Virus record (IMG/VR): IMGVR_UViG_3300017963_000207
Span: 48,881 to 112,880 of that record
Strand: one strand, 5' to 3'
Length of the DNA: 64,000 nucleotides
Origin: a virus
Shown here one piece after another: positions 1-64,000 of this stretch. The number at the start of each line of letters is the position of its first letter. The first letter of the stretch is position 1. Below the pieces are notes generated by a model, which searched no databases, had not been told where the DNA came from, and saw nothing but the letters and a program-made list of their open reading frames with translations. The position numbers were made by a program, and so were the translations under genes.

Positions 1-246
1 GCCGAGGTAGTAGTCATCCTTGACGAAGGTCGCGATATCCACGGGAGGATGCTTGAACTCGGCCTCGCTCACGATATCGATTAGGGGGCGGTCGCCCTCG
101 CTACGCTCCTCCTCGACCTCCGTCAACAGCACCATCAAGGCTGCGCGCTCATCCGGGCTTAGCGCTGCTAGCTCCTGCCGTAGGTCGGCCTCGTCCTCCT
201 CAGCCGTACGCTTGCTGAAGATCCGACCACCGCGGTTTACGAGCAC
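1..246 (-). CDS. terL: Terminase large subunit, N-terminal part (runs off the window)
   Basis: This leftward gene is cut by the window edge, leaving 82 residues. The visible part is an acidic helical N-terminus followed by PVDIATFVKDDYYLG, which matches the conserved entry segment seen just before the ATPase domain of large-phage terminases. TerL packages DNA into the prohead using an ATPase plus nuclease. I chose a GTG start at 246 because it overlaps the stop of the upstream gene (237-239) in the same way as other gene pairs here. The ATPase and nuclease motifs lie outside the window, so the identity rests on this one motif and on position. Confidence 0.7.
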   Translation of the reverse strand, partial: MLVNRGGRIFSKRTAEEDEADLRQELAALSPDERAALMVLLTEVEEERSEGDRPLIDIVSEAEFKHPPVDIATFVKDDYYLG

Positions 247-950
247 GACGCCTCCGAAGGCTCCGAGTCCACAACCTCGGCCTTGGCCTCAATAACCTCG
301 GGCTCATCCGCTACACGGGCGAGCTTGCTCGCAAGCCCCAACAGCTTGCGGCGCTTCTCCGGGTTGGCGAGCACCTTAGCTACCTTGGGATCCCCTAGCC
401 GGTCCTCCACGTGGGCAGTGATGTGGGCCTCGACATCAATCTTCCCCAGCTGCCGCTCATTGAGCCCCAGGTCCATCTTAAGCTGCGCGATGCTTGTCAG
501 GATCTCGCGGGCCGCCCGTATCTCCTGCGTCATCGACGGGAATAGCTTGTTGATGGTCTTCTCGTTCTCGTACTCAATGCCTATCCGCTCCATCTGGACG
601 GCATAAAGCAACCAAAGCTCGTCGAGCTCATCTAGCCCCTCCGCGACACGCAGCGCTGCCTGCTCAAAGCAGAGCGGCATACGCCCCTTGATGAGCTGCG
701 CAGAGGGAATCGTCGTCCGATAGCGACGCAGCATCGACACCAACCCCTCGCGGCTGGCGTCGGTGTATTCGTGGCGCTCCTCCTGAATGAACTCCGCTAT
801 CTTCCGGTCGCTCCACCCATCAAGGAACAGCTGATGCATCTCATCAAAGCACTTGAGCGCACGGAGCTTCGGGAAGTTGGTAGCGCGCCTGGTCGGCTTA
901 ATCTGAAAAGCCGCTGGCCGACGCTTGCGGCCGTTCTTCTTAGCAGTCAC
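237..950 (-). CDS. Hypothetical protein directly upstream of terL, possible small terminase
   Basis: A 237-residue, largely helical protein with a basic N-terminus (KKNGRKRR) and a segment around residues 38-75 (LFLDGWSDRKIAEFIQEE) that looks like a helix-turn-helix. It overlaps the terL start by 10 bases, the usual position of a small terminase subunit that recognises the packaging site. I do not recognise the family, so small terminase is an inference from context. The start is GTG at 950; a GGAGG lies unusually close to it (1 base), so the true start is uncertain. Confidence 0.55.
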   Translation of the reverse strand: MTAKKNGRKRRPAAFQIKPTRRATNFPKLRALKCFDEMHQLFLDGWSDRKIAEFIQEERHEYTDASREGLVSMLRRYRTTIPSAQLIKGRMPLCFEQAALRVAEGLDELDELWLLYAVQMERIGIEYENEKTINKLFPSMTQEIRAAREILTSIAQLKMDLGLNERQLGKIDVEAHITAHVEDRLGDPKVAKVLANPEKRRKLLGLASKLARVADEPEVIEAKAEVVDSEPSEASCS

Positions 951-1004
951 GCCTCCAGCTTATCACGTTCAAACGCGATAGCCTAACCGCGCGAGATCGT
1001 TAGG

Positions 1005-1043
1005 TGCCTCGGGCGGGAGTCGAACCCACACCCGACCAATCAG
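1005..1043 (-). pseudogene. 3' half of an interrupted tRNA
   Basis: On the minus strand this stretch gives a T-arm (stem GTGGG, loop TTCGACT, stem CCCGC), the acceptor 3' strand CCGAGGC and discriminator A. There is no 5' half next to it, because a complete tRNA-Leu begins at 1044. The matching acceptor strand GCCTCGG is at 1624-1630, about 580 bases upstream, beyond an HNH gene. Confidence 0.6.
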
Positions 1044-1128
1044 TGCCCAAGCTGGGAATCGAACCCAGACGCCTCTACGAGACAACGGGTTTTAAACCCG
1101 TCCCGACTACCAATTACGGCACTTGGGC
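1044..1128 (-). tRNA. tRNA-Leu (anticodon TAA)
   Basis: 85-base cloverleaf on the minus strand: acceptor GCCCAAG/CTTGGGC with discriminator A, anticodon stem ACGGG/CCCGT around loop TTTAAAA (anticodon TAA, reading UUA), a long variable arm as expected for leucine tRNAs, and T-arm CTGGG-TTCGATT-CCCAG. No CCA is encoded. Its 5' end overlaps the last 15 bases of the HNH gene. It would help read UUA, a rare codon in this GC-rich genome. Confidence 0.9.
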
Positions 1129-1557
1129 TAGAAACTGCGCGCGAGGACGAGCCCCGCAAGAATAAACCTGCCTTCTCCTACTCCACTTACCAGAGCAAGA
1201 CTTGCTACAAAATGGCCCCGCCTTACCCTGCTTCCTATTCGAGCGGACCACACGTGCCGGTTTAGTTCCTTGTCCCCCACACTCAGGACAAGCAAAAACC
1301 ACAAGCTCCTCGGACCTCGCATGCTCTCGCGCGTGGTCCCCACGAGAGATAACCTCCAGATTACCCAACGCATTGTTGGCTCTGTTTCCATCCCTGTGAT
1401 GAACACACTCCCAACTCTCCAGCTTACGGCCCAGATGCGCCTCCATAACCTCCCGATGCTCTAGAACACTACGCTTAGTACCATCCGACAATCTCTCGAC
1501 CCTCATTCGGTACCCCTTCATGTTATACCAACCAGACCTCCACGCAACTTCAACCAT
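1114..1557 (-). CDS. HNH homing endonuclease inside the tRNA cluster
   Basis: 147-residue protein with an HNH_3-type core at residues about 33-80 (LEHREVMEAHLGR, then VHHRDGNRANNALGNLEVI): His-His-Asp and the Asn-x8-Asn pattern are all present. A C-terminal pair of CxxC motifs (CPECGG, FCSKSC) would bind zinc. Such proteins nick or cut one site and spread by recombination. It sits between a 5' tRNA half (1592-1630) and tRNA-Leu plus a 3' half, so it looks like an element that invaded a tRNA gene. The start is ATG 1557; an internal ATG at residue 13 is an alternative. Confidence 0.85.
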   Translation of the reverse strand: MVEVAWRSGWYNMKGYRMRVERLSDGTKRSVLEHREVMEAHLGRKLESWECVHHRDGNRANNALGNLEVISRGDHAREHARSEELVVFACPECGGQGTKPARVVRSNRKQGKAGPFCSKSCSGKWSRRRQVYSCGARPRAQFLAQVP

Positions 1558-1591
1558 AACGATGGTTTAACACTGTCTCTACCCACAGACC

Positions 1592-1630
1592 ACTAGAACC
1601 TGCCGCCTCTACCAGCTGGGCTACCGAGGC
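1592..1630 (-). pseudogene. 5' half of an interrupted tRNA
   Basis: Minus strand: acceptor GCCTCGG, TA, a D-arm almost identical to those of the two neighbouring tRNAs (GCCC...GGTAGAGGC), then GCAGG and TTCTAGT where the anticodon arm should be; the descending half CCTGC is missing. The acceptor pairs 7/7 with CCGAGGC at 1006-1012. By alignment with its neighbours the anticodon would be CTA, but the broken stem makes that unsafe. Confidence 0.6.
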
Positions 1631-1637
1631 TCACAGG

Positions 1638-1712
1638 TGCCCGAGAGAGGATTCGAACCTCCAACCTCGTCGTCCTAAGCGACGCGCCTCTACCTGGTTG
1701 GGCTACTCGGGC
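1638..1712 (-). tRNA. tRNA with anticodon TAG (Leu codon CUA), short variable loop
   Basis: 75-base cloverleaf, minus strand: acceptor GCCCGAG/CTCGGGC, discriminator A, anticodon stem CGTCG/CGACG with loop CTTAGGA (anticodon TAG; G37 is usual for CUN-reading tRNAs), T-arm with TTCGAAT loop. The variable loop is only 5 bases (AGGTT), which is class I, whereas bacterial leucine tRNAs are class II. Assignment to leucine therefore rests on the anticodon loop and A73 alone. Confidence 0.8.
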
Positions 1713-1715
1713 TAG

Positions 1716-1790
1716 TGGTCAGAGGGGGATTCGAACCCCCAACCTTCGGCCCCTCAAGCCGACGCCTCTGCCTAGTTGGGCTACCTGACC
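1716..1790 (-). tRNA. tRNA with anticodon GAG (Leu codon CUC), short variable loop
   Basis: 75-base cloverleaf, minus strand: acceptor GGTCAGG/TCTGACC (last pair G-U), discriminator A, anticodon stem TCGGC/GCCGA with loop TTGAGGG (anticodon GAG), T-arm GGGGG-TTCGAAT-CCCCC. As in the previous tRNA the variable loop is 5 bases (AGGTT), atypical for leucine. The two share nearly the same D-arm and probably arose by duplication. Confidence 0.8.
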
Positions 1791-1805
1791 GATACACATG
1801 TCTGC

Positions 1806-1835
1806 GCCCGTCCACCACCTCCCGGCGGGACGGGC
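1806..1835. terminator. Strong stem-loop between small genes and tRNA cluster
   Basis: Perfect 8-bp inverted repeat GCCCGTCC/GGACGGGC with a 14-base loop in the gap between the zinc-ribbon gene (ending 1905) and the tRNAs. There is no run of T after it on either strand, so it may be a processing or transcript-end structure rather than a canonical intrinsic terminator. The rest of 1791-1904 shows nothing else. Confidence 0.4.
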
Positions 1836-1904
1836 CGTCAAAGCAACAGGTGTAGTCGGCGAGACATCACCGCCTAGACTGCCACAGAAGCCCATCTATG
1901 ACAA

Positions 1905-2144
1905 CTACTCAGGAACGACCACGTGGTCGCCGCCCCCAACCTCTGGGAAGTACGCTTCATAGCCAGTCGGAGTAGGTGCAGATCTAACCACGTAAGGCAT
2001 CCCACAGCCACCGCAATGAGACAGCTCGCGCGTCTGCCCACAGCCAGGCACCGCCACACGCCCTCGGCAATGAGGACAGTAGATGTCGATCTTAGCACAG
2101 CAGCCCATCCGCTCAACCGCCAGCACCTCGACAACCCGGCCCAT
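1905..2144 (-). CDS. Small zinc-ribbon protein
   Basis: 79 residues with two metal-binding pairs, CPHC near residue 23 and CGGC near residue 46, typical of a treble-clef or zinc-ribbon fold. Function unknown; zinc ribbons of this size often bind nucleic acid or act as adaptors. It abuts the upstream gene (start 2144, next stop at 2145), so they are co-transcribed. Its last codons contain a CGACC-N4-GGTCG palindrome found at three other places. Confidence 0.65.
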   Translation of the reverse strand: MGRVVEVLAVERMGCCAKIDIYCPHCRGRVAVPGCGQTRELSHCGGCGMPYVVRSAPTPTGYEAYFPEVGGGDHVVVPE

Positions 2145-2351
2145 CTAACCGTCCTCCAGATCACGACGCCGCCCATCATCCAGCTTGCGGGCCTCCGCAA
2201 GGAGAAAGCGCTTGCGGTCCTCCTTGCTCATGCTCCGGGTCAGACCAAACAGGTCCGTCACCACCCCCAAGCACCACTGATAGCTCGGCTTGCCCGGCAG
2301 GTTGCGCTGCACATGCCTGGCGTACGCCTTCAAAGGATGACCCTTACTCAT
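2145..2351 (-). CDS. Small hypothetical protein
   Basis: 68 residues, basic and helical, ending in a charged tail (DDGRRRDLEDG). Its ATG follows GGAGGTGAG, an excellent ribosome binding site, which supports it as a real gene. No family recognised. Confidence 0.6.
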   Translation of the reverse strand: MSKGHPLKAYARHVQRNLPGKPSYQWCLGVVTDLFGLTRSMSKEDRKRFLLAEARKLDDGRRRDLEDG

Positions 2352-2378
2352 CTCACCTCCCCAACAAAGCTCCAGCAG

Positions 2379-2570
2379 TCACCGTCTGCGCCCCTTACGG
2401 CGCAGCTCCTGGCTCCTCGGACTAGTAACCCTCCCCTCCCACTCGTGAGCACACCCCAAACACCGCAGGTTAGCCCTAGCGTTCATGTCGTAGGTGTCTG
2501 GGTTAAGCACCTCTATCACCTCCACACGCCAACTACCGCACTTCTCGCACACTGTCCTACGCTCTGCCAT
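2379..2570 (-). CDS. Small zinc-ribbon protein
   Basis: 63 residues with CEKC near the N-terminus and CLGC about 30 residues later, a zinc ribbon, followed by a very basic tail (RKGRRR) suited to nucleic-acid binding. I start it at ATG 2570, two bases after the stop of the upstream gene (2572-2574); an earlier in-frame ATG would run well into that gene. Confidence 0.6.
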   Translation of the reverse strand: MAERRTVCEKCGSWRVEVIEVLNPDTYDMNARANLRCLGCAHEWEGRVTSPRSQELRRKGRRR

Positions 2571-2571
2571 C

Positions 2572-3321
2572 TCACCACCCCAGCAACGTGCGCGCCGCAA
2601 CCGCCTCACCGATACGGCGATCCACCTCCCTCAGCGGCTCGTCCAGCTCCTCCCACGGGACCAACCAATGCGACTTGGGGGTGGGCTGCTCCTTGGCCCA
2701 CGCAACCCACGTCTCTCGGACCAACCGACCCAGCTCCTCGCGGTCGCCCAAGCCCGAGATGATGTTCCGGGTAAGCAGCCCTCTGGATAGCAGCCTGATA
2801 TCCTTCTCCGGTGGCGCTGTGTGGTCCCCGTTATCCCAGAAGACGATGACGTCCCCAGATAGAAAATGCTTCGTCAGATTCTCCCCCACCATCAAGGCTA
2901 CCCCCCGCCGCCCGTCATGCCCAACAACCACCGCCTGCGACAGCTCCCCCGAAAGAAGCTCCTCCAGCTGCGCCCCGTTGACGAGACGCCCGGACTCCGC
3001 CCGCGCCTCACCCTGCAAGCGCTCCCGCGTCCGCTGGACAAGCTCCATAGCCTCCTGCGGGGATAGGTCCCCAACGTCCACGTACTGCACACACGGAGCA
3101 GCCCGTAAAGGCGCGTCTTCGCCCGAGGACGGCTCCTCCGCCGCTTTCTCCAGCTCAAAGCGGTGCCAGTCCCTAAGCCGGCACAAGGCCGCCAGAGGCG
3201 AATCTGCGTCTGGACGCTCCGGCCTCAGCTCCCCCAGATACCCCACATCGCCGACCCGCTCCACCTCCTCCAGCAAATCCAACGCCGCTCTTATGAAACC
3301 TCGCACAACCTTGCTAGCCAT
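2572..3321 (-). CDS. Hypothetical protein under a leaderless promoter
   Basis: 249 residues, no family recognised. The N-terminal half is helical and acidic; the middle has a hydrophobic strand region (AVVVGHDGRRGVALMVG). The ATG at 3321 lies 7 bases from the end of a -10 box (3328-3333) with TTGACA at 3351-3356, so its mRNA probably begins at or next to the start codon. It heads the small-gene operon running to 1905. Confidence 0.65.
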   Translation of the reverse strand: MASKVVRGFIRAALDLLEEVERVGDVGYLGELRPERPDADSPLAALCRLRDWHRFELEKAAEEPSSGEDAPLRAAPCVQYVDVGDLSPQEAMELVQRTRERLQGEARAESGRLVNGAQLEELLSGELSQAVVVGHDGRRGVALMVGENLTKHFLSGDVIVFWDNGDHTAPPEKDIRLLSRGLLTRNIISGLGDREELGRLVRETWVAWAKEQPTPKSHWLVPWEELDEPLREVDRRIGEAVAARTLLGW

Positions 3322-3327
3322 AACACG

Positions 3328-3356
3328 ACGGTACTATATAGCTGGAGGATTGTCAA
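3328..3356 (-). promoter_or_regulatory. Promoter, TTGACA-17-TACCGT, leaderless
   Basis: Minus-strand -35 TTGACA at 3351-3356 followed by AT, a 17-base spacer and TACCGT at 3328-3333. The same CTTGACAAT core recurs upstream of six other genes. Predicted initiation is about at ATG 3321. Confidence 0.65.
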
Positions 3357-3543
3357 GAACCTGGGTCGGGGAGAGAGGCACCAAACGAACGACCGCACAT
3401 ACCCGCTCGGGGACGACGGACACTGTCACTGACCGCACCAGGTAGCTAGTGCCCTTGTGCTCCACCGCCGTCCCTGTATGGGGGGGCTCCCGCGTGAATA
3501 TTCGAGCGAGCCGCTCGCTGCCCAGATAGTAGCAGGTCTCCAC
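3334..3543 (-). CDS. Small hypothetical protein
   Basis: 69 residues, beta-rich (TSYLVRSVTVSVVPERV), no family recognised. It starts 3 bases after the stop of the next gene upstream, in the same transcription direction, and its 3' end overlaps the promoter of the downstream gene. Confidence 0.55.
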   Translation of the reverse strand: METCYYLGSERLARIFTREPPHTGTAVEHKGTSYLVRSVTVSVVPERVCAVVRLVPLSPTQVLDNPPAI

Positions 3544-3546
3544 AGC

Positions 3547-3768
3547 CTAACCTCCCGACGCGGGCTCAAGAGTGCCGGTCCACCCGTTCTTGGCGGTCCA
3601 GCGGAAGCCCGACTCCTCCCCATCCACCAGCACGACGCGCGCGAAGCTCGCCACCCCGTCCTCGCCCTCACGGAGGCGCACCTCCGACAACGACAAGCGG
3701 TCTCGGTGTATGTCCGCGACCACTGCCAGCTCGTCCAACGCCTTCTCCGTCGTCAAGCTTTTAACCAT
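3547..3768 (-). CDS. Small hypothetical protein
   Basis: 73 residues (start MVKSLTTEK), predicted alpha/beta. I chose ATG 3768 because it has GGAGG just upstream and overlaps the preceding stop by 8 bases; the longer open frame to 3948 overlaps a clearly better zinc-ribbon gene. Function unknown. Confidence 0.6.
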   Translation of the reverse strand: MVKSLTTEKALDELAVVADIHRDRLSLSEVRLREGEDGVASFARVVLVDGEESGFRWTAKNGWTGTLEPASGG

Positions 3769-3958
3769 CTCCACCTCCGTCCTCAGATGCACACAAAGGG
3801 CACCCTGGTGAGCCGCAGCACTCTCGCACCGCAAGACTCTCGGGGTCCTCCTCGTACCAGCTGTCACCACAATCCAAGCAGCGCCACTCAAAGCGCAGCG
3901 GGGCAACGTACTGCACGCCGCCGGTCTTCTCTCGACGCTTGTGCTCACAACTCACCAC
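3761..3958 (-). CDS. Small zinc-ribbon protein
   Basis: 65 residues with CLDC near residue 28 and a CCGSPGCPLC cluster near residue 48. The pattern indicates one or two zinc sites. It starts with GTG at 3958, overlapping the stop of the upstream terminase-like gene, which implies translational coupling. No specific family recognised. Confidence 0.55.
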   Translation of the reverse strand: MVSCEHKRREKTGGVQYVAPLRFEWRCLDCGDSWYEEDPESLAVRECCGSPGCPLCASEDGGGDG

Positions 3959-4866
3959 ACCACTCCAGCAAGGTCCCGAAGGCTCCCCTCCAGGTCCCGC
4001 TCAAACTCGCCCCTAAGCTCAGCAGGAACATCCACCCAACCAGCTCGAACGTCGTCCACCCTCAACGAGAGCACCTCGTCCTCCTTCACGATCTTAGGGG
4101 GCTCTTCCCCAGACCCCCGTCGCACAAAGAAGCGCGCTGAGCCAAAGCGCTCCAGCTGAGAATCCCACAAGGCATAGTCCCGGACAAGCACAGCAGGATC
4201 ATCTACAACCTCGCGCAGACGCTGAGTCAGAAAGGCGCCCCCATCCCGCTTTGACGAGGTAAGAAACACCTTCCCGCGACCGGCCGCTCCAAAGCGCGAC
4301 CTAACACGGCGGCGCAGACCCAAGTAGACCTTTCTAAGATCCTTGGCCGTAAACTTCGAGGTGACGGGAGCCTCCACTAGCACTCCCAACAAGTTGCGCC
4401 CTAGACTAGTCCCCGAGGACAGCGCGCCGGCCGTTACACAGATGTCCGAGGGGAATCGCAGCTCGCCTGGTCGCTCCTCGTGAGGAAACGTCTCACAGAA
4501 GTAGGGGCTGCTCCGGAGCATGCGCGCAACACCCCCGAGGATGACATCAGACGCAAACGCCGGGCTAACGCTAAGACACCCCAGCGAAACGACTGACCCC
4601 GACCCAAGCCCGAGAGACGCCTGCGGGTCTCGGAGGCGCGACAGCTCGTAGAGCATACGGCAAAGAGCCGCCGACGCGGCAAACGTCTTCCCCGAGCCCA
4701 GTCCCCCCGTGAATATCACCTCGTCGAACGGCCCGCGGAAAACCTCCTGGAGGTCCGACAGCCACTGAGGATACAAACCCACACCGCCTAAGTAACGCTC
4801 GTCCCTAAAGAACGTTTCAACGTCCACCAGCTCCTGCTTGTAGGTACCTTCGCTGTCAGCCCTCAC
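3952..4866 (-). CDS. Terminase large-subunit-like ATPase, truncated and degenerate paralogue
   Basis: 304 residues. The N-terminus (VETFFRDERYLGG, LYPQWLSDLQEVF) and Walker A loop GGLGSGKT (residues about 54-61) are those of the TerL ATPase domain. The predicted Walker B strand reads GVLVEAP where TerL normally has hydrophobics followed by DE, so the aspartate appears replaced by valine. A coupling motif LTSSK follows at about residue 206. The protein stops at RDLAG, where full TerLs continue into the nuclease domain, so the nuclease is absent. GTG start 4866 with GGAGG upstream. With a separate TerL at 1-246 this is a second copy: a decayed duplicate, or an ATPase given another role. Confidence 0.65.
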   Translation of the reverse strand: MRADSEGTYKQELVDVETFFRDERYLGGVGLYPQWLSDLQEVFRGPFDEVIFTGGLGSGKTFAASAALCRMLYELSRLRDPQASLGLGSGSVVSLGCLSVSPAFASDVILGGVARMLRSSPYFCETFPHEERPGELRFPSDICVTAGALSSGTSLGRNLLGVLVEAPVTSKFTAKDLRKVYLGLRRRVRSRFGAAGRGKVFLTSSKRDGGAFLTQRLREVVDDPAVLVRDYALWDSQLERFGSARFFVRRGSGEEPPKIVKEDEVLSLRVDDVRAGWVDVPAELRGEFERDLEGSLRDLAGVVW

Positions 4867-5270
4867 TCGACCTCCTCCTGAACCCCCTTAGCAAAGTTGG
4901 CATCGTCCACCACACACCCCAGAGTCGGATGGCCCCGCAAAGGCGCCGCGGCGCCTCCATCCTGGCGAGCATACTCAACCCGGAAAGCGCGATCACGCGC
5001 AGCCAGATGCCCCGCAAAGCCCTCGTGAGTCCGAGAGCGCACAACGTCCGAGGGTATCTTGTAGGGCGACGGCGTGGCCGGGACAGTGATTGTCCAACCG
5101 TCGGGGTCCAGCCGAGCCTCTACCCACTGCGGGTCCTGATAACCGGGCGGTACCAACTGCCCGGTGTCCAGAACAGCCTCGTCCCCGTTCTCAAAGCGAC
5201 ACCTAAGCTTGTCCGCCTCCACCGCCACCGCAGTCATCGTTAAAAAGCTGCAATCAAAGTTGTGGTTCAT
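4863..5270 (-). CDS. Hypothetical protein
   Basis: 135 residues from ATG 5270; an earlier in-frame ATG at 5351 is possible but would overlap the upstream gene by 32 bases. The middle (WVEARLDPDGWTITVP, then IPSDVVRS) loosely resembles DUF2442-type antitoxin-like domains, but I cannot confirm this. Overlaps the downstream terminase-like gene by 4 bases. Confidence 0.5.
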   Translation of the reverse strand: MNHNFDCSFLTMTAVAVEADKLRCRFENGDEAVLDTGQLVPPGYQDPQWVEARLDPDGWTITVPATPSPYKIPSDVVRSRTHEGFAGHLAARDRAFRVEYARQDGGAAAPLRGHPTLGCVVDDANFAKGVQEEVE

Positions 5271-5319
5271 CCCAGATATCCCGCGTACAGCTGCTCCCTG
5301 CTCAATACACAGCCAAGGG

Positions 5320-5646
5320 CTACGAGCACCACCCCCCAAAGAACTCCCCATCCAGCGTCATCATGATGCCCGTCCCTTCCTCATCCCCGTCCTTTAGAAG
5401 GTCTCTCATAGCCAAGATGCTGCCATCCTCATACCGGTAAAGGCGAACCGCAGAAAGCGTGAGGCGATGACGCAGCTCCGCAGGGAGACCCCAATCATCC
5501 GAGTGGTGCAACGCCCACCAAACCATATCCGAAAGATCCAGATTAGCGCGGGCCTTGATGCCCACACGCTCCAGCGCGTCCAACAGCTCCTCGCGAATCG
5601 CCTCGTCCAACCTGGTGTTACCCTTACCATCGTCCGTATAAAACAC
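5320..5646 (-). CDS. Hypothetical protein
   Basis: 108 residues, acidic, mixed alpha/beta, with a conspicuous tryptophan-rich patch (DMVWWALHHSDDWG). No family recognised. Lies immediately downstream of the DNA polymerase gene and is probably co-transcribed with it. Confidence 0.6.
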   Translation of the reverse strand: MFYTDDGKGNTRLDEAIREELLDALERVGIKARANLDLSDMVWWALHHSDDWGLPAELRHRLTLSAVRLYRYEDGSILAMRDLLKDGDEEGTGIMMTLDGEFFGGWCS

Positions 5647-5680
5647 TGTCGTCTCCTTCTAGAAGCTTAGTGAGGCGCCC

Positions 5681-8600
5681 TCAATGAGCTGCCCATGACC
5701 TGCCAGTATCTCCCTCAGCGACGCACGGAACTGATCGCATCATCGGCTGAATGCCCTCAATCATCGCCTGCTCCACCTCCAGCTTCACCTGCGCCACGAG
5801 CTCCTCGTCATCGTCACACTCGACCACGATCTCGTCGTGCACCATGTGAACCATCTTGGCCCGAGAGCCGAAGCGCTTCAGGCGGAAGTACACGTTGCGT
5901 AGGGAGCGCTTGAGGCCGTCGGCCCCCGAGCCTTGGATCGGGGTGTTCCCTGTTATGAACACATGCCCACTACGCCGAGCCACGAAGAAGGTATTAGGAA
6001 CAATTGGGCACCATATCCCGAAAACACCCTTGAGCTGCCTCACATGCTTCTTAAGCACCTGCGCCTTGTCGCGGTTGAGCACAGTAACCTGCCAGTGCTC
6101 CGTCCCCTTGGGAACATTCTTAAGCTTGGGCGACCTCGGCCTGTACTTCCGCATATCGCGCTTCTTGATGGAGCCCACGTAACCGCAAAGCGTGCAGAGA
6201 ATCTGGAAAACTTCTGCTCCCTCTCGGGAACGGCTGACAAAGGCCGTCTTATCGCTACGCCACCCATCCCCACCGATCATGGTTTGGAGCAGTAGACGAC
6301 ACTGCCGAGCCGTAAGCAGATTAAGAAGGTCCATGGTCAAAACACGGCCGGGGCAGAGCTGCACCAAAACCTCATTCAGAGGGTGCCGAAAGTACCACAT
6401 ACGCCCCCCCGCTTCCCCATTCTCGCTCTTCGAGTACCTCATCCCCAATCTACCCAGAAGCGCCTCAATACAAGCCACCTTATAAGGGTTAGCCCGCACA
6501 CTCTGATAGAGCTTCAAGGACACCCCACTAGGCTTAGGACCACGCTTTCCGGGACGGTCGTAGACCCTACGGGTCTTCTGAATACCGCCGTCCGTCAACC
6601 ACCAACCAGCAAGCTCCACAAAGTCGTCCGACAGGAGGCTACTCTCGGGCCCTTCGTACCGACCGGTGCGATGGATGCGATCGTCACCATGACGCGAGAG
6701 TGTTGATGTCCGTCGCTCCATGTCCTTTCGGGCGCCCTTGTTGTAGACAAGCCAACGATGGTCCGCTGTGGACACCGCATGAAACGACTTTGACTTGAAC
6801 TCCGTAAGCTCCCTCTCCACAGGCTCAAACACCCTTAAGTCCGTAGGAGCCTGCCACTCTAAGGCACCTGTTTTTGGGTTCTTGGTCAGAATCTCGTCGC
6901 CCAGAGCAAGATCCGGCCCTCTGACCCACCCCCGGCGTGTGAGCGCCTCCGTTTCAAAGTCTAGGCAGTTGAAGTACTCATTGCGCGCCGTCTCGGGGTC
7001 GAGGTAGCGCCGACGGCCCCACAGGGTGCGGGCATAGGGGACACGCTTCGCATCACGCAGAGAGCGCTCCTGCCACGCGCGCACGCGCGGGTAGCCGTCA
7101 AAGTAACGCTTGATGAACTTGTTGGCCTGCGCCTCTGTGATCGTCACCCCGTAGTTAGCCTGGGAGTACACGACCAGCTTCGCAGCTCCTAGCCCGTAGA
7201 TGAGCCCGAAGTTGACCGGCTTCGCCGCCTGGCGCTGCGCCTTGGTCACCTCATCGTAGGGAACTCCCGCGACGATGCTAGCCGTCCGACGGTGCGCATC
7301 CTCCCCCCGAAGGTAGATACCAATAAGCACAGGGTCCTGCGTCACCTCCGCAGCAAGACGGAGCTCTATCTGTGAGTTATGACTAACAAAGCCGTCGCTG
7401 ATATAGGTCACGGGACCAGGGACCGACAGGTCATAGACATCCTCCTCACCATCAAGCTCTATCGAGTCCACCGCATCGAAGAACGTCCCGTCCTCCACCG
7501 TCCGGCTCAACCCCAGCTCCCGATAAACCTCCGGGTGCTCCTCGCGCAGCTTCACAGCCACCAGAAAGCTGACAGACCGCCCCAGAGACGCCGTGTTGTT
7601 GAGCAATCTCCGTACCTCCCCCTCCAGCCTCAGCTCCCTAACACGCTCCTGCATATTAGGCACAGAGCCCACCGTCGGAGATACGGGACCACGCCCTATC
7701 AAGCCCGACAGCTTCCCCTGCTTGCGCCACGAGAAGAACCCCACAGTCTCCACAAACCTAGAGAGGAACAACCGGGGGACACGCAGCGACCAGCCCACAT
7801 AACGACGCCCCTCCCCATGCCGCTCCTTGCGCCGAGTAGACAACACCCCCAGAGCCAGGAGCAGCTGTTGGACCTCAACAATAAGACGCCTGCGGGAGGA
7901 GACCAGCTTCACGTGGTCCCCCCCAGCACTACCGTCCGCCTCAAAGAGGCCCCGCAAAAAGGCGCCCACCACACGCGGCGGAGAGGACCAAAGAAACCCA
8001 GGCACAGCCCCCTTTGAAACGCCTAAAGCTACAAACCAGTCGCGAAGCTGCTTGCGATTGACGTGCGTCTCAATGACGCCACGATACTCCTTGACATGTA
8101 GATCACGAAGCCCGAACAGCTCCTCACACAGCCCCAGCAGACGCTCATGGACCGCCGGGTCCTTAGCGTTTACCACCCACCGAAGATAGTTGGACCCTAG
8201 ATTCCCGTCCCCCACAAAGTAACCAACAAAGAAAGCCAAGTCCTCAGAGACCTCCCCAGGAACACGAACCTCCTTGCTGTTGACGCCACCAGAAGGCTTA
8301 GGCGGCAGCACAACCTTCGACGAAGCCTCCGACAAACCCCGGCCGGATTGCACAGCCACGTAGTCCGACGGCCCTATCTCATGTAGACGCTTCCAAACAT
8401 AGGCTCCCTCACGGTCAAGGACTCTAATACGGTGAAGAGACGTAGCACGCAGCTCGTAGCCAAGCTTCGTCCGAATCCGATAGACAGACTGGACCCCTTT
8501 AGAGATACGGTCGCTCACTCGATGCTTCGTCCCGTCCTCCACCAAGACCTCAGCACCTACGGCAACATTCTCCACCGGCACCAAACCCTCCGATGTCGCC

Positions 8601-10555
8601 ACGCGCGTCCCCCCCACGACGCAATAGTCGGTAACGATTAGTATTCGGCCATCGCCCGGTCTGAAGCAATCACGGTACTCAAAAGCGCGAGGAATCTGCT
8701 GCAGGTTTGGCGATCGGCTATTATGAGAGAAGACCCCACAAGCCTCATAGCTCTCATCTACGGCGACGGTAATGTCATAGACCTCACGACTTCCGCAAGC
8801 GTAGACTTCCTCAATTGTAACGTCTTGCTGTCCTTCAGCTGCCTGTAGTGAATAGCCTTGTGGCCTGAGTGAGTCACCAGCGCGAGGTTGTGCAGATCGT
8901 TGTTCTTCGGATCCCCGTCTATGTGATGGACCGTCAAGTGCTCGGGAATCTCCCCCAAGCCCAACGCTTCGGCCATCACCACGCGATGAACGAATCGCCT
9001 CTTGCCATTGTGCAGGCAAGTCAGATACCCATAGCCGTCGTCGCACAACCCCTTCCAGTTGTGGTGTTGCTCCCCCTTCTTGCCCCACATAGGATTCTGC
9101 TCCCCCGTCTTTGATGCCGAGTAACGCAGAGCTGCTAACGCCTTGCGCTCGGCCTCCGGCATACACGATCGTACCACATGCGACACGTTGTGAAACGTAG
9201 TCCCCAGCCTCTCGGCAACCTCTGTAAGCTTCAACATCTCCGGGCTCCGGTACAGTTCCAGAACATCCCGACGATTCTTCGCGTCCCCTGTCCAAGTCTT
9301 TGATACACTCATCTACCATACTCCGAACAGACTTCCACTCACCAGTAGAGAGTAGCAATCTGTGGGAGCCCGTGCACTTCAAAACCTCCCCGTTACTAAA
9401 ACGTACCGAATATATCCTCTCGGGTTTAAGCCTCCAATGGTTGATGACGGGCTGCCAACGCTCCTTGTGGGTCCATACCTGGTCACCGACAGAGACATCC
9501 TCCATCCGCTTCATACCCTCAGTGGTCCGGATAAGTGTCTCCCCCACTACGCAGCTGTATCGGCCAGCTCCAGTTAGCGGCCAGAAGTCCGTATGGATAC
9601 GACCCGTCTTCGGATTGATGTTCTCCAGGTAGTCAGGACCGAAGGAGTCGACACGCTTCGATATCTTGCGGTACTCGATGAAGAGCGGGAAGACCTTATG
9701 CTTTGTCGCGATCATCGCAATGAGGTCTGACGCCGTGCTCGTCAGACCAAGATTAAGCGGCTTACCGTTCGGCTTGGTCAGCGAGTTAAAGCTCGCGAGC
9801 ACCTGCTGCGGCGAGCGGTAGTTGAAGCCCGAGGGAATGCCCGGCAGGCTCAGCAGCCCCTTCGGATGCGGCAGCATCACATCCAGCTTATTGCGCAGCT
9901 CCTCTAGCTTACGCTTGTTGGCCTCCGCTACCTTGAGCCACATCTCGCTATCCAACCGAAAGCCGTTCAGCTCTATCTCCGCCTCGGCGAGAGGGGCCCC
10001 GAACTCGATCAAGGCTATACGGTTGAGCCCTGCCTTGGCCAGCTTCGGCTTGAGCGCGTCCCGCAGCTCTAGGAGGTACGTCACATCCTCCGCCGCATAG
10101 TCTAGCTGCTCTTCCCCAAGCTCGGCCGCCGACCAGTCCGACCCTCCCATGTCCCCTGTCCCTGGCTCTACCTTGAGCTCTCGGGCATACAGGTCATAAA
10201 GGTTGTTCCCCAAAAAGCGGCCATTGTGGATAATCGCAGAGGCCCGAAAGGTATCGAACACAGGCCACAATTCAATACCGTGGTGAAAGAGTAGCCACTT
10301 CTGCTCAAACTTCGCGTTCTGGATCACCTTAATGGCGGAGCCCTTCAGCGCCTCCACCAACGGCCCCATAGTGCACGTCTTGAACAGGTCAATGACGTAG
10401 ATACCCTGCCCTGTGTTGAGCTGCAGCAGCCGTATCTTCCCGTCGCGCGGGTCCAAGGAGGTGGTCTCAATGTCGAGACCCACCACCTTGGCGTTGTCGA
10501 CCTCGTTGGCTATGGCCCCTAACCGCTCCGCAGAGGTGACGTATTCATAGCTCAT
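5681..10555 (-). CDS. polA: DNA polymerase I (family A) with three inteins
   Basis: 1624-residue precursor; removing three inteins leaves a 589-residue polymerase. N-terminal 3'-5' exonuclease: DIETTSLD (residues 28-35), NAKFEQKW (80-87) and LDYAAEDVTY (151-160). Polymerase motifs follow: RSPNLQQIP, DYSQIELR (motif A, split by intein 2), a fingers helix with KPVNFGLIYG (motif B) and VHDEIVVE (motif C). There is no 5' nuclease domain, as usual in phages. Intein 1 lies before SRSPNLQQIP, intein 2 between Y and S of DYSQIELR, intein 3 before TPIQG. All sit in the active site, so unspliced enzyme should be inactive. An HNH gene is nested out of frame in intein 1. Start overlaps the preceding gene by 4 bases. 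Confidence 0.95.
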   Translation of the reverse strand: MSYEYVTSAERLGAIANEVDNAKVVGLDIETTSLDPRDGKIRLLQLNTGQGIYVIDLFKTCTMGPLVEALKGSAIKVIQNAKFEQKWLLFHHGIELWPVFDTFRASAIIHNGRFLGNNLYDLYARELKVEPGTGDMGGSDWSAAELGEEQLDYAAEDVTYLLELRDALKPKLAKAGLNRIALIEFGAPLAEAEIELNGFRLDSEMWLKVAEANKRKLEELRNKLDVMLPHPKGLLSLPGIPSGFNYRSPQQVLASFNSLTKPNGKPLNLGLTSTASDLIAMIATKHKVFPLFIEYRKISKRVDSFGPDYLENINPKTGRIHTDFWPLTGAGRYSCVVGETLIRTTEGMKRMEDVSVGDQVWTHKERWQPVINHWRLKPERIYSVRFSNGEVLKCTGSHRLLLSTGEWKSVRSMVDECIKDLDRGREESSGCSGTVPEPGDVEAYRGCREAGDYVSQRVACGTIVYAGGRAQGVSSSALLGIKDGGAESYVGQEGGATPQLEGVVRRRLWVSDLPAQWQEAIRSSRGDGRSVGLGGDSRALDGPSHRRGSEEQRSAQPRAGDSLRPQGYSLQAAEGQQDVTIEEVYACGSREVYDITVAVDESYEACGVFSHNSRSPNLQQIPRAFEYRDCFRPGDGRILIVTDYCVVGGTRVATSEGLVPVENVAVGAEVLVEDGTKHRVSDRISKGVQSVYRIRTKLGYELRATSLHRIRVLDREGAYVWKRLHEIGPSDYVAVQSGRGLSEASSKVVLPPKPSGGVNSKEVRVPGEVSEDLAFFVGYFVGDGNLGSNYLRWVVNAKDPAVHERLLGLCEELFGLRDLHVKEYRGVIETHVNRKQLRDWFVALGVSKGAVPGFLWSSPPRVVGAFLRGLFEADGSAGGDHVKLVSSRRRLIVEVQQLLLALGVLSTRRKERHGEGRRYVGWSLRVPRLFLSRFVETVGFFSWRKQGKLSGLIGRGPVSPTVGSVPNMQERVRELRLEGEVRRLLNNTASLGRSVSFLVAVKLREEHPEVYRELGLSRTVEDGTFFDAVDSIELDGEEDVYDLSVPGPVTYISDGFVSHNSQIELRLAAEVTQDPVLIGIYLRGEDAHRRTASIVAGVPYDEVTKAQRQAAKPVNFGLIYGLGAAKLVVYSQANYGVTITEAQANKFIKRYFDGYPRVRAWQERSLRDAKRVPYARTLWGRRRYLDPETARNEYFNCLDFETEALTRRGWVRGPDLALGDEILTKNPKTGALEWQAPTDLRVFEPVERELTEFKSKSFHAVSTADHRWLVYNKGARKDMERRTSTLSRHGDDRIHRTGRYEGPESSLLSDDFVELAGWWLTDGGIQKTRRVYDRPGKRGPKPSGVSLKLYQSVRANPYKVACIEALLGRLGMRYSKSENGEAGGRMWYFRHPLNEVLVQLCPGRVLTMDLLNLLTARQCRLLLQTMIGGDGWRSDKTAFVSRSREGAEVFQILCTLCGYVGSIKKRDMRKYRPRSPKLKNVPKGTEHWQVTVLNRDKAQVLKKHVRQLKGVFGIWCPIVPNTFFVARRSGHVFITGNTPIQGSGADGLKRSLRNVYFRLKRFGSRAKMVHMVHDEIVVECDDDEELVAQVKLEVEQAMIEGIQPMMRSVPCVAEGDTGRSWAAH
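5945..6967 (-). mobile_element. Intein 3 of DNA polymerase (341 aa)
   Basis: Residues 1197-1537, inserted before TPIQGSGADG. Starts CLDFETEALTRRGW, block B STADHRWLV, LAGLIDADG-like motifs LAGWWLTDGG and LLQTMIGGDGW, ends VFITGN then Thr (+1 Thr, less common than Ser or Cys). Confidence 0.93.
7376..8623 (-). mobile_element. Intein 2 of DNA polymerase (416 aa)
   Basis: Residues 645-1060, inserted between Tyr and Ser of DYSQIELR. Starts CVVGGTRVATSEG, contains two LAGLIDADG-type motifs (FFVGYFVGDGNLG and FLRGLFEADGSAG), and ends ISDGFVSHN then Ser. It is a full-size intein with its own homing endonuclease domain. Confidence 0.95.
8720..9553 (-). mobile_element. Intein 1 of DNA polymerase (278 aa) with out-of-frame HNH gene
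   Basis: Residues 335-612. Begins Cys (CVVGETLIRTTEG), has block B as TGSHRLLL, ends ACGVFSHN followed by Ser. The central ~160 residues are low-complexity, rich in R, G, S and Q, and coincide with an HNH endonuclease gene read in the +1 frame (8758-9312). The splicing parts alone make about 118 residues, the size of a mini-intein. Confidence 0.9.
8758..9312 (-). CDS. HNH endonuclease gene nested out of frame inside polymerase intein 1
   Basis: 184 residues. N-terminal helix-turn-helix-like region (LTEVAERLGTTFHNVSHVV), then an HNH core: FVHRVVMAEALG, HLTVHHIDGDPKNNDLHNLALV, with His-His-Asp, Asn and Asn in place. Its frame is +1 relative to the polymerase and it lies wholly in the intein; its last ~25 codons overlap the real C-terminal splicing block, so both frames are used there. 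A GGAG about 10 bases before ATG 9312 could serve ribosomes. Presumably it makes the break that homes the intein. The domain pattern is too complete to be a shadow frame. Confidence 0.85.
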   Translation of the reverse strand: MSVSKTWTGDAKNRRDVLELYRSPEMLKLTEVAERLGTTFHNVSHVVRSCMPEAERKALAALRYSASKTGEQNPMWGKKGEQHHNWKGLCDDGYGYLTCLHNGKRRFVHRVVMAEALGLGEIPEHLTVHHIDGDPKNNDLHNLALVTHSGHKAIHYRQLKDSKTLQLRKSTLAEVVRSMTLPSP

Positions 10556-11481
10556 CCTACCGGCTCACTGCTGACGGCTTCTTTGCCCCCGTCCGTCGCC
10601 CGATAGGTCCCCTTCCCTACCTTCTCGACCAGCGAGCCTCGCACCAGACGCCGCAGAGCGTTTCGCACCCAGCTGTTCGCCTGCCGGCTCGGAACACCCT
10701 CAAACACCTCCGCCATCGCCTTCAGAGTCCGCGGATCGCCCCCGGACAAGGTGCCCAGCACGATCACCTCCTTGGGGTTGAGGTCCGCCGCCTCCAGCTG
10801 AAGCGGCTTACCGCTCTGCCCCGAGGCCGCCTTCTTACCGTTACCCTTTCGAGATGTCTTCTTTGCCTTCGCCTTGGCAGCCTTCGCCTTAGCCGCCTTC
10901 GCCTTGGCCTTTGCACGCAGACGCCCTCTAGGGCGTGCCTTCCCATTCCCCTTGGCACGTCGGCGCGGCCTAGGCTGCGGGGGCCCCTCTACCTCCTCCA
11001 CCACAGGCTGTGCACCATCCGCAACAGTGGCCGCAGCGGGCCCTGGTGCGGCTGCTGGCGCGGCAGGCGGCTCGGGCTCGGGTGCGGCCACCTTCGGCGC
11101 GGCTGCTGGCGCGGCAGGCGGCTCGGGCTCGGGTGCGGCCACCTTCGGCGCGGCTGCTGGCGTGGCAGGCGGCTCGGGCTCGGGTGCGGACACCTTCGGC
11201 TCAGCCGTAGGCGTTGGGGGGGGCACCTCCTTCTCGGGGAGTGCCGTTGCAGCCTCAACAAGCATCACCACATCAAAGGTCTGCGCATCAACCAGCTGGA
11301 TGGTGGCCTTCTCCCCCTCCTTGACCACTCGACAAAGACGCCCCTCCTCGCGCCCAACCTCCTTAGCCTTAACCAGCTTTCTCGTCGTGGGGTGGAACTC
11401 CTGCACCATCTTCACAGTGACCTCGCGGTAGAGTCCCTCACCACACTGTACCGCTACGCGGCGCGTGGTCTCTCGTTCCAT
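10552..11481 (-). CDS. Histone H1-like, Lys/Ala/Pro-rich DNA-binding protein
   Basis: 309 residues. An N-terminal ~95-residue beta-rich region is followed by a Pro/Ala/Glu linker made of three 17-residue repeats (encoded by 51-bp tandem repeats), then a basic KAKAKAAKAKAAKAKAKK stretch like the tail of histone H1, and a C-terminal winged-helix-like domain (about residues 235-300). It probably binds DNA non-specifically and compacts it, or acts with the polymerase, whose start it overlaps by 4 bases. ATG 11481 is chosen for its AGGAGG; an upstream in-frame ATG at 11517 lacks one. Confidence 0.75.
   Translation of the reverse strand: MERETTRRVAVQCGEGLYREVTVKMVQEFHPTTRKLVKAKEVGREEGRLCRVVKEGEKATIQLVDAQTFDVVMLVEAATALPEKEVPPPTPTAEPKVSAPEPEPPATPAAAPKVAAPEPEPPAAPAAAPKVAAPEPEPPAAPAAAPGPAAATVADGAQPVVEEVEGPPQPRPRRRAKGNGKARPRGRLRAKAKAKAAKAKAAKAKAKKTSRKGNGKKAASGQSGKPLQLEAADLNPKEVIVLGTLSGGDPRTLKAMAEVFEGVPSRQANSWVRNALRRLVRGSLVEKVGKGTYRATDGGKEAVSSEPVG
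11051..11203. repeat. 51-bp tandem repeat, three copies, coding
   Basis: The phrase beginning GCTGCTGGCG recurs at 11051, 11102 and 11153, exactly 51 bases apart, encoding the Pro/Ala/Glu linker of the H1-like protein. Copies 1 and 2 are almost identical, so the array is probably recent or variable in number. Confidence 0.85.
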
Positions 11482-11538
11482 AGATCCTCCTGTCGACTCG
11501 CCGTGGTTGTGCGGCAAGTCTACCCATTAGCACAGGAG

Positions 11539-11567
11539 ATCGTAACAGGCCGAGAGCTTATTGTCAA
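11539..11567 (-). promoter_or_regulatory. Promoter, TTGACA-17-TACGAT
   Basis: Minus-strand TTGACA (11562-11567), 17-base spacer, TACGAT (11539-11544), about 50 bases before ATG 11481. It should drive the H1-like gene and the polymerase. The -35 lies just beyond the end (11575) of the upstream gene. Confidence 0.7.
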
Positions 11568-11574
11568 GGGGCGA

Positions 11575-12015
11575 TCACCGGCTAGCAGCAGCAATTATCT
11601 CTGCAGCCTCCTCACGCCAGCTCTGAGTGACGATGTCCAGGTTCATCGCGGTCTGCAAGGTGCCCGTGTCCGAATACGCCTCGCCTTGCACCTTGCTTAT
11701 CTCACCAGCCGCCATCTTCTGGCGCCAGATATTGATGGTGAGTGGCGAGAAGGTGAAAAATATTGGTGGTGTGGTGTCAGTCGGCCTCTCAGCGGACTCC
11801 ACCACAATCGTACCGTCGGGGCGCTCCTCCACGATATCCCCTACCACCGAGGAACCTCCCATCCCCGCGCCCGACAGATTCAGATACCTGTACCGGGCCT
11901 GACGGCCTCCAGGGTAGACGTCGAAGCCCTCCACCACACCCGCGACGACCTCCCCTTCGTAGGGCTCGATGCCCGTGTAGGAGAGCACATAAACCTTCTC
12001 CAGATCAAATCCCAT
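11575..12015 (-). CDS. Hypothetical protein
   Basis: 146 residues, mostly beta-strand, with an Ala-rich C-terminal helix (AAEIIAAAS). Lies directly after the giant multidomain gene (4-base gap) and probably belongs to its transcript. No family recognised. Confidence 0.65.
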   Translation of the reverse strand: MGFDLEKVYVLSYTGIEPYEGEVVAGVVEGFDVYPGGRQARYRYLNLSGAGMGGSSVVGDIVEERPDGTIVVESAERPTDTTPPIFFTFSPLTINIWRQKMAAGEISKVQGEAYSDTGTLQTAMNLDIVTQSWREEAAEIIAAASR

Positions 12016-12019
12016 CGTC

Positions 12020-15000
12020 CTACTCCATCAGAAGGGGCTCGACATACTTCCTGTACATCTCCCCAAGGTTGCGCTCCTCAACCACAAAGTCCTCAATCGG
12101 TACCCCGTTGCAAACATTGATGCCCGCTGCGCGGCACTTCTCAATAATGACCTGCCTGTACGTCTTCCCGTGGTAGGGGTCGGATATGTCAGTGACCGTA
12201 CCAGAGCAGGTTATCCGGAGAATGCTCCGAACCGGGATACCGTAGCGGACCGCAGACTCCGTGGTCTTGTTCTGCGCCGACGTCTCAAGGTCGTTTATCG
12301 CGCCCTCGATGTTCAAACGCTCCCGCCAATACATACCATCCTTCGGACCCGACCGTTGCGGCGCCGTTATCCCAAAGTCGTCGCCGATCAGAAAGTAATA
12401 ATCTAAGCGGCCGATCTCCCGCGGGTGGATGAGCGCCTGAGCACCTCCTCTCGATGCCCAAGGCATACCCGCGCCGGACCCCGCATTAGACGAAAGCTTC
12501 TTCTTCGTGACGATGTAGTTGAGCGCCTGGTCCGCTCCCCCCGTCTTCGTATCATCGTTCTCAGACGTCGCCCCAACGCGCCCAATACCCTGCGTAGCCC
12601 GCTGATTCGCGCTGATAATCCCAGCAGTCAGAATCGAGTGCACAAACTCGTAGTTGATGCCCTGCACGGCAAAGCGATAGCCCTGCTCATATAGGCGCTT
12701 ATAGCGTCCCTTGTCGACGAAGCAGGTGTAGCCGGGAAACACCTCCTCCTCGACAACCTCGTTCAAGTTAACATCCACGCCCGATGCCGCAATGAACTCC
12801 TTGATCTTCGCAGGCGTCTTCAGCTCCTTCGGCATCGTCGCCCCGTAATAGCTGTCCGACAGCGCATCTGCCGTCTGAGGTGCGACAGACCAGAGCACCT
12901 GCATCAGCTTGCGATACTCCTTCTCCTCTGGCGTAGCATTGCGCAGCAGCTCCCCAGACAGACCAGGCTTTACCGCCTCCAGAAGACGCTTCAGCGCCTC
13001 GTGAGGCGTCTCGCCCGCCTTCGGGCGCACGCGTGCCCACACACCACCCTGCCACGCATAGCAACCCTGCTTCATCCAGTAGCCTGGGACCTTAAGCTTG
13101 TCGCCGACCTCTAGGTCCCCTGTGGGCCTGTTGTTCCGTAGGCGTAGCGCCTGCTCCGTCGTGTTGTGCTGGCGCGCAACATACTGCCAAGCAGTAAGCG
13201 ACACCTTGGGGGCGCCCCAGACACCCGCGTTGATAATGTCGGTACCCTCCCGCCCAAAGTCCGACGCCTTAACCTTGTGGTTCTTCTCTTTGATCCGGTC
13301 TGCCTTCGCGATATGAAGCTCCGAGCCCTGGTCCGACCAGTACACAGTAGTGATTGGTTGGCTATGATGCTGTCCAGTCGCCACAAAGGCATCCAAGCTG
13401 TCGTCAAAGTTGTTCGGAGGCGTTGGGGCGGCTGACAGGCGGAAGCTGCCGTCCGTGCCGCCATGCCCCGTAAGCAGCTCTCCCCACACGTTAGGCCGCA
13501 GCTTGAGAGCAAACTCGTAGTAGAGCCCCTGAGTATCTTTCCACTTCCTAACGGTAAGATTGTTGCCCTCGACCGCTGCACCATCCGACTCGAAGCGCAC
13601 ACCAGAACGCCCGAGGTTCATCTTGTGCACCTCCGCGAGGTCTGCCGCGTTAGCCCTGGCGGGCGGATGGGCAATATCGTCCGGGAAGTACAAAGGTACC
13701 GGCGGGGTCGGACCTACCGGAGACGTCACATTGAACGGCTCGACCGGAACATCCATCTTCACGGAGGCTCCCTCAAAGGCCGCCTTGTCGATTAGAACGT
13801 GCGTGTAGTAGCTGCCCGTTACAAGGCCGTGCGCCGTATCGTACGAGATACCCAGCTCCGTACAGATATCCTTGAGCCGCTGCTTCGGGTCCGGCGCATC
13901 ATTAGTGATGCACAGCAGCAGCTTCGACGGCTCGGTGTTGTGCTGCTTGGTCTTGACAGTAACGCCGAGATCACTCCCTTGCTTGGTCAGATACTCGGAG
14001 GATGAGAAGGTCTTCTCAATAACAGAGGGGCCCTCGACGGGCTCGTCAGGCACCTGCCAGCCGCCTGCAAAGGTGAATTGCCCTGTGTCCTTCTTCCCCG
14101 TCCGCTCGCGGTACATGAGCGTGATGAAGGTCTCAAAGTCCCTCCGCAGATCAAGCTTTCGGCGGCGCGCCCGCTGGAGGAACTTGCGCTGCTCCGCCGG
14201 CTTGCCGGGCCAATACGACTCCGCATAGGGGCGCAGCATCTTGATAAACTTCGCCGTGGGGATGGCCTGCAGCTTCATAACGGTTTTCTCGATCCTACTT
14301 AGATCGAGATCGAAGTCATTATTCCGCCACCCTACCCACAGCTTGTTGTAGACACTCCCAACGTTGTTGGGGTCGTACTTCCCAGTTAGCTCATCCTTAC
14401 CCAGGAACAGGTAGCATTGCTCCTTATCGACACCCTGCACCGTGCCGTCCGCCAGACGGATAAACTGCCCCCCATGATTGTCGTTCTGCGACATCAGCCA
14501 ATCGACCACCTGCTCCTGAACGAGGTAAGAGCGGTCTGCCGCCGATAGCTCCGTAGCCGGGTGCTTGTATTGCTGCTCCAAGGTGGGGTTGGTGCTGTCC
14601 AGCTCTACTAGCGGCTGCAGCGTGCCCACGTGGCCGCGAAGCTTGATCACCCCGACGGGGATAGCATCTGGGTTGACCGTCTTGGCCACCTCGTAGAATA
14701 TCTGCTGAGCTGCTGCCGCGAAGGGTTTGATCTCCTTGTTCCAACCCTTTGTGATGGCCGGCTTGAACATCCACCGCTTACCGGTCTTCTTATCGGTGTA
14801 GATGTATTTCTCGCCCGCGCCGCCGAGGATGCTCTTGGCGCTCTTCCCCTCGTCTAGGTCCTTCTTCTTAGGCAGCTGCGGCAGCTTCGGCATCGCCAGG
14901 ACGACCTCCTCAGCTGACAGGGAGACCGGCGGCAATGCCGTGGAAGGCCCAGGCTCAGGGAGAACCTCGGGCAGCGGGTAGGTAGCTGTGGGTCCTGGAG

Positions 15001-18000
15001 GCGGCGCAGAGACTGGTACCTCTTCCCCGGCCTCATCCGTCACATCCTTGTAGTTGCCCGTGCTGACAATGTGCAGCTTAACCTTCGCCGGCTTGGTCGG
15101 GTCCGCCGTGTCGTAGATGGCCCCATCGTTGGAGTCGACATATTGCGTCGGCCCTAGACCGATAACCTGAAACACCTCGCTCGTGAGCGGGTGGACGAAC
15201 TCGTTTACGGCTAGGCCCTGAGCAGCTTGGTCTGCCTCCGTGTTCGACTTGGAGGGGACCGGCTTGCTCTTCGGAGGCTTCGGAGTCCAAGGCATCACGA
15301 ACAGCCCCTTTGCCTCCATCTCCTCCACGGTGGGCGTCGCCGGTGCCGGCGCGGGCTCGGGAGCCGCTGCCGGAGGCGACGGTGCTGGAGCCAGCGCCCC
15401 GGTCACCTTGGCCTTCATGACCTCGTTGGCCTTCCCGGACCAGGCGTGCGCTAACGTCTTGTCCTCCTCAGCATGTATGGCATAAGCAGCATAAACTTGA
15501 GCAGCTACACTAGCCGGTCCCCACTTGGCTAGGCCCTTCAGCACATCATACGCCGCCTTGACCTTGTCGGCCTGGTCCGCTGTGAGCTTGGAGGCCCCAA
15601 GGAGCAGCCCAGCATAGCTCTCCGAGGCTATCGCCGCCTCAACGTCCTCGTCCGACACAGGCTCCCCAGAGGTACCCACTATCCCAAGTATCTCTGCCTG
15701 ACGCATGCACCAATCCGACGCCGTCTTATCCTCCCCATTCATCTCATAGGCGAAGTAGATCGCCCCAGCCGCTGCTAATGCATCCCCTATCTTGGTGTTC
15801 ACCATCGAGGTGTGAAAGTTCATCATCAGAGTGGCAAGCTCTGAGCCGTGAACAGCCGCTGGGTAGCAATTATAAGCCTCGTTGAGATACCACTGCACGT
15901 TGGTATCCGCGCCCTTCTCCTTCGAGCCGCCGGGCTCCACCGCACGCCAGTGCAGATAGAGTAGGTAGCTAAGAAGCGCACGCTCGTTCATAGCCTCTGC
16001 GGACGAAGCTAAGAGCGCCGCGTCTATCTGAGCTGCCTGGCCGCCCTCTAAGGATCCCGCCTTGCACTGCTCCGACACCTTGGTGTAAAGCGGCCCGAGA
16101 TTGATGTCCGCAAGAAGCTTGTCAATGTCGCTCTGTGGAGCTGGAGCGGGAGCGGGGGCCACAGGGTCGAGAGGCTCAGGCTCTGGCGGGTCCGTCAGCT
16201 CCGCACCCGTGGTGAGCATACCTAGCTTGGTCTGAACGTCCGCGAGGTCGTCCTCATACATGGTCGTCGCCGCAGCATTCCCCTGAGCCTTATACGACGC
16301 GATGATAACCTTCAGCAGGCCGGCATACTTGAGCCAGCTCTCCTCATCCTCCGCAACCACCAACGCATCCTTGATGTCCGCCCAGTTAGAGGCGCTGAGG
16401 TAAGGCGCGAGGGGAAGCAGGTCCTCGGGATTGGCCTCCGAGTACGTTAGCACCGTCTTGAGTGCTGCGTTTACCTCCTCCTGCTGCTGGCTCTTCCAGT
16501 CGGCCGCATCAGGCGAGCCAATCTGATCGTGATACTTAGCCACCACGGCCAAAGCCTGCGCTGCCTTGACGTGCTGCTTGTCCTTCTTTAGCTGCGTCAG
16601 CGCCGTGGTTAGACCGCCAAGCTCGAACGCATTAAGATTGCCCGCGCTGGCCTTAGCATATAGGCCCTCGGTATCTCCCTTCTGCGTAGCCTCCATGGCC
16701 ACGTTGAAAAGATCCCCCGCCGCTAACGCCTGCTCCGCGTTGTTCTTTGCCTGCTGCCAATACTCCTCGTGAGCATCGTTGCCCTTGGCCTTGTGGTAAG
16801 CCTCCGCGACAGCTGCCAGCTTGACCATGTCCGCCCACCCTGTGGATGCCTTAGCCTCATAATACGCTTGTGTAACCGCAATACACGACTCGTCTAGAAG
16901 ACCGCCGCTCGTAGCAGCCTCCTGCAACACATCGAGCTTACCGCCCGCCAGTGCTGCCGATGCCTCGTCCACACTAAGCACCTTGGGAGCGGGCATCGCC
17001 GCTACAGCGGCCGCGTTGTTGGCATCAAACTGAAGCTTGTCCGACTCGGCCTGCCAAACCGCTGCCGTCGCCTTTGCACCCTGCGCCTCGCACGCGTCCG
17101 CAATCGCCTGAGCCTTCTGGGCCGCTGCTGCCTTGTCGGCAGTCAGCTGCAGCTCATCAAACTCTGCAATAAGCCCAAGAACATCTGCGTCCGACGGCAC
17201 AGCAGCCTTCGCAGCCTCCTCAGCCTTCTCCTGCTCCACGGCCGCCACAGCCTGCCAGTTCAGCGCTGAGAAAGACTGACCCTGCGACGCCCACCCCTTC
17301 GCTATCTCGCTAGCGATCTCCGCCTTCTGCGCGGGCGTTAACGCCTCGGTGAAGTCCTGTACAAGGTCGTTGATCTCCTCCTTCGTATAGGCTTCCCCTC
17401 CAGGCTCCTCAAGCGCTGCCGCCTTCACCTGTGCCGTAGCCTTAATATCTTCGGCAACCTCCTTCCACATCCCACAAGCCTCGTCGCCGATAGCGCCGAA
17501 ACCATCTGAGATTTTCAGAGCCAGATCCAGAGCCTTTGCGAGATCACCTCCCTGGAGCGCCGCCGCAAACGCGCTCTGCTCAGCCTGCAGCTCCTGGAAA
17601 GCGGGGGCGGACATGTCCGCCTTAGCTGCATAGACGTCCGCCTCCTTAAACCAGGCCGCGGACTTCTTCCCATCATCGACCACCTGCGCGTAGTAACCAG
17701 CAATGAGGTGCGCCAGCTTAGAGCACTGCTCCCACTCCCCCTTGCTATCCGAGGCAACCAGGAGGTCCATCAGCTTGTTGAACTGGTCCGAGGTTACCTT
17801 ACCCGCATCGATGTCCTCGGGCTTGCCCGCGGCTAAAGCTCCCGTGAAAGCCGCCTCCTGCTGCTCAATCGCAGCTTTCTCCGCCGCCTTCTCGATGGCC
17901 TTCTTGTGCATCATGATCTTGAAGCCGAAGGCCCCCACCCACTGCTGACCAGGCTGCGTTGCGTAGTAGTCTTTCAGGAGCTGAAGAACCTGAATGGCTC

Positions 18001-19591
18001 CTTCATAGTCCTCCTTCCCCGTCAGCTCGTTCTGGTCCTTGTGCAGCTGCGTCAGAAAGTCCTTACCCGCCTTCGACATATTGGCGGCGACCGTCGCAAA
18101 GTCCTTCGCCTCATACGCCGACTGAAGCTCCGCCTCGACCTTCCATGCCGTCGCCTGAGCCAAGCTGTCCGACCAGGCAGACTTGAACGGAGTCTCAATC
18201 CCACTGAGGAGCGCCATCAGCTCGGAGCCCTGCTCCACCGCCTTAGCCCAATCCCCCGCACTCAGAGCGTTTCGGAACGCTAACGCCTTCTCCTGGACCT
18301 CCGCCGGGAGCTCGTCAAACGCTGCCTTCTTCTCCTTGACCAACGACAACCGCTGCTGCGCGGTTTCGATCTTCTCCGAGTCCCCCATCAGCACCCTATA
18401 CTTGAGAAGAAGATCAAATAGCCGGACAGCCTTGTCGAAGTTCAAGGCTCGCTCCGCCCGCGCAGCCACCTTAAACACGTTCCCAGCCATGGCCCCCGTC
18501 CAGCCGACCAACGTATTGCTAAGAAGAGTATAGTCGTCGGAGCTGAGCGCCTTCTTAATCGCTTGTACTGATATGGGGACGTGACCAGCCGCAGAGGCCG
18601 CCTTAGCCTTCAGCCCCCACTCCTCACCCTTGTCGGGCTCCCCTCGGATGTTGTAGATGCCCTGGAGAATCGTGGCCAGGAACGCGGCCTTCCCCCACTG
18701 GTTGAGCCCGGTAAAAGTCTCGTAGTCGGCCTCTAGGGAGGCCAACATGGTAGCTGTGAGCGCTGCCGCCTGCGCCTTGATGGCCAGATAGTCCCCGGCG
18801 GCCTGAGCCGAGAAGAAGTCGTCCGGGTCCATCATAGGCGGCACATCAGACTCATCCACCACCTTCTGCCACTTAGCGGCTTGGTCCCCCTGACCGCGCG
18901 CATTGTAGATGTCCGCCAATATCGCAGCGATGTAAATGGCCTGCGGCATCTTGCTGGCCAGCAGCTTGTCGTTGTAGTCCGCCTCGATGCCTTGCAAGAT
19001 CGCTGGGACCAGCTCCGAGGCCATTGCGACCAGCGCCTTGTAGTCCTTGTTGGCCAGGGCCTCGGCCTGCGCCTCGGGAGGCTCCGGCTCGGGGGGCTCC
19101 GGCTTCTTAGGAAGACCCACAATACCGACCGGCTCGGGGAAGGTGGTGGGCAACGGCTCGCCAGCGGCGAGCGCCTTGGAGAAAGTGTCCTGCGGTACGA
19201 CCCCCGCAGCCTTAGCCTGCTTCACCTTCCAGGCCAGATAACCCTTTTTCATCCACTGGGTCATCTGAGGAACCTCCTCGGCTCCCTCCACAGGCTTGAT
19301 GTCCGCCACGGCGCCCGAGAACGCCGCAGGGTCTCCGATATCGCCGACCGGTGGGAACTCCTCAGCTCCTGGTGGAGGATCAATGAGGTGTGGTGCGTGC
19401 TGCTTCTTGGATAGGTGCTGTGCCTTAATCGTGGCTACGAAGGGGTCCTTACCTGGCGGCTGCTTCCAGACGTAAACCTTTTCTCCCTTGACACCGATGA
19501 CCTTCACCTCCTGCACAATGCTGGAGGTATCAAGCAACGCTCCCTGCTGCTCCCAAAGGGCAGCACCCGCTGGACGACCCTGACGAGACAT
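12020..19591 (-). CDS. Giant multidomain protein: helical repeats, kinase-like domain, LysM-like domain
   Basis: 2523 residues. An N-terminal segment is followed by about 1000 residues of repeated Ala/Trp-rich helices (about 170-1250) resembling TPR arrays, separated by Pro/Ala-rich linkers near 1145 and 1415. Residues about 1567-1840 look like an atypical kinase: glycine-rich strand (ILGGAGEKYIYTDKK), a lysine strand (MFKPA) and SQNDNHGGQF followed by GVDKEQ, like the catalytic and metal-binding segments of HipA/PI-kinase-like folds. Residues 2129-2169 resemble LysM. The ~200-residue C-terminus is an unrecognised alpha/beta domain. The size and mix suggest a virion-carried, host-injected protein of the polyvalent type, but this is inference. 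Weak AAGGA-type RBS upstream. Confidence 0.7.
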   Translation of the reverse strand: MSRQGRPAGAALWEQQGALLDTSSIVQEVKVIGVKGEKVYVWKQPPGKDPFVATIKAQHLSKKQHAPHLIDPPPGAEEFPPVGDIGDPAAFSGAVADIKPVEGAEEVPQMTQWMKKGYLAWKVKQAKAAGVVPQDTFSKALAAGEPLPTTFPEPVGIVGLPKKPEPPEPEPPEAQAEALANKDYKALVAMASELVPAILQGIEADYNDKLLASKMPQAIYIAAILADIYNARGQGDQAAKWQKVVDESDVPPMMDPDDFFSAQAAGDYLAIKAQAAALTATMLASLEADYETFTGLNQWGKAAFLATILQGIYNIRGEPDKGEEWGLKAKAASAAGHVPISVQAIKKALSSDDYTLLSNTLVGWTGAMAGNVFKVAARAERALNFDKAVRLFDLLLKYRVLMGDSEKIETAQQRLSLVKEKKAAFDELPAEVQEKALAFRNALSAGDWAKAVEQGSELMALLSGIETPFKSAWSDSLAQATAWKVEAELQSAYEAKDFATVAANMSKAGKDFLTQLHKDQNELTGKEDYEGAIQVLQLLKDYYATQPGQQWVGAFGFKIMMHKKAIEKAAEKAAIEQQEAAFTGALAAGKPEDIDAGKVTSDQFNKLMDLLVASDSKGEWEQCSKLAHLIAGYYAQVVDDGKKSAAWFKEADVYAAKADMSAPAFQELQAEQSAFAAALQGGDLAKALDLALKISDGFGAIGDEACGMWKEVAEDIKATAQVKAAALEEPGGEAYTKEEINDLVQDFTEALTPAQKAEIASEIAKGWASQGQSFSALNWQAVAAVEQEKAEEAAKAAVPSDADVLGLIAEFDELQLTADKAAAAQKAQAIADACEAQGAKATAAVWQAESDKLQFDANNAAAVAAMPAPKVLSVDEASAALAGGKLDVLQEAATSGGLLDESCIAVTQAYYEAKASTGWADMVKLAAVAEAYHKAKGNDAHEEYWQQAKNNAEQALAAGDLFNVAMEATQKGDTEGLYAKASAGNLNAFELGGLTTALTQLKKDKQHVKAAQALAVVAKYHDQIGSPDAADWKSQQQEEVNAALKTVLTYSEANPEDLLPLAPYLSASNWADIKDALVVAEDEESWLKYAGLLKVIIASYKAQGNAAATTMYEDDLADVQTKLGMLTTGAELTDPPEPEPLDPVAPAPAPAPQSDIDKLLADINLGPLYTKVSEQCKAGSLEGGQAAQIDAALLASSAEAMNERALLSYLLYLHWRAVEPGGSKEKGADTNVQWYLNEAYNCYPAAVHGSELATLMMNFHTSMVNTKIGDALAAAGAIYFAYEMNGEDKTASDWCMRQAEILGIVGTSGEPVSDEDVEAAIASESYAGLLLGASKLTADQADKVKAAYDVLKGLAKWGPASVAAQVYAAYAIHAEEDKTLAHAWSGKANEVMKAKVTGALAPAPSPPAAAPEPAPAPATPTVEEMEAKGLFVMPWTPKPPKSKPVPSKSNTEADQAAQGLAVNEFVHPLTSEVFQVIGLGPTQYVDSNDGAIYDTADPTKPAKVKLHIVSTGNYKDVTDEAGEEVPVSAPPPGPTATYPLPEVLPEPGPSTALPPVSLSAEEVVLAMPKLPQLPKKKDLDEGKSAKSILGGAGEKYIYTDKKTGKRWMFKPAITKGWNKEIKPFAAAAQQIFYEVAKTVNPDAIPVGVIKLRGHVGTLQPLVELDSTNPTLEQQYKHPATELSAADRSYLVQEQVVDWLMSQNDNHGGQFIRLADGTVQGVDKEQCYLFLGKDELTGKYDPNNVGSVYNKLWVGWRNNDFDLDLSRIEKTVMKLQAIPTAKFIKMLRPYAESYWPGKPAEQRKFLQRARRRKLDLRRDFETFITLMYRERTGKKDTGQFTFAGGWQVPDEPVEGPSVIEKTFSSSEYLTKQGSDLGVTVKTKQHNTEPSKLLLCITNDAPDPKQRLKDICTELGISYDTAHGLVTGSYYTHVLIDKAAFEGASVKMDVPVEPFNVTSPVGPTPPVPLYFPDDIAHPPARANAADLAEVHKMNLGRSGVRFESDGAAVEGNNLTVRKWKDTQGLYYEFALKLRPNVWGELLTGHGGTDGSFRLSAAPTPPNNFDDSLDAFVATGQHHSQPITTVYWSDQGSELHIAKADRIKEKNHKVKASDFGREGTDIINAGVWGAPKVSLTAWQYVARQHNTTEQALRLRNNRPTGDLEVGDKLKVPGYWMKQGCYAWQGGVWARVRPKAGETPHEALKRLLEAVKPGLSGELLRNATPEEKEYRKLMQVLWSVAPQTADALSDSYYGATMPKELKTPAKIKEFIAASGVDVNLNEVVEEEVFPGYTCFVDKGRYKRLYEQGYRFAVQGINYEFVHSILTAGIISANQRATQGIGRVGATSENDDTKTGGADQALNYIVTKKKLSSNAGSGAGMPWASRGGAQALIHPREIGRLDYYFLIGDDFGITAPQRSGPKDGMYWRERLNIEGAINDLETSAQNKTTESAVRYGIPVRSILRITCSGTVTDISDPYHGKTYRQVIIEKCRAAGINVCNGVPIEDFVVEERNLGEMYRKYVEPLLME

Positions 19592-19630
19592 ATGCTGGCT
19601 CTTATCCTTCTGGTGGCGTTAATCTGCGCT

Positions 19631-19647
19631 CCCCCTGGCGGCGGGGG
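19631..19647. other. GC-rich hairpin between genes
   Basis: CCCCC and GGGGG flank a 7-base loop in the 84-base gap between the ParB-like gene and the giant gene. No T-run follows, so a role in termination is uncertain; nothing else is visible in this gap. Confidence 0.25.
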
Positions 19648-19675
19648 TGCCCTCCTACTTCTACCATAGATCTAG

Positions 19676-20515
19676 CTAAAGCGCGTCCCTCTCCGCCTCT
19701 AGCTCCTCCTGATCAACACGCTCCGCAGCCTCCAGCCACTGCTCCGTCACCTCTGCAATGACCTCGTTGACGTCACGACCCCAGCTACGGCAAACCTCCA
19801 ACACACGGTTAACCACCTTTTTGGTACGCTTGCTCATGGCTATATAGACGTGCTCCTTGCCGCCAAAATCGAAGACCATGAACGAGTATTCTAAGGTGTC
19901 GCCGTATTGATTGAACAGGTGGTTGAGCACGCGCCCAAGGTCACTAACCGACTTGGCCTCCTTGGTGGCATTCTGGAGCTTGTCCTGGGCCTCCTTGGGC
20001 ATCCCTGCCGCCTTCATACCCTTCTGCACCTGCTTGATCATCTTCTGCCAGCCGGCCTTGTCCGCAAAGGCGAACATTCGCCGCATAGCTTTCTCCCCGT
20101 ACTTTGCGGCCATCTCCCGGTGGAGCGCGACCATCTTCTCGGGATTAAGGCGACCGTGAAGCGCGTTCAGACGCACCGTCACGAACTTTTGAAGATCCGG
20201 CTCCTGCCACTTCTCGTCCGAGAGGACCACACACGGTACACGCTCCATCCCAAGCGTCTTAGCCGCCTGCCACCGATGGGCTCCACCGATGATACGATAG
20301 GACCCATCCACCAGCGGGACCACCTGCAAAGGAGCGATGAAGCCTACCTCCGTGATCTCGTTAAGGAGCATCTCGAACTCCTCAGAGTTCATCTCATTCG
20401 GGTTAAATGCCGTCGGCTCAATGTCATCGACCCGTATCTGCTTCACCTCCGGAACACTGACCCCACCTTCAATCATGACAGCCCCGAGGTTAAGGTCTCC
20501 GATAGCGTGTCGCAC
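19676..20515 (-). CDS. ParB/sulfiredoxin-domain protein
   Basis: 279 residues. The N-terminal domain carries the ParB-like pattern: IRVDDIEPTAFNPNEM, FIAPLQVVPL and the signature IIGGAHRWQAAKTLG (residues about 75-90), the motif that in ParB binds CTP and in relatives acts as nuclease or kinase. The C-terminal half is helical with long charged segments. Phage ParB-like proteins serve in DNA modification, segregation or regulation; which applies cannot be read here. It overlaps the upstream small gene. Confidence 0.8.
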   Translation of the reverse strand: MRHAIGDLNLGAVMIEGGVSVPEVKQIRVDDIEPTAFNPNEMNSEEFEMLLNEITEVGFIAPLQVVPLVDGSYRIIGGAHRWQAAKTLGMERVPCVVLSDEKWQEPDLQKFVTVRLNALHGRLNPEKMVALHREMAAKYGEKAMRRMFAFADKAGWQKMIKQVQKGMKAAGMPKEAQDKLQNATKEAKSVSDLGRVLNHLFNQYGDTLEYSFMVFDFGGKEHVYIAMSKRTKKVVNRVLEVCRSWGRDVNEVIAEVTEQWLEAAERVDQEELEAERDAL

Positions 20516-20694
20516 TTACCCGCGACCACCCGCAGCTCCCCAATCAGCTGCACCAAAAACAGGTTCAAAGCCTGCGGGTCTGTTGCCGGAATCGTTACCC
20601 CCGGCACCTCGTCCATCTTCTTCTGCCACTTCTGGAGCACCGCAACAGCGGTCTCCAGCTCGTTATGGATCACCTCTGGTGAGACTGGTAGCAT
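20473..20694 (-). CDS. Small helical protein
   Basis: 73 residues, predicted two or three long helices (NELETAVAVLQKWQKKM, LVQLIGELRVVAGKC), possibly coiled-coil. Its stop overlaps the ParB-like gene by 43 bases and its start overlaps the gene before it, so the three are co-translated. No family recognised. Confidence 0.6.
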   Translation of the reverse strand: MLPVSPEVIHNELETAVAVLQKWQKKMDEVPGVTIPATDPQALNLFLVQLIGELRVVAGKCDTLSETLTSGLS

Positions 20695-21620
20695 CAGCCC
20701 TTCTCCCCTTCTGATAGCAGCTTCAGAGCCCTAAAGCCGTACACGACCTTGTTCCTCTTCGGGTCGATTGCAACCAAACGCATGTTTAGCAACCTCTCCA
20801 GCTTGTTCAGGTAGGAGACCTTGGCTTTGGGGTCTCCCGCCTTCCCCCAATCGTTGCACGCTATGAAGTCCATGCAGATAAGCCCGAGCCGCGACGACTT
20901 ACTGCGCTCCATCCCCCCGAGCTCTCCAGCCCGCTCCAAAGCCGCCAGCACGAGGTCGATGTTCTCGTCCATGCAGGTGAACGTGAACACCTTCGTACGC
21001 TCAGGCTTAGGTAGCGCGGCCGCTGCATCCGTCACCTTGATCGTACCACACCCTAGAAACTTCTCCCGCTCCGCCTCGTTGGCCTCGGCATCCTCGTCCT
21101 GCACTACATCCTCCCCAACATCATCCACGACCTCGCCGTCTGCCTCACCCATGCGGTCAAGTGCCCGCCCGACAGCGCGCTCCACCAGCAGGTGGTTGTG
21201 GGTCTCCGAGTAATCGACCCACTCCTCTACGGTTCGACGATCATGCTTGTTAGCAAATATTCGGGCCAGCTCCCTGACCTTGGTCCAGCCGAGATTGATG
21301 AGGCGGTCCCGAAGGTCTACGTCCAGCCCGGCCAGCTCTACCTCTAGCATACGTCCGATAACGCGCAGACGCTGCGCTCGCCGGACATGCATCCCAAGGT
21401 CGATGGTCACGAAGTCGTTGAAGCTGGTATAGCCCCAACGCGTGTACGTAGGGGCGCGCCGCGGGTCGTCGTTGACGGGTATCTGATCAAACCAATACAG
21501 CAGCCGCGCCATCTCCACGTAGCCAGTATCCAGCTGCCGCGCGAGATGCTTGGCCCGCTTCCGCTTACCTTCTGCCCAGTGTAACGACCCTACCGCAATG
21601 CTCTCTGCTGCCTCTGCCAT
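20694..21620 (-). CDS. Hypothetical helical phage protein
   Basis: 308 residues from ATG 21620, chosen for AAAGGAG 8 bases upstream; longer frames run into the ssb gene. The N-terminal half contains YTRWGYTSFNDFVTIDLGM and RAQRLRVIGRML, like a helical domain found in phage and plasmid proteins near parB, followed by an acidic stretch (about residues 165-190). Function unknown; position suggests a partner of the ParB-like protein. Confidence 0.65.
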   Translation of the reverse strand: MAEAAESIAVGSLHWAEGKRKRAKHLARQLDTGYVEMARLLYWFDQIPVNDDPRRAPTYTRWGYTSFNDFVTIDLGMHVRRAQRLRVIGRMLEVELAGLDVDLRDRLINLGWTKVRELARIFANKHDRRTVEEWVDYSETHNHLLVERAVGRALDRMGEADGEVVDDVGEDVVQDEDAEANEAEREKFLGCGTIKVTDAAAALPKPERTKVFTFTCMDENIDLVLAALERAGELGGMERSKSSRLGLICMDFIACNDWGKAGDPKAKVSYLNKLERLLNMRLVAIDPKRNKVVYGFRALKLLSEGEKG

Positions 21621-21631
21621 AGCTCGCTCCT

Positions 21632-21925
21632 TTACTTGGGAAAGTCCAGGCGTCTGGCCCGGACCTCCGTCAGCTCCCCCATCTGTCCGTCCCGATTCAT
21701 AAGCTCCCCCTCCACCATCACCGTCACCCCGCGCCCGAGACGCTGACGACAAAGGTCGACCAGCCCCTGGCCATACGCGTTAACCTTCACCCAGACAGTG
21801 ATGGTCCGATCGCGCGCGACGCGGTCCGCCGCCATCTGAAAGGTGCAGACCGGAGCCCCGTTCCCGGTCTGAGCGTACTCGATCTTTGAGCTTGCGTTGC
21901 CGCTGAGAAAAACGAAGTTAGCCAC
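21632..21925 (-). CDS. ssb: Single-stranded DNA-binding protein (OB fold)
   Basis: 97 residues spanning one bacterial-type SSB OB fold: MANFVFLSGNASSKIEY, TFQMAADRV, VWVKVNAYGQGLVDLC, RLGRGVTVMVEGEL. It lacks the long tail and acidic C-terminal tip of host SSB, so it does not look built to recruit partners; the gp32-like protein at 31565 has such a tip. Sits between RuvC and the helical protein in one operon. Confidence 0.88.
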   Translation of the reverse strand: MANFVFLSGNASSKIEYAQTGNGAPVCTFQMAADRVARDRTITVWVKVNAYGQGLVDLCRQRLGRGVTVMVEGELMNRDGQMGELTEVRARRLDFPK

Positions 21926-22471
21926 TTACATCCTCCGAGCCATGTGCAGCACCTCGCTACCGAGGCACGCGACCACGGCCCCCACCGCATCATAGGCATG
22001 CTCGTGGAAGGTACGTGGCACCCCTCGTTTTATCAGCTCCGCCGCAAAATCGCGACCAAAGCGCCGGTCCAGGGCCGCCGCTACATCCCCCTTACTGGCG
22101 CTAGAGCGCCCGCTAACGGCCTTTTTCAGCTCTTGGGGGGTCACCATAACCGTCGGGGTCCGGGCGGCCTCTACGATGCTCACCAAGGCTCCGTAGGCCA
22201 GCCCCATCTTGAAGGTGGTCGAGGCATTGCGCGGCAGGCTCGGAGCCTCAACACAGACAACCTGGACGCCGTCCACAAGCGGGAGCAGGGCGCCCGAAAG
22301 CTCTCGGGCGCGTCGCCAGCTGTCATCTGTCGCACGTACCCCCCGCTTGGCCGCAGATGCCTGCGTCCGAAGAACCCCGAGCGTGTGGACCGTCTCGCCG
22401 TCCAGAGCTATATCAACGACCGCATAGCCGAAGGACGCAAAGCCGGGGTCAAGCCCTAGAACCCGTGCCAT
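21926..22471 (-). CDS. ruvC: RuvC-type Holliday junction resolvase
   Basis: 181 residues, RNase H fold with catalytic acids visible: LGLDPGFASFGYAV (Asp7), VVCVEAPSLPRN (Glu near 73) and HEHAYDAVGAV near 160 (His and Asp). Resolves four-way junctions or branched replicative DNA before packaging. Abuts ssb (stop 21926, start 21925) and overlaps the upstream gene by 23 bases. Confidence 0.9.
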   Translation of the reverse strand: MARVLGLDPGFASFGYAVVDIALDGETVHTLGVLRTQASAAKRGVRATDDSWRRARELSGALLPLVDGVQVVCVEAPSLPRNASTTFKMGLAYGALVSIVEAARTPTVMVTPQELKKAVSGRSSASKGDVAAALDRRFGRDFAAELIKRGVPRTFHEHAYDAVGAVVACLGSEVLHMARRM

Positions 22472-22982
22472 CGTCCGGGCCTTCGGTGTCTGGGCGAGCC
22501 GCCTGGCTTACCGCCTCGATCGTATCGTGGACCTGAAACATACGCGACGTTAGAGCTATCGCCCCCAAGATGTCGTTTGCATCCTTGCAAGATAATAGGC
22601 GATCGTCTGGCGTTCGAAGGAAGCGCTCGCCCTTCTCCGCCTCGATGTCGTGTATCAGGAAGGGGAGCTGGTCCCGACGCTTCTGCCCCCACTGCGACTC
22701 ATAGAGAAAGCATAGGGAGCAGACGAAAACACACTCATCAGACCCTTGCGGGCCCATCTCCCAGCGCGACTGCATACGGTCACAGTTGACACACGAGGAG
22801 TCCCAGAGGGGCTCCGGCAACGGCCGAAGCATCCGCGTATCGAGCACCATTGGCGCAAGATGCTGCCGCTCATAGCCGGGCGGCGGCTCACTGTAAGGAC
22901 CACCCTCCGCAGCATCCGGCGAATCCGCGGCGGAGACCCCAGGCAACGGCACTACATTCGATTCCTCTTTACCCTTACTCAC
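22449..22982 (-). CDS. Cysteine-containing hypothetical protein
   Basis: 177 residues: Pro-rich N-terminus, then CVNC near residue 64 and CSLC near residue 88, a probable zinc site, then a helical C-terminal half. No family recognised; encoded in the recombination operon directly upstream of ruvC. Confidence 0.6.
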   Translation of the reverse strand: MSKGKEESNVVPLPGVSAADSPDAAEGGPYSEPPPGYERQHLAPMVLDTRMLRPLPEPLWDSSCVNCDRMQSRWEMGPQGSDECVFVCSLCFLYESQWGQKRRDQLPFLIHDIEAEKGERFLRTPDDRLLSCKDANDILGAIALTSRMFQVHDTIEAVSQAARPDTEGPDDGTGSRA

Positions 22983-22991
22983 ATCGTCCTC

Positions 22992-23306
22992 CTACTCATC
23001 CAGCAGACGGTCGAGGAGGCGCCTAAGCCAGCCTCGCCTCTTACCCTGCTTTCTCCACACGTCCTCGCGAATCAAGCGAAGCCTCCGGATCGCCAAGTTT
23101 AGCAGACCTCGCGCCTCTGCGGTGGTCATCTCATACCCACACGAGTCACAGCGCCACCAGCTCTTGTCCTCCTGCCACAACAGCAGCTCCTCACAGGCAT
23201 CACACTCAAACAGCGGGACGCGGCTTTCACCCTCAAAAACAACCCGCACCTGCGCGTCGGCGCACAGGCGCAGCTGCGGCCGTATCTGCTCTAGCGCCGG
23301 TGTCAC
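22992..23306 (-). CDS. Small zinc-ribbon protein
   Basis: 104 residues from a GTG at 23306 that overlaps the OPRT stop (GTGA). Contains CDAC and CDSC pairs about 20 residues apart, followed by basic helices (RKQGKRRGWLRRLLDRL). The longer open frame to 23702 is a glycine-rich shadow of the OPRT gene and is rejected. Confidence 0.6.
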   Translation of the reverse strand: MTPALEQIRPQLRLCADAQVRVVFEGESRVPLFECDACEELLLWQEDKSWWRCDSCGYEMTTAEARGLLNLAIRRLRLIREDVWRKQGKRRGWLRRLLDRLLDE

Positions 23307-24112
23307 CGCCGACTCGTCGTCGGGATGAAGTCCTCCCGCGTAAAGATGCTCCGCAGAGGTATGTCCAGCTCCGCCGTGATGCGCGCAAAGCCTCCCTCCT
23401 GCCGATCTACCAGCACCACAACGCCAACCACCTCCAGCCCCACACCCTCCAAAGCTTTGACGGCCGCAATCGTGGTGGCCCCGGTGGTGACCACGTCCTC
23501 CAGCAGCACTACGGCCGCCGGCGGCCGTACGTCCCCCTCTACTAGCCTCTTCGTGCCATGATCTTTCGTCTGCCGCCGAACGTACAGGATATCGAGCCGT
23601 ACGGGCTCCGCCACCAACGACACTGCCCCCGCCAAGGGACACCCACCCAAAGCCGCCCCCGCCACATAGGGAACCATCCCAAAGCTCCGTACCTCGGGCC
23701 ACAGGACCCGGCCCGCAAGATAATGGCCGTCGCCCGAGAGCACCGTGCGCGTGCAGTCGATAAAGAAGTCACTCTTGCGCCCCGACGACAGCGTAAACTC
23801 CCCTTTCTTAAACGAGCGCTCACGGAGCAGGCGAAGCAACGCCTCGCGATCTTTCTCCAGGGAGCGCTCCTGGTCACTCACGCGCTGCAAAAGCGCCGCG
23901 TGGTCCACGATGAGCTGCTCAATCACAAATAGCCACTGCTTAGGCACAGTCACGGGGTTCAGCGTGCACCACTGCTGCACCCCCATCGCGTTGCGGCCGT
24001 CCTGCGCCTCCAGAACCAACCCCTCCTTACCCTTCTTACCCGGCACGCTAACCAAGCGTGCCGTGGGCGCCGCCTCCGGCCCTACCGTCCACACGATCTT
24101 CGGTTCGTCCAT
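23303..24112 (-). CDS. pyrE: Orotate phosphoribosyltransferase-like protein
   Basis: 269 residues. The C-terminal two thirds is an OPRT: FTLSSGRKSDFFIDC substrate segment and the PRPP-binding loop VVLLEDVVTTGATT near residue 205. OPRT makes OMP from orotate and PRPP. An N-terminal extension of about 90 residues has no recognised role. Phage copies are uncommon and would raise pyrimidine supply, alongside the phage's own RNR. Confidence 0.85.
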   Translation of the reverse strand: MDEPKIVWTVGPEAAPTARLVSVPGKKGKEGLVLEAQDGRNAMGVQQWCTLNPVTVPKQWLFVIEQLIVDHAALLQRVSDQERSLEKDREALLRLLRERSFKKGEFTLSSGRKSDFFIDCTRTVLSGDGHYLAGRVLWPEVRSFGMVPYVAGAALGGCPLAGAVSLVAEPVRLDILYVRRQTKDHGTKRLVEGDVRPPAAVVLLEDVVTTGATTIAAVKALEGVGLEVVGVVVLVDRQEGGFARITAELDIPLRSIFTREDFIPTTSRR

Positions 24113-24113
24113 T

Positions 24114-24824
24114 CTACTCGTCCTCCAGCCTACCGCTACCGCGCAGCAGCCTCACAAACACGTCCATCGGGAGCACCACCAGCTCCACATCGTCCTCCCC
24201 ACCGGGGGTCCGAAAGGTGAGTGCCAACGCCGGGGCTACCCCAGCACTCCTCGCCACGACCTCCTCAGCCCACTCCCGCTTTAGCCCGCGAGACCGGTGC
24301 CTGGTCTCCTCGCGGATAGCTGCGGCGCAGTCGCCCAGGCACCCCCCCGCAGCCAGCAGTACGCGCTCATACACATCCTGCGGGAGCACCACCAGCTCCA
24401 CATCCTGCTCCCCGACCTTGGCCAGGAAGCGAACCACTACGGCCGGCTGAACCCAACGCGCGCTAGCGCCCTCAACCACCTTCTCGACCCAGGCCCGCTT
24501 GAACCTGATCGACTGCGCCTCTGTCTCCTTCAGCTCAACCAAAAAGCCTGGGATGCTCACATCTCCGCGAGCTGTTGGGCCCTCTCCCACCAAGCGACGC
24601 TGCCCCGGCGCGAGGCTCACCTGCCGAAGAGACCACGGGCGTCCCCCCGAGGCGGGAAGGCGCCGCCCCCCCAAACGCGCTCCGAGCTCGTGCTCATTCT
24701 TGCGCGAGCGTCGCGTGCGAGCTGCCCGATCACCCCCCGGCCGAACCCATGCAGGCTCAGGACGACAGGGGGCCTCGGCCTCGTCGTCCAACCAAGCTGG
24801 AGAAGGCTTGCGGTGAGAACTCAC
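24114..24824 (-). CDS. PD-(D/E)XK nuclease, Holliday junction resolvase-like
   Basis: 236 residues. The segment from about residue 43 (NEHELGARLGGRRLPASGG) to GDVSIPGFLVELKETEAQS (about 88-106) fits an Hjc/resolvase-type PD-(D/E)XK core: Glu, then GD, then ExK, with a trailing Ser/Gln. The C-terminal half has two similar ~45-residue units (ELVVLPQDVYERVLLAAGG and ELVVLPMDVFVRLL), an internal duplication. It overlaps the recA stop by 4 bases, fitting a job in recombination. A restriction-like nuclease is an alternative. Confidence 0.6.
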   Translation of the reverse strand: MSSHRKPSPAWLDDEAEAPCRPEPAWVRPGGDRAARTRRSRKNEHELGARLGGRRLPASGGRPWSLRQVSLAPGQRRLVGEGPTARGDVSIPGFLVELKETEAQSIRFKRAWVEKVVEGASARWVQPAVVVRFLAKVGEQDVELVVLPQDVYERVLLAAGGCLGDCAAAIREETRHRSRGLKREWAEEVVARSAGVAPALALTFRTPGGEDDVELVVLPMDVFVRLLRGSGRLEDE

Positions 24825-27136
24825 AGCCCGTCGTCCTGTAGCAGTACATGCATGACAGCGTCGCGAACTCGCGCACCAAGCTCAACATCCGTCTCCAGCG
24901 CCGCCTGCAGTGCCTTCTTTGAGCCGAACTTCTGATCGAGCACCTGCCACGAGGAACCACGGCCCTTCACTAGACCCACCATCTCCCCCATGCTCACAAT
25001 CTCGGGAACATCTATCGAGTCCCCCACCCGGTACCTCTCTGTATCCATCAACGCAAGCTGAAACTCGCCCTCAATGCGAGGGTAGAAGGATTTGTTTTTC
25101 TCCACCCGGAAGGCAAACTTCCCCGCTAATGGGCGCCCGAGAACCTCGTCCATCTCGTAGCCCGCCGAGCGTAGCTTCGTCTCTGTAACCGCCGCAAAGC
25201 CTGGGGCTAGGCCCCCCGGCTGGATCTCCGGACTATTATGGACGACCACACCACGCCCGTCGCCGCCAACAAGGTAGAAGCAGTCCCCCTCTATCTGGAG
25301 GTCGTACTTGACGCGAGACCTGTGTTTCTTCTGAGACTTTCGAACGCTGTGAACCTCCACAGGTATCGGTCGGCGGCGCATCACCGACTCCGGCAGCTCT
25401 AGCTCACCCGTGGCCTGCTCCCGATGCTCCGGCAGAAGCTTGTAAGCCATATCCGGAGGGAGATAGCGAGCGACGGCCTCCGAGAACTGCGTGAATGTGC
25501 TAGCGGGAAACACTATCGCACGTTGAGTTTGACGATAGCGCGTGCCAGGGAAGCGCTCGGCGAGCACCGCGGCCACGCGCACGGCGTGATCGTCTCGAAG
25601 GCGTTTGACCGAGATAGACGCCGACCGATGCGATTCCCGATAGGTGCCGTCGTCCGCATACCAGACAGCAAGGGTTAGGGGGCCAGCTTCGCGCAGAACA
25701 TCCAGAGGGATGGTCCGATAGTCCTTGCCCTCCAACGTGTCGCCTGTCCCATAGAATTGCGCCCGTAGCTGCCGAAGCTCAAAGCTGTTCTCTGTCTTCC
25801 ACGTGTCGCGCCCGCACGCGCTCACGAGGCTGAAGCCATAAGATCGAATGAGACGCTTCTTCCAGCACAGGTAAGCCTTCTGCTCCCCATTTGTTAGGCA
25901 AAAAGACCCCCATCGCGTGATGTGACCGTCTCCCAATAGCGAGCCTAAGACAACCTCACGCTCCACACTCGTGAGGCGCTCCTCGTACCAAGACAAGAGC
26001 TTCATGCCTGGGCGCACTCGCCCAGCACGAATCTCGTTGCCGTCCCCATCGACGAGCAAGTGGTTCGGGGTACAGGTGAAGCCCTGAGCACCGCGCCGGC
26101 CTCCGGCCCCTGCCACACGGAACGTCAGCCAACTCTCACCCGGCGCCAAGACGCCGTTCTGATACCAGTTGACGATCCTACGCGCGACAATACGCCCGCG
26201 GTCTTTATCCCAGGAGAGCACCGGACCCTCCATACGCTCCTTAACCACCCGGTGGATGGGCACCTGCGACCCGTCCGCGAACATCACAGGCGTCTTCGCG
26301 TGAAAGCACCCAAACATCACTCCCACCTGCATACGCACCTGGTTGGTGAACAGCAAGGTAGGGGCAACACCTCGGGCGTTCGCAACCGTATTTAAGGCCA
26401 CGATAAACTTCCGTATCCCCTTGCCCAGCTGCCTCGCCTGCACCGCAGGGTTGTCGTCCATCGTGGAGCCTACAATCTCCTTCGCCGGCGCAAGAAACGC
26501 AATACTGTCAATAACCACAATATCGAAGCCCTTCCGCAATAGAGCCTCGGTCATATCCATCGACTGCTCCTGATACTCCGGCGCAGATACGAATAGGTTG
26601 TCCAGGTCCACCCCCAAACGCTGCGCCCACCGGCGGTCCAGAGTCCCCTCGACATCCATGAACAGGATCATAGGAGGCCGATAACCCTTGCACCTACAGG
26701 GTGAGAAGTTCCAACAGTTGGCGCACATCCTCTGAGCATTCGCAAGGGCCTTCAGATAGGTGGTTGTCTTCGAGCTGGACTTCTTCCCCCACACCACGCT
26801 CACCTTCCCCACCGGGAAGCCCCCACCTAGCGCGTAATCGAGCTTGAATATACCTGTCGGTATCCGCGGCACCTTGCCAGAGCCTAGGTCCGAGGCGCGC
26901 TGAAAGATCGCATCGCCGTGGACCTTCCGTATCTGCGCCACCGTGGCGCTTGCCAGCATGTGCTCGGGAGAGTCCGACAGCTCCACGACGGCGCAGGAGT
27001 CCTTGACCGTTTTGGACCCCTTCTTAGCCTTGGCCTTCGTCGGCTTGTCCTTCCTGTCCTTATCCTTCTTCGATGTCGTCTTCTTCGAGGCGCTCTTCGC
27101 CGCCTTGGGCTTCTCCGCCTGCTGTGCTGCCGCCAT
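24821..27136 (-). CDS. recA: RecA recombinase with intein
   Basis: 771-residue precursor, 413 after splicing. N-terminal 48 residues are Lys-rich. The core has Walker A WGKKSSSKTT (about 116-125), Walker B-like IVVIDSIAFL (about 206-215), TNQVRMQVGVMFG (L1/L2 region) and PGGLAPGFAAV. An extra CxxC pair (CANCWNFSPCRC, about 138-149) is unusual for RecA and could bind metal. The intein interrupts VMFG/SPEIQPGG, next to the DNA-binding L2 loop. RecA drives strand exchange. The hairpin GGGCC-GA-GGCCC and AAGGAGA precede the ATG. Confidence 0.93.
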   Translation of the reverse strand: MAAAQQAEKPKAAKSASKKTTSKKDKDRKDKPTKAKAKKGSKTVKDSCAVVELSDSPEHMLASATVAQIRKVHGDAIFQRASDLGSGKVPRIPTGIFKLDYALGGGFPVGKVSVVWGKKSSSKTTTYLKALANAQRMCANCWNFSPCRCKGYRPPMILFMDVEGTLDRRWAQRLGVDLDNLFVSAPEYQEQSMDMTEALLRKGFDIVVIDSIAFLAPAKEIVGSTMDDNPAVQARQLGKGIRKFIVALNTVANARGVAPTLLFTNQVRMQVGVMFGCFHAKTPVMFADGSQVPIHRVVKERMEGPVLSWDKDRGRIVARRIVNWYQNGVLAPGESWLTFRVAGAGGRRGAQGFTCTPNHLLVDGDGNEIRAGRVRPGMKLLSWYEERLTSVEREVVLGSLLGDGHITRWGSFCLTNGEQKAYLCWKKRLIRSYGFSLVSACGRDTWKTENSFELRQLRAQFYGTGDTLEGKDYRTIPLDVLREAGPLTLAVWYADDGTYRESHRSASISVKRLRDDHAVRVAAVLAERFPGTRYRQTQRAIVFPASTFTQFSEAVARYLPPDMAYKLLPEHREQATGELELPESVMRRRPIPVEVHSVRKSQKKHRSRVKYDLQIEGDCFYLVGGDGRGVVVHNSPEIQPGGLAPGFAAVTETKLRSAGYEMDEVLGRPLAGKFAFRVEKNKSFYPRIEGEFQLALMDTERYRVGDSIDVPEIVSMGEMVGLVKGRGSSWQVLDQKFGSKKALQAALETDVELGARVRDAVMHVLLQDDGL
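25235..26308 (-). mobile_element. Intein of RecA (358 aa)
   Basis: Residues 277-634. Starts CFHAKTPVMFADGSQV, block B as CTPNHLLV, LAGLIDADG-type motifs VLGSLLGDGHI and LAVWYADDGTY, ends GRGVVVHN then Ser. Confidence 0.95.
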
Positions 27137-27242
27137 TGCTCACCGTCTCCTTAACACCGGGCCTCGGCCCGCTACCACCGTCCAATAGATACTTGCGACT
27201 ATGCCGCACAAACGTCCATACCGTGGCCGCCGCCAGCCACAC
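27060..27242 (-). CDS. Possible small protein upstream of recA
   Basis: A 60-residue frame with a GTG start preceded by TAGGAAAA fills the gap between the MerR-like gene and recA and overlaps the recA start by 77 bases. A hydrophobic N-terminus is followed by an acidic tail. Weakly supported; it may be a chance frame. Confidence 0.25.
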   Translation of the reverse strand: MWLAAATVWTFVRHSRKYLLDGGSGPRPGVKETVSNGGSTAGGEAQGGEERLEEDDIEEG

Positions 27243-27247
27243 TTTTC

Positions 27248-28060
27248 CTACGGATCAACCAAAGAGGCGCCCAGAGTTCCCAGGGAGCGCCACCCCTCAG
27301 TAACCTCCGCAGAGAACGCCGCCCACTGCTCCTTGCCCCGTATCGTGCCGTCGCGGTCGTTGTACGCCTGAGCCACCACAGCAACCATCTCCGCGGTGTA
27401 CAGCCGGTAGCGTGTTCGGGAGGCTCGAAGCGGTGTCGACGGAAGCGCGCCCCGCTTCTCCATCTGCTCCACGGTCAGCACCGTTCTGTTGATCGCCTTA
27501 GCCAGCACCCCCACCCGGAAAAGCGCTACATCCTCCTCCGTCCCGTCCTCAAAACGAACCCGACGGACAAAGTGCTTAGGCTTCTCCATCTGATAGACAC
27601 GCCCCGCCGCATCGAGCTGTAGAATACCGTTCTTGATCAAGCGCTCACGTATGACCTCCAGCTCGTGGTCGGTGTACAGCCGGTCGCCGCGGTCACTCCG
27701 CAGCTCCGCCGGATGAATCACGCCCCGCTTCTCCCACAAGCGCACAAGCTGCACAGAGCAGCCAAGCGCCGTAGCAAGCGCCCCAATCGTAAATAGCTTA
27801 ACCGGGGGCTGACCCTCACCCATGGGAACGTCAACCGTCTTAAACGGAAGAGGCTTCGTCGGCGTGGCAACCGCCTCTCGCTCCCTCCGTCGAACCTCCG
27901 CACGCTTCTTGCGCGCACGCGCCCGCGAGTCCCGATTAAGCTTCAAAACCCGAGCCTTGTATGCTGGGTCCAGCTCGTACCGACGCCGGCGAGTCTCATT
28001 CAGCTCCTCTCCGTTCTCCGCGTACCAGCTCTTAAAGCTAAAACCTCCTTCACCTGTCAT
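27248..28060 (-). CDS. DNA-binding protein with two MerR-like helix-turn-helix units
   Basis: 270 residues from ATG 28060. After a basic N-terminus there are two MerR-type recognition units: TIGALATALGCSVQLVRLWEKRG (about 90-112) and VGVLAKAINRTVLTVEQMEKRG (about 180-201), each followed by RLYT and a helical segment. The tandem arrangement suggests a transcription regulator or site-specific DNA binder acting as a monomer. The ATG lies 10 bases from the -10 box with no RBS, so the mRNA is probably leaderless. Confidence 0.7.
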   Translation of the reverse strand: MTGEGGFSFKSWYAENGEELNETRRRRYELDPAYKARVLKLNRDSRARARKKRAEVRRREREAVATPTKPLPFKTVDVPMGEGQPPVKLFTIGALATALGCSVQLVRLWEKRGVIHPAELRSDRGDRLYTDHELEVIRERLIKNGILQLDAAGRVYQMEKPKHFVRRVRFEDGTEEDVALFRVGVLAKAINRTVLTVEQMEKRGALPSTPLRASRTRYRLYTAEMVAVVAQAYNDRDGTIRGKEQWAAFSAEVTEGWRSLGTLGASLVDP

Positions 28061-28069
28061 GATATTCAA

Positions 28070-28098
28070 CACTTAACAAGTAATTAGGGCATTGTCAA
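28070..28098 (-). promoter_or_regulatory. Promoter, TTGACA-17-TAAGTG, near-leaderless
   Basis: Minus-strand TTGACA (28093-28098) then AT, 17-base spacer, TAAGTG (28070-28075). Its predicted start falls 2-3 bases before ATG 28060 of the MerR-like gene. It overlaps the 3' end of the helicase gene upstream. Confidence 0.6.
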
Positions 28099-31000
28099 GT
28101 AACCCGTAGATAGAAGCGGTCGCGCTGCGCCGCCGCCCGACGGAAGGTTGCCACCAGGTCATCGCGTATATCGACCACGATCGGGTCCTTCTTACCCGCA
28201 CAGATACGCTGAATGCGTCCAGTAGGCTGCTCTACATCCCACATAGGAGTAGCCAATACAAGCGTGTCGAGAGGCGGGATATCAAGGCCCTCTGCAGCCA
28301 TCTGAACCGTAGCCAGAACCACCTGTGCCTGCGCAGCCTCCGCCCGCTCATCAGAGGTGCGACCCCCAACAAAATAGCCCACCGTCGGCGCCCGAGAGCC
28401 GTTGGAGCTCTTGGAGCAGGCGTTTAGCAACCCCCGATGAAGTAGCTCCAGGTGATTCAGACGTTCACTCAGCACCAACAGCTTACGCCCGGCAGCGGCC
28501 GCTGCCGCGATCTGTGCGACCACAATCCGATTGCGCGCGCGGTTGGTCGTGAGAAACTGAATAATGAGATGGCGCGGCGCCACACTCGGGTCAAAGCTCG
28601 GGGTAGAGAAGAGCTGGAAGTCTGTCCACACCCGCTTGACCTTCACCTTCAAGAGCTTCTCCTTTGAGGCGTAGAGCACCTTCCCTATGCTGTAACGAAA
28701 GACGTTGTCCGCCCCATCTTTCCGACGAGGTGTGGCTGAGTTGTGAACCAGCACACCATCAGCAACAAAGGACGGGTGACCGCCCATCTCCAGGTCATAG
28801 ACAAAGTCCGGCGGCGCGCGATCGTAGTTAACTGACCTCACTACTCCTTCCAGATACGACAGCTCCCCCTCACAGAACCGACGTCTGTGGCCTCTATGTC
28901 CTGCATCATCCGATAGCTCAGAGTGCCCCGACCAGTAAACCTGAAAGGACCTTCGTCTGCCCATAATCTGCCGACTATCGACAACACCGCCCAAGCTGGG
29001 CTCGTGACCACTTACTCCCCCGACCACTCCCAAAGACCTAAGCAAGCTAAGCAACGAACGAACCAAAGAAGGCGATGTGGTCCTGACGCGATGCCCTACC
29101 CTCCCGCTCTCGCGCTCTGAACGACAACCGTCAGAGTCCAACAGACCTTGTAACAGCTCCCTCCGATAGCACTCCTCCCAGCCCACTACCCAAGCAGCAG
29201 GGATACTCTTTTCCCCACAACCTACAGACCCAAAAACATCTCGAAAGATAGCAGCCACCACAGCACTGGAACACCGCACCTCTGCCGAAGCCCCAGGCGT
29301 CTCCCTCTGCCGGGGGTGCCACACCACCCCCGGCAGGCCACGCAGGCGCGTCAGGATCTCCGGCACTCGGCTTAGCTCTACCGCAAAGTTTACGCGGTTA
29401 CCGCTCACCCACCCGTCGCCGAGCCAAAAGCCTAGTATGTAGGCCCAACAACGTAGGTCTATGTACGGGTCTGTAGAAACACCTCTCGCCCCTTCTGTGT
29501 ACACCGCCGAGGGCTCTGGCAACCCCTCCCTGCAAGCAAGGTACACCTCCGCCGGAAGATAATGACCACGGCTCCCTTGATTGCGGTAATTCCACCAAGA
29601 CTTCGGAGACGCCCCGACATCCCTACGCGCAACACCATCTAAAGAGACAGCCACCTTCACAGATCGAAGACCGTAACGAACAGCCACAGCGGCTACGTCC
29701 ACACGCCCTTGCGAACATCTCGACCCCCAAGCCGCCCCATCATCCATGGGCAAGCGGTCCCCCCTCTCGACCTCCTTGGCTCTGCACACAGATAAAGAAG
29801 CCAAAGGCTTTCGATTCCGATTAACACGCACAAATCCGCCAGGCTCCAGACGAAACAAAGAGTGGTCGTCAGTAACCCGCAGATCGCGCCCAGAAACACG
29901 AAGACACCTGAGAGGCGCAGAGACTGAATGGCGGATGAGGCTCTTTACAGGCTTCCAACAAAAACCGTACCCCTCCCAGCCTCGCGACTCTACACCATCA
30001 AAACGGACAACGTCGTAAGTACCCTCTCTCCTCACTGGGAGATACTCAACAGCCTCATCAAACGCTGCCTCAATAGGGCCAACCCACCCCAAACCGAAGA
30101 CCCCTCCACGAAGCTCAACAACGGACTGGGGTCCGACGGAGAGACCGATGCGCCACCGCGCGGGGAAGCACGCAGGAACAGGCGCCCAGGTCTCCGCGCC
30201 TATGCGGTGGCAGTTGTGTACCACCACCCCCTCAGCGACAAAGTTGTGCAGGTCCTCCACCGTGAGATCGTAAACAAGCTCAGGCGTCTCAACGTCGGCG
30301 GTCTCCAGCACCCGAGCCAGCGTCAAGCGGTTCTCCATAGGGGCAAGTGAGACAACATCGCAGTGAATCACATAATCGTTGCCAGGCTCCAGCTCCCCAG
30401 CGGTCCTGTCCCCACTTGGCGTAAACACCACGTGATTGGAGGTGCACACCAGCGTCCCGCACTCGTGCCTCACCCACATCATGGAGCTCCGGGGCTTGTG
30501 CACCCACTTTCGCGTCACCGGCTTAACTGCGAAGCGACCACCTACACGATCGTACGCCAGCACATAGACGGGGTCTGGGTCCGCCACCACCTCCTCGATA
30601 GGACGATAACCACGCGAGGTCAGGATCCGCGCGTAACCTGGCAGCGACTCATCTACCATGAGTGCCCCCGGCCACTGATAGAGCGCTGGAGGATATTCCC
30701 GCTGCGCTAGGGAGTGCACCATCCCAACGGCCAGGTGCTTACCCTCAAAGTCGCACACATCCTGCTGCACACGCCCAACAGCCACCCCTGGGAGAAAGTA
30801 CCGGATGCGCTCCAGCCACTGCTCCACCAGAAACTCCTTGTGTACCACCACGAGGATGGGAACAGCCAGCTGCGAAGCAAGCGATAAGGCGGATACCGTC
30901 TTACCAAAGCCCGGCGCCGCCCTCAATATACCGCCGGTACAGTAGGGGTCCGACAAAGCCTTAAGAAGTGCCCCTTGCGCCCTTCGCTGCTCTGGCCGCA

Positions 31001-31277
31001 GCTCCCCCTCAAAGCGGATAGGAGATGGTAAGGAGGCCCCCATCGTGTAGGCTAGCTCCACCTTGTGGTAGGGCTTAAGAAAGGAGAGGAAGTACTCACG
31101 AGGAACACCAATGTGCGTCTTGGTCTCCTCCCACATGCGGATAGTTCCAGGCGCCTCCCCTGGGTGGTCTCCCACCTTCTGGGGCTGAATCGTCAGCTGA
31201 CGAGAGATGACCTGCCGCTGTGTGGTGGTCATCCCCGCCAGCCGTATCCAAGCAAGCCTGTCTAGTCGAACATCCAC
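28095..31277 (-). CDS. Superfamily 2 DNA helicase with two inteins
   Basis: 1060-residue precursor, 448 residues after splicing. Motif I is RAAPGFGKT (about 119-127), motif Ia LVVVHKEFL, motif II DECH (split by intein A), motif III SAT (split by intein B), and motif VI region QPTGRIQRICAGK. It resembles the UvsW/XPB/RAD25-like group that unwinds branched DNA in phage recombination and replication restart. The N-terminal ~90 residues are a small extra domain. Both inteins cut residues needed for ATP hydrolysis, so splicing must precede activity. Confidence 0.9.
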   Translation of the reverse strand: MDVRLDRLAWIRLAGMTTTQRQVISRQLTIQPQKVGDHPGEAPGTIRMWEETKTHIGVPREYFLSFLKPYHKVELAYTMGASLPSPIRFEGELRPEQRRAQGALLKALSDPYCTGGILRAAPGFGKTVSALSLASQLAVPILVVVHKEFLVEQWLERIRYFLPGVAVGRVQQDVCDFEGKHLAVGMVHSLAQREYPPALYQWPGALMVDESLPGYARILTSRGYRPIEEVVADPDPVYVLAYDRVGGRFAVKPVTRKWVHKPRSSMMWVRHECGTLVCTSNHVVFTPSGDRTAGELEPGNDYVIHCDVVSLAPMENRLTLARVLETADVETPELVYDLTVEDLHNFVAEGVVVHNCHRIGAETWAPVPACFPARWRIGLSVGPQSVVELRGGVFGLGWVGPIEAAFDEAVEYLPVRREGTYDVVRFDGVESRGWEGYGFCWKPVKSLIRHSVSAPLRCLRVSGRDLRVTDDHSLFRLEPGGFVRVNRNRKPLASLSVCRAKEVERGDRLPMDDGAAWGSRCSQGRVDVAAVAVRYGLRSVKVAVSLDGVARRDVGASPKSWWNYRNQGSRGHYLPAEVYLACREGLPEPSAVYTEGARGVSTDPYIDLRCWAYILGFWLGDGWVSGNRVNFAVELSRVPEILTRLRGLPGVVWHPRQRETPGASAEVRCSSAVVAAIFRDVFGSVGCGEKSIPAAWVVGWEECYRRELLQGLLDSDGCRSERESGRVGHRVRTTSPSLVRSLLSLLRSLGVVGGVSGHEPSLGGVVDSRQIMGRRRSFQVYWSGHSELSDDAGHRGHRRRFCEGELSYLEGVVRSVNYDRAPPDFVYDLEMGGHPSFVADGVLVHNSATPRRKDGADNVFRYSIGKVLYASKEKLLKVKVKRVWTDFQLFSTPSFDPSVAPRHLIIQFLTTNRARNRIVVAQIAAAAAAGRKLLVLSERLNHLELLHRGLLNACSKSSNGSRAPTVGYFVGGRTSDERAEAAQAQVVLATVQMAAEGLDIPPLDTLVLATPMWDVEQPTGRIQRICAGKKDPIVVDIRDDLVATFRRAAAQRDRFYLRVT
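28740..30140 (-). mobile_element. Intein B of helicase (467 aa, Ser1)
   Basis: Residues 380-846, placed just before SATPRRKDG (motif III). It starts with Ser (SVGPQSVVELRGG), carries LAGLIDADG-type motifs ILGFWLGDGWV and LLQGLLDSDG, ends VADGVLVHN then Ser. The boundary at Ser380 follows from restoring the usual GLSATP helicase sequence. Confidence 0.9.
30213..30647 (-). mobile_element. Intein A of helicase (145 aa mini-intein, Ser1)
   Basis: Residues 211-355, between DE and CH of motif II. Starts with Ser (SLPGYARILTSRGYRPI), block B CTSNHVVFT, ends NFVAEGVVVHN then Cys. No endonuclease domain: the only intein here without one in or out of frame. Confidence 0.93.
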
Positions 31278-31316
31278 GGCTCTAGCTTAGCGCGGAGCCG
31301 TTAGGCAAGTAAGCGA

Positions 31317-31529
31317 TCACTTTAGACCCGCAGGCAGATGGGCCACGCTGTCTTGAAAGGCTAGCTCCTTAAACACCTGGTCTGCCCAATCGGCCGGCGG
31401 AAAGGCCATAGGGTCCTTAGACCACGCCCGTATCTCCACCCACCGCCGTTTACCACTTACCTCCGCAACAGCCTCTAGGCGTTGTTGGTCGACGTGGACG
31501 ACGGCGAAGCAGAGACGCGGCTTGATCAT
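31317..31529 (-). CDS. Small hypothetical protein
   Basis: 70 residues, N-terminal beta hairpin (PRLCFAVVHV), helical C-terminus. A GCGACC-N4-GGTCGC hairpin lies 13 bases upstream of its ATG. No family recognised. Confidence 0.55.
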   Translation of the reverse strand: MIKPRLCFAVVHVDQQRLEAVAEVSGKRRWVEIRAWSKDPMAFPPADWADQVFKELAFQDSVAHLPAGLK

Positions 31530-31541
31530 GATAACCCTATC

Positions 31542-31557
31542 GCGACCGCGTGGTCGC
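31542..31557. repeat. Palindrome CGACC-N4-GGTCG, copy 2
   Basis: GCGACC and GGTCGC flank 4 bases in the short gap between two leftward genes. Related copies lie at 1916-1929, 40246-40261 and 61213-61226. It could be an operator or an RNA hairpin at an intergenic junction. Confidence 0.4.
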
Positions 31558-31564
31558 AGTTAGA

Positions 31565-32365
31565 TCAAAAGGGGATGTCCTCCTCGTCCCCAGCTTTTCC
31601 TCGCGGACGGTCACTGTCTCCGCCGAAGCCTAGTGCTTCATCTCGGCTTACGCCGCGCAGCAGCTCCTTCGAGAAGGCATTCCCCCTGGGCTTGAGGACC
31701 TCCATGTAGTTAAAAGGCACAACACGACGCACCAGACGCCCATCATCCTCGGGGTCAAACTGAAGCTGAAAGACCTGCTGCAGGTTTTTCATCTTAAGCT
31801 CATCCGCCTCTGCATCATCCCACCACTCTGAAAGCTTCTTGCCCCGGAAGTTGGCCAGCTCAAACATCCGAGCATGGTCAGTGACAAGGCCCTTGCACTC
31901 CCACTCATCACCAGTTGAGGGGGACTTCTCTCCCTCCCTATGGACTCTCCACTTGGTCCAGCAGAGCGTTCCGCCCTCCGCCTCACTCTTCTTACGCCGC
32001 CACTTCTTGAGAAGGTTAAGCTTACCCCCGGCCAGCTTGACCTCATATTGATAGCGGTTGCCTCGGTCGTCCTCCCATAGACTGCAGTCGACCAAGGAGA
32101 GGTAGCCCGTGTAGGTGCGGCTCTTGTCGCCCAGCTCCTCACAGGAATTACAGGGGTCGTCAAAACCCCGGTTGCACGTGTGGTGGTTGCGCCAAGACTT
32201 GTTTCTCTTGGCGTTGTGCTCATATATGCATAGTGGATCATCGTCCACCAGAACCAGGTCCTTCCCCGTCCCTGGTTTGATCCACAGTCTGTTAGGGGTC
32301 TTGAGGGCGTCAAGACGCGCCTCCTCCTTTTGGATACCGTCGTATCCCTTGTTGAACCAGGACAT
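31565..32365 (-). CDS. Single-stranded DNA-binding protein, gp32-like
   Basis: 266 residues. N-terminal MSWFNKGYDGIQ, a central domain with a possible zinc site (H and C residues in HHTCNRGFDDPCNSC, about 62-76), and an acidic tail ending DEEDIPF, the tip with which SSBs hold partner proteins. This arrangement matches T4 gp32-type proteins. It lies between helicase and primase, consistent with coating replication-fork DNA. It has a dedicated TTGACA promoter. Confidence 0.7.
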   Translation of the reverse strand: MSWFNKGYDGIQKEEARLDALKTPNRLWIKPGTGKDLVLVDDDPLCIYEHNAKRNKSWRNHHTCNRGFDDPCNSCEELGDKSRTYTGYLSLVDCSLWEDDRGNRYQYEVKLAGGKLNLLKKWRRKKSEAEGGTLCWTKWRVHREGEKSPSTGDEWECKGLVTDHARMFELANFRGKKLSEWWDDAEADELKMKNLQQVFQLQFDPEDDGRLVRRVVPFNYMEVLKPRGNAFSKELLRGVSRDEALGFGGDSDRPRGKAGDEEDIPF

Positions 32366-32440
32366 GAGATGTCCTCCTTGATTGTAATGAGGCCCTTACC
32401 GGCCGTGTACTGAACTAATGTCCCTTACGGTGACACTAAG

Positions 32441-32469
32441 AAGCTACAGCATACTCATCGGGTTGTCAA
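32441..32469 (-). promoter_or_regulatory. Promoter, TTGACA-17-TAGCTT
   Basis: Minus-strand TTGACA (32464-32469), 17-base spacer, TAGCTT (32441-32446). It overlaps the end of the primase gene and leaves a leader of about 70 bases before the gp32-like gene, giving this abundant-type protein its own transcript. Confidence 0.6.
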
Positions 32470-33517
32470 GGAACAGGTCGGCTAATTCGTCAGCATCGTG
32501 GTCGTCCGGGTCGTTGCCGTCCTCGGGGCTTAAAACACGCACCTTTTTGCGTCCCTTCAGGGCATGCTCCCAACGCGTAGCTGCTAGCCTACCAGGCTCG
32601 TCACCGTCCGGAAAGATCGTGACCTCACTGAACATAGTTACAACCTTCTCGACCTGGACCTGGTTCAGGGCGGAGCCCATGACGGCTACGGCGTTTGGGT
32701 AGCCCATCTGCCGCAGGTACATGGCATCGAAGTGCCCTTCCAGCAGGATACCGGGGAGACCTCGCTCGACCAGGTGCTCCCCAAACAGGAAGTACGCCTT
32801 GTTAAACCCCTTAGAGTGGAGGAACTTAGGCTTCTGCTCCGGCTGCCAGCAACCGTCAACCTCGCGATCTAGACAGCGGCCAGTGATGCCCACCAGCTTG
32901 CCGTTCCAGTCCCGTATCGGCAGCGCTACGCGCTTTTGGTAGGAGAGCCACCCAACCCCCCACAAGGCCAACGTCGTGGCGTTAAGGTGCCTTCTCGGCC
33001 CCGTAAGATAGTCCCTAGCCCTATCCGGGAGCGGGTCTAGCTGCCGCGCGCGCTTCTCCGGCAAGATAGGATAGCTGAGACTATCTAGGCTAAGCGCAGC
33101 GCGACCGCCCGAGACAGAGGCCGAGCCCCAGGTGGTCGTTGGGATCTTCTTGAGGCGCGCCGTCACCTTCGGCAGCTCTCGGCCCTCAATGAGCGCAATG
33201 CGCCGCTCTATCTCGTACAGCGAAGGGGACTCCTGCATAACCAGCTTGGCAGCTTGCTCATACCAGCGCCCGTAGCCACGCCGACGACCTAGACCCCACA
33301 CAAGCGGTGCAAGGTCCCCGTTGATGCCGCAGCTAAAGCACTGAAAGTGAGAGACACTGTCCGGCGCTATCGAGATGCCGAAGCTGGGTGTGCGGTCCGA
33401 CCCCTTGCGGTGACGCTGCGCCGCGAAGGGACAGGAGGCGTTGATCCAGGTCCCCCGCCGCTTGAGATTATAGCAGCCTATCAGCCCGAGAAGCCTCTCC
33501 ACCTGGGCCTCGTCCAT
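32444..33517 (-). CDS. DNA primase, DnaG type
   Basis: 357 residues from ATG 33517, which follows AAGGAGGGG. CHC2-type zinc finger: Cys29, His36, Cys60, Cys63. The TOPRIM domain follows with GILLEGHFDAMYL (Glu near 259) and FPDGDEPG (Asp near 302). It has no helicase domain; DnaB is encoded separately two genes upstream. Makes RNA primers for lagging-strand synthesis. Confidence 0.9.
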   Translation of the reverse strand: MDEAQVERLLGLIGCYNLKRRGTWINASCPFAAQRHRKGSDRTPSFGISIAPDSVSHFQCFSCGINGDLAPLVWGLGRRRGYGRWYEQAAKLVMQESPSLYEIERRIALIEGRELPKVTARLKKIPTTTWGSASVSGGRAALSLDSLSYPILPEKRARQLDPLPDRARDYLTGPRRHLNATTLALWGVGWLSYQKRVALPIRDWNGKLVGITGRCLDREVDGCWQPEQKPKFLHSKGFNKAYFLFGEHLVERGLPGILLEGHFDAMYLRQMGYPNAVAVMGSALNQVQVEKVVTMFSEVTIFPDGDEPGRLAATRWEHALKGRKKVRVLSPEDGNDPDDHDADELADLFLDNPMSML

Positions 33518-33521
33518 ATCC

Positions 33522-33851
33522 CTACCCCTCCTTGGGCTCCCCACCCGCCCGGTCCTTTGACGTCTCGCGGTCAGCATCACCGGCAGGGAATGCTGCCACG
33601 TAGCGGCGATCAAAGTCGATGGACGCTCGAAGGGGGCGCCGTGCGTGGTCCCGCTCCCGCTTCCTACCCTTCTGCGTCAGCTTGATGTTGTCCGCCGGGC
33701 CCTCGTCCGAGCCGCGCGCCAGATAGCCGTACCGGGTTAGCTGCGCCCTGGCTATCTGGAAAGCATCCTTGAAGGATGTTGCCCCGCGCTCGCGCATTAT
33801 CGCTAGGGTCATATGCTTTACCAGGCGCGGGATATCCGCAGGACCAGCCAT
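33522..33851 (-). CDS. Small hypothetical protein between primase and DnaB
   Basis: 109 residues; a helical N-terminus (FKDAFQIARAQLTRYGYL, LTQKGRKRERDH) like a winged-helix element and a polar C-terminus. It overlaps the dnaB stop by one base. Function unknown, position suggests a replication accessory protein. Confidence 0.6.
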   Translation of the reverse strand: MAGPADIPRLVKHMTLAIMRERGATSFKDAFQIARAQLTRYGYLARGSDEGPADNIKLTQKGRKRERDHARRPLRASIDFDRRYVAAFPAGDADRETSKDRAGGEPKEG

Positions 33852-36460
33852 TAGAACGGTACCCCCTCGTCAGGCGCGTCCCCTGAATCCCCACCGTGCG
33901 TCGCCGAGAAGGGGTCCTCGTCGTCATCCCCCCCACCAGGCTGCACCGGACCACCAACACGTGGGAGCTCAGAGAAGTTGCACCGGTCTATGTCCCAATT
34001 GACCTCAAACGCCTCGCCCTCCCCCTCACGCATCTTGAGGGCCTTCATCAGCATCCGGCGATCCTTCTTCATGTCGTCCGTCTGGATAAGGGCATAGGCT
34101 AGATCAGCGTTCCACGATGACACGTCGGTCAGCGCTATGCGGTCCGCTCTAAAGGTGCTGGCCGTATTGCTTTTCACCTCGCGGTTGAACTGCATGGTTA
34201 CCAGGTTCGGGACACTGGTCCGCTTGCAAATCCTCTTGAGCTCATCAAAAGCGTTGGCGGCTCGCTCCGTCCGGTTCTTGCCCTCCGTCTTTAGCAGGTA
34301 AGCCCCATCCATCACCGCCAGGTCAGGCTCATACTCACGGATGGCGTCCTCGTAGGTGTCGACACGGAAGTCAAAGTCACCCCCAATGACCTTCAAACGC
34401 TCCGAGCGCTCCACCTCCTGGACGTACGCAGCAATCCCCGCCCGAACGCGCTTCTCAGTGAAGGCATCCAGGCGCCCAAGACGCAGCTCCCGGTAGCTAA
34501 CCTTGAAGTGAAGCGCAGCAAAGCGCATCGCTATCCGCAGCTTGGATATCTCCGTCGAGCCGAACAGCACCTTGTGCCCGTTCTCCCAAGCGTGGTGAGC
34601 TATCAGCGCTGTGCACCAGGTATTGTGCACGATCACGTCGTTGGCAACAAAGCAGCTCGTGGGCTCAACCGTGAAGTCGTATATCTTCTGCTCCCCAACG
34701 TCCTCAACGGCCTCCACCGTGTCCCAAAACACCTCGCTGTCCCAGAGCCAGCTGTACTCCTCGGTGCAGCCAAACTCGTCGCAGTAGACCCGCAAGGCAT
34801 CGAGCGATACTGAGTAGAGGTCTCCATGCTTCTTGAACAGCTGCCGAGGCGAGAAAGTGCCTCGACCGAGCCGCTCGCAGATACGCTGCAGCTTGTCACC
34901 GTTAGGGTTGTGGTAGCCCCGCGCCCCAGCCTCACCCTTGATGCGCAACATCAGCTCCTCAGACACTCGGGGGAAGCCTACATTCGCGTTGCGGGGCCGC
35001 TTTAGAGACTCCTCCAGCCGCCTACCCTTCTCCCCCCACAGCTGGACATGCTTCGCGAAAGCTGGCAGGCACTGCGAGTAAACACGGAGCCGCCAGGCAT
35101 CAAACTTCTTGCCGTCGCAGGTAGCCTGCTTGTACCTAACGCTCGACTGCACACCAAAACGCAGCAACAGATGCTGAATCCCTCGGACGAGCTTCTCAGA
35201 GGCTAGGGTGATGCCTGGAGCCCCACTGTCCACGTACCCATCGCACATCCAGAAGACTGCGAGGAAGCGCGCCAACTGCTCCTGCGGGAGGCGGTAGACC
35301 TCCTCGGGAATAACCTTCTCTTTGCTCAACAAACCAGACACCCGAAGACGCCGCAACAATCTGTCCACCGGATTGCTCTGCGCCCCCGCGGCACGTGTAA
35401 AGCGCCAATCCCGCCCACGCGCGCTGGGCTCCAAAGTAATCCCGAAAGCCTCGGCAGCTGTCCGCCCCAACGCAACGATCGAGGGGTCATCCTTCGTAAA
35501 AGTCGGACTACCGTGAGCCGCTAAAGAACCATCAGCCAGCATAATCGCTAAGACGTCAACCTCATGCGTCTGCATACCGACAGGTTCCAAAGGCTCCGGT
35601 ATCCAAGAGGGCAAACCTACTGTGCTCCCTGCTACCAATTCGTCCGCACGTTGCCACCCATCAGGCGTCAAAAAGGGGTGCTCGGGCGTGACTGTAATGC
35701 TGCGACCTGTCCCCAGCTCAAAGCGCAAACACCGCTTGGTCCCTGTATCGTGCTTTGCCGTAATGCGCTGCACATGGACCCCGTCCTCCTTGCTCCAGCT
35801 TAGAACGTTGACTAGATCCCCTCGCTTGTAAACGTCCTCAACGGTGTGGGGTGCACCAGTAGCCGGGTCGTGTGTAAGTGTTTGATAATACACGCATTTT
35901 CCTGTGCCGGTCTTCGCAGCAAAAAGGATAAGGTCCTCGGGCCAAAAACCGTAGGTCTCCTCATTGATCGTAGGCCAAGGCGTTAGGATGCCACGCTCCC
36001 CCGCTTTCATCCGATCGTAGTGCTCCATCACCTTCGGCCAAAGCTTGGGGATGCTCTCCGCCCGAGAGTGGGAAACCTGGTGCTCTCGGCGGATACCCCG
36101 CAGAAGGCTCTCCAGCGCGTCTAGAGCTTCGTAGGGCCGTGCGTCGTCAAGATGCTTTGCCGTCTCCAACAGGCTGTTGCGTAGGTCTATCTGCATCTTG
36201 CGCGCCCAGACCTCCTTAACGAAGAACTCCGCGGGCTCATCCACATCCGGCAGCGCTAAGCTCAGCTTAGCCTCTACCACCTGACGCGACGGCGGCGAAC
36301 CATAGAGCTTCGCATGATCGTTGATAAGCTTGTAGGCCCCTGGGGCGTGCTCACCCATCAGCAGGTCAGGGCGCATAGCCGCCTCTCTAGCAACCTTGAG
36401 CCCCGCCCCGTCGCCCGCGAGAATCGCAGAGATAAGAGCTAAATCGAGATCGAGAGCCAC
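33851..36460 (-). CDS. dnaB: Replicative DNA helicase, DnaB type, with intein
   Basis: 869-residue precursor, 444 after splicing. N-terminal helical domain, linker, then RecA-like helicase domain: Walker A AAKTGTGK/TW interrupted by the intein right after the Lys, Walker B-like LAVMDGAYLL, a QFNRE motif and an acidic C-terminal tail ending GVPF. Hexameric DnaB unwinds DNA at the fork with primase and the loader encoded alongside. The split P-loop means the unspliced protein cannot bind ATP properly. Confidence 0.92.
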   Translation of the reverse strand: MALDLDLALISAILAGDGAGLKVAREAAMRPDLLMGEHAPGAYKLINDHAKLYGSPPSRQVVEAKLSLALPDVDEPAEFFVKEVWARKMQIDLRNSLLETAKHLDDARPYEALDALESLLRGIRREHQVSHSRAESIPKLWPKVMEHYDRMKAGERGILTPWPTINEETYGFWPEDLILFAAKTGTGKCVYYQTLTHDPATGAPHTVEDVYKRGDLVNVLSWSKEDGVHVQRITAKHDTGTKRCLRFELGTGRSITVTPEHPFLTPDGWQRADELVAGSTVGLPSWIPEPLEPVGMQTHEVDVLAIMLADGSLAAHGSPTFTKDDPSIVALGRTAAEAFGITLEPSARGRDWRFTRAAGAQSNPVDRLLRRLRVSGLLSKEKVIPEEVYRLPQEQLARFLAVFWMCDGYVDSGAPGITLASEKLVRGIQHLLLRFGVQSSVRYKQATCDGKKFDAWRLRVYSQCLPAFAKHVQLWGEKGRRLEESLKRPRNANVGFPRVSEELMLRIKGEAGARGYHNPNGDKLQRICERLGRGTFSPRQLFKKHGDLYSVSLDALRVYCDEFGCTEEYSWLWDSEVFWDTVEAVEDVGEQKIYDFTVEPTSCFVANDVIVHNTWCTALIAHHAWENGHKVLFGSTEISKLRIAMRFAALHFKVSYRELRLGRLDAFTEKRVRAGIAAYVQEVERSERLKVIGGDFDFRVDTYEDAIREYEPDLAVMDGAYLLKTEGKNRTERAANAFDELKRICKRTSVPNLVTMQFNREVKSNTASTFRADRIALTDVSSWNADLAYALIQTDDMKKDRRMLMKALKMREGEGEAFEVNWDIDRCNFSELPRVGGPVQPGGGDDDEDPFSATHGGDSGDAPDEGVPF
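34622..35896 (-). mobile_element. Intein of DnaB (425 aa)
   Basis: Residues 189-613, inside the P-loop (GTGK/T). Starts CVYYQTLTHDPATGA, block B VTPEHPFLT, LAGLIDADG-type motifs LAIMLADGSLA and FLAVFWMCDGYVD, ends VANDVIVHN then Thr. The P-loop position is a known intein site in DnaB and other ATPases. Confidence 0.95.
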
Positions 36461-36462
36461 AG

Positions 36463-37074
36463 CTACCTCCTCGCTCCCATGACCAGGTCCTTTAGCGCCC
36501 GGTCGCCGGTGTTACATTGGTTGGGCCCCTCCACAAGCAGCGGGACCATGCGGCCCTTGACAGCCTCCGCGAACGTCCCGAAGTCGGCGTCGATGTCCGC
36601 AAAGGGGATGCGCGTGGTAATGATGGTAGGACGCTTCCAGCCGCCCCGCTGCAACACTAAGCGCTCCAGGTCTCGGGCACCAAGCAAACGGTCCGAAGCG
36701 TCGGCGGGGTCAAGGTCGTCAAGCACCAGCAACGGGACCGCTCGCGCCCGGTCCATCATGGTCTGCTCCTCGTCGAACATCAGGCGCTTCCGAATGCTCT
36801 CGCGGAGGTCCGAGACGGATATCCAGAATACGGGCATCCGGTGGGCCCGCACCTCCTTGGCGATTAACGCGGCAATAGCACTCTTGCCCACCCCAGGAGG
36901 ACCCATTAGCAGCAGCCCCGCACAGGCCGATACCATCTGCGGAGCGCGGCTAAGGTAGCGGGCAACCACCTGCTGCACACTCTCGGGGACCTTTTCCAGC
37001 GTAACCTCCCACAGCTCTGGTGGAAGCTGCATACGCTCCATGTCCTCGTGATCTATCTCTCGCTTGTCCATCAT
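36463..37074 (-). CDS. dnaC: Helicase loader, DnaC-type AAA+ ATPase
   Basis: 203 residues: Walker A LLMGPPGVGKSAIAA (about 55-69), Walker B PLLVLDDLDPADASD, and an arginine-rich sensor region (GRMVPLLVEG). It matches DnaC/IstB-type loaders in length and motifs. Lies between initiator and dnaB, so it should load DnaB at the origin within the initiator gene. Overlaps the initiator stop by 4 bases. Confidence 0.88.
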   Translation of the reverse strand: MMDKREIDHEDMERMQLPPELWEVTLEKVPESVQQVVARYLSRAPQMVSACAGLLLMGPPGVGKSAIAALIAKEVRAHRMPVFWISVSDLRESIRKRLMFDEEQTMMDRARAVPLLVLDDLDPADASDRLLGARDLERLVLQRGGWKRPTIITTRIPFADIDADFGTFAEAVKGRMVPLLVEGPNQCNTGDRALKDLVMGARR

Positions 37075-38618
37075 CTCTTCCCTGTTGCCTCCATGTACCG
37101 ACGCTTCAGCTCGGGCGGCGCCGGTGTGGTGGGGTTATCCCTGAACCATTGCTCGTATTCCTCTCGAACCCCTGCTGTATCCTGGTGCTGCTGTGCCCGC
37201 GGAGCGAGCATGTCGATTAGCTTGACCACCAGCCGCAACGATGGCGTCTCCTTGGGGTCGAGCGCCTTACGCTTGAGCACCTCCCGCTGCACCTCCTCCC
37301 AGCTCTCCAACACGTAGCGGAACGTTTGCTCCACCACCGCCAGCGTGTGCCCCTCTAGCAGCTCCCGGCACTGCCCATTCTCCCGCTTACCCCACCGCTT
37401 GAACTGGATCTTCGGCCACCGCTCCTGCAGCCCCTCAGTCCACACAGCCTTGAGGCGGTCTATCTGCTGACGCTCGCCCAGCGTAACCTTCTTGCCATTC
37501 AGGTTCGCCTGCTTCTGCTGTTTGGCCCGAGAACGCTCTATCTGTTGATCACGCCGCCGCTGAGCTTTCTCCTCCTCCTGCGCGACCGTTGCCCTCATAC
37601 CGGCCAGGTCCGCGGACCGCAACGCAGTCCCAGGCGGAATATTCCGCCTACGCTCGGCAAGTGTGAGGTAGGTCGCGACGCTCTTAGGCGTGCGGCCGCG
37701 AGTGCCCGAGAGACCAGAAGGCTCCAGCGCGGTAGGTGCAGGTGTAAGGGGGCGCGCGGAAGTGGAAGGAGGGGGCTCCGAGGGGGAAGAGCGGTGAGGG
37801 GGGTTGGGGGGAGAAGAAGGGGCTAAGGCTTCTGACCTCTCGGACACCTGCTGGTCCCCCCCTTCCCCCTGGGGGGTTAGGGGGGATTTCTGAAATTCTA
37901 TATCATTCTCTACTTCTAACCCTTCTCTATTCACTTGTTCCCTTTTGGGAACACCCCCTGTTCCCTTTTGGGAACACCCCCTGTTCCCTTTTGGGAACAC
38001 CTGAACACTTGTCGAGGTGTCCCCTTTTGGTGACACCCCCCTTGCTTGGCGAGTGATGGCCTCGGACGGGACGAAGCGCCTGATAGCCGCTGCGCTCTCT
38101 GCCCCAGTAAGCCGCTGGAGTGACACCTTGATACGCTGCGCCTCGGACACTGCATCTCCTGCGGTCGTATCCTGCTCATCCCACGTGACCTCTCCATACA
38201 GGCGGCAAGCCTCCTCATCAAGCATGGCACAGACACGTTGAAGCCACGCGTCAGCAAAGAAGACCTCGTGCTCACACCCCTTGCTGTCTTGAACACGCTC
38301 GCCGAGCTGATAGACAGGAACCTGCCCCTCCTCCACCTCTATCAGGTTGATCCACCCCAGCGCCTTCATCCGCTGGATGTATCCGTTCAGCTTCGGACGT
38401 CCTAGCCCCAGCTTGTCTCCCAGCTTCGTTTGCGAGATGCGGGCTACCACCAGCCCTCCCCGGACCATGTCGCGCACTTCTCTATGGCCCGACTTGGTGC
38501 TGCGCCAGGTGAAGCGGCGCAGCATCTCGTAGGCAGTGAAGAGCATGGGGCCGAACACGGGGAGCACCCCCGAGTCGTAGAAGCTGAAGGGCTTCTTGAT
38601 AAACTGATCATCAACCAC
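37071..38618 (-). CDS. Replication initiator protein with internal iteron origin
   Basis: 515 residues. The N-terminal ~100 residues form a winged-helix domain (ARISQTKLGDKLGLGRPKLNGYIQRM); the centre (about 190-340) is low-complexity and encodes repeated GxxPKG segments from DNA iterons, then a Ser/Pro-rich linker; the C-terminal third is basic and helical. This plan is that of lambda O: DNA-binding N-terminus, origin inside the gene, C-terminus contacting the helicase system. GTG start 38618 preceded by AAAGGAC. The family is inferred from arrangement. Confidence 0.75.
   Translation of the reverse strand: MVDDQFIKKPFSFYDSGVLPVFGPMLFTAYEMLRRFTWRSTKSGHREVRDMVRGGLVVARISQTKLGDKLGLGRPKLNGYIQRMKALGWINLIEVEEGQVPVYQLGERVQDSKGCEHEVFFADAWLQRVCAMLDEEACRLYGEVTWDEQDTTAGDAVSEAQRIKVSLQRLTGAESAAAIRRFVPSEAITRQARGVSPKGDTSTSVQVFPKGNRGCSQKGTGGVPKREQVNREGLEVENDIEFQKSPLTPQGEGGDQQVSERSEALAPSSPPNPPHRSSPSEPPPSTSARPLTPAPTALEPSGLSGTRGRTPKSVATYLTLAERRRNIPPGTALRSADLAGMRATVAQEEEKAQRRRDQQIERSRAKQQKQANLNGKKVTLGERQQIDRLKAVWTEGLQERWPKIQFKRWGKRENGQCRELLEGHTLAVVEQTFRYVLESWEEVQREVLKRKALDPKETPSLRLVVKLIDMLAPRAQQHQDTAGVREEYEQWFRDNPTTPAPPELKRRYMEATGKR
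37937..38036. other. ori: Putative replication origin: palindromic iterons
   Basis: Three copies of the palindrome GTTCCCTTTTGGGAAC begin at 37937, 37960 and 37983, exactly 23 bases apart, followed by a diverged copy at 38017-38036 (GTGTCCCC...GTGACAC). An A/T-rich stretch lies beside them at about 37880-37935. Iterons plus an AT-rich tract inside the initiator gene are the lambda origin design. Confidence 0.75.
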
Positions 38619-38664
38619 GTCGTTTGTCCTTTAGTTGCAAACGCACCTATACCTTCGAGGTCGC

Positions 38665-38758
38665 CCCTAGGCCGAAGGAGGATTTGAGAGTCGATTCAGG
38701 CCGGCGGTATCGGGGGTAGACTCGCCTTGCCTCTCTCAAACCCTTCTTCGACCTAGGG
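38665..38758. repeat. Long imperfect inverted repeat
   Basis: Two 26-base arms (38665-38690 and 38733-38758) match at 22 or so positions when one is reverse-complemented, with a 42-base loop that holds a further GAGTC/GACTC pair. It fills the gap upstream of the initiator gene and would fold into a stable RNA or cruciform. It could be a regulatory RNA, a leader structure or an origin-linked element. Confidence 0.55.
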
Positions 38759-38769
38759 ACCTCCTTGGT

Positions 38770-38819
38770 GGGGTACAGGGAATCGAAACCTGTAGGATCA
38801 TCAAGATACCTCCATCCCC
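38770..38819 (-). other. tRNA-like hairpin element
   Basis: Minus strand: GGGG...CCCC followed by ACCA, enclosing TACAGG-loop-CCTGTA with TTTCGATT in the loop, much like a T-arm plus acceptor. The D- and anticodon-arm space is only about 21 bases. It is not a functional tRNA by eye; it may be a remnant or a mimic. Confidence 0.35.
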
Positions 38820-38827
38820 GTCGGCGG

Positions 38828-39274
38828 TCAAGAACAGGCCCGGCACCTCCTCCCTAGAGCAACCTTTACGGCGTCTAGCTCGCCCGCTAAGGCCCAGAGC
38901 TGCTCTCGGGCAGGGTCGGTAGCCTCCAGCTCCTGCGCGGCCCTGTAGACGTCATCTCGGGCGTCCGAGAGCAACGCGAAGAGCAGGTCTCGCTGGAAGG
39001 GGGTAATATCGGGCCCCTCCGGTGGAGGCTTTGGAGCGACGAGCTTGATGGTGTGGGCACCGTCAAAGAAGAGCTCGCTGGCGACCCGCAGGCAGCGCTC
39101 CAGCTCCTCGGGAGAAAGCTTCATAAAGCGTAGAGCTCGATCAGCCGCCTCTAGGCTGGACACCACCAGCTCGACACCCGGCACAGCTCCGTAAATCTCT
39201 AGCTCGTGCTCTCGCGGGAGCCCCACAGTGTTCGAGAACTGTTGGGCTGGTAGGTTATTGCCTGGGCTGCTCAT
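38828..39274 (-). CDS. Hypothetical protein
   Basis: 148 residues, acidic and helical, with a C-terminal RRCRAC. No family recognised. It overlaps the upstream DUF2786 gene by 4 bases and is the last gene before the structured gap and the replication block. Confidence 0.6.
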   Translation of the reverse strand: MSSPGNNLPAQQFSNTVGLPREHELEIYGAVPGVELVVSSLEAADRALRFMKLSPEELERCLRVASELFFDGAHTIKLVAPKPPPEGPDITPFQRDLLFALLSDARDDVYRAAQELEATDPAREQLWALAGELDAVKVALGRRCRACS

Positions 39275-39942
39275 AGGTCCTCGAATGGTACGGAGGGGGT
39301 GGGAGGTGGAGCGGGCTTGGGGGCCGCCTTGAAGCAGCTAAGGTGGACGCCGTAGCATTCGACACCGGGGCGCAGCATGACCACCTCCTGCGGGAGGATG
39401 ACACCACGGCAGACAACACAGGCCCCTGTTTTCTTGGCGCGGCGACTTGCCCAATAGTGTCCATCGTAGTCCCCGCCTCTGGCGTGGTGCTGCCCCTCCA
39501 CATAGCGACGGCGCTCGTTTAGGCAGCTTCGGTGGAGATAGATACTTTCAGTAGGAGAGGAGCAGACCGCTATCACCTCTCGGGCGTGATAAGGCTTCAG
39601 GCAGCTGTCACATGCACCACCGACCCCTCGGGCTTGAATGTGCCAGCTGGTTCCCCCAAACCCTAGAGTGACCGTCGGGGAGGTGCCAGGAGGGGGAGAG
39701 GCTCTTGGATGGTTAGGACGCACACGGGCCTCCCAGCCAGCCACGATGTCGTAGAGATCATCAATATCTTCCCCAAGCCCGGTAGGCGCCTGAGCGTTGG
39801 GCAGCCTGACGGTCATGCCGTGCTTGTCCATCAACTGCAGAGCGAGCACGGCGCAGGTCCGCGACTCCTCGGCGCTGTCGGTCACTAAGGAACGGTGAAT
39901 AAGGTCATTCACCTTACCCAGGGCCTTCTGCTTATCGCTCAT
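39271..39942 (-). CDS. DUF2786-containing protein with zinc sites
   Basis: 223 residues. The N-terminal ~45 residues (ALGKVNDLIHRSLVTDS...ALQLMDKHGM) match the DUF2786 helical unit. Downstream are two cysteine clusters, CDSCLKPYH...C near 110-130 and CVVCRGVILP...C near 178-205, each followed by a His/Cys pair that looks like a LIM or treble-clef zinc site. A Pro-rich tail ends PFEDL. DUF2786 proteins are of unknown function and common in phages and mobile DNA. Confidence 0.65.
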   Translation of the reverse strand: MSDKQKALGKVNDLIHRSLVTDSAEESRTCAVLALQLMDKHGMTVRLPNAQAPTGLGEDIDDLYDIVAGWEARVRPNHPRASPPPGTSPTVTLGFGGTSWHIQARGVGGACDSCLKPYHAREVIAVCSSPTESIYLHRSCLNERRRYVEGQHHARGGDYDGHYWASRRAKKTGACVVCRGVILPQEVVMLRPGVECYGVHLSCFKAAPKPAPPPTPSVPFEDL

Positions 39943-39948
39943 GGACTG

Positions 39949-40230
39949 CTAGTGAGAGTGGCTATGGATCCAGCCACGCCCCTCACATTCTGGGCACTGC
40001 TGAACCGATGTTAAAGCCCACCGCCCGTCTAGAACCTGGAGAGCCCCCCGTCGACGCAGGCGCTGCAGCGTCCGCGACAGCTCGCGATTGTCCATCCCTA
40101 GCTCTTGGCGCAGCTCCTTACTCCCTTTGGGGCGCAGCCGTAGCGCCCCCTGAATGCTCTGCTCTACCCTCTCTGGGCTAACTACCGCGTGCTCTGTGCC
40201 TTGCTCCTCGCTCGTCTGCTTCTTGCTCAT
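39949..40230 (-). CDS. Small winged-helix protein with zinc motif
   Basis: 93 residues from ATG 40230 (TTGGAGG upstream). A winged-helix unit (SKELRQELGMDNRELSRTLQRLRRRGAL) is followed by CPECEGRGWIH, a half DnaJ-type CxxCxGxG motif. Likely a DNA-binding regulator. A CGACC-N4-GGTCG palindrome sits just upstream of its start. Confidence 0.6.
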   Translation of the reverse strand: MSKKQTSEEQGTEHAVVSPERVEQSIQGALRLRPKGSKELRQELGMDNRELSRTLQRLRRRGALQVLDGRWALTSVQQCPECEGRGWIHSHSH

Positions 40231-40245
40231 TGCTGCCTCCAATAG

Positions 40246-40261
40246 GCGACCATGTGGTCGC
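40246..40261. repeat. Palindrome CGACC-N4-GGTCG, copy 3
   Basis: GCGACC and GGTCGC flank 4 bases, immediately before the RBS of the winged-helix gene and right after the upstream stop codon. Its position suits an operator for that protein or an RNA hairpin. Confidence 0.4.
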
Positions 40262-40263
40262 AC

Positions 40264-40740
40264 CTAGAAGAGACCGTCCACCTCATCCCCCACCGGGGTT
40301 TCTTCGGCCTCTGTGATCTTTGCAGGTGTACCCCTCACCCGCATCATAACGGCTGGGGATAGCTGAACGTAATAAACCGGGAGTTCTGCAGGAGCGCCCG
40401 TGTGAGATTCGAAGAGATGGCGGACTGCCCCTCTGAAGCAGCGGCCGCAGTAGGGACCACCGAGCCGTCCTTGGGGGTCGGCACCTACGCCACCGCTCAA
40501 CCCTACCCATAGTAAGCGCTTAGGGTCGAGGGTCCGGCAGGTCTTACAGCGGACGGAGACAACTGGGGCGTTCGTGCGCATAACGCCCCGCATGTCCTGG
40601 TAGATCGCTGCCACCAGCTCAGGATGAGCCCGCCACTGCTTAAGGTTCACCTTCCCGACCAGCGACCCCAGCCGAACATCGAGCCTCTTCCCACAGTCGT
40701 CGCATACCCCTTTCGGGCCTGTGTAAAGCGTCTGTGGCAT
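40264..40740 (-). CDS. Zinc-finger-like hypothetical protein
   Basis: 158 residues with CDDC (about 13-16), CKTC (about 66-69) and CGRC (about 98-101) pairs. No family recognised; the pairing suggests two zinc sites. Encoded directly after the VWA protein. Confidence 0.6.
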   Translation of the reverse strand: MPQTLYTGPKGVCDDCGKRLDVRLGSLVGKVNLKQWRAHPELVAAIYQDMRGVMRTNAPVVSVRCKTCRTLDPKRLLWVGLSGGVGADPQGRLGGPYCGRCFRGAVRHLFESHTGAPAELPVYYVQLSPAVMMRVRGTPAKITEAEETPVGDEVDGLF

Positions 40741-40742
40741 TA

Positions 40743-42668
40743 CTACCTCCGGCGCAGGAACTGGATAAAGCTGGACGAGACCAGCTGGACGAGGTCGGAG
40801 CCTATGCGCTCAGCTCGAACTCGCCGCCAAAAGCGCTGCGGCCCAAACATATAGGACAGCTGAGACGGCTCTAGGTCAAAGCGCGTAGGGAAACCGGGCC
40901 CCATCCGAGACCCGAGGAGAATGCCAGTAACGCCGATCCCCTGAGCCCGTGCCTGCTGCACCTCTTTGCGAACAAAGCGCATTAGCTGAGGAGTGCCGAA
41001 CGTCTTCCCGTCACGCCGTCGATGGGTAGGGAACCCATCAGTGACTATGAAGATATGCTTGACCTCGGTTCCACAGCGCAGCTCCTTAACGGCCAGCCGT
41101 ATAGCAACGTGGAGCGGGGTACCACCCCCGGCCCCCTTGTCCCCCATCGAGAGCACAGCATCCTTGTGGGAATCATAGCGGGTGATGGTTATCTGGCCAG
41201 GCTCCTGAGAGGAGAAGCCCCAAACCAGACTCTCTACGAAGGGGAAGCGCAGCGCTCGGTTGAGGATGTTGTAGGCAGAGCGGCACTGAATCGTTTTGCT
41301 GTGACCCATAGAGCTGGAGCGGTCTAGAAGAAGGATGGACCGAAAGCCTTGCCCCCTAGCCTCCGAGCGAAAGCAAGGGACCGGCACACCTGTTACGTGG
41401 CGCTCCAGATAGGCGCCAACGTCCACCCTCGTCCCGCTCTCCTCTAGCGCCGAGGCACGTCGCCCCAGCACGCGGTAAAACTGGGCCCGCAGGCGCCGAA
41501 TGGTTCGGCGTTCGTCGGGGTACACGTTCACCGAACCTTCGCGATCGTGGTCAATGAAGGTGACCTTCGCCATGGCGTCCTTCTGTAGCCACGCATCGCG
41601 ACGAACAACCTGCTTCATCTCCTGCAGGACCTGTGCAATCAGGTCCTGCATGCGGTCCTCAGACCGCGCTAGCTCCGCGTCAAACACATCACCGTCACCA
41701 ACCGGAGCACACAGAGCTTTAGAGGCCAGAGCCTGCGACCGCGGAGATGTCCGAGACCGGACATAGCTCGACTCGCGCATCAGGCCCTCCAGGGCCTCCG
41801 GAGCGTCGCCGCTGTCTGCTAGAACTCTTGATAGGGCCTGCGCCCTCTCACGGCCAGAGACGGCCTGCGGGGCCTCGGGGTGCCACGGCTGCTGCTCCCC
41901 ACTTTCCGCGCTGGCGCTCTCGTCCTCCTTACCGTCTGATGATCCCTCCTCATTGTCCCCGTCTCCCCTCTGCGGACAGGAGGGAGGGGGCTCGCCGCGG
42001 GTCTCACGGATTATCTGATTCACCAGCTGCACGACCAGCCACTTGCTCACCATCAAGGTGGCAGTAAAGTCGCGACCACACACCTTTCGGAACGCCTCCA
42101 GTATGTATGGCTCGAAGCAGTCTAGGTCCCCAGGCGCCACGCCCTCTGGGTCCCCGCTCAGGCAGGTTACGTAGGAGAGCAGGCCCTCATGGGCCTCGGG
42201 CAATATCTCCGCGACAGCCTCACGATCGAGGTCTCTGATGATATCTCTGCTCCCGGCGTATAGCAGTCCCCACAGGGAGAGCACCCGGCGTCGCTCCAGC
42301 TGCGCGATGATATGTCCTAGCAGCTGGCGAACATCCTCCAAGGCAATGGGGACTCCCAGCTTTTCTCCTACCTTCTGCACCTTCTCGGTGTAGGTCTCCA
42401 CGAAGAGGCGGGCGGCTTGAGGGTCGCTCTTGAAAAGAATATGCGCTAACTGCAGCTCAACCAGCCGGTAAAAGCTGGAGTGGAAGAAGGGCGCTCTTAT
42501 CTCGTGGCCGTCCGTCCCCGGCACGTCGGCGTGGCGCAGCCACAGCTTGCGTTTGGTAATACCCGCAAACATGTCCACGGTCTTGTAGGCCACTGAGCGG
42601 GTGGTCTCATATGCTCGGAGAGCCTCCCGACGCTCTGGAGATAATTCGGCGGCAGCGTCCGGGGTCAT
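40743..42668 (-). CDS. VWA-domain protein, CobT-like
   Basis: 641 residues. A helical N-terminal region, an acidic low-complexity middle (about 225-265: GDGDNEEGSSDGKEDES), then a von Willebrand A domain: MIDAS motif LLDRSSSM near residue 446, GGGTPLHVAI (MIDAS Thr), and IVTDGF near 543. The layout (acidic linker before a C-terminal VWA) is that of CobT, partner of the CobS/MoxR AAA ATPase, encoded next door with a 4-base overlap. Such pairs act as metal-chelatase-like or remodelling chaperones; the client here is unknown. Confidence 0.8.
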   Translation of the reverse strand: MTPDAAAELSPERREALRAYETTRSVAYKTVDMFAGITKRKLWLRHADVPGTDGHEIRAPFFHSSFYRLVELQLAHILFKSDPQAARLFVETYTEKVQKVGEKLGVPIALEDVRQLLGHIIAQLERRRVLSLWGLLYAGSRDIIRDLDREAVAEILPEAHEGLLSYVTCLSGDPEGVAPGDLDCFEPYILEAFRKVCGRDFTATLMVSKWLVVQLVNQIIRETRGEPPPSCPQRGDGDNEEGSSDGKEDESASAESGEQQPWHPEAPQAVSGRERAQALSRVLADSGDAPEALEGLMRESSYVRSRTSPRSQALASKALCAPVGDGDVFDAELARSEDRMQDLIAQVLQEMKQVVRRDAWLQKDAMAKVTFIDHDREGSVNVYPDERRTIRRLRAQFYRVLGRRASALEESGTRVDVGAYLERHVTGVPVPCFRSEARGQGFRSILLLDRSSSMGHSKTIQCRSAYNILNRALRFPFVESLVWGFSSQEPGQITITRYDSHKDAVLSMGDKGAGGGTPLHVAIRLAVKELRCGTEVKHIFIVTDGFPTHRRRDGKTFGTPQLMRFVRKEVQQARAQGIGVTGILLGSRMGPGFPTRFDLEPSQLSYMFGPQRFWRRVRAERIGSDLVQLVSSSFIQFLRRR

Positions 42669-44713
42669 CTCTTCTTCCCGTTGAGGTCTACCTTGAATAT
42701 CGAGGTGATGCGCTCCCGGACCGTGGCTTTGTCTGTCCCCTCGAACTTACCGACGACGATGCGCAGCGCGCGGGTTAGGTCCAGAGCTGCAATATCCTCC
42801 AGAAGCTGCACGACATCACGAGGGCTGAGGGCATAGTCCAAGGAAGCCTGGCGAGTCTCGTGCGCGAGCGTCATAACCTGCTTGACCACCTCTTTTCGAA
42901 CGCCCCCGTTGAGCACAGCATCCAAGATCTTCTTCTCGCTGGTGGGATTGGGGTAGTCGACCGAGATAACCCTAAAACGAGACTTCAGATCCTCATTGAG
43001 CGCGTACACGCCGCCGTATACCGCCGTGTTCATTGTCCCGGTAACCCACAGCTCCTTACCGGGCTGCAGCTTAAACACCTTCTGCGCCTCGGGCACCTCC
43101 ACCCGGCAACGCCAATCTGCTACCGCGTTAAGGATCTTCTGGCTCTGGGGTGAAAGCGAGTTATGCGTACCAAGCCCGTTGGCAAAGTATGTATGAGTCC
43201 CCGTGAGACCTATCTCTCGTAAGGGTGTTGGGGTCCTGTTGACTACCACTCTTTGTACAGTTACCCATCGAGGAACGTCCTCACCGCCCGACGTATTAGG
43301 TCTGGGCTTTTCAGATCCTCTTCCGATAGTCTCAACACTGTATAGCCCATGCTGGTGTAGGCTGCCGTCTCTGCCTCGCGCTGCTCTTTCGGGTGCCAGT
43401 AAGCCCCATCTACCAGCAGTACCTTCTTTCCCCTGGCAATGAAGTCGGGATTGAGGTGCCTCCCATCGGGGGTCGTCAACCATCTGCTGCCGTCGCCGAC
43501 ATAGTGAACCGGAAGACCTTCTAGGATGCTCATAGCCTTCCGCTCCAGTGCTGTGGGAAGCTCCGCATTCCACCCCGCATGTACAAACTGTATCTTGGCC
43601 TCGGGGTGCGCCTTCAGGTACGCCTTCCGCTTCGCCGACATATTCTGCCTGTGTGCGGGGTCGGACCATATTCTCTGAGCGCGTTCCGAGGCCAAGGCGC
43701 GACCTTTGGGACTCCGCCAAAACGCTGCGGTGGCTTGGCCACCTCGTGCTGCAGCCTCGCGGAACTCGGGGGACCGACAAACTGCCAAACGTTTGGCCCG
43801 CCTCTCCTCGTCGGCCCACTCTTTCTTCATCTGTCGCCTTTTGGTAGCAGCCATCTTTGCCCGCGTGGTTGGGTCCTCGTGCGGGCGCAAATTTCTCAGG
43901 AAGGCTGACATGCCCTCGCGGTACTCTTTGTCCTTCCACCTTTCGCGCATAGCCCTGGAGCGTTTTGCGCGAGCCTCCGGCGTCCTCGCCTTTGCTTGGA
44001 CGTCCGGGCGACGTCCCGGATTGTCTCCGTGCGCCATACGTTCGTGAGCTCTTAAGGCCCGCAGGTCCCTCTTCACGCAGCCGCAAGTTTTGCAGGTGTA
44101 AGATTCGGTCGCCTTCGCGGATGTCTTCGGCATAGGACCAACCTCGTGCGGTCCAAAAAAGGTGGTTACCGCTAGCAGTTATCCTACGCTCACCACAATC
44201 TAGTGTAAAGGAGGTGTTAGCCCATTCATCTCGGACCTCTACCACCGTCTCGATGCCTTGTTGACCAGAGGGTCCGAAGCTCACCACAGCGTCTCCCACC
44301 TGGACGCGTTCTATAGGCACTTGGAGACCCGAAGGCAGCATTACGTTGGAGGATGGGTGTATGCAATTGATCTCCTCTAGGCAGAGGATACAGCGGCCAA
44401 CCTCATTGGCCACCTCGAAGGCGTTGGTTATGGGCCCTAGAACAAAAGGGGTCGAGCCCCCTCGGATGATGTGCATCCCCAGCAGATGAGAGCGCCGCAC
44501 ATCCTCTGAGCAGTCAAAGGTGATGATCGGGCTCCGTACCTTGTTAGCGTAGTGCTGGATGGAGAGTGTTTTCCCTACCCCCTTCGGACCACACACAATT
44601 GCGGGTGCCCGAAAGGCTAGCCCATCATACAGAGGGAGCAGGTCCAGGGCGTCGATGTAGGTAACCTGCTTCGGAGCGAAGCTGTCTGCGGGCAAACTTA
44701 GAATATCGCTCAT
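42665..44713 (-). CDS. MoxR/CobS-type AAA+ ATPase with intein
   Basis: 682-residue precursor, 280 after splicing. Walker A VCGPKGVGKTLS (about 40-51), Walker B LCLEEIN (110-116) immediately followed by the intein, then SLSPQSQKIL, sensor 1 VTGTMN and the sensor 2 region. The split point lies right after the Walker B glutamates. With the VWA protein it forms a MoxR-VWA pair that remodels or loads a partner complex. The intein holds a homing endonuclease gene in the +1 frame. Confidence 0.85.
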   Translation of the reverse strand: MSDILSLPADSFAPKQVTYIDALDLLPLYDGLAFRAPAIVCGPKGVGKTLSIQHYANKVRSPIITFDCSEDVRRSHLLGMHIIRGGSTPFVLGPITNAFEVANEVGRCILCLEEINCIHPSSNVMLPSGLQVPIERVQVGDAVVSFGPSGQQGIETVVEVRDEWANTSFTLDCGERRITASGNHLFWTARGWSYAEDIREGDRILHLQNLRLREEGPAGLKSSRTYGARRQSGTSPGRPSKGEDAGGSRKTLQGYARKVEGQRVPRGHVSLPEKFAPARGPNHAGKDGCYQKATDEERVGRRGEAGQTFGSLSVPRVPRGCSTRWPSHRSVLAESQRSRLGLGTRSENMVRPRTQAEYVGEAEGVPEGAPRGQDTVCTCGVECGASHSTGAEGYEHPRRSSGSLCRRRQQMVDDPRWEAPQSRLHCQGKEGTAGRWGLLAPERAARGRDGSLHQHGLYSVETIGRGSEKPRPNTSGGEDVPRWVTVQRVVVNRTPTPLREIGLTGTHTYFANGLGTHNSLSPQSQKILNAVADWRCRVEVPEAQKVFKLQPGKELWVTGTMNTAVYGGVYALNEDLKSRFRVISVDYPNPTSEKKILDAVLNGGVRKEVVKQVMTLAHETRQASLDYALSPRDVVQLLEDIAALDLTRALRIVVGKFEGTDKATVRERITSIFKVDLNGKKR
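43160..44365 (-). mobile_element. Intein of the MoxR-type ATPase (402 aa) with out-of-frame endonuclease gene
   Basis: Residues 117-518. Starts CIHPSSNVMLPSGLQV, block B ASGNHLFWT, ends THTYFANGLGTHN then Ser. Between about residue 210 and 480 the in-frame translation is R/G/S/Q/E-rich and featureless because the same DNA codes an endonuclease in the +1 frame. The splicing parts total about 135 residues. Confidence 0.9.
43261..44133 (-). CDS. Vsr-like (EDxHD-type) homing endonuclease nested out of frame in an intein
   Basis: 290 residues. A zinc-finger-like N-terminus (TCKTCG ... HERMAH), then NUMOD-like DNA-binding repeats with many K/R and RAKRSRAMRERWKD, AKMAATKRRQM, SAKRKAYLKAHPE, then a Vsr/EDxHD-type nuclease: ALERKAMSIL (Glu), YVGDGS, HLNPDF (Asp), VLLVDGAYWH, and MGYTVLRLSEEDL. 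It starts inside the real N-terminal splicing segment (GAGG 9 bases before ATG 44133) and ends inside the C-terminal one. This nuclease family is known between fractured split inteins; here the intein frame is unbroken. Confidence 0.85.
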   Translation of the reverse strand: MPKTSAKATESYTCKTCGCVKRDLRALRAHERMAHGDNPGRRPDVQAKARTPEARAKRSRAMRERWKDKEYREGMSAFLRNLRPHEDPTTRAKMAATKRRQMKKEWADEERRAKRLAVCRSPEFREAAARGGQATAAFWRSPKGRALASERAQRIWSDPAHRQNMSAKRKAYLKAHPEAKIQFVHAGWNAELPTALERKAMSILEGLPVHYVGDGSRWLTTPDGRHLNPDFIARGKKVLLVDGAYWHPKEQREAETAAYTSMGYTVLRLSEEDLKSPDLIRRAVRTFLDG

Positions 44714-44724
44714 CGCTCAGCTCC

Positions 44725-45282
44725 TCAGCAGTAGAAGGTCAAAAGACGCCCATAGGGTCCCTGAGCTGCCTCGTGCGCCGGAGACTCCTGGAACTCGCCA
44801 ACAGTGCGGGCGCCCTCGACGGTTATGATGGGCGCGACCCACACCCGCGTCTGGGGCCGAAAGCCGAGATGCGTGAATACTGCTAGCAGCGCGGGCTGCG
44901 GAGCGACCGGCTGTGTGTCTGCCAGGGCTAAGCCCAGCAGGTCATCAATATCTTCCGAGACGCTTTCCCCGAGGGGAACCTCATCAACCGTCTCATAGAT
45001 GGTCAGAACGCCCACCGCCTTGGTCACCTCCGCAAAGCGGCCAACCGCTGCTTGGTGATCCTCCAGAGATAGCTGCTTGCGCTCCACTGCCAGAACCTTA
45101 ACCCCAATAGGCTCGCCGTCTGGGTCCGTGGTAGCCAACAGCCACGAGGCCACGGGCAACCTTCCCCGCTGCGTTAATCTTAGCTGCGCCTGTGCAAAGG
45201 CCACCTCCGCAAAACGCTCCGCGCCTCTGAGCGTGTGCAGATCCTCCGGTAACCTTGGTCGTGTTGTCACTGCTAGTCCCAT
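44725..45282 (-). CDS. Hypothetical protein under a leaderless promoter
   Basis: 185 residues, mixed alpha/beta, rich in Val and Leu strands (VKVLAVERKQL, TRVWVAPIITV). No family recognised. It immediately precedes the MoxR gene. ATG 45282 lies 7 bases from the -10 box, so translation probably starts at the very 5' end of the mRNA. Confidence 0.65.
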   Translation of the reverse strand: MGLAVTTRPRLPEDLHTLRGAERFAEVAFAQAQLRLTQRGRLPVASWLLATTDPDGEPIGVKVLAVERKQLSLEDHQAAVGRFAEVTKAVGVLTIYETVDEVPLGESVSEDIDDLLGLALADTQPVAPQPALLAVFTHLGFRPQTRVWVAPIITVEGARTVGEFQESPAHEAAQGPYGRLLTFYC

Positions 45283-45288
45283 GCTGCG

Positions 45289-45317
45289 AAGATAATATGT
45301 AACCTCGCGATTGTCAA
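45289..45317 (-). promoter_or_regulatory. Promoter, TTGACA-17-TATCTT, leaderless
   Basis: Minus-strand TTGACA (45312-45317) then AT, 17-base spacer, TATCTT (45289-45294). Seven bases separate the -10 from ATG 45282. It should drive the operon with MoxR and VWA genes. Confidence 0.75.
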
Positions 45318-45324
45318 GCGAGGC

Positions 45325-45921
45325 TCAAGCGGTGGGCTTCAGCTTGACACGTGAGGGACGCACCTTGGGGGCGTAGCGGCGGCAGTTAGCAGCTGCGTTA
45401 GATGCCCAGTAGCAGGGGCGTCCGACGTCTCCAGGGGCGTGGCAAACTCCCTGACACTCGCCGGCTTTGAAGTGGGGCGGTATCTCGCCGGATAGGTGTG
45501 CACACGGATGGGTGTTGACCACCACTTGCTTAATCATCTGAGGGCTCCTTTGCTCGTTGTTGGAGGGCTCCGGCGCAAAGCCGAAGATCATACCGTTTGG
45601 GGGAGATTGGTCCTCTAGCGCATCGAGCGTCTCAAAGGCGAGGTCAATCATGTGGGGGCTATCAGCCGTAACAGCTCGGCGCCTGGCGGTCTCAGGCACA
45701 GCATCGATGATGGCCCTAGCGGCCCAAGCTTCTGGAGAGAGTCCTCGGGTGGCGGCCCAACTGCTCACAAGCTGGTGCTTACTGCCTAGGGAGATCACAA
45801 GCTCGGGAGGCCGAGGCCGGCGGCGCTGCAGTGCCTTTCGGAGCGCGCCGCCTGCTAAAGCGCCTCCGAGGAAGGTCGCCACCAGAGCGACGCTGTACAG
45901 AATGGCAGATATCATATCCAT
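45325..45921 (-). CDS. Membrane-anchored Cys-rich hypothetical protein
   Basis: 198 residues. Residues 5-26 (SAILYSVALVATFLGGALAGG) form a transmembrane segment followed by RKALQRRRPRPP, so the rest should be cytoplasmic. The C-terminal third has five cysteines (HPCAHL, CQGVCH, RPCYW, NCRRY) that may bind metal. No family recognised. Four bases separate it from the small gene upstream. Confidence 0.6.
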   Translation of the reverse strand: MDMISAILYSVALVATFLGGALAGGALRKALQRRRPRPPELVISLGSKHQLVSSWAATRGLSPEAWAARAIIDAVPETARRRAVTADSPHMIDLAFETLDALEDQSPPNGMIFGFAPEPSNNEQRSPQMIKQVVVNTHPCAHLSGEIPPHFKAGECQGVCHAPGDVGRPCYWASNAAANCRRYAPKVRPSRVKLKPTA

Positions 45922-45924
45922 AGC

Positions 45925-46146
45925 CTACTGGGGCAGAGGTACCCCGAAGTGCATATCGCGGAGGTGAGCGCGGAGCACCTCACAGTGCTCAAAAGCTGGG
46001 CACAGCTCACAGGAGGAGAGCCCTTTCATATCCTTGCATGCCTCCACCTTACGCTGGCGGAGGACCGTCTCAAACTGCGGGGTGCCTGGGGTGTATCCTT
46101 CCAGCTCTACGGCAAGGTGTAGCTGCTCTAACCGACCCAGCGTCAT
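45925..46146 (-). CDS. Small Cys-cluster protein
   Basis: 73 residues with C-x7-CELC-x5-C (residues about 37-55), a pattern that could hold zinc or an iron-sulphur cluster. Overlaps the upstream gene by 4 bases. Function unknown. Confidence 0.6.
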   Translation of the reverse strand: MTLGRLEQLHLAVELEGYTPGTPQFETVLRQRKVEACKDMKGLSSCELCPAFEHCEVLRAHLRDMHFGVPLPQ

Positions 46147-46379
46147 GATGGGGTTTTTGCCGCCCGAGCAATACTCCGAATCTCCTCCAGCACGGATTGC
46201 GGAGACTCGATCGCTCGCCTAAAGCAGCCCTCGTGAAGATACCCAAACTCTCCCTGCTCCTCGTCCTCGTGAAAGCTGTTCTCGGACAACGTCCCGCGAA
46301 GTATCAGGTACACGCGCGTCCCAGCGTCCAACACCTTCCCACAACCACGACACCTATCAGTCGTTGCTTCGTCGCTCAT
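46143..46379 (-). CDS. Small zinc-binding protein
   Basis: 78 residues: CRGC near the N-terminus and HEGC about 40 residues later, giving a CxxC...HxxC treble-clef-like site, then a helix. Overlaps the uracil-DNA glycosylase stop by 4 bases. No function known. Confidence 0.6.
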   Translation of the reverse strand: MSDEATTDRCRGCGKVLDAGTRVYLILRGTLSENSFHEDEEQGEFGYLHEGCFRRAIESPQSVLEEIRSIARAAKTPS

Positions 46380-47041
46380 CTCTTAGTCCTTTTCAAGCCC
46401 AGTCGGATCATAACCGCCTGAAGATCCTCCCACACCTGCGGCTTCCACTGCACGTTACGCAGTAGAGCAGCAGGATGGTAGGTAGCGCGGACCGGGACAC
46501 CCTCCCAGCTGTGCCACTGTCCCCGCAGAGCCGTAACCTTCTTACCAGACCCTAGCAACGTCTGCGCCGCTGTTCCTCCCATTGCAACGATGCACTGCGG
46601 ATTGACGGCCCGCAGCTGCCCGCAGAGCAACGGGCGGCAGGCGTCTTTCTCTGCGGGCGAGGGCTTACGGTTCTGGGGCTCTGTTCGTCCCCTCGCAATA
46701 TCCTCGTCCGAAGGAGGCGCCGTCGGACGGCACAATACCGCGTTGGTGATGAACACCTGGGAGCGCTCCAAGGTCATGGCCTTAATCATGCGGTTTAGAA
46801 GCTTGCCCGAGGAGCCCACAAACGGGACCCCTTCCGCATCCTCCTCAGCCCCCGGCCCCTCCCCCACAAAGGCCAGCAAAGGGCGATCAATGTTCCCCGC
46901 ACCAAAAACAACATTACGCCGCTCTCGCGACAGAGCACACGCCTGGCAGCCCTGCGCGCGCTCACGCAAGCGCGCCACCTCGTCCGCCCCCCGCTGACCC
47001 GCTAGGGCCTCTGTCGATAGTAGCGAAAGCTGTGCGCTCAT
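46376..47041 (-). CDS. udg: Uracil-DNA glycosylase, family 4 type
   Basis: 221 residues. Iron-sulphur cysteines in CQACALSRERRNVVFGAG (about 32-49) with two more downstream (CRP, CGQL region), catalytic motif GEGPGAEEDAEG, PFVGSSGKLL, and HPAALLRN near the C-terminus. It removes uracil from DNA. A phage copy implies the genome contains cytosine/thymine DNA that benefits from repair rather than uracil DNA. ATG 47041 is 7 bases from a -10 box (leaderless). Confidence 0.88.
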   Translation of the reverse strand: MSAQLSLLSTEALAGQRGADEVARLRERAQGCQACALSRERRNVVFGAGNIDRPLLAFVGEGPGAEEDAEGVPFVGSSGKLLNRMIKAMTLERSQVFITNAVLCRPTAPPSDEDIARGRTEPQNRKPSPAEKDACRPLLCGQLRAVNPQCIVAMGGTAAQTLLGSGKKVTALRGQWHSWEGVPVRATYHPAALLRNVQWKPQVWEDLQAVMIRLGLKRTKR

Positions 47042-47047
47042 GTGAGC

Positions 47048-47076
47048 ATCTTACCCTATGGAGAGGGGATTGTCTA
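47048..47076 (-). promoter_or_regulatory. Promoter, TAGACA-17-TAAGAT, leaderless
   Basis: Minus-strand TAGACA (47071-47076) then AT, 17-base spacer, TAAGAT (47048-47053), ending 7 bases before ATG 47041. It lies in the 92-base divergent gap; I see no equally good promoter for the rightward genes on the other strand. Confidence 0.65.
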
Positions 47077-47133
47077 TCCCACCTCGCCTGGAGCCAGTAA
47101 CTAGAGTATGCTCAGAAGGCTGGAGGTCACACT

Positions 47134-47514
47134 ATGGATACTCTTGTCGAACTCTGGGAAAAGCACAGCTTCTGGTTGATCCCTGTAGGCTGGGCGCTTC
47201 TCTCGGGCGCGCTCAACCTCGCGTTGCGCAAGCGCACAGCGGAGGAGTGGGTCGAATATGCAGAGCAGCACCCGCGCCGGGCAGCTATCATCCGACTCAT
47301 TCGCGCTCTGGGGTTTGATCCCGCTAAAGCTATCAACGCTGTTCAGCACCTGGTAAATGGGAAAGCTGTAGCGACCCGACGAATGCTGCCGGAGCCTGCT
47401 GCTAAAGCTCTAGAGGCGGCAGAGATCCTAGCGACCGCTAAGGACGAGGACAAGGCCAACGAGGCCAAGAAGGACGAGAAGGAGAAGCCATGCGAAAAGC
47501 CGCAACCACCCTAA
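47134..47514 (+). CDS. Membrane protein, possible holin-like
   Basis: 126 residues with one clear transmembrane segment at about 13-31 (FWLIPVGWALLSGALNLAL), then a helical charged cytoplasmic part ending in a very K/E-rich tail. First gene of the only rightward block, preceded by GGAGGT. One TM, small size and a following lipoprotein are compatible with a lysis cassette, but no family is recognised. Confidence 0.6.
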   Translation: MDTLVELWEKHSFWLIPVGWALLSGALNLALRKRTAEEWVEYAEQHPRRAAIIRLIRALGFDPAKAINAVQHLVNGKAVATRRMLPEPAAKALEAAEILATAKDEDKANEAKKDEKEKPCEKPQPP

Positions 47515-47861
47515 TCCTAGCCCTGGCAGCCCTGGTGCTAACCGGCTGTCCCCAGTTTAAGCCGTGGGCCCGAACAGCCCTCGAAGCAGCCCGACACGCC
47601 TGCGCTGCCTACGCGGAGCAAACGGGCCTGTCCTTCAAGGACGTGTGCGACACCGAGGAGAAGCTACGTCCGTTTATCGATTCGATCCTAGCAGCTCAAG
47701 CAGCAGCCGCGGCAAAGGGGGCGGCCGGAGCCTGCAAGTGCCCAAAGTGTGAGGAGGCCCCCAAGCCCGCTGCCCCCGCACCGAAGCCGCCTCCCCCCAC
47801 GCCCTCCGCAAAGCCGGAGGCCAAACCCATCCCCAAGCCTGAGCCAGCACCAGGAGGCTGA
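47490..47861 (+). CDS. Lipoprotein, possible outer spanin
   Basis: 123 residues with a signal peptide and lipobox (LVLTGC, Cys20), so it should be lipid-anchored. Two further Cys pairs (CKCPKC) precede a Pro/Ala/Lys-rich C-terminal tail. Small Pro-rich lipoproteins overlapping a membrane gene resemble outer spanins of phages infecting diderm hosts; it overlaps the previous gene by 25 bases. Spanin identity is an inference. Confidence 0.65.
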   Translation: MRKAATTLILALAALVLTGCPQFKPWARTALEAARHACAAYAEQTGLSFKDVCDTEEKLRPFIDSILAAQAAAAAKGAAGACKCPKCEEAPKPAAPAPKPPPPTPSAKPEAKPIPKPEPAPGG

Positions 47862-47862
47862 G

Positions 47863-50800
47863 ATGACGGAGAAAGGCACAGGCTACATCCCATCGCCAGA
47901 GGACGAGCGGGACTACCCGCTGATAGGCCCAGGCGAGAACGCCCTCTTCGGGGCGCTGAACACAACGGTCCCCACCGAGCATCTAGCAATGCTACCGTTG
48001 ATCGACTTCATCCGTGATCAAGGCGGCACCAACTCGTGCTTTCCTGCGGGCACTCGCGTGCTCCTGGAAGGCTTTACAGAGCGACCTATCGAACAGATTG
48101 CTCCAGGAAACCGTGTGCGGACGCACACAGGCCGAAGCGGTGCCGTCACAAAGGTGTCTGAGAGACCCTACGAGGGGCTGCTGTATTCGATCAAAGTAGG
48201 AGGCTGGATATACCCCCTAGAGGCTACTCCCGAGCACCCCGTAGCCGTCATCGCCAACGTGTCCGCCAGAGCAAAGCACGGAGACTTCGAGCCTGGTGAG
48301 CTAACGTGGCGCCGGTTTGACGCGATACGTCCAGGAGATCGTGTAGTCATGCCTGCAGACACCCGAGAGTTCCCCGAGGACTATCGGTCTGCGTGGCACG
48401 TGCTGCGCGTAGCGGACTATCTGGAAGGGGAGTACTGGGAGGAAGATGGCGCTGTTCGAGCGGCCATGGGAAGACGGGGGAGTGAGATACCTGCGGAGCT
48501 GGGGCTCACCCCCGATATCGGCAGGCTTCTCGGGCTGTTCCTAGCAGAGGGCAGCTTTCTCAAACCCAGCGGCACTAAACAGGGTGTGGCGTTCACCTTT
48601 GCGCGGCACGAAGCGCTCCTCCACACCTTCGTCTTGGAGGCCATGAGGACACACTTCGACCTGGAGGGCCAGAAGGAGGAGACGGAGCAGAAGCCCAACG
48701 TCACAACGTTGCTATTCTACAGCTCAACTGTAGCGCAGCTGTTCTACGCTCTGTGCGGAGAAGGGGCGCTACAGAAGCGCGTGCCCGACGTGTTTTTTGA
48801 GACAGGGCGCGACGTGAAGCTCGCACTCATCCGAGGGTGGTTTCAAGGAGATGGGTCTCAAGACCCCGTTCGTCTCCGCAGAAAGAAGGACGGCACTGTG
48901 CGCAAAGCTGCGGCCGTTCAAGGAGTCACAAGCTCTGAGGAGCTCCACCGTGGGCTATACCGCTTAGCCTCTCTCTGTAACATCAAGCTCAGTACGCAGC
49001 AGAGAAAGGTAGCGGAGCATCAAAACGCTGCCGGCCGCGAGCTGAACCTTTACGGGGACAACATCCTAAAGGTGTTCCCCGATGCAGCACCGCGCCTGGA
49101 AGCCGCTGGGATAAAGCTATCGGGACGGACCCGCTACCGAAAGCACGCCTTGGGATATCTGTGCCGCGTAGAGGAGGTTTCTATGCGTGAGGCCCCCGCA
49201 GACACTAAGGTCTACAACTTGGAAGTCGAGGGGGATCACTCGTACGTTGCCGAGGGCATCGCCGTCCACAACTGCGTCTGGCAATCCATCCAGCAGCAGC
49301 ACTACATCGCACAGGGGGTACACGGGGTGCAGCAACGTCTACCCCTGAGCGTGATGTTCGGCTACTACCACACGCGCCTTCGCGGGGGCACGCAGAGGTT
49401 TGACAATGGCTGCTTCCCCAGGCTGGCCTGGCAGGTGGCGGAGAAGATCGGATTCTGTATCGAGGACCTGTGGCCCTTCAAGGAGCCCGAGATAAACCGA
49501 CCGCCGAGTCTAGATGCCACCTCCGGGGCCATAGACCAGCGGTGGGTGCACGGCTACTACCACATCCTCGGACGCCCACGAGAGGAGGAGGTCCGACAGG
49601 CCCTCTCAAACAACCACCCTGTGGTATTCGGGACCGTCGTCGACAACGATTTCAAGCGGTACAAGGGCTCTAACCTTAGCACCGAGCCTATGAAGCCTCC
49701 GACGGGCCACTCCGGACGCCATATGATGTGCGCAGTTGCGTACGATCAAGACGGTCTGTGGGTGATCAACTCGTGGGGCTGTTACGACGATAAGACGGAG
49801 ATTCTAACCGCCGCTGGGTGGAAGTCTTTTGCTGATGTCGTGGTGGGTGAGCCCGTCGCAACGCTTAATAGCCACGGGGAGCTGGAGTACCAGAATACGA
49901 CTGACGTTCAACGCTACATCTACGACGGAGAGTTGTGGTCTTACCAGTCCCAAGGCGTAGACCTTGTTGTGACGCCAAACCACAACATGCTCATAGGACG
50001 CCGTTGTCGCGAAGGCGGTAAGCGCGTCCCCAAGTGGGAGCGCGTTCCGGCTGATCGCATCAACACCAAACACTTCTTGATGAAGAAAACGGCTGCCTGG
50101 TCAGGCGAAGAGCCTCCTTACATTGAGGTCGGTCCCCACAGGATACCAACGGAGCTTTGGGTCGAGTTCCTCGGCTACTTCTTGTCCGAAGGTCATGCCC
50201 GAGAGAACGTGGTCCAACGGCCGGAGCGTGTGGCGCTTAACGGTACGACAGGTCGCGAGAAGCGGTACAGCGCGTGCAGCGAAACTCAGTACCTGGTGGG
50301 TATCCATCAAACCAAGTCTGAAGGTGTCTTCAAGATGGGCGCCTGTCTACGTCGCATGCCTGCCGCCTTCACCCGCATAACAGGGGGTTGGCAGGCAACA
50401 TCTAGCCCACTGTGCGAGCATCTTCTCCCGCTCGGAAAAGCGCATCAGAAGTACATTCCTCCCTACGTCAAAAGGCTCTCTCCTCGGCTTCTACGAGTGT
50501 TCCTGAAGGCCGCTTGTCTCGGCGACGGCTCCCCTGTAGGCCGCAACGGCAGCGTCTACTACACCTCGTCCAAGCGGCTTGCTGACGATATACAGGAGGT
50601 TGCACTAAAGGCCGGGATGTGTGCAGATATACGCGAGGATGATCGCCGCGGTCGTACTAATGCGCGGGGGACCACTCGCTATGTGAACTACCAGGTGGCA
50701 ATCAAACCCGTGAGGGGAGAAACCAAACCCAAAGGAGGCTTCACGCCAACAAAGATCCCCTACAAAGGTTTCGTGCGCTGCGTCACAGTACCGAACGGTC

Positions 50801-50973
50801 TGGTCTATGTTCGACGCAATGGTAAGGCGGTCTGGTCGGGCAACTCCGACTGGGGCTGCCCGGACCCATCAGGGTTCTATCGATCGGGGTTCTTTCATAT
50901 GTCCTGGGAATGGGTAAACTGGTCAAGTGCCACTGATTGGTGGGCCGTCCAATACCCAAAGATGTTCGTTTAG
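47863..50973 (+). CDS. Papain-like (C1) cysteine protease with two inteins
   Basis: 1036-residue precursor, 269 after splicing, from ATG 47863 with AGGAGG upstream. Spliced, it has a C1 protease layout: DQGGTNSCVWQS (active-site Cys), GHSGRHMMCAVAYD (active-site His) and VINSWGSDWG (active-site Asn). Intein 1 ends exactly before the catalytic Cys, which is its +1 residue; intein 2 splits NSWG/SDWG beside the catalytic Asn. No signal peptide or TM is seen. Its place after a membrane protein and a lipoprotein fits a role in prohead processing, lysis or tail function; which is unknown. Unspliced protein should be an inactive zymogen. Confidence 0.85.
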   Translation: MTEKGTGYIPSPEDERDYPLIGPGENALFGALNTTVPTEHLAMLPLIDFIRDQGGTNSCFPAGTRVLLEGFTERPIEQIAPGNRVRTHTGRSGAVTKVSERPYEGLLYSIKVGGWIYPLEATPEHPVAVIANVSARAKHGDFEPGELTWRRFDAIRPGDRVVMPADTREFPEDYRSAWHVLRVADYLEGEYWEEDGAVRAAMGRRGSEIPAELGLTPDIGRLLGLFLAEGSFLKPSGTKQGVAFTFARHEALLHTFVLEAMRTHFDLEGQKEETEQKPNVTTLLFYSSTVAQLFYALCGEGALQKRVPDVFFETGRDVKLALIRGWFQGDGSQDPVRLRRKKDGTVRKAAAVQGVTSSEELHRGLYRLASLCNIKLSTQQRKVAEHQNAAGRELNLYGDNILKVFPDAAPRLEAAGIKLSGRTRYRKHALGYLCRVEEVSMREAPADTKVYNLEVEGDHSYVAEGIAVHNCVWQSIQQQHYIAQGVHGVQQRLPLSVMFGYYHTRLRGGTQRFDNGCFPRLAWQVAEKIGFCIEDLWPFKEPEINRPPSLDATSGAIDQRWVHGYYHILGRPREEEVRQALSNNHPVVFGTVVDNDFKRYKGSNLSTEPMKPPTGHSGRHMMCAVAYDQDGLWVINSWGCYDDKTEILTAAGWKSFADVVVGEPVATLNSHGELEYQNTTDVQRYIYDGELWSYQSQGVDLVVTPNHNMLIGRRCREGGKRVPKWERVPADRINTKHFLMKKTAAWSGEEPPYIEVGPHRIPTELWVEFLGYFLSEGHARENVVQRPERVALNGTTGREKRYSACSETQYLVGIHQTKSEGVFKMGACLRRMPAAFTRITGGWQATSSPLCEHLLPLGKAHQKYIPPYVKRLSPRLLRVFLKAACLGDGSPVGRNGSVYYTSSKRLADDIQEVALKAGMCADIREDDRRGRTNARGTTRYVNYQVAIKPVRGETKPKGGFTPTKIPYKGFVRCVTVPNGLVYVRRNGKAVWSGNSDWGCPDPSGFYRSGFFHMSWEWVNWSSATDWWAVQYPKMFV
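48037..49272 (+). mobile_element. Intein 1 of the C1 protease (412 aa)
   Basis: Residues 59-470. Starts CFPAGTRVLLEGFTERP, block B ATPEHPVAV, LAGLIDADG-type motifs LLGLFLAEGSF (Glu in place of the first Asp) and LIRGWFQGDGS, ends VAEGIAVHN followed by the protease catalytic Cys. Confidence 0.95.
49780..50844 (+). mobile_element. Intein 2 of the C1 protease (355 aa)
   Basis: Residues 640-994. Starts CYDDKTEILTAAGWKSF, block B VTPNHNMLI, LAGLIDADG-type motifs FLGYFLSEGHA and FLKAACLGDGS, ends GKAVWSGN then Ser. Confidence 0.93.
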
Positions 50974-50985
50974 GAGACCAACACA

Positions 50986-51342
50986 ATGAATCGTGAGCTA
51001 AACCGCTTGTTAGAGAGCGTACGTGCAGAGCTGGCAGAGGGCCTCCCCAAAGGGAAGTACCTGGGCCTACGAGACGCAAAAAGCATCGACATGAACCGTG
51101 TCCGGGTTGATCTAGAGACCACCTCTGGGGACAATCTAGGGGGCAACATCGAAACCCTCTTGAGAGGTGAGGACGATGTAAGGTGGCTTACGAGGCCGCC
51201 GCGACGAGGGGAGGGCACCGCGAGCTTCACCATCTTCGTCCGGGACCCGGACGAGTTCAAGTACCTGTGGAACACGTTGGAGCGTGCAGAGATCTACGAC
51301 GACACTATCCTAAACTTCTACGTCAGCGTCACGGACATCTAG
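50986..51342 (+). CDS. Hypothetical protein
   Basis: 118 residues; helical N-terminus (MNRELNRLLESVRAELAEG), then beta strands (ASFTIFVRDPDEF, ILNFYVSV). RBS TAGGAGA-like 8 bases upstream. No family recognised. Confidence 0.65.
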   Translation: MNRELNRLLESVRAELAEGLPKGKYLGLRDAKSIDMNRVRVDLETTSGDNLGGNIETLLRGEDDVRWLTRPPRRGEGTASFTIFVRDPDEFKYLWNTLERAEIYDDTILNFYVSVTDI

Positions 51343-51351
51343 GATATCGAC

Positions 51352-51693
51352 ATGCACCACCTTCCCTTCTTACTCATGCTGGCCCTCATGGTCTGCATGC
51401 TCCCCGCCTGCCCGGACCCTGTCATCCCTGGCCCTCAATGGGACGGGGGGTCTGTTGAGCCCGACCCCGTTCTACCCCCTGGTGTTGATGCCAACGAGGC
51501 TGCCTGCAAGCGCCTAGAGGAGCTGCAGTGCAAGTCAAAGGATGGGCGCAACCTCTGGGAGCCCACACCCGGCGGCGTCTCCTGCGTCGACGTGTTCCGC
51601 AACGCAGAGAAGAATGGGGTCAACCTACACCCTGCGTGTTTGGCTAAAATAGAACGCTGTGAGGATAGGCATCGGTGTACCGACAAGGGCTAG
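51352..51693 (+). CDS. Lipoprotein, target of an HNH-gene insertion
   Basis: 113 residues with a signal peptide and lipobox (MLPAC, Cys20) and five further cysteines, so probably disulphide-bonded outside the cytoplasm. Its last 16 codons (51646-51693) are duplicated at 52470-52517, on the far side of an HNH and a repressor gene, with mostly synonymous differences. The functional copy here ends tail-to-tail with the HNH gene, sharing a CTAG. Role unknown. Confidence 0.7.
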   Translation: MHHLPFLLMLALMVCMLPACPDPVIPGPQWDGGSVEPDPVLPPGVDANEAACKRLEELQCKSKDGRNLWEPTPGGVSCVDVFRNAEKNGVNLHPACLAKIERCEDRHRCTDKG

Positions 51694-52196
51694 TCCAGAT
51701 GCGCCCATAAACGGCGTGTGACAAGTGCATGCACCAGGCTCTCACTGACATGGTACTTCTCCGCCAAGCTTCTCAGGGACACCTTTCGAGGGACGTATCT
51801 CCGCCTGATGTCTCGCACCTGTTCAGGAGTAAGCTTGGCGGACCCGTTGGCTTCGCCTGGGTGTGCAACGTGTCGTCCTTTGGACATCATGTCTCTCATG
51901 TTATCCGTGTGGGTCCCAACCCACAGGTGCTCTGGGTTGACGCAGGGTGGGTTGTCACACTTGTGCAGAACACAGAGCCCCTCGGGTATAGGGCCGCGGG
52001 TAAGCTCCCAAGATACTCGGTGGGCATAGGTAGATATGCTGCTGAGTTCCTGTCGGCTCCCCTGCCTGAAGAACCCATACTGGGTACGGGAGTGTCGAGG
52101 ACCCGTCCAAAGCCAACAATCTCCACTACAGTCCACATGTTTCCAGAATCGCTCGGTCTCGACCAGGCCGAAGGTAGTCTGCTGTCTTGCTGTCAT
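51690..52196 (-). CDS. HNH endonuclease, free-standing, inserted in a lipoprotein gene
   Basis: 168 residues: N-terminal CWLWTGPRH and YAHRVSWELTRGPIPEG, then VLHKCDNPPCVNPEHLWVG, the His-Me-finger HNH signature of the phage HNH_3 group, then an AP2/NUMOD-like tail with a helix-turn-helix (SLRSLAEKYHVSESLVHALV). Runs opposite to its neighbours. Flanked by duplicated lipoprotein 3' ends, it is the likely agent of that insertion. It overlaps the upstream repressor-like gene by 4 bases. Confidence 0.88.
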   Translation of the reverse strand: MTARQQTTFGLVETERFWKHVDCSGDCWLWTGPRHSRTQYGFFRQGSRQELSSISTYAHRVSWELTRGPIPEGLCVLHKCDNPPCVNPEHLWVGTHTDNMRDMMSKGRHVAHPGEANGSAKLTPEQVRDIRRRYVPRKVSLRSLAEKYHVSESLVHALVTRRLWAHLD

Positions 52197-52423
52197 GATG
52201 CAGGAGGCTCCGCAGGCGTACGAAGACCTCGGACCGCGACTAGCTGGGCTTCCAGAGATTGCTCTGCCTTCGGCAGCTCCTTGGCCAAGAACTCCCCCAA
52301 CGCTTCCTTGATCAGCTTGTTTAGCGTAGTCTCTCTGTAGTCGGCTAGGAACTTGAGACGCTTGTGGGTAAAAGGATACAACCTAACAGTGATTTTGACA
52401 GGATCTTCGTCTTTTGACTCCAT
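52193..52423 (-). CDS. Ribbon-helix-helix (Arc/CopG-like) repressor
   Basis: 76 residues: a beta strand (VKITVRLYP) followed by two helices (HKRLKFLADYR, TLNKLIKEALGEFLAKEL), the ribbon-helix-helix plan. It probably represses itself and the HNH gene with which it forms a two-gene unit: a perfect GAGTATG/CATACTC palindrome overlaps its promoter just upstream. Confidence 0.7.
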   Translation of the reverse strand: MESKDEDPVKITVRLYPFTHKRLKFLADYRETTLNKLIKEALGEFLAKELPKAEQSLEAQLVAVRGLRTPAEPPAS

Positions 52424-52428
52424 AATAG

Positions 52429-52446
52429 GAGTATGGCGGCATACTC
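52429..52446. promoter_or_regulatory. Operator-like palindrome at the repressor/HNH promoter
   Basis: GAGTATG-GCGG-CATACTC begins 6 bases from ATG 52423. On the minus strand TATTAT lies at 52422-52427 with TTGAGT about 15 bases upstream, so the palindrome occupies the spacer, where a bound repressor would block polymerase. Confidence 0.55.
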
Positions 52447-52469
52447 AAGAGTTGCCGTCAAACCAACCG

Positions 52470-52517
52470 AAGATCGAAAAGTGTGAGGACCGTCACAGCT
52501 GCACCGACAAAGGATAG
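52470..52517 (+). pseudogene. Displaced original 3' end of the lipoprotein gene
   Basis: Sixteen codons ending TAG that translate to KIEKCEDRHSCTDKG, against KIERCEDRHRCTDKG at 51646-51693. About ten of the 16 codons differ, nearly all synonymously. No start codon or upstream gene body is attached, so it is the stranded tail left by the HNH-gene insertion. Confidence 0.75.
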
Positions 52518-52520
52518 CCC

Positions 52521-54038
52521 ATGACCAGCAAGGCACAATTGACCGAGGAGATGCGGCGCCTGATGGGTGTTGCGCCACGACCGCTGGGGCCTTGGTCAGA
52601 TAGACCAGAGGAGACCTGGAAAGAGCCGATCACCACAAAGCTCGATGAGGCCAAGCTCAAGGTAGACTGGGACGAGGGGATAAAGATAGTCGACCAGGCT
52701 CTGAACAAGCTTCGGACGACCGGCCCCAAGTGGCTGAAGGGCCTTGTAGGGGACGACTGGAAGGCAGGGAAGGTCCAGAAGACCAAAGGCAAAGGAGCCC
52801 AGAAGAAGTACACCGGGCGCCTTCGGCTCTTTGTGGGCCCCTCTGTCAGCAACGCCAGCAAGACCGTTGTGGTGACCCTGACGCAGACAGAGGCGCCGGG
52901 AGAGCACGACTACTACACCGGCGTATACACCACAGGGCTAATCGAGATCGACGCCTCCTGTAAGCTACTGTTGGGCAAAAAGGGTGTAGGCGGCGCCAAG
53001 GTGGGCCTACCCGACCTAAGCGCCATTCAGGACCTTACTGCCAGCGTGCTTACCACCTTTAAGCCTTACCTTGAAAAGCACTTTGGTAGCCCGAGTGGAG
53101 AGGATGCGAAGGACCTCGCTAAGGATACCCTAAACGACGCGGCACAAGAGCTACTACCGTGGCTCAAGGGCCTTACAGGCGACAAGTGGTATGCTTCCTC
53201 AGTGGGCCCAGAGACGCTGCGACTCCACGTCGGTCTAAGCTACGCCGACGCGCCGATCTCGATGACCATAATCCTGAAGTACGACCCCATCAAGGGGACC
53301 TTCACCGCAACAGCTCGCGCCTTCTCCGGGGAGGGGCTGATGGATAAGGTCACCAAGGACAATCTCAAGTCGGATGGTCTGCAGGGGGTTGTCGCCATCG
53401 CGAAAAGCTTACAGCCGGTGATAAAGCTGGCGTCCGAGGCTGCTCAAGAGGTCGCGGCGACGAACACCGAGGAGATCATCTTGGACGCTGTCGCGAACTT
53501 GGTAGCCGATGGTCTGGTGTGGCTAAAGGATGTAACCGGCGAACCGGACGGCTGGAAGATCACAAAACCTACGGAGCACGACCCCTGGATGTACTTCAAC
53601 CTGAACCCGCCGGGGAAGAGCTTCACCTTGACGGTCGGAGTGGTGGTTGACCCGTTGGACGAGGGCGAGGGCTTCCAGGTCATCACGGACGTTCTAGGCA
53701 AACAGGGACAGCCCTTTGCCCACCACGGTCCTGTGATCGCTAGTGAGGACGACCTAAAGGACCTAGTCAAGGTGGCTTTGAAGCCTGTTGAGAAGAACAT
53801 CAAGGAGGTCATCAAAGCGGAGGGGGCCAAGGTCCTTACCTTGATCAAAGATATTCGCACAGACTACAAGAAGATGCGCAAGGGCCTTGTCATGGCACGT
53901 GCCGCCTTGGAGTTCGTCAGCGAGAAGCTAGAGGTGGAGGATTTCACGGGGGTCGAGGCAAAATGCCTGGAGTTCGAGGAGAAGCTCGGCGCGGCACTCG
54001 ACAGCTCGAAGCAGCTTCGCTCAAAGCTCCCTTACTAA
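52521..54038 (+). CDS. Hypothetical protein with three internal repeats
   Basis: 505 residues. Starts MTSKAQLTEEMRRLMG and APRPLGPW, a signature shared with the next gene. Three related ~150-residue units each begin WLK(G/D)(L/V)(V/T)G followed by (D)(D/K)W (near 73, 213 and 329) and contain a beta-rich core (TVVVTLTQTEAPG, ISMTIILKYDP, FTLTVGVVVDP). The C-terminal ~90 residues are coiled-coil (ALEFVSEKLEVEDFTGVEAK). No family recognised; the plan suggests a structural or virion-associated protein. Confidence 0.65.
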   Translation: MTSKAQLTEEMRRLMGVAPRPLGPWSDRPEETWKEPITTKLDEAKLKVDWDEGIKIVDQALNKLRTTGPKWLKGLVGDDWKAGKVQKTKGKGAQKKYTGRLRLFVGPSVSNASKTVVVTLTQTEAPGEHDYYTGVYTTGLIEIDASCKLLLGKKGVGGAKVGLPDLSAIQDLTASVLTTFKPYLEKHFGSPSGEDAKDLAKDTLNDAAQELLPWLKGLTGDKWYASSVGPETLRLHVGLSYADAPISMTIILKYDPIKGTFTATARAFSGEGLMDKVTKDNLKSDGLQGVVAIAKSLQPVIKLASEAAQEVAATNTEEIILDAVANLVADGLVWLKDVTGEPDGWKITKPTEHDPWMYFNLNPPGKSFTLTVGVVVDPLDEGEGFQVITDVLGKQGQPFAHHGPVIASEDDLKDLVKVALKPVEKNIKEVIKAEGAKVLTLIKDIRTDYKKMRKGLVMARAALEFVSEKLEVEDFTGVEAKCLEFEEKLGAALDSSKQLRSKLPY

Positions 54039-54081
54039 GATGAACGCCATGAGATGACGAACAGGGAATGAGGAGAACAAG

Positions 54082-54819
54082 GTGAGCAAACTGCAAGAGC
54101 AGCGGCGATTGATGGGGCTAGAGCCTCGACCTATGGGGCCATGGGCTCAGGACGCAGAGGGCGCGGGTCCTCCTGATGAGGAGATAGTAGAGGCGACCCA
54201 AGGACCCTGGGTAAAGATGAACCGCGCCCTCAAGAAGGCAGAAAAAGACGGGGTCTCCTGGATCAAAACGAACGTAGCCGACCGAGACTGGAAGACCTCC
54301 CTAACCACGGCCGACAAGAATTACCCCTACGGGCGGCTGGAGATCTACCTTCTTAGCCCCGAGGGAGTTTTCGAGAAGAACCTCTGGGACCTGACCATCT
54401 ACCTAACGTGGACCGCATCCTTAAGCTCAGACACAGACCCCAAGTTCAAAGCGCGCATCCGTTTGGAGGACAAGCAAGGCCAGGTTCACGTGGAGGAGAC
54501 CAAGGAAGAGGTCAGCGCTGCGGACATCAAGGACCTCAAGAACCTGCTACTGCTGCCCAACAAGAAAGCTTTGGCCGATGCTTTTGCCCCCGGAGCCCAA
54601 CAGAAGAAGTCGTTGAAGGACCTCCGGCGAGCATACAAGGATGCTCGCCAGAACCTCGTCTCTATGAGGGACAAGATCGAGGTTCTCAGCCAGCACCTAG
54701 AGAAAAGCGCGCTCGCGGATGTAAAGGATTCGGCTCAAGAGCTGTACAGCATGGAACTCAAGCTATCCTCAGCAATAAAGAAGCTGCGGAACTCTGCGGC
54801 CACCGCCGCAGAGTTCTAA
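54082..54819 (+). CDS. Hypothetical protein, paralogue of the preceding gene
   Basis: 245 residues. Shares the N-terminal signature (QRRLMGLEPRPMGPW), a single repeat unit (WIKTNVADRDW, then a beta-rich core) and the C-terminal coiled coil (LRRAYKDARQNLVSMRDKIEVL) with the 505-residue neighbour. Its last codons encode, and are constrained by, a perfect 12-bp hairpin before the convergent RNR gene. Confidence 0.65.
   Translation: MSKLQEQRRLMGLEPRPMGPWAQDAEGAGPPDEEIVEATQGPWVKMNRALKKAEKDGVSWIKTNVADRDWKTSLTTADKNYPYGRLEIYLLSPEGVFEKNLWDLTIYLTWTASLSSDTDPKFKARIRLEDKQGQVHVEETKEEVSAADIKDLKNLLLLPNKKALADAFAPGAQQKKSLKDLRRAYKDARQNLVSMRDKIEVLSQHLEKSALADVKDSAQELYSMELKLSSAIKKLRNSAATAAEF
54789..54816. terminator. 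Perfect 12-bp hairpin between convergent genes
   Basis: GAACTCTGCGGC and GCCGCAGAGTTC flank a 4-base loop. It overlaps the last codons and nearly touches the stop codons of the two convergent genes (ending 54819 and 54822). It can serve as a terminator in both directions, although T-runs are weak. Confidence 0.6.
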
Positions 54820-54821
54820 CC

Positions 54822-57800
54822 CTATCTTATCGGACAGCTTCCGCTAGCGCACGCCTCCTCAATCTCCATCTCACCGCCGTTGACCAGCGGGTGGTCGTGG
54901 TCGATGTTGGAGGCTAGACGCTCAAAGGTCTCGCGGTCTATCGCCTCGTAGGGAGGCTGGGCGTAGCCATGAGCCTTGGGCAAGCAGGTGGTGCTCTTAA
55001 GCCGCGGCACAAACTCCCCGAGAAGAGCGGCAAGCTCCTCCTGCTCCGTATCGGCGTCAAAGGTGATAGTGGCACTGACGGCATTATCTGCCCAGTGCTC
55101 CTGTACGGCCGCCTGCCGTTCAAACTGCTGGCGCAGCGTCTGCGTCTGCGCAGTCACGCGCCCCGCGGGCGTCGACTCTGCGAAGCTGAACACGATCGTG
55201 TTCCCTGTCTGGTCGTACACATCAAGCTCGTGCGGAACGCCAGCCTCCATAAGGGCGCCGGCTAGGTTGTCCGCAATGTCCAAGCGAACACGGCGGATGT
55301 AGTGGCGCGCGAAGGGGGCGTGGATGCCTGGCGAGCTGCGGCTTAGCAACGATATGGTGCCGCTAGGCTTAACGGTGGTAACGGTCTTGGGGATAGCTGT
55401 GCCTAGCTCAATGGCGTAGCGCGTAGCCTCCCTGCGACATGCTCCGTACCACGCATCGAGCTGTGCTGGCGTCCAGTCGAAGTCGCAGATACCCCCCAGC
55501 CCTACTCCTAGCCTCATGTTCTGCTGCTGCACCGCGTTCGAGATGGGGTCCGTCAGCTTAGACAGTCGATTGCGAAAGCAGTAGCGCGTGACAAGGCGAA
55601 ACACCTCGTCAGCGTCAGTCGTATCGTGGAACCGTGAGGGGAACACCTCGGACAGGTTGCACGCCTCACGGTTGTACAGCGGCAGCTCGCCACAGTTGCC
55701 CGTCGCTACGCCGTCTGCAATGAAGGTCTCGTGCGTCGGCTGCTTGAGGCAGAACACCGGCTCGTGTCCGATAGGCTCGATGCTCACGATCTCCGTGGTG
55801 AACCGCTCCGCATAGGGTCCCCTCTTCCACGAGCTGCGCCAGCTTAGATAGCGATCCTCCATATCCTCTCGGAGGAATCCGAGCTGCTCATAGAAACGGA
55901 CCGCGTTGGCCTTTGAGACAACAAGGTCGTACTGCGTCTTGCACCAGTAGTCAGCAAGGTCCCCCTTACCATCAGGCAGACGGCGATAGCCTGCGTCTCG
56001 CCGCTTGTAGACGGACGACACGATGCCGAAGTTTAGGAGCAGCGTTTGAACATCACGGAGAAGAGCTGGGTTGCTCTGCGACAGACGGACGGAGAAGGTC
56101 TGCTTTTCGGCTGTCCAGTTTATCTGACCGTCTGTTGCGAAGAGGCCGCGGAGGTAGCCGCGGACGCACTTTTTGGTCCCGCGCCACACCACCTCTGGCA
56201 CAGAGCCCTTCTCACGATAGCCTACCTCAGCCAGGGCACGGCTTAGCAGCGAGCTGCAGATGTCCTCGTAGCGATCATACACTTGACAACCGAAGCGCTT
56301 CAGGTGCCCGTTACGCGGCGCTACGGAGGCCGCTACCTCGTGGCACCACGCTAGATATTGCCCGGACATCTTGCGCTTGGCGTCCCAGAAGAATAGATGA
56401 GCGCGCTTGCCGTCCTCGCTCCAACAGCCGTCACCTTCGAGCCACCCAATAACATGCCCGAGAGCCTCGCTGCCGTCCGCCCCCCACAAACCCTCGCCGG
56501 ATTGAAGTAGCAAGGTATCTCCAGGAGACAGGTCCTTAAGCTCCACAAAACCGTCGGGGGTCGGGAAGCGGTGATACGCCGTAGCCTTGATCTCGTTACC
56601 GTGCCGGGTCCGCATCCGGTAGACCTTCTCGGAGGCGCTTGTCTGGAAAGCCGCCTCCGCCTCGCGATGCACCGCTCCAGGCGAGACGTTCGTACGGTCC
56701 GTGCCGACACGAGCGTCGGTGGTGACCTGGAAAGCTTTGGCGTCCTTGAGATCTCGGATGGGTATTAAGCCCCATTGCGTGACGACACGGGTGTCGCCGG
56801 TGAGGCAGGGGTTGATCCCAACGATACCGGGGTCCGTCTCACGACATAGAGGGAGGTTGAACACACCAGGCTCGCCACCAGGCTCCGCAACGATGTCCGA
56901 AACGAGCTGGCGCCAGTCAAACCCCTCCAGCTCCTCCCTGCTTTGGAAGGCCAACGAGTTGTTGCTGGTGTGCCGATGCAAGGTTACCAGGCTCAGGTCC
57001 TTCTTCGCATTCCGGAAGGCTTGGTCGGTCGGGCTCCCCAAGGTCATCAAGGCGGAGTTGTGGACGAGCAAGCCGTTGCAGACAAACTCCTCAGCACCAG
57101 CTACCTCGATATCGTAGGTGTCCGCGGTCTCGTCCGTCTCGGTCACGTCCTGCACACAGATGGGCACGAGACCCTGAGCTTCTCCGCCCAGCTCTTCGTA
57201 AAGCGGGAAGACCATCTGTTTGCTGGTTGAATCCCACCGACCTTTCCAGAAGGTGGTGCTGTGTTCTGCGCGCACCATCTCGGAGGGGTAGCCGTAGTCA
57301 CACTGAGACACCGCGCTTACACGGACGCGCTTGGTCGCGTGGGGCTGCACTAGCTCCAGAAAGCGGGCCGTCGCGGTCCGTCCCACCAGATTGAGGTGGT
57401 ACATAGGCTGCCAAGACCCTCTAGCAGAGCGATTAAGCTTCAACCTCGTCGGTATTCCCAGGCTCGCGTAGACCGCCTGCACCTGCTCCAGGAAGGAGGG
57501 GTACACCGAGGCGCAGAGAACCACGGGGCGATTGCGTGCTGCACCGTCCGCATCTAGGAGGCCCGCCAGGTAGGAGGCTCGAACATGGGGGAGCCCCTCC
57601 AAGATGAACGACGGCACGTTAAGAGGCTGACGGGGTTTCTTCAGATTATCGTCCAGGTACCAGGCTAGCTGCTTGGACTGTGCTCGTATCCTTAGACAGT
57701 CGTCGAGGGCTCGTGGGGGGCGCTCGTTGAGCCGGACCCCGTAGCGCGTCAATTGCTCACGGCATCTGTTTGCTATTGCGTTGTGATAGCCGTCGTTAGC

Positions 57801-60005
57801 AACTACCACAGAAACATAGGCGTTGAACCCGTCGTCGCGTCGGTTGGCCCTGGTGTAGCCGTCTCCCTGAAAGTAGCCAAGAAACCAAGCGCTCTGCTCA
57901 TCTAACCGCGGAACGGTTATATCGACGCACGTCGTAGAGTGTTTCGGCTTGTCGTAGGACCACGAGGGCAGCTCAGTAGGACGCCCTGGTAGAATGGCGT
58001 CGACAAACACCATACGGTCCCCTGGCTCCAGCTCTTTAGCCTCTTTGAACTCGTAGCGGCCGGGGGCTGTGAGGACGGCCACTCGATGGTTTCCGGTACA
58101 ACGAAAGACGCCCATTTGCGTGGTCAGCTCGTAAAGAGCCTGAACGCCCTGGTGTACGTGCTCCGAGACCTTAGCAAACTTCGAGCCCCCTGTGAGAACC
58201 TCATCGCCTACCGCAACGGCCTCGATAGGCTTCAGCCCGTTCTTGGTGTGAACCAAGGAGCCTTCGGGGAGACAGCGACGCACGTTGCCTGCCTTCACGC
58301 ATAGCCCGATGTAGTTGGTGACATCCAGGCAGTCGATCGAACTAAGCCTCCGACCCCGAGCTCGACGGACAACCTCCCAGCAGGACCTCAGCATATGAGT
58401 TAGCGGGCCAGGGCCGCCGGCCACTCCGCCAAAGGTCCGGATGGGTGTACCTCGCGGGCGCACGCGGGACACGTCAATGACCACATCAACCCCCTGGAAG
58501 GCTGAGAGCAGCACCTCACCTAACGCCTTCATCCAGCCCTCACGTGAGTCCTCTACATCGTAACGGTGTGTGCTCCCGTTGAGCATCTCTCCGCTGTACT
58601 TCGACACCTCGGTGTAGTTGGGGTGGTCCAGCCGACACTCGATGAACAGACGCGGGTTGCCTGGGGCAACAGGAGGGAGTGCCCCAATGTTATCGAGCCC
58701 TACACCAACGCCTCCGCCAAGCATGAGCTGCTCAGACGTCCACACCCAGTCGTCCACGCCGGACAGCTGCACAAACCAGCAGTTGCCCGTTACTACGCCC
58801 CCCTCCAAGGTAAAGCTACCTGTCTCGGGCTCGGTAACGCAGAAGACCTCCTCTTCTTGTCCCTCATCCACGATCTCTCGCACGGTGTAGCGGGTAGGCT
58901 CGGGAACGACTGTAAGAATCTCCAGGCGTCCTGAGCGTATACCGTAGTTTGTCTCAGTGCTTGGATCCGTTGACCTACCAGTAACGCAGTATCCTAACAG
59001 TGGCGCACGCTCAGCCACCCAGTCCAACGCAGCGCTGTTCTGGGAGGACAGGCGATTGCTGGGCTTCCCCGGTCTAAGAGAGCCATCAGCTGCTAAGAGT
59101 CCGGCGAGAAAACCGGCCTGGTAAACAGTATCCAACCTGGTTGGGGGCAGGCTCTTGAGATCCTCCACAGACTTAAAGAACAGCACAGGCTCTCCATCCT
59201 GAGAAGGCGGCGTGCACGTGTACGAGAAGAAGCTAGCCCTCTCCAACCGCTCTCTGTGAGCAACCTTCTTACCGCACAACCGTAGCCTAAACGTGCTGAG
59301 CTTGAGCGTCTCACGGCTCCCATCTCCAAAGATGAGCCCATGAGCAAACCCATCGTTGAACGTCTTGGGGTCGCATCCTTCAAGCTCTTTTGCGCAAGCG
59401 GGTGTTACTAGGATCTGGTCACCCACCCGGAGGTCTGTGACCTCCCCGCGGTTCGAGGTGAACCAACGGTGCTCGGCTGTAGCTGTGAACTCAAAAGCGA
59501 AGCTGGACCTTAGCCCTGTAGGCTTCATGCGATAGCGGAGGAGCCGTTGCCTACCAAAGGACCTAACCTTTGCTGGACGCCATTGCCCATCCTTGGTCAA
59601 CACCTCTACGGTTTCTCCTACCGCCTCCTCCAAGGTTGCAAGAACACCGTTGGCCCAGAAGCGAGTACCTCCCGAAAAGCAGTTGAACCGAGCGTTAGCA
59701 GGGATGCCTGGCACACCACCGGTCCATAGCCCGCGACCGGGGGGCAACGCCTGGCAGGTCCAGAAGAGCTCAAACAGCCGCTCAGCCTCGGCGCGGCAGG
59801 GGCTTGGAGCCAAGGACACATTACCCTCCACCACGCGGCGGATAGTGTCGGTCCACGACTCCTCGTTGCGGCAGTACTTCGTTAGGTAGGTGCTACGGGA
59901 GAGTATGCTCTCGAACGGGTCGCGGGCCCTCCTGTATGGCTCCAGGAAACGCTCCTGAAGCCGAAATTCCTGCGTCTCACGGGCCTTGACGACGATCTGC
60001 TGCAT
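54822..60005 (-). CDS. nrdJ: Ribonucleotide reductase, class II (adenosylcobalamin type), with three inteins
   Basis: 1727-residue precursor, 650 after splicing, from ATG 60005 (GGAG upstream; a TTG at 60035 is possible). Motifs fit the monomeric cobalamin-dependent triphosphate reductases: FNCWFVQLS (first redox Cys), RRSALMTLGS, NPCGELPL (thiyl Cys), CNLSEVFP (second redox Cys), TVKPSGTISLL and the C-terminal shuttle pair CASGSCPIR. It makes deoxynucleotides without oxygen dependence. Inteins sit before each of CWFVQ, SALMT and CGELP; two of the three +1 residues are catalytic cysteines. The DNA polymerase and OPRT suggest strong demand for dNTPs. Confidence 0.93.
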   Translation of the reverse strand: MQQIVVKARETQEFRLQERFLEPYRRARDPFESILSRSTYLTKYCRNEESWTDTIRRVVEGNVSLAPSPCRAEAERLFELFWTCQALPPGRGLWTGGVPGIPANARFNCFSGGTRFWANGVLATLEEAVGETVEVLTKDGQWRPAKVRSFGRQRLLRYRMKPTGLRSSFAFEFTATAEHRWFTSNRGEVTDLRVGDQILVTPACAKELEGCDPKTFNDGFAHGLIFGDGSRETLKLSTFRLRLCGKKVAHRERLERASFFSYTCTPPSQDGEPVLFFKSVEDLKSLPPTRLDTVYQAGFLAGLLAADGSLRPGKPSNRLSSQNSAALDWVAERAPLLGYCVTGRSTDPSTETNYGIRSGRLEILTVVPEPTRYTVREIVDEGQEEEVFCVTEPETGSFTLEGGVVTGNCWFVQLSGVDDWVWTSEQLMLGGGVGVGLDNIGALPPVAPGNPRLFIECRLDHPNYTEVSKYSGEMLNGSTHRYDVEDSREGWMKALGEVLLSAFQGVDVVIDVSRVRPRGTPIRTFGGVAGGPGPLTHMLRSCWEVVRRARGRRLSSIDCLDVTNYIGLCVKAGNVRRCLPEGSLVHTKNGLKPIEAVAVGDEVLTGGSKFAKVSEHVHQGVQALYELTTQMGVFRCTGNHRVAVLTAPGRYEFKEAKELEPGDRMVFVDAILPGRPTELPSWSYDKPKHSTTCVDITVPRLDEQSAWFLGYFQGDGYTRANRRDDGFNAYVSVVVANDGYHNAIANRCREQLTRYGVRLNERPPRALDDCLRIRAQSKQLAWYLDDNLKKPRQPLNVPSFILEGLPHVRASYLAGLLDADGAARNRPVVLCASVYPSFLEQVQAVYASLGIPTRLKLNRSARGSWQPMYHLNLVGRTATARFLELVQPHATKRVRVSAVSQCDYGYPSEMVRAEHSTTFWKGRWDSTSKQMVFPLYEELGGEAQGLVPICVQDVTETDETADTYDIEVAGAEEFVCNGLLVHNSALMTLGSPTDQAFRNAKKDLSLVTLHRHTSNNSLAFQSREELEGFDWRQLVSDIVAEPGGEPGVFNLPLCRETDPGIVGINPCLTGDTRVVTQWGLIPIRDLKDAKAFQVTTDARVGTDRTNVSPGAVHREAEAAFQTSASEKVYRMRTRHGNEIKATAYHRFPTPDGFVELKDLSPGDTLLLQSGEGLWGADGSEALGHVIGWLEGDGCWSEDGKRAHLFFWDAKRKMSGQYLAWCHEVAASVAPRNGHLKRFGCQVYDRYEDICSSLLSRALAEVGYREKGSVPEVVWRGTKKCVRGYLRGLFATDGQINWTAEKQTFSVRLSQSNPALLRDVQTLLLNFGIVSSVYKRRDAGYRRLPDGKGDLADYWCKTQYDLVVSKANAVRFYEQLGFLREDMEDRYLSWRSSWKRGPYAERFTTEIVSIEPIGHEPVFCLKQPTHETFIADGVATGNCGELPLYNREACNLSEVFPSRFHDTTDADEVFRLVTRYCFRNRLSKLTDPISNAVQQQNMRLGVGLGGICDFDWTPAQLDAWYGACRREATRYAIELGTAIPKTVTTVKPSGTISLLSRSSPGIHAPFARHYIRRVRLDIADNLAGALMEAGVPHELDVYDQTGNTIVFSFAESTPAGRVTAQTQTLRQQFERQAAVQEHWADNAVSATITFDADTEQEELAALLGEFVPRLKSTTCLPKAHGYAQPPYEAIDRETFERLASNIDHDHPLVNGGEMEIEEACASGSCPIR
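55695..56807 (-). mobile_element. Intein 3 of RNR (371 aa)
   Basis: Precursor residues 1067-1437. Starts CLTGDTRVVTQWGLIPI, block B ATAYHRFPT, LAGLIDADG-type motifs VIGWLEGDGCW and YLRGLFATDGQI, ends IADGVATGN then the active-site Cys of CGELP. Confidence 0.95.
57057..58274 (-). mobile_element. Intein 2 of RNR (406 aa)
   Basis: Precursor residues 578-983. Starts CLPEGSLVHTKNGLKPI, block B CTGNHRVAV, LAGLIDADG motifs FLGYFQGDGYT and YLAGLLDADGAA, ends VCNGLLVHN then Ser of SALMTLGS. Confidence 0.95.
58782..59681 (-). mobile_element. Intein 1 of RNR (300 aa)
   Basis: Precursor residues 109-408. Starts CFSGGTRFWANGVLATL, block B TATAEHRWF, one clear LAGLIDADG motif FLAGLLAADGSL plus a weaker HGLIFGDGS, ends LEGGVVTGN then the redox Cys of CWFVQ. 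Confidence 0.92.
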
Positions 60006-60037
60006 AGCTTCTCCACGCGCACGCTTGCCCGCCAAGA

Positions 60038-60063
60038 GGCCCGCGCCTCCTGCGGGTCTTTTT
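60038..60063 (+). terminator. Intrinsic terminator facing right, just upstream of RNR
   Basis: GGCCCGC-loop-GCGGGTC (7 bp, one G-U) followed by TTTTT on the plus strand. All neighbouring genes run leftward, so it would stop antisense transcription, for example readthrough from the rightward block, or act as a leader hairpin of the RNR mRNA. Confidence 0.6.
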
Positions 60064-60069
60064 GGTTAA

Positions 60070-60639
60070 TCACGAGGTGAGGAGGTCTCGGACCTCCGCC
60101 TCTAAGCTCTCCACGACTCCCAGCTTGGGAGGATCGTCCGAGAGCTTAAACCGGACCTGCAGCAGGTCATCCTGGCTGTCTCCTCCCCATAAAGTGGTCG
60201 AGTCCACCGTCCCCACGATGGGCTCATCAAGCGTTATCTCATAAGGCGTGGGGCTGTAGGATAGCGTGATGTGCGGCTGATAGTCCGGGAACTTCTTCGA
60301 GAACGGGACACCCCCGGCATCGAAGGCGCGCGCCAACTGCGCGCGCAGCTTCATAAGCGCAGGGCTGAGCACCTTAGCGATTATTGGGTGTCCGGGCTTG
60401 TCGTCCGGGTTCTCAGGGAAGTAGGACACCTCCCTGACCACTACCTCGAACGGCGGTGTGCGGTCCATGATGGGGGCCGCAATCTCTATCGCGCCACCCA
60501 ACGTGTGCAAAGGCACTCCCTTGCCGAGGTAGAGCATCGTGATGTGGTGGCTGTTTGCCCCCACATGCTCCCCAGGACAGCCGATACTTCTAAGGCGCTC
60601 ACTGAGCGCGGGTGACATGGCTACCCCTAAAAACGACAT
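60070..60639 (-). CDS. 2H phosphoesterase (LigT/2'-5' RNA ligase-like)
   Basis: 189 residues with the two 2H signatures: HHITMLYLG (about 31-39) and HITLSYSP (about 123-130), at the usual spacing. The family cleaves cyclic or 2'-5'-linked nucleotides or RNA ends. In phages, members include the anti-CBASS enzyme Acb1, NAD- or RNA-repair enzymes and RNA ligase-like proteins. Which one applies cannot be read from motifs. A TAGAAC lies 7 bases upstream of the ATG, compatible with the leaderless pattern, but its -35 is poor. Confidence 0.75.
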   Translation of the reverse strand: MSFLGVAMSPALSERLRSIGCPGEHVGANSHHITMLYLGKGVPLHTLGGAIEIAAPIMDRTPPFEVVVREVSYFPENPDDKPGHPIIAKVLSPALMKLRAQLARAFDAGGVPFSKKFPDYQPHITLSYSPTPYEITLDEPIVGTVDSTTLWGGDSQDDLLQVRFKLSDDPPKLGVVESLEAEVRDLLTS

Positions 60640-60811
60640 CCCTTGGTTCTACCACGATTCGAGGCTAGTTAGCATCTTTACGACACAGCCCTTAGACGGC
60701 CTCTAATCATCTCCAGCAGATAGCCCCTGATGGCGTTTCTGAAGCGAGCTGATGTCGTCCGAAAGCCCCGTATAATCCTGCATCAGCGAGCACGGGGCCA
60801 CACCCGCCTCT

Positions 60812-61474
60812 CTAGTCTACCTTGAAAGGGCGGAAGCTCCGCCGGTGTATCTCGCACGGCCCCAGCCGCTCAATCGCGTCCATGTGGGCCTTAACGCCGT
60901 AACCCTTGTGGGCTGCGAAGCCGTAACCCTTGTAGGTATCAGACAGCTCAACCATGAGCCGGTCTCGAACCACCTTCGCGAACACGCTAGCCAAGGAGAC
61001 CGCAGGCACCAGCCTGTCGGCGCGCGGAAGACAGACAACCTCAGCTACGTCCGGCTTGCCTATAGCGGGAAGCCTCATCCCATCGACCACAACAAAAGGG
61101 GGATAGGCCAGCCGGTAAAATGTGGCGCGGATAGCCTCGGCTTGGGCGTCCGCCTGCGCTGCATCAATGTCTCCCTTGTCAATCTCGGCCGCGCTCACCT
61201 CCCCGATACCCACGACCACGTGGTCGTCATCCTTTAAGCTCTCAAAGAGCTGCTCTCGCCGCGCGGGGCTGAGCCGCTTGGAGTCGGTTAAAAGCTTGGG
61301 GGGCTTCCAGTCAATCGAGACCGCTGCTGCAGCCGCTACAATCGGCCCTGCTAAAGCTCCACGCCCCACCTCATCCACTCCCACGATGGTTCCCGGACGG
61401 AGGAGCTTTAGCAGCGCAGCTAACATCGCGAGGTTTTGCTGGTCAACCTCTTCTTTGCTCAGCGTATCAGTCAT
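60812..61474 (-). CDS. rnhB: Ribonuclease HII
   Basis: 220 residues from ATG 61474. RNase HII motifs: GVDEVGRGALAGPI (catalytic Asp and Glu), TDSKRLSPARRE, PFVVVDGMRLP (Asp), SLASVFAKVVRD (Ser/Lys/Asp) and a C-terminal GYGVKAH. It removes RNA primers or single ribonucleotides from DNA. Phages more often use RNase HI or flap nucleases; since the polymerase lacks a 5' nuclease, this enzyme may do primer removal. Confidence 0.92.
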   Translation of the reverse strand: MTDTLSKEEVDQQNLAMLAALLKLLRPGTIVGVDEVGRGALAGPIVAAAAAVSIDWKPPKLLTDSKRLSPARREQLFESLKDDDHVVVGIGEVSAAEIDKGDIDAAQADAQAEAIRATFYRLAYPPFVVVDGMRLPAIGKPDVAEVVCLPRADRLVPAVSLASVFAKVVRDRLMVELSDTYKGYGFAAHKGYGVKAHMDAIERLGPCEIHRRSFRPFKVD

Positions 61475-62321
61475 GCTTGCCCCCCAATAGGGGCGCTGCA
61501 GCAATGCCCGAGACTAGACCTCTGCCTGCCACGCCAATCGCCGACGGCACCCACCCACACCCCTTGACGAAAGCCTCCGCTGCCTCCCGCGTTTGACCTT
61601 GCTCCGAGTAGCACTTAGGAGAGCCGTCGCCATAGACCCCATGGGTAGACCAATCCTTGTCGGATCCCTTGGGTTCGCAGAGCCAGTCTATGAGCGCCTC
61701 CGCAGTTGCAAAGACCGGGCTGCAGGGGCTCCCCTCCGAGACCGTCTCCCAGACCTGCCATCCTGGACCCGCTGGGGGTGGTGTGGGCTCCCACGCATCG
61801 TAATCGTCCTGAGCGTCGGGGTGCATCGCCGAGCCCTTACAGACCGGACAGACGCCCCAGGAGTCCGGGTCTTGCCCCGCCAGCTCCAAGAGCCTCTGAG
61901 CAAGCCGCCATCGCGCTGAGCCGCCAAAACCAAAGGGACCATCCAGCTCTGTCTCGGACAGCTTCTCCACTAAGGTGAGAAACTCCGGGGAGGGAGGCAA
62001 GACCTTGGGGCGGCGCACCCACCCAAGGCGCCCGTCCGGCGCACGGGTGATCTCCCCTTTAGCTGTAGGGGCCAACGCAAACTCTTGCAGATAGGGGTGG
62101 GGGTAGCTCTGAGTGCGGCGGTCCATGACCGCCGCTTGCTCTCCCACCAGTGTGATGAATTGGCAGATAGATTCGAGCCATGCCCCCGCCGTGGTACGAC
62201 CATTAACACACTCGTCTGGGGCCTTTGGGCACGGGCGTCCATGCGGGTTGAGGTAGCCCTCCCACACCTCCCCCCATTTGCCGTCAAAGTCTAACACCAC
62301 TCGCTTGATCTCTCGTCCCAT
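61467..62321 (-). CDS. Hypothetical phage protein with DFD...VWEGYLNP motif
   Basis: 284 residues from ATG 62321 (GGAGGAT upstream). The opening (VVLDFDGKWGEVWEGYLNP) and a later CPVCKGSAMHPD zinc-like site are features I associate with a conserved but uncharacterised phage protein group; the C-terminus contains a Gly/Ala-rich segment. It overlaps rnhB by 8 bases. Function unknown. Confidence 0.65.
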   Translation of the reverse strand: MGREIKRVVLDFDGKWGEVWEGYLNPHGRPCPKAPDECVNGRTTAGAWLESICQFITLVGEQAAVMDRRTQSYPHPYLQEFALAPTAKGEITRAPDGRLGWVRRPKVLPPSPEFLTLVEKLSETELDGPFGFGGSARWRLAQRLLELAGQDPDSWGVCPVCKGSAMHPDAQDDYDAWEPTPPPAGPGWQVWETVSEGSPCSPVFATAEALIDWLCEPKGSDKDWSTHGVYGDGSPKCYSEQGQTREAAEAFVKGCGWVPSAIGVAGRGLVSGIAAAPLLGGKHD

Positions 62322-62343
62322 CTTAATCCTCCGTCCACACAGC

Positions 62344-62595
62344 TCAGTCCCGCTCCACAAAGACCCCCGGTCGAACCTCCTGGTAGCGTCTCTGCCGAGG
62401 CTTGAGAAAGCTCTGCATGATGCTTGCCCAGACCTTACTGTCCTTGAAATCCGTTCCCTTGGGATATCGCCCGAGATGGGTAAGGAACGGCTCGTGATCT
62501 CCTATCCCCAGCCTGTTCAGGATTCGAAGGCAACGCATGCGATGAAAGCCGGTAACCTCCTTCATCCGGACAGAGATATCATACAGCTCCGCCAT
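62344..62595 (-). CDS. Small hypothetical protein
   Basis: 83 residues, basic, helical (MKEVTGFHRMRCLRILNRLG), no family recognised. Overlaps the gene upstream by 17 bases. Confidence 0.6.
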   Translation of the reverse strand: MAELYDISVRMKEVTGFHRMRCLRILNRLGIGDHEPFLTHLGRYPKGTDFKDSKVWASIMQSFLKPRQRRYQEVRPGVFVERD

Positions 62596-62884
62596 CCTCT
62601 CCCTCCTTACCGCCGTACTCCGCCGAGAACGCCTCCTCTAGCGCCGCAATCGCTCCATGCACCTCGGGCCCCAGCTGGGCCTGGTAGGGCTGTAGAACGT
62701 CAAGGAGACCCTCTGCTGCCCGCGCTATCGGGCAGGGCTCGGCCGCGAGCTCCGCTAGCTCCGCGACATCTACCAGCATCGCGCGAAGCGACTCAATCCT
62801 CTCGGCAGAGGGCAGAAGCGAGGCAGGCTCGCGCAGCCTCGCTAAGATTGATTTGACCAGCTGGTGTCGACGTAATGCTCCCAC
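62579..62884 (-). CDS. Small helical protein
   Basis: 101 residues, almost wholly Ala/Leu/Glu-rich helix with an acidic tail. It overlaps the phosphatase gene by 43 bases. No family recognised. Confidence 0.55.
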   Translation of the reverse strand: MGALRRHQLVKSILARLREPASLLPSAERIESLRAMLVDVAELAELAAEPCPIARAAEGLLDVLQPYQAQLGPEVHGAIAALEEAFSAEYGGKEGEDGGAV

Positions 62885-63510
62885 CGCTCGTCCTCCTCGG
62901 GCACCGGCCCAGGCTCGGTTAGAAAGCGCTCGTACTCCTCAACAAACCATTCCTGCTGCGGGGTTTGGATAGTGCCCTTGCGCGAGGCTCGCGTCTCCGC
63001 GATGGCATCCGCAGCGGACATACCCATCAGGATGAGGCAGCAGGCAACGACGAGGCCCGTGCGGCCTAAGCCTCCGCGGCAGTGCACAACGATATTCTCG
63101 CCATGCTCCAGCCGCTTCACGAGCTCCCGGACGAGCTCGTGAAGGCTCGCCATCGAATGCGGGACGCTCACGTCGGGGAAGGGGTAGTAGATCGAGGCCA
63201 TCCCCGCATGGCCAACCTCATAAAGCAGGTCGGGAATCTGCAAGAGCTTGAGCTCATGCCACTCCACCAGGGGGACAAGCACATCCACCTTGTGGTGACG
63301 AGCAAGAACCCCCACATCTGCCGGCAGGTTGCGGTCCCATATAGCGGTCAGCCCCCCCTCGTCCTTCTTGCCCGGCGCGAAGGTCATCCCAAGACGGCCC
63401 GGAAGGCCCGTCTCGACCCAGTCAACTAGGATCGGGTGGGAGATGCTGGTGCGGCGCTGTCCCGGCGGTTGGGGCTTAGCTTTCATCATCTTTGCTGCGT
63501 TCTTGGTCAT
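62842..63510 (-). CDS. Dual-specificity/tyrosine protein phosphatase-like
   Basis: 222 residues with the cysteine phosphatase P-loop VVHCRGGLGRTGLV (HCxxGxxRT, about 145-156), a general-acid candidate in YPFPDVSVP, and a C-terminal QTPQQEWFVEEYERFL helix typical of PTP-like folds. It may dephosphorylate host or phage proteins, or RNA 5' ends as some members do. Own promoter (63528-63556) and a GGGAGAG RBS. Confidence 0.8.
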   Translation of the reverse strand: MTKNAAKMMKAKPQPPGQRRTSISHPILVDWVETGLPGRLGMTFAPGKKDEGGLTAIWDRNLPADVGVLARHHKVDVLVPLVEWHELKLLQIPDLLYEVGHAGMASIYYPFPDVSVPHSMASLHELVRELVKRLEHGENIVVHCRGGLGRTGLVVACCLILMGMSAADAIAETRASRKGTIQTPQQEWFVEEYERFLTEPGPVPEEDERWEHYVDTSWSNQS

Positions 63511-63527
63511 GATCTCTCCCTGTTATC

Positions 63528-63556
63528 AGTGTATAACATGGCGAGGGTATTGTCAA
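63528..63556 (-). promoter_or_regulatory. Promoter, TTGACA-17-TACACT
   Basis: Minus-strand TTGACA (63551-63556) then AT, 17-base spacer, TACACT (63528-63533), 18 bases from ATG 63510, leaving a leader of about 11 bases that just holds the GGGAGAG ribosome binding site. Confidence 0.7.
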
Positions 63557-63777
63557 GGGATGACCGCTCCGCCGTCCGGGAGGTTCTCCACAGAAGCCTC
63601 TGAAAGGCTCTTAATCTGGACAGACCTAGGGGAGCCCCTACAGCCTCGACAAAGCTTTGGCGGCACTGTGCCGGCATACAGGCGCCCGCAGCACCGAGCG
63701 ATGTACGTAGGGGTACCCTGGTCCAGAAAGGGCTTTACGAGGCGGCTAAGAGCTTCCTGTAGCTGGTCATCATTCAT
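63553..63777 (-). CDS. Small Cys-containing protein
   Basis: 74 residues with CC near residue 29 and CRGC near residue 43, a likely zinc site. Overlaps the next gene upstream by 8 bases. No family recognised. Confidence 0.55.
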   Translation of the reverse strand: MNDDQLQEALSRLVKPFLDQGTPTYIARCCGRLYAGTVPPKLCRGCRGSPRSVQIKSLSEASVENLPDGGAVIP

Positions 63778-63964
63778 GGGGGACTCCGAGCTTCTGCTCT
63801 ATCTGAGCTTGCTCCAGAACGTTCGCGGCCAGCTTCTCCTCCAGCTGAGCTTGCTGCGCACGCAGCTTGCGCAGCCGAAGAAGAAGCTTACGCTCGGCCG
63901 GGGAGGCGCGCTGGAGCCGCACCTCCTCGGGGTCATACTCTGCACCACAGGTCGAGCACAGCAT
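63770..63964 (-). CDS. Small zinc-knuckle/coiled-coil protein
   Basis: 64 residues: a CSTC pair at the N-terminus, then about 45 residues of heptad-rich coiled coil (LRLRKLRAQQAQLEEKL). Likely an oligomeric adaptor. The remaining bases 63965-64000 show no feature. Confidence 0.55.
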   Translation of the reverse strand: MLCSTCGAEYDPEEVRLQRASPAERKLLLRLRKLRAQQAQLEEKLAANVLEQAQIEQKLGVPHE

Positions 63965-64000
63965 AGGTAACCTATAGCGAGCTAACGTCGCCTCGGGCGA

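What the first reader, a model, noticed from the sequence alone, without database searches (positions are those of the whole stretch)
43160..44365. Vsr-like homing endonuclease gene overprinted in the +1 frame of an unbroken intein
A 290-codon endonuclease gene with zinc-finger, DNA-binding repeats and EDxHD/Vsr-like nuclease lies in the position normally held by an in-frame endonuclease domain, but in the +1 frame. The intein frame remains open through all ~270 codons, giving a featureless linker, and both gene ends overlap true splicing blocks. This nuclease family is known as a separate gene between fractured split inteins; an intact intein whose linker is simply the other frame looks like an intermediate state or a distinct solution that keeps cis-splicing. 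I know of no described case, but have not searched.
Basis: partly seen in the sequence, partly recalled or inferred. Interest (0 to 1): 0.9.

Follow-up and report, generated by a model that had tools for sequence, protein, structure and literature searches.

The report
Homing nuclease hidden inside an intein
A self-splicing protein insert (intein) in a phage gene carries its DNA-cutting homing enzyme in a different reading frame of the same DNA, and this turns out to be a recurrent layout shared by about 90 phage and bacterial inteins that genome annotations have overlooked.

Summary
A 402-residue intein (43160-44365, minus strand) interrupts an AAA+ ATPase next to Walker B. Its linker stays open for about 290 codons, while the +1 frame encodes a zinc-finger nuclease whose modelled catalytic domain matches I-Bth0305I best. 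Synonymous-codon shuffles predict 8.4 stops in the intein frame; none occur. A relative (58% nuclease identity) has the same layout, and 18 intein-less relatives show the empty site. The linker evolves as a by-product of the nuclease and seems selected only for lacking stops.

It is not a one-off. The same virus has an overprinted HNH nuclease in a PolA intein (window 8764-9312) and a TnsA-like nuclease in a TerL intein. A survey of one Vsr-like family gave 79 distinct inteins, all +1, with 630 stops expected and 0 seen; hosts include cultured Vibrio, Pseudomonas and Corynebacterium phages. At least three nuclease superfamilies did this. The +1 frame is the one in which synonymous changes alone can always remove stops.

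Expression, splicing and homing are untested. The closest published case read (ShiLan, PMC11855218) lacks an intein. A 2025 preprint on actinobacteriophage inteins may describe something similar, but could not be read.

The parts
42665..44713 (-). Host gene: AAA+ ATPase (CobS/MoxR-like, AAA_5), 682 codons including the intein
   Evidence: Pfam AAA_5 E 2.3e-10, PHROG 249 E 5.4e-17; spliced exteins align end to end with 18 intein-less relatives
44366..44389 (-). N-extein end ILCLEEIN (Walker B region), conserved insertion site
   Evidence: alignment with uninterrupted relatives, coordinates
43160..44365 (-). Intein, 402 aa, Cys1 to Asn402
   Evidence: frame and blocks; empty site in relatives; Pfam Intein_splicing only 13.2 bits, below cut-off
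44327..44365 (-). Intein block A, CIHPSSNVMLPSG
   Evidence: aligned in L002
44138..44188 (-). Intein block B, RRITASGNHLFWTARGW (SxNH in place of TxxH)
   Evidence: conserved in L002
44093..44131 (-). Dual-coding stretch: intein AEDIREGDRILHL overlaps nuclease codons 1-14
   Evidence: A, EGD and L conserved in L002
44142..44145 (-). Shine-Dalgarno-like GAGG, 8 nt before the nuclease ATG, inside intein codons ARGW
43261..44133 (-). Overprinted homing endonuclease, 290 aa, +1 frame: C2H2 zinc finger, repeats, Vsr-like nuclease
   Evidence: model best matched by I-Bth0305I 3r3p; substitutions concentrated at its third codon positions
43160..43267 (-). Intein C-terminal blocks F and G, WVTVQRV...HTYFANGLGTHN
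   Evidence: conserved in L002
43130..43159 (-). C-extein start SLSPQSQKIL, Ser+1 nucleophile (Ser in both intein carriers, mostly Gly or Ala in empty relatives)
8720..9553 (-). Second overprinted intein in the window: PolA intein 1, 278 aa, C...FSHN|S
8761..9312 (-). HNH homing endonuclease, about 183 aa, +1 frame of PolA intein 1
   Evidence: HNH_3 E 2.2e-12; 0 host-frame stops against 8.1 expected; four relatives with the same layout

Best explanation
The locus is a cis-splicing intein whose homing endonuclease is encoded in the +1 frame of the intein's own linker. Ribosomes on the AAA gene frame make an extein-intein-extein precursor. The Hint blocks splice out the intein, together with a featureless linker of about 280 residues (inferred from intact blocks and Ser+1). 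A second initiation at 44133, using a GAGG inside intein codons, makes the separate zinc-finger/EDxHD nuclease (inferred). The nuclease cuts intein-less alleles at the site the intein occupies, and repair copies the whole element in (inferred). Selection on the host protein keeps stops out of the linker by choosing synonymous nuclease codons (shown). The +1 frame recurs because a stop there needs a nuclease codon ending in T before AA, AG or GA, and NNT to NNC is always synonymous; the other frame has unavoidable stops for most of these nucleases (shown by calculation). The same solution arose at least three times, with Vsr-like, HNH and TnsA-like PD-(D/E)XK nucleases.
For: Host-frame stops 0 against 8.4 and 10.8-11.7 expected in two relatives. 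T-ending codons 0/84 and 0/92 at risky positions. Nuclease frame 58% identical with third-position divergence; linker 29% identical and not above a synonymous null, P 0.12. Eighteen intein-less relatives. Nuclease model to I-Bth0305I, E 5e-4, prob 1.00. Intein model: N domain folded, linker pLDDT about 25. PolA/HNH: five inteins, all +1, P<=0.0003. TerL/TnsA-like: two inteins. Helicase inteins in cultured phages: five examined, P 0.0014 or less, nuclease not annotated. Survey: 79 distinct inteins, 630 stops expected, 0 seen. Free-standing and intron-borne relatives carry stops as expected. First starts more Shine-Dalgarno-like than background, p 1e-5.
Against: No expression, splicing or cleavage data. 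The Pfam intein model scores the AAA intein below cut-off, and the C-terminal half of the intein model is not confident. The start codon in the L002 relative is unclear: there is no ATG at the homologous place, and GTG 209 is the likeliest. A fused product made by frameshifting is not excluded. Block B has Ser for Thr.
Confidence: 0.87

Rival explanations
1. The nuclease is made by programmed +1 frameshifting near the end of the intein N domain, giving an N-extein/N-intein/nuclease fusion instead of a free protein.
For: The nuclease frame is open about 15 codons upstream of the ATG; L002 lacks an ATG and has AAGGAGG followed by GTC CCC GCG near the frame transition.
Against: The window has ATG with GAGG at 8 nt. 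Many helicase inteins share GAGGT about 8 nt before an ATG inside codons DEVL. First starts are more Shine-Dalgarno-like than background.
Confidence: 0.1
2. Chance open frame: a GC-rich gene simply leaves an alternative frame open, and the nuclease or the intein is a relic.
For: Long chance ORFs occur in these GC-rich genomes; one candidate (L122, shift 2) is indeed explained by chance, P 0.41.
Against: Codon-permutation P<5e-5 here. The layout is conserved at 58% identity and recurs in 79 distinct inteins with 0 of 630 expected stops.
Confidence: 0.01
3. The insertion is an RNA intron carrying a nuclease gene, and the intein blocks are coincidental.
For: Related HNH nucleases sit in DNA polymerase introns of cultured phages.
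Against: Hint blocks A, B, F and G and Ser+1 are present and conserved. The frame is stop-free, which an intron does not need; intron-borne relatives have 17-22 stops in that frame. No Rfam intron hit in the window, although Rfam also missed the annotated introns.
Confidence: 0.02
4. A transitional state on the way to a fractured gene: a split intein with a free nuclease gene between the halves.
For: Nucleases of this class were first described between split intein halves (Dassa 2009, from knowledge; paper not held).
Against: The open frame is recurrent: 79 distinct inteins with no closed-frame or fractured member in the surveyed family. That argues for a stable layout, though it may still be the ancestor of fractured genes.
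Confidence: 0.15

Closest known systems
ShiLan-type hidden HNH endonuclease insertions in phage methylases (Arsenault et al. 2025, PMC11855218)
   Same: Homing endonuclease out of frame within a host ORF that stays open; host gene translated through
   Different: No intein splicing blocks, so the insertion is retained; HNH only; described as third frame. Here a full intein surrounds the nuclease, in +1, with several nuclease classes
Fractured genes: split inteins with an EDxHD/Vsr-like nuclease gene between the halves (Dassa 2009, from knowledge)
   Same: Same nuclease class and the same position between the N and C halves of an intein
   Different: There the intein is split and trans-splices; here the intein frame is unbroken and the nuclease is overprinted
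I-Bth0305I, EDxHD homing endonuclease (PDB 3r3p)
   Same: Predicted catalytic fold (TM 0.66-0.68 by target) and E-D-H residues
   Different: Intron-encoded there (from knowledge), with no overlap with a host frame
Canonical LAGLIDADG inteins (present in the same virus: PolA, RNR, helicases)
   Same: Nuclease placed between blocks B and F of the Hint domain
   Different: There the nuclease is an in-frame domain of the intein
Gosselin et al. 2025 preprint 10.1101/2025.01.02.630785, actinobacteriophage inteins with non-canonical architecture
   Same: Title, and its citation in PMC11855218 for overlapping frames, suggest a related layout
   Different: Could not be read here; overlap in content unknown

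Membership tests
Intein | Block A with N-terminal Cys/Ser | tested here: met
   Cys1 in window and L002
Intein | Block B TxxH | tested here: inconclusive
   SxNH: His kept, Thr replaced by Ser in both relatives
Intein | Blocks F/G ending His-Asn and a Cys/Ser/Thr +1 | tested here: met
   GLGTHN|S in both
Intein | Precise insertion in a conserved site of a host protein, empty in relatives | tested here: met
   18 uninterrupted relatives
Intein | Match to the Pfam Intein_splicing model above cut-off | tested here: not met
   13.2 bits against cut-off 35.8 for the AAA intein; the PolA ORF as a whole (three inteins) scores 77.9, best stretch in intein 2
Intein | Protein splicing | not testable with these tools
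   no experiment
EDxHD (Vsr-like) homing endonucleases | Catalytic fold like I-Bth0305I/Vsr | tested here: met
   Foldseek best hit 3r3p, E 5.3e-4, prob 1.00
EDxHD (Vsr-like) homing endonucleases | Conserved E-D-H active-site residues | tested here: met
   E197, D230, H247 of the window protein; H247 invariant across relatives; assignment to catalytic roles by analogy with Vsr
EDxHD (Vsr-like) homing endonucleases | Site-specific cleavage of the intein-less allele | not testable with these tools
   no experiment
Fractured gene / split intein with intervening nuclease | Intein split into two ORFs | tested here: not met
   single open frame through the intein
ShiLan-type out-of-frame insertion | Homing endonuclease in another frame of an open host ORF | tested here: met
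ShiLan-type out-of-frame insertion | No self-splicing element | tested here: not met
   intein blocks present here; the G001 SNF2 insertion does fit this type

The most novel reading that the evidence does not exclude
Overprinted inteins are a widespread, convergent and undescribed class of mobile element. At least three nuclease superfamilies independently entered intein linkers in the +1 frame, which is the frame in which any protein can be recoded silently to keep the other frame open. Their start signal is embedded in conserved intein codons. They may be the source from which fractured genes and natural split inteins arise.
Probability: 0.5. Interest if true: 0.9.

Novelty: new variant of a known kind. 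Interest (0 to 1): 0.84.

Why it matters
Inteins are taught as a splicing domain plus an in-frame endonuclease, or as mini-inteins without one. If the class is real, many inteins annotated as endonuclease-less carry a hidden homing enzyme, so intein mobility has been undercounted, including in cultured phages whose helicase is annotated but whose nuclease is not. It decouples the nuclease from splicing while keeping one transcript. It offers a natural test bed for overlapping-gene evolution, because one frame is constrained only against stops. It also gives a testable route to fractured genes and natural split inteins.

Tried and rejected
Chance open frame: rejected by codon permutation. Sequencing indel: rejected, since the layout recurs at 58% identity and in many other loci. 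RNA intron: no Rfam hit, and intron-borne relatives do not keep the frame open; the Rfam test is weak because it also missed the annotated introns. Selected function of the linker sequence: identity 80/287 is within the nuclease-synonymous null. L122/L123, an HNH-like ORF in the +2 frame of an intein: openness explained by chance, P 0.41. tblastn of the AAA nuclease and the AAA protein in cultured phages: no match. The genome scan with the AAA nuclease found nothing. L181 was checked as a possible fractured gene but is a free-standing nuclease. Codon choice GAG over GAA at the DEV motif: too few cases to conclude. The papers most relevant to priority (Dassa 2009, Taylor 2011, Gorbalenya 1998, Gosselin 2025) were not held.

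Full report
What is in the sequence. The AAA+ gene at 42665-44713 (minus strand) is one open frame of 682 codons. Residues 117-518 are an intein (window 43160-44365). It begins with Cys and carries a block-B-like RRITASGNHLFW. It ends ...HTYFANGLGTHN before Ser+1. Removing it gives a protein that aligns end to end with 18 viral relatives that have no insertion; the site is just after Walker B, LEEIN|SLSPQ. Both intein carriers have Ser at +1, while the empty relatives mostly have Gly or Ala. The Pfam intein model scores this intein only 13.2 bits, so intein status rests on the blocks, the site and the empty relatives.

In the +1 frame lies a 290-codon ORF, 43261-44133, starting at intein residue 78 and stopping at residue 368. 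This is exactly between block B and the C-terminal blocks, where in-frame endonuclease domains sit. The protein has a C2H2-like zinc finger, W-x-x-x-E-Y-R-type repeats shared with free-standing phage nucleases, and a C-terminal nuclease. The AlphaFold model (mean pLDDT 76) has I-Bth0305I, the EDxHD homing endonuclease, as its best PDB match (E 5e-4, prob 1.00). Sequence searches alone were weak: 3r3p E 0.27, DUF559 0.0036, Vsr 0.1. E197, D230 and H247 occupy the Vsr-like active-site positions (roles by analogy with Vsr).

Is it more than chance? Permuting synonymous codons within the nuclease gives 8.4 stops in the intein frame on average and never zero in 20,000 trials; the third frame is at expectation. 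The mechanism of avoidance is visible. In this frame a stop arises only when a nuclease codon ends in T and the next starts AA, AG or GA. T-ending codons occur at 0 of 84 such positions and 39 of 205 others (p 4.7e-7). A relative in the same metagenome (L002) with 58% nuclease identity has the same open intein and the same frame: 0 stops against 11.7 expected. Between the two, nuclease-frame differences concentrate at third positions (0.60 against 0.35 and 0.30). The linker is only 29% identical, and its identity is no higher than codon choice alone gives (80 of 287 against 72.2 +/- 6.3, P 0.12). So the nuclease is the conserved product, and the linker is apparently selected only for having no stop. 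The intein model folds residues 1-90, and the linker has pLDDT about 25; the C-terminal half was not resolved with two sequences.

It is a class. Scanning the window's virus and L002's virus for nested ORFs found more. PolA intein 1 in the window (8720-9553) holds an HNH endonuclease in the +1 frame (8764-9312, HNH_3 E 2.2e-12); four viral relatives at 51-53% identity have the same layout in PolA-like inteins. The TerL intein just outside the window holds a NUMOD3/TnsA-like PD-(D/E)XK nuclease, and a homologous TerL intein in L013 holds a relative (NUMOD3 E 7e-11, TnsA-like E 3e-10). L002's virus has a Vsr-like nuclease in the +1 frame of an SNF2 helicase with no intein blocks, like ShiLan. 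Its relatives lie in the +1 frame of complete inteins in DEAH helicases of cultured phages: Pseudomonas MR14, Corynebacterium phi673, Vibrio 1.088.O, 24/CP-T1 and 104E43.1. There the helicase is annotated and the nuclease is not. A survey with that family in IMG/VR and GTDB genomes gave 79 distinct inteins, all in the +1 frame, with a His-Asn C-terminal block right after the nuclease; 630 stops expected, 0 seen. Hosts include helicases, terminases and DnaX-like proteins; 13 loci come from bacterial genome contigs, some perhaps prophages. The 22 relatives without an overprinted frame are short DUF559 proteins and one free-standing nuclease (L181).

Controls. Nucleases of the same families in DNA polymerase introns (Pf-WMP3, PhAPEC7, PS3) or standing alone have 17-72 stops in the corresponding frame, equal to expectation. 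So the open frame tracks the intein, not the nuclease family.

Why +1. Dynamic programming over all synonymous encodings shows that the minimum number of stops in this frame is always 0, because NNT to NNC is always silent. In the other frame most of the overprinted nucleases have 1-6 unavoidable stops, chiefly Met followed by a codon starting with A (the Met reading is from the genetic code). A newly inserted nuclease can therefore be fitted to a host frame in +1 by silent mutation alone.

How it is probably expressed. The window nuclease has ATG preceded at 8 nt by GAGG inside the intein codons for ARGW. Several helicase inteins have GAGGT about 8 nt before an ATG inside the codons for the intein motif DEVL. 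Across the 79 inteins the first start codon has a stronger anti-Shine-Dalgarno match than background (p 1e-5). Internal initiation is the favoured reading. L002 has no ATG there, so frameshifting is not excluded. Splicing, nuclease activity and homing are inferred.

What is known. Published and readable: out-of-frame HNH insertions in phage methylases without any splicing element (ShiLan, PMC11855218). Its authors cite their own preprint on actinobacteriophage inteins with non-canonical architecture when saying that overlapping frames are frequent. That preprint was not available, so priority for out-of-frame endonucleases within inteins is open. Fractured genes with a Vsr-like nuclease between split intein halves are known (Dassa 2009, from knowledge). 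The present layout differs because the intein is unbroken. It may be their ancestor, but its frequency argues that it is a stable solution.

Verdict. The finding is real, correctly read in its essentials, and under-claimed. It is a variant of intein architecture that recurs widely with at least three kinds of nuclease.

Noticed in passing
window 8720-9553: PolA intein 1 carries an HNH nuclease in the +1 frame; inteins 2 (7376-8623, LAGLIDADG) and 3 (5945-6967, ends in Gly-Asn) sit in the same gene.
   Followed up: yes
L070:7179-8186 (own virus, 47179-48186, outside the window): TerL intein with a NUMOD3/TnsA-like nuclease in the +1 frame; homologous to the TerL intein of L013.
   Followed up: yes
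L063:7853-8398 (G001 47853-48398): Vsr-like nuclease in the +1 frame of an SNF2 helicase with no recognisable intein blocks: a ShiLan-like unspliced insertion.
   Followed up: partly
window 24824-27133, 28098-31229, 33854-36373, 47863-50967, 54825-60002: The virus is unusually intein-rich: conventional LAGLIDADG inteins in RNR, a ResIII helicase, a DnaB-like helicase and a gene of unknown function, and a LAGLIDADG_2 insertion in RecA.
   Followed up: partly
L133 about 2363-2492 (Providencia phage PS3): A relative of the PolA-intein HNH nuclease lies in a DNA polymerase intron that splits the gene at TGRLSSSNPNL, 5-6 codons from the intein site GRYS|SRSPNLQ: one nuclease family near one target in two kinds of splicing element.
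   Followed up: partly
L225, L226, L227, L200, L201, L205: Overprinted Vsr-like nucleases in inteins of DnaX-like (clamp loader) genes, some in bacterial genome contigs.
   Followed up: partly
L122:3944-4498: HNH/zinc-finger ORF in the +2 frame of an intein; its open frame is not significant (0.7 stops expected).
   Followed up: yes
window 1044-1790: Three tRNA genes on the minus strand.
   Followed up: no
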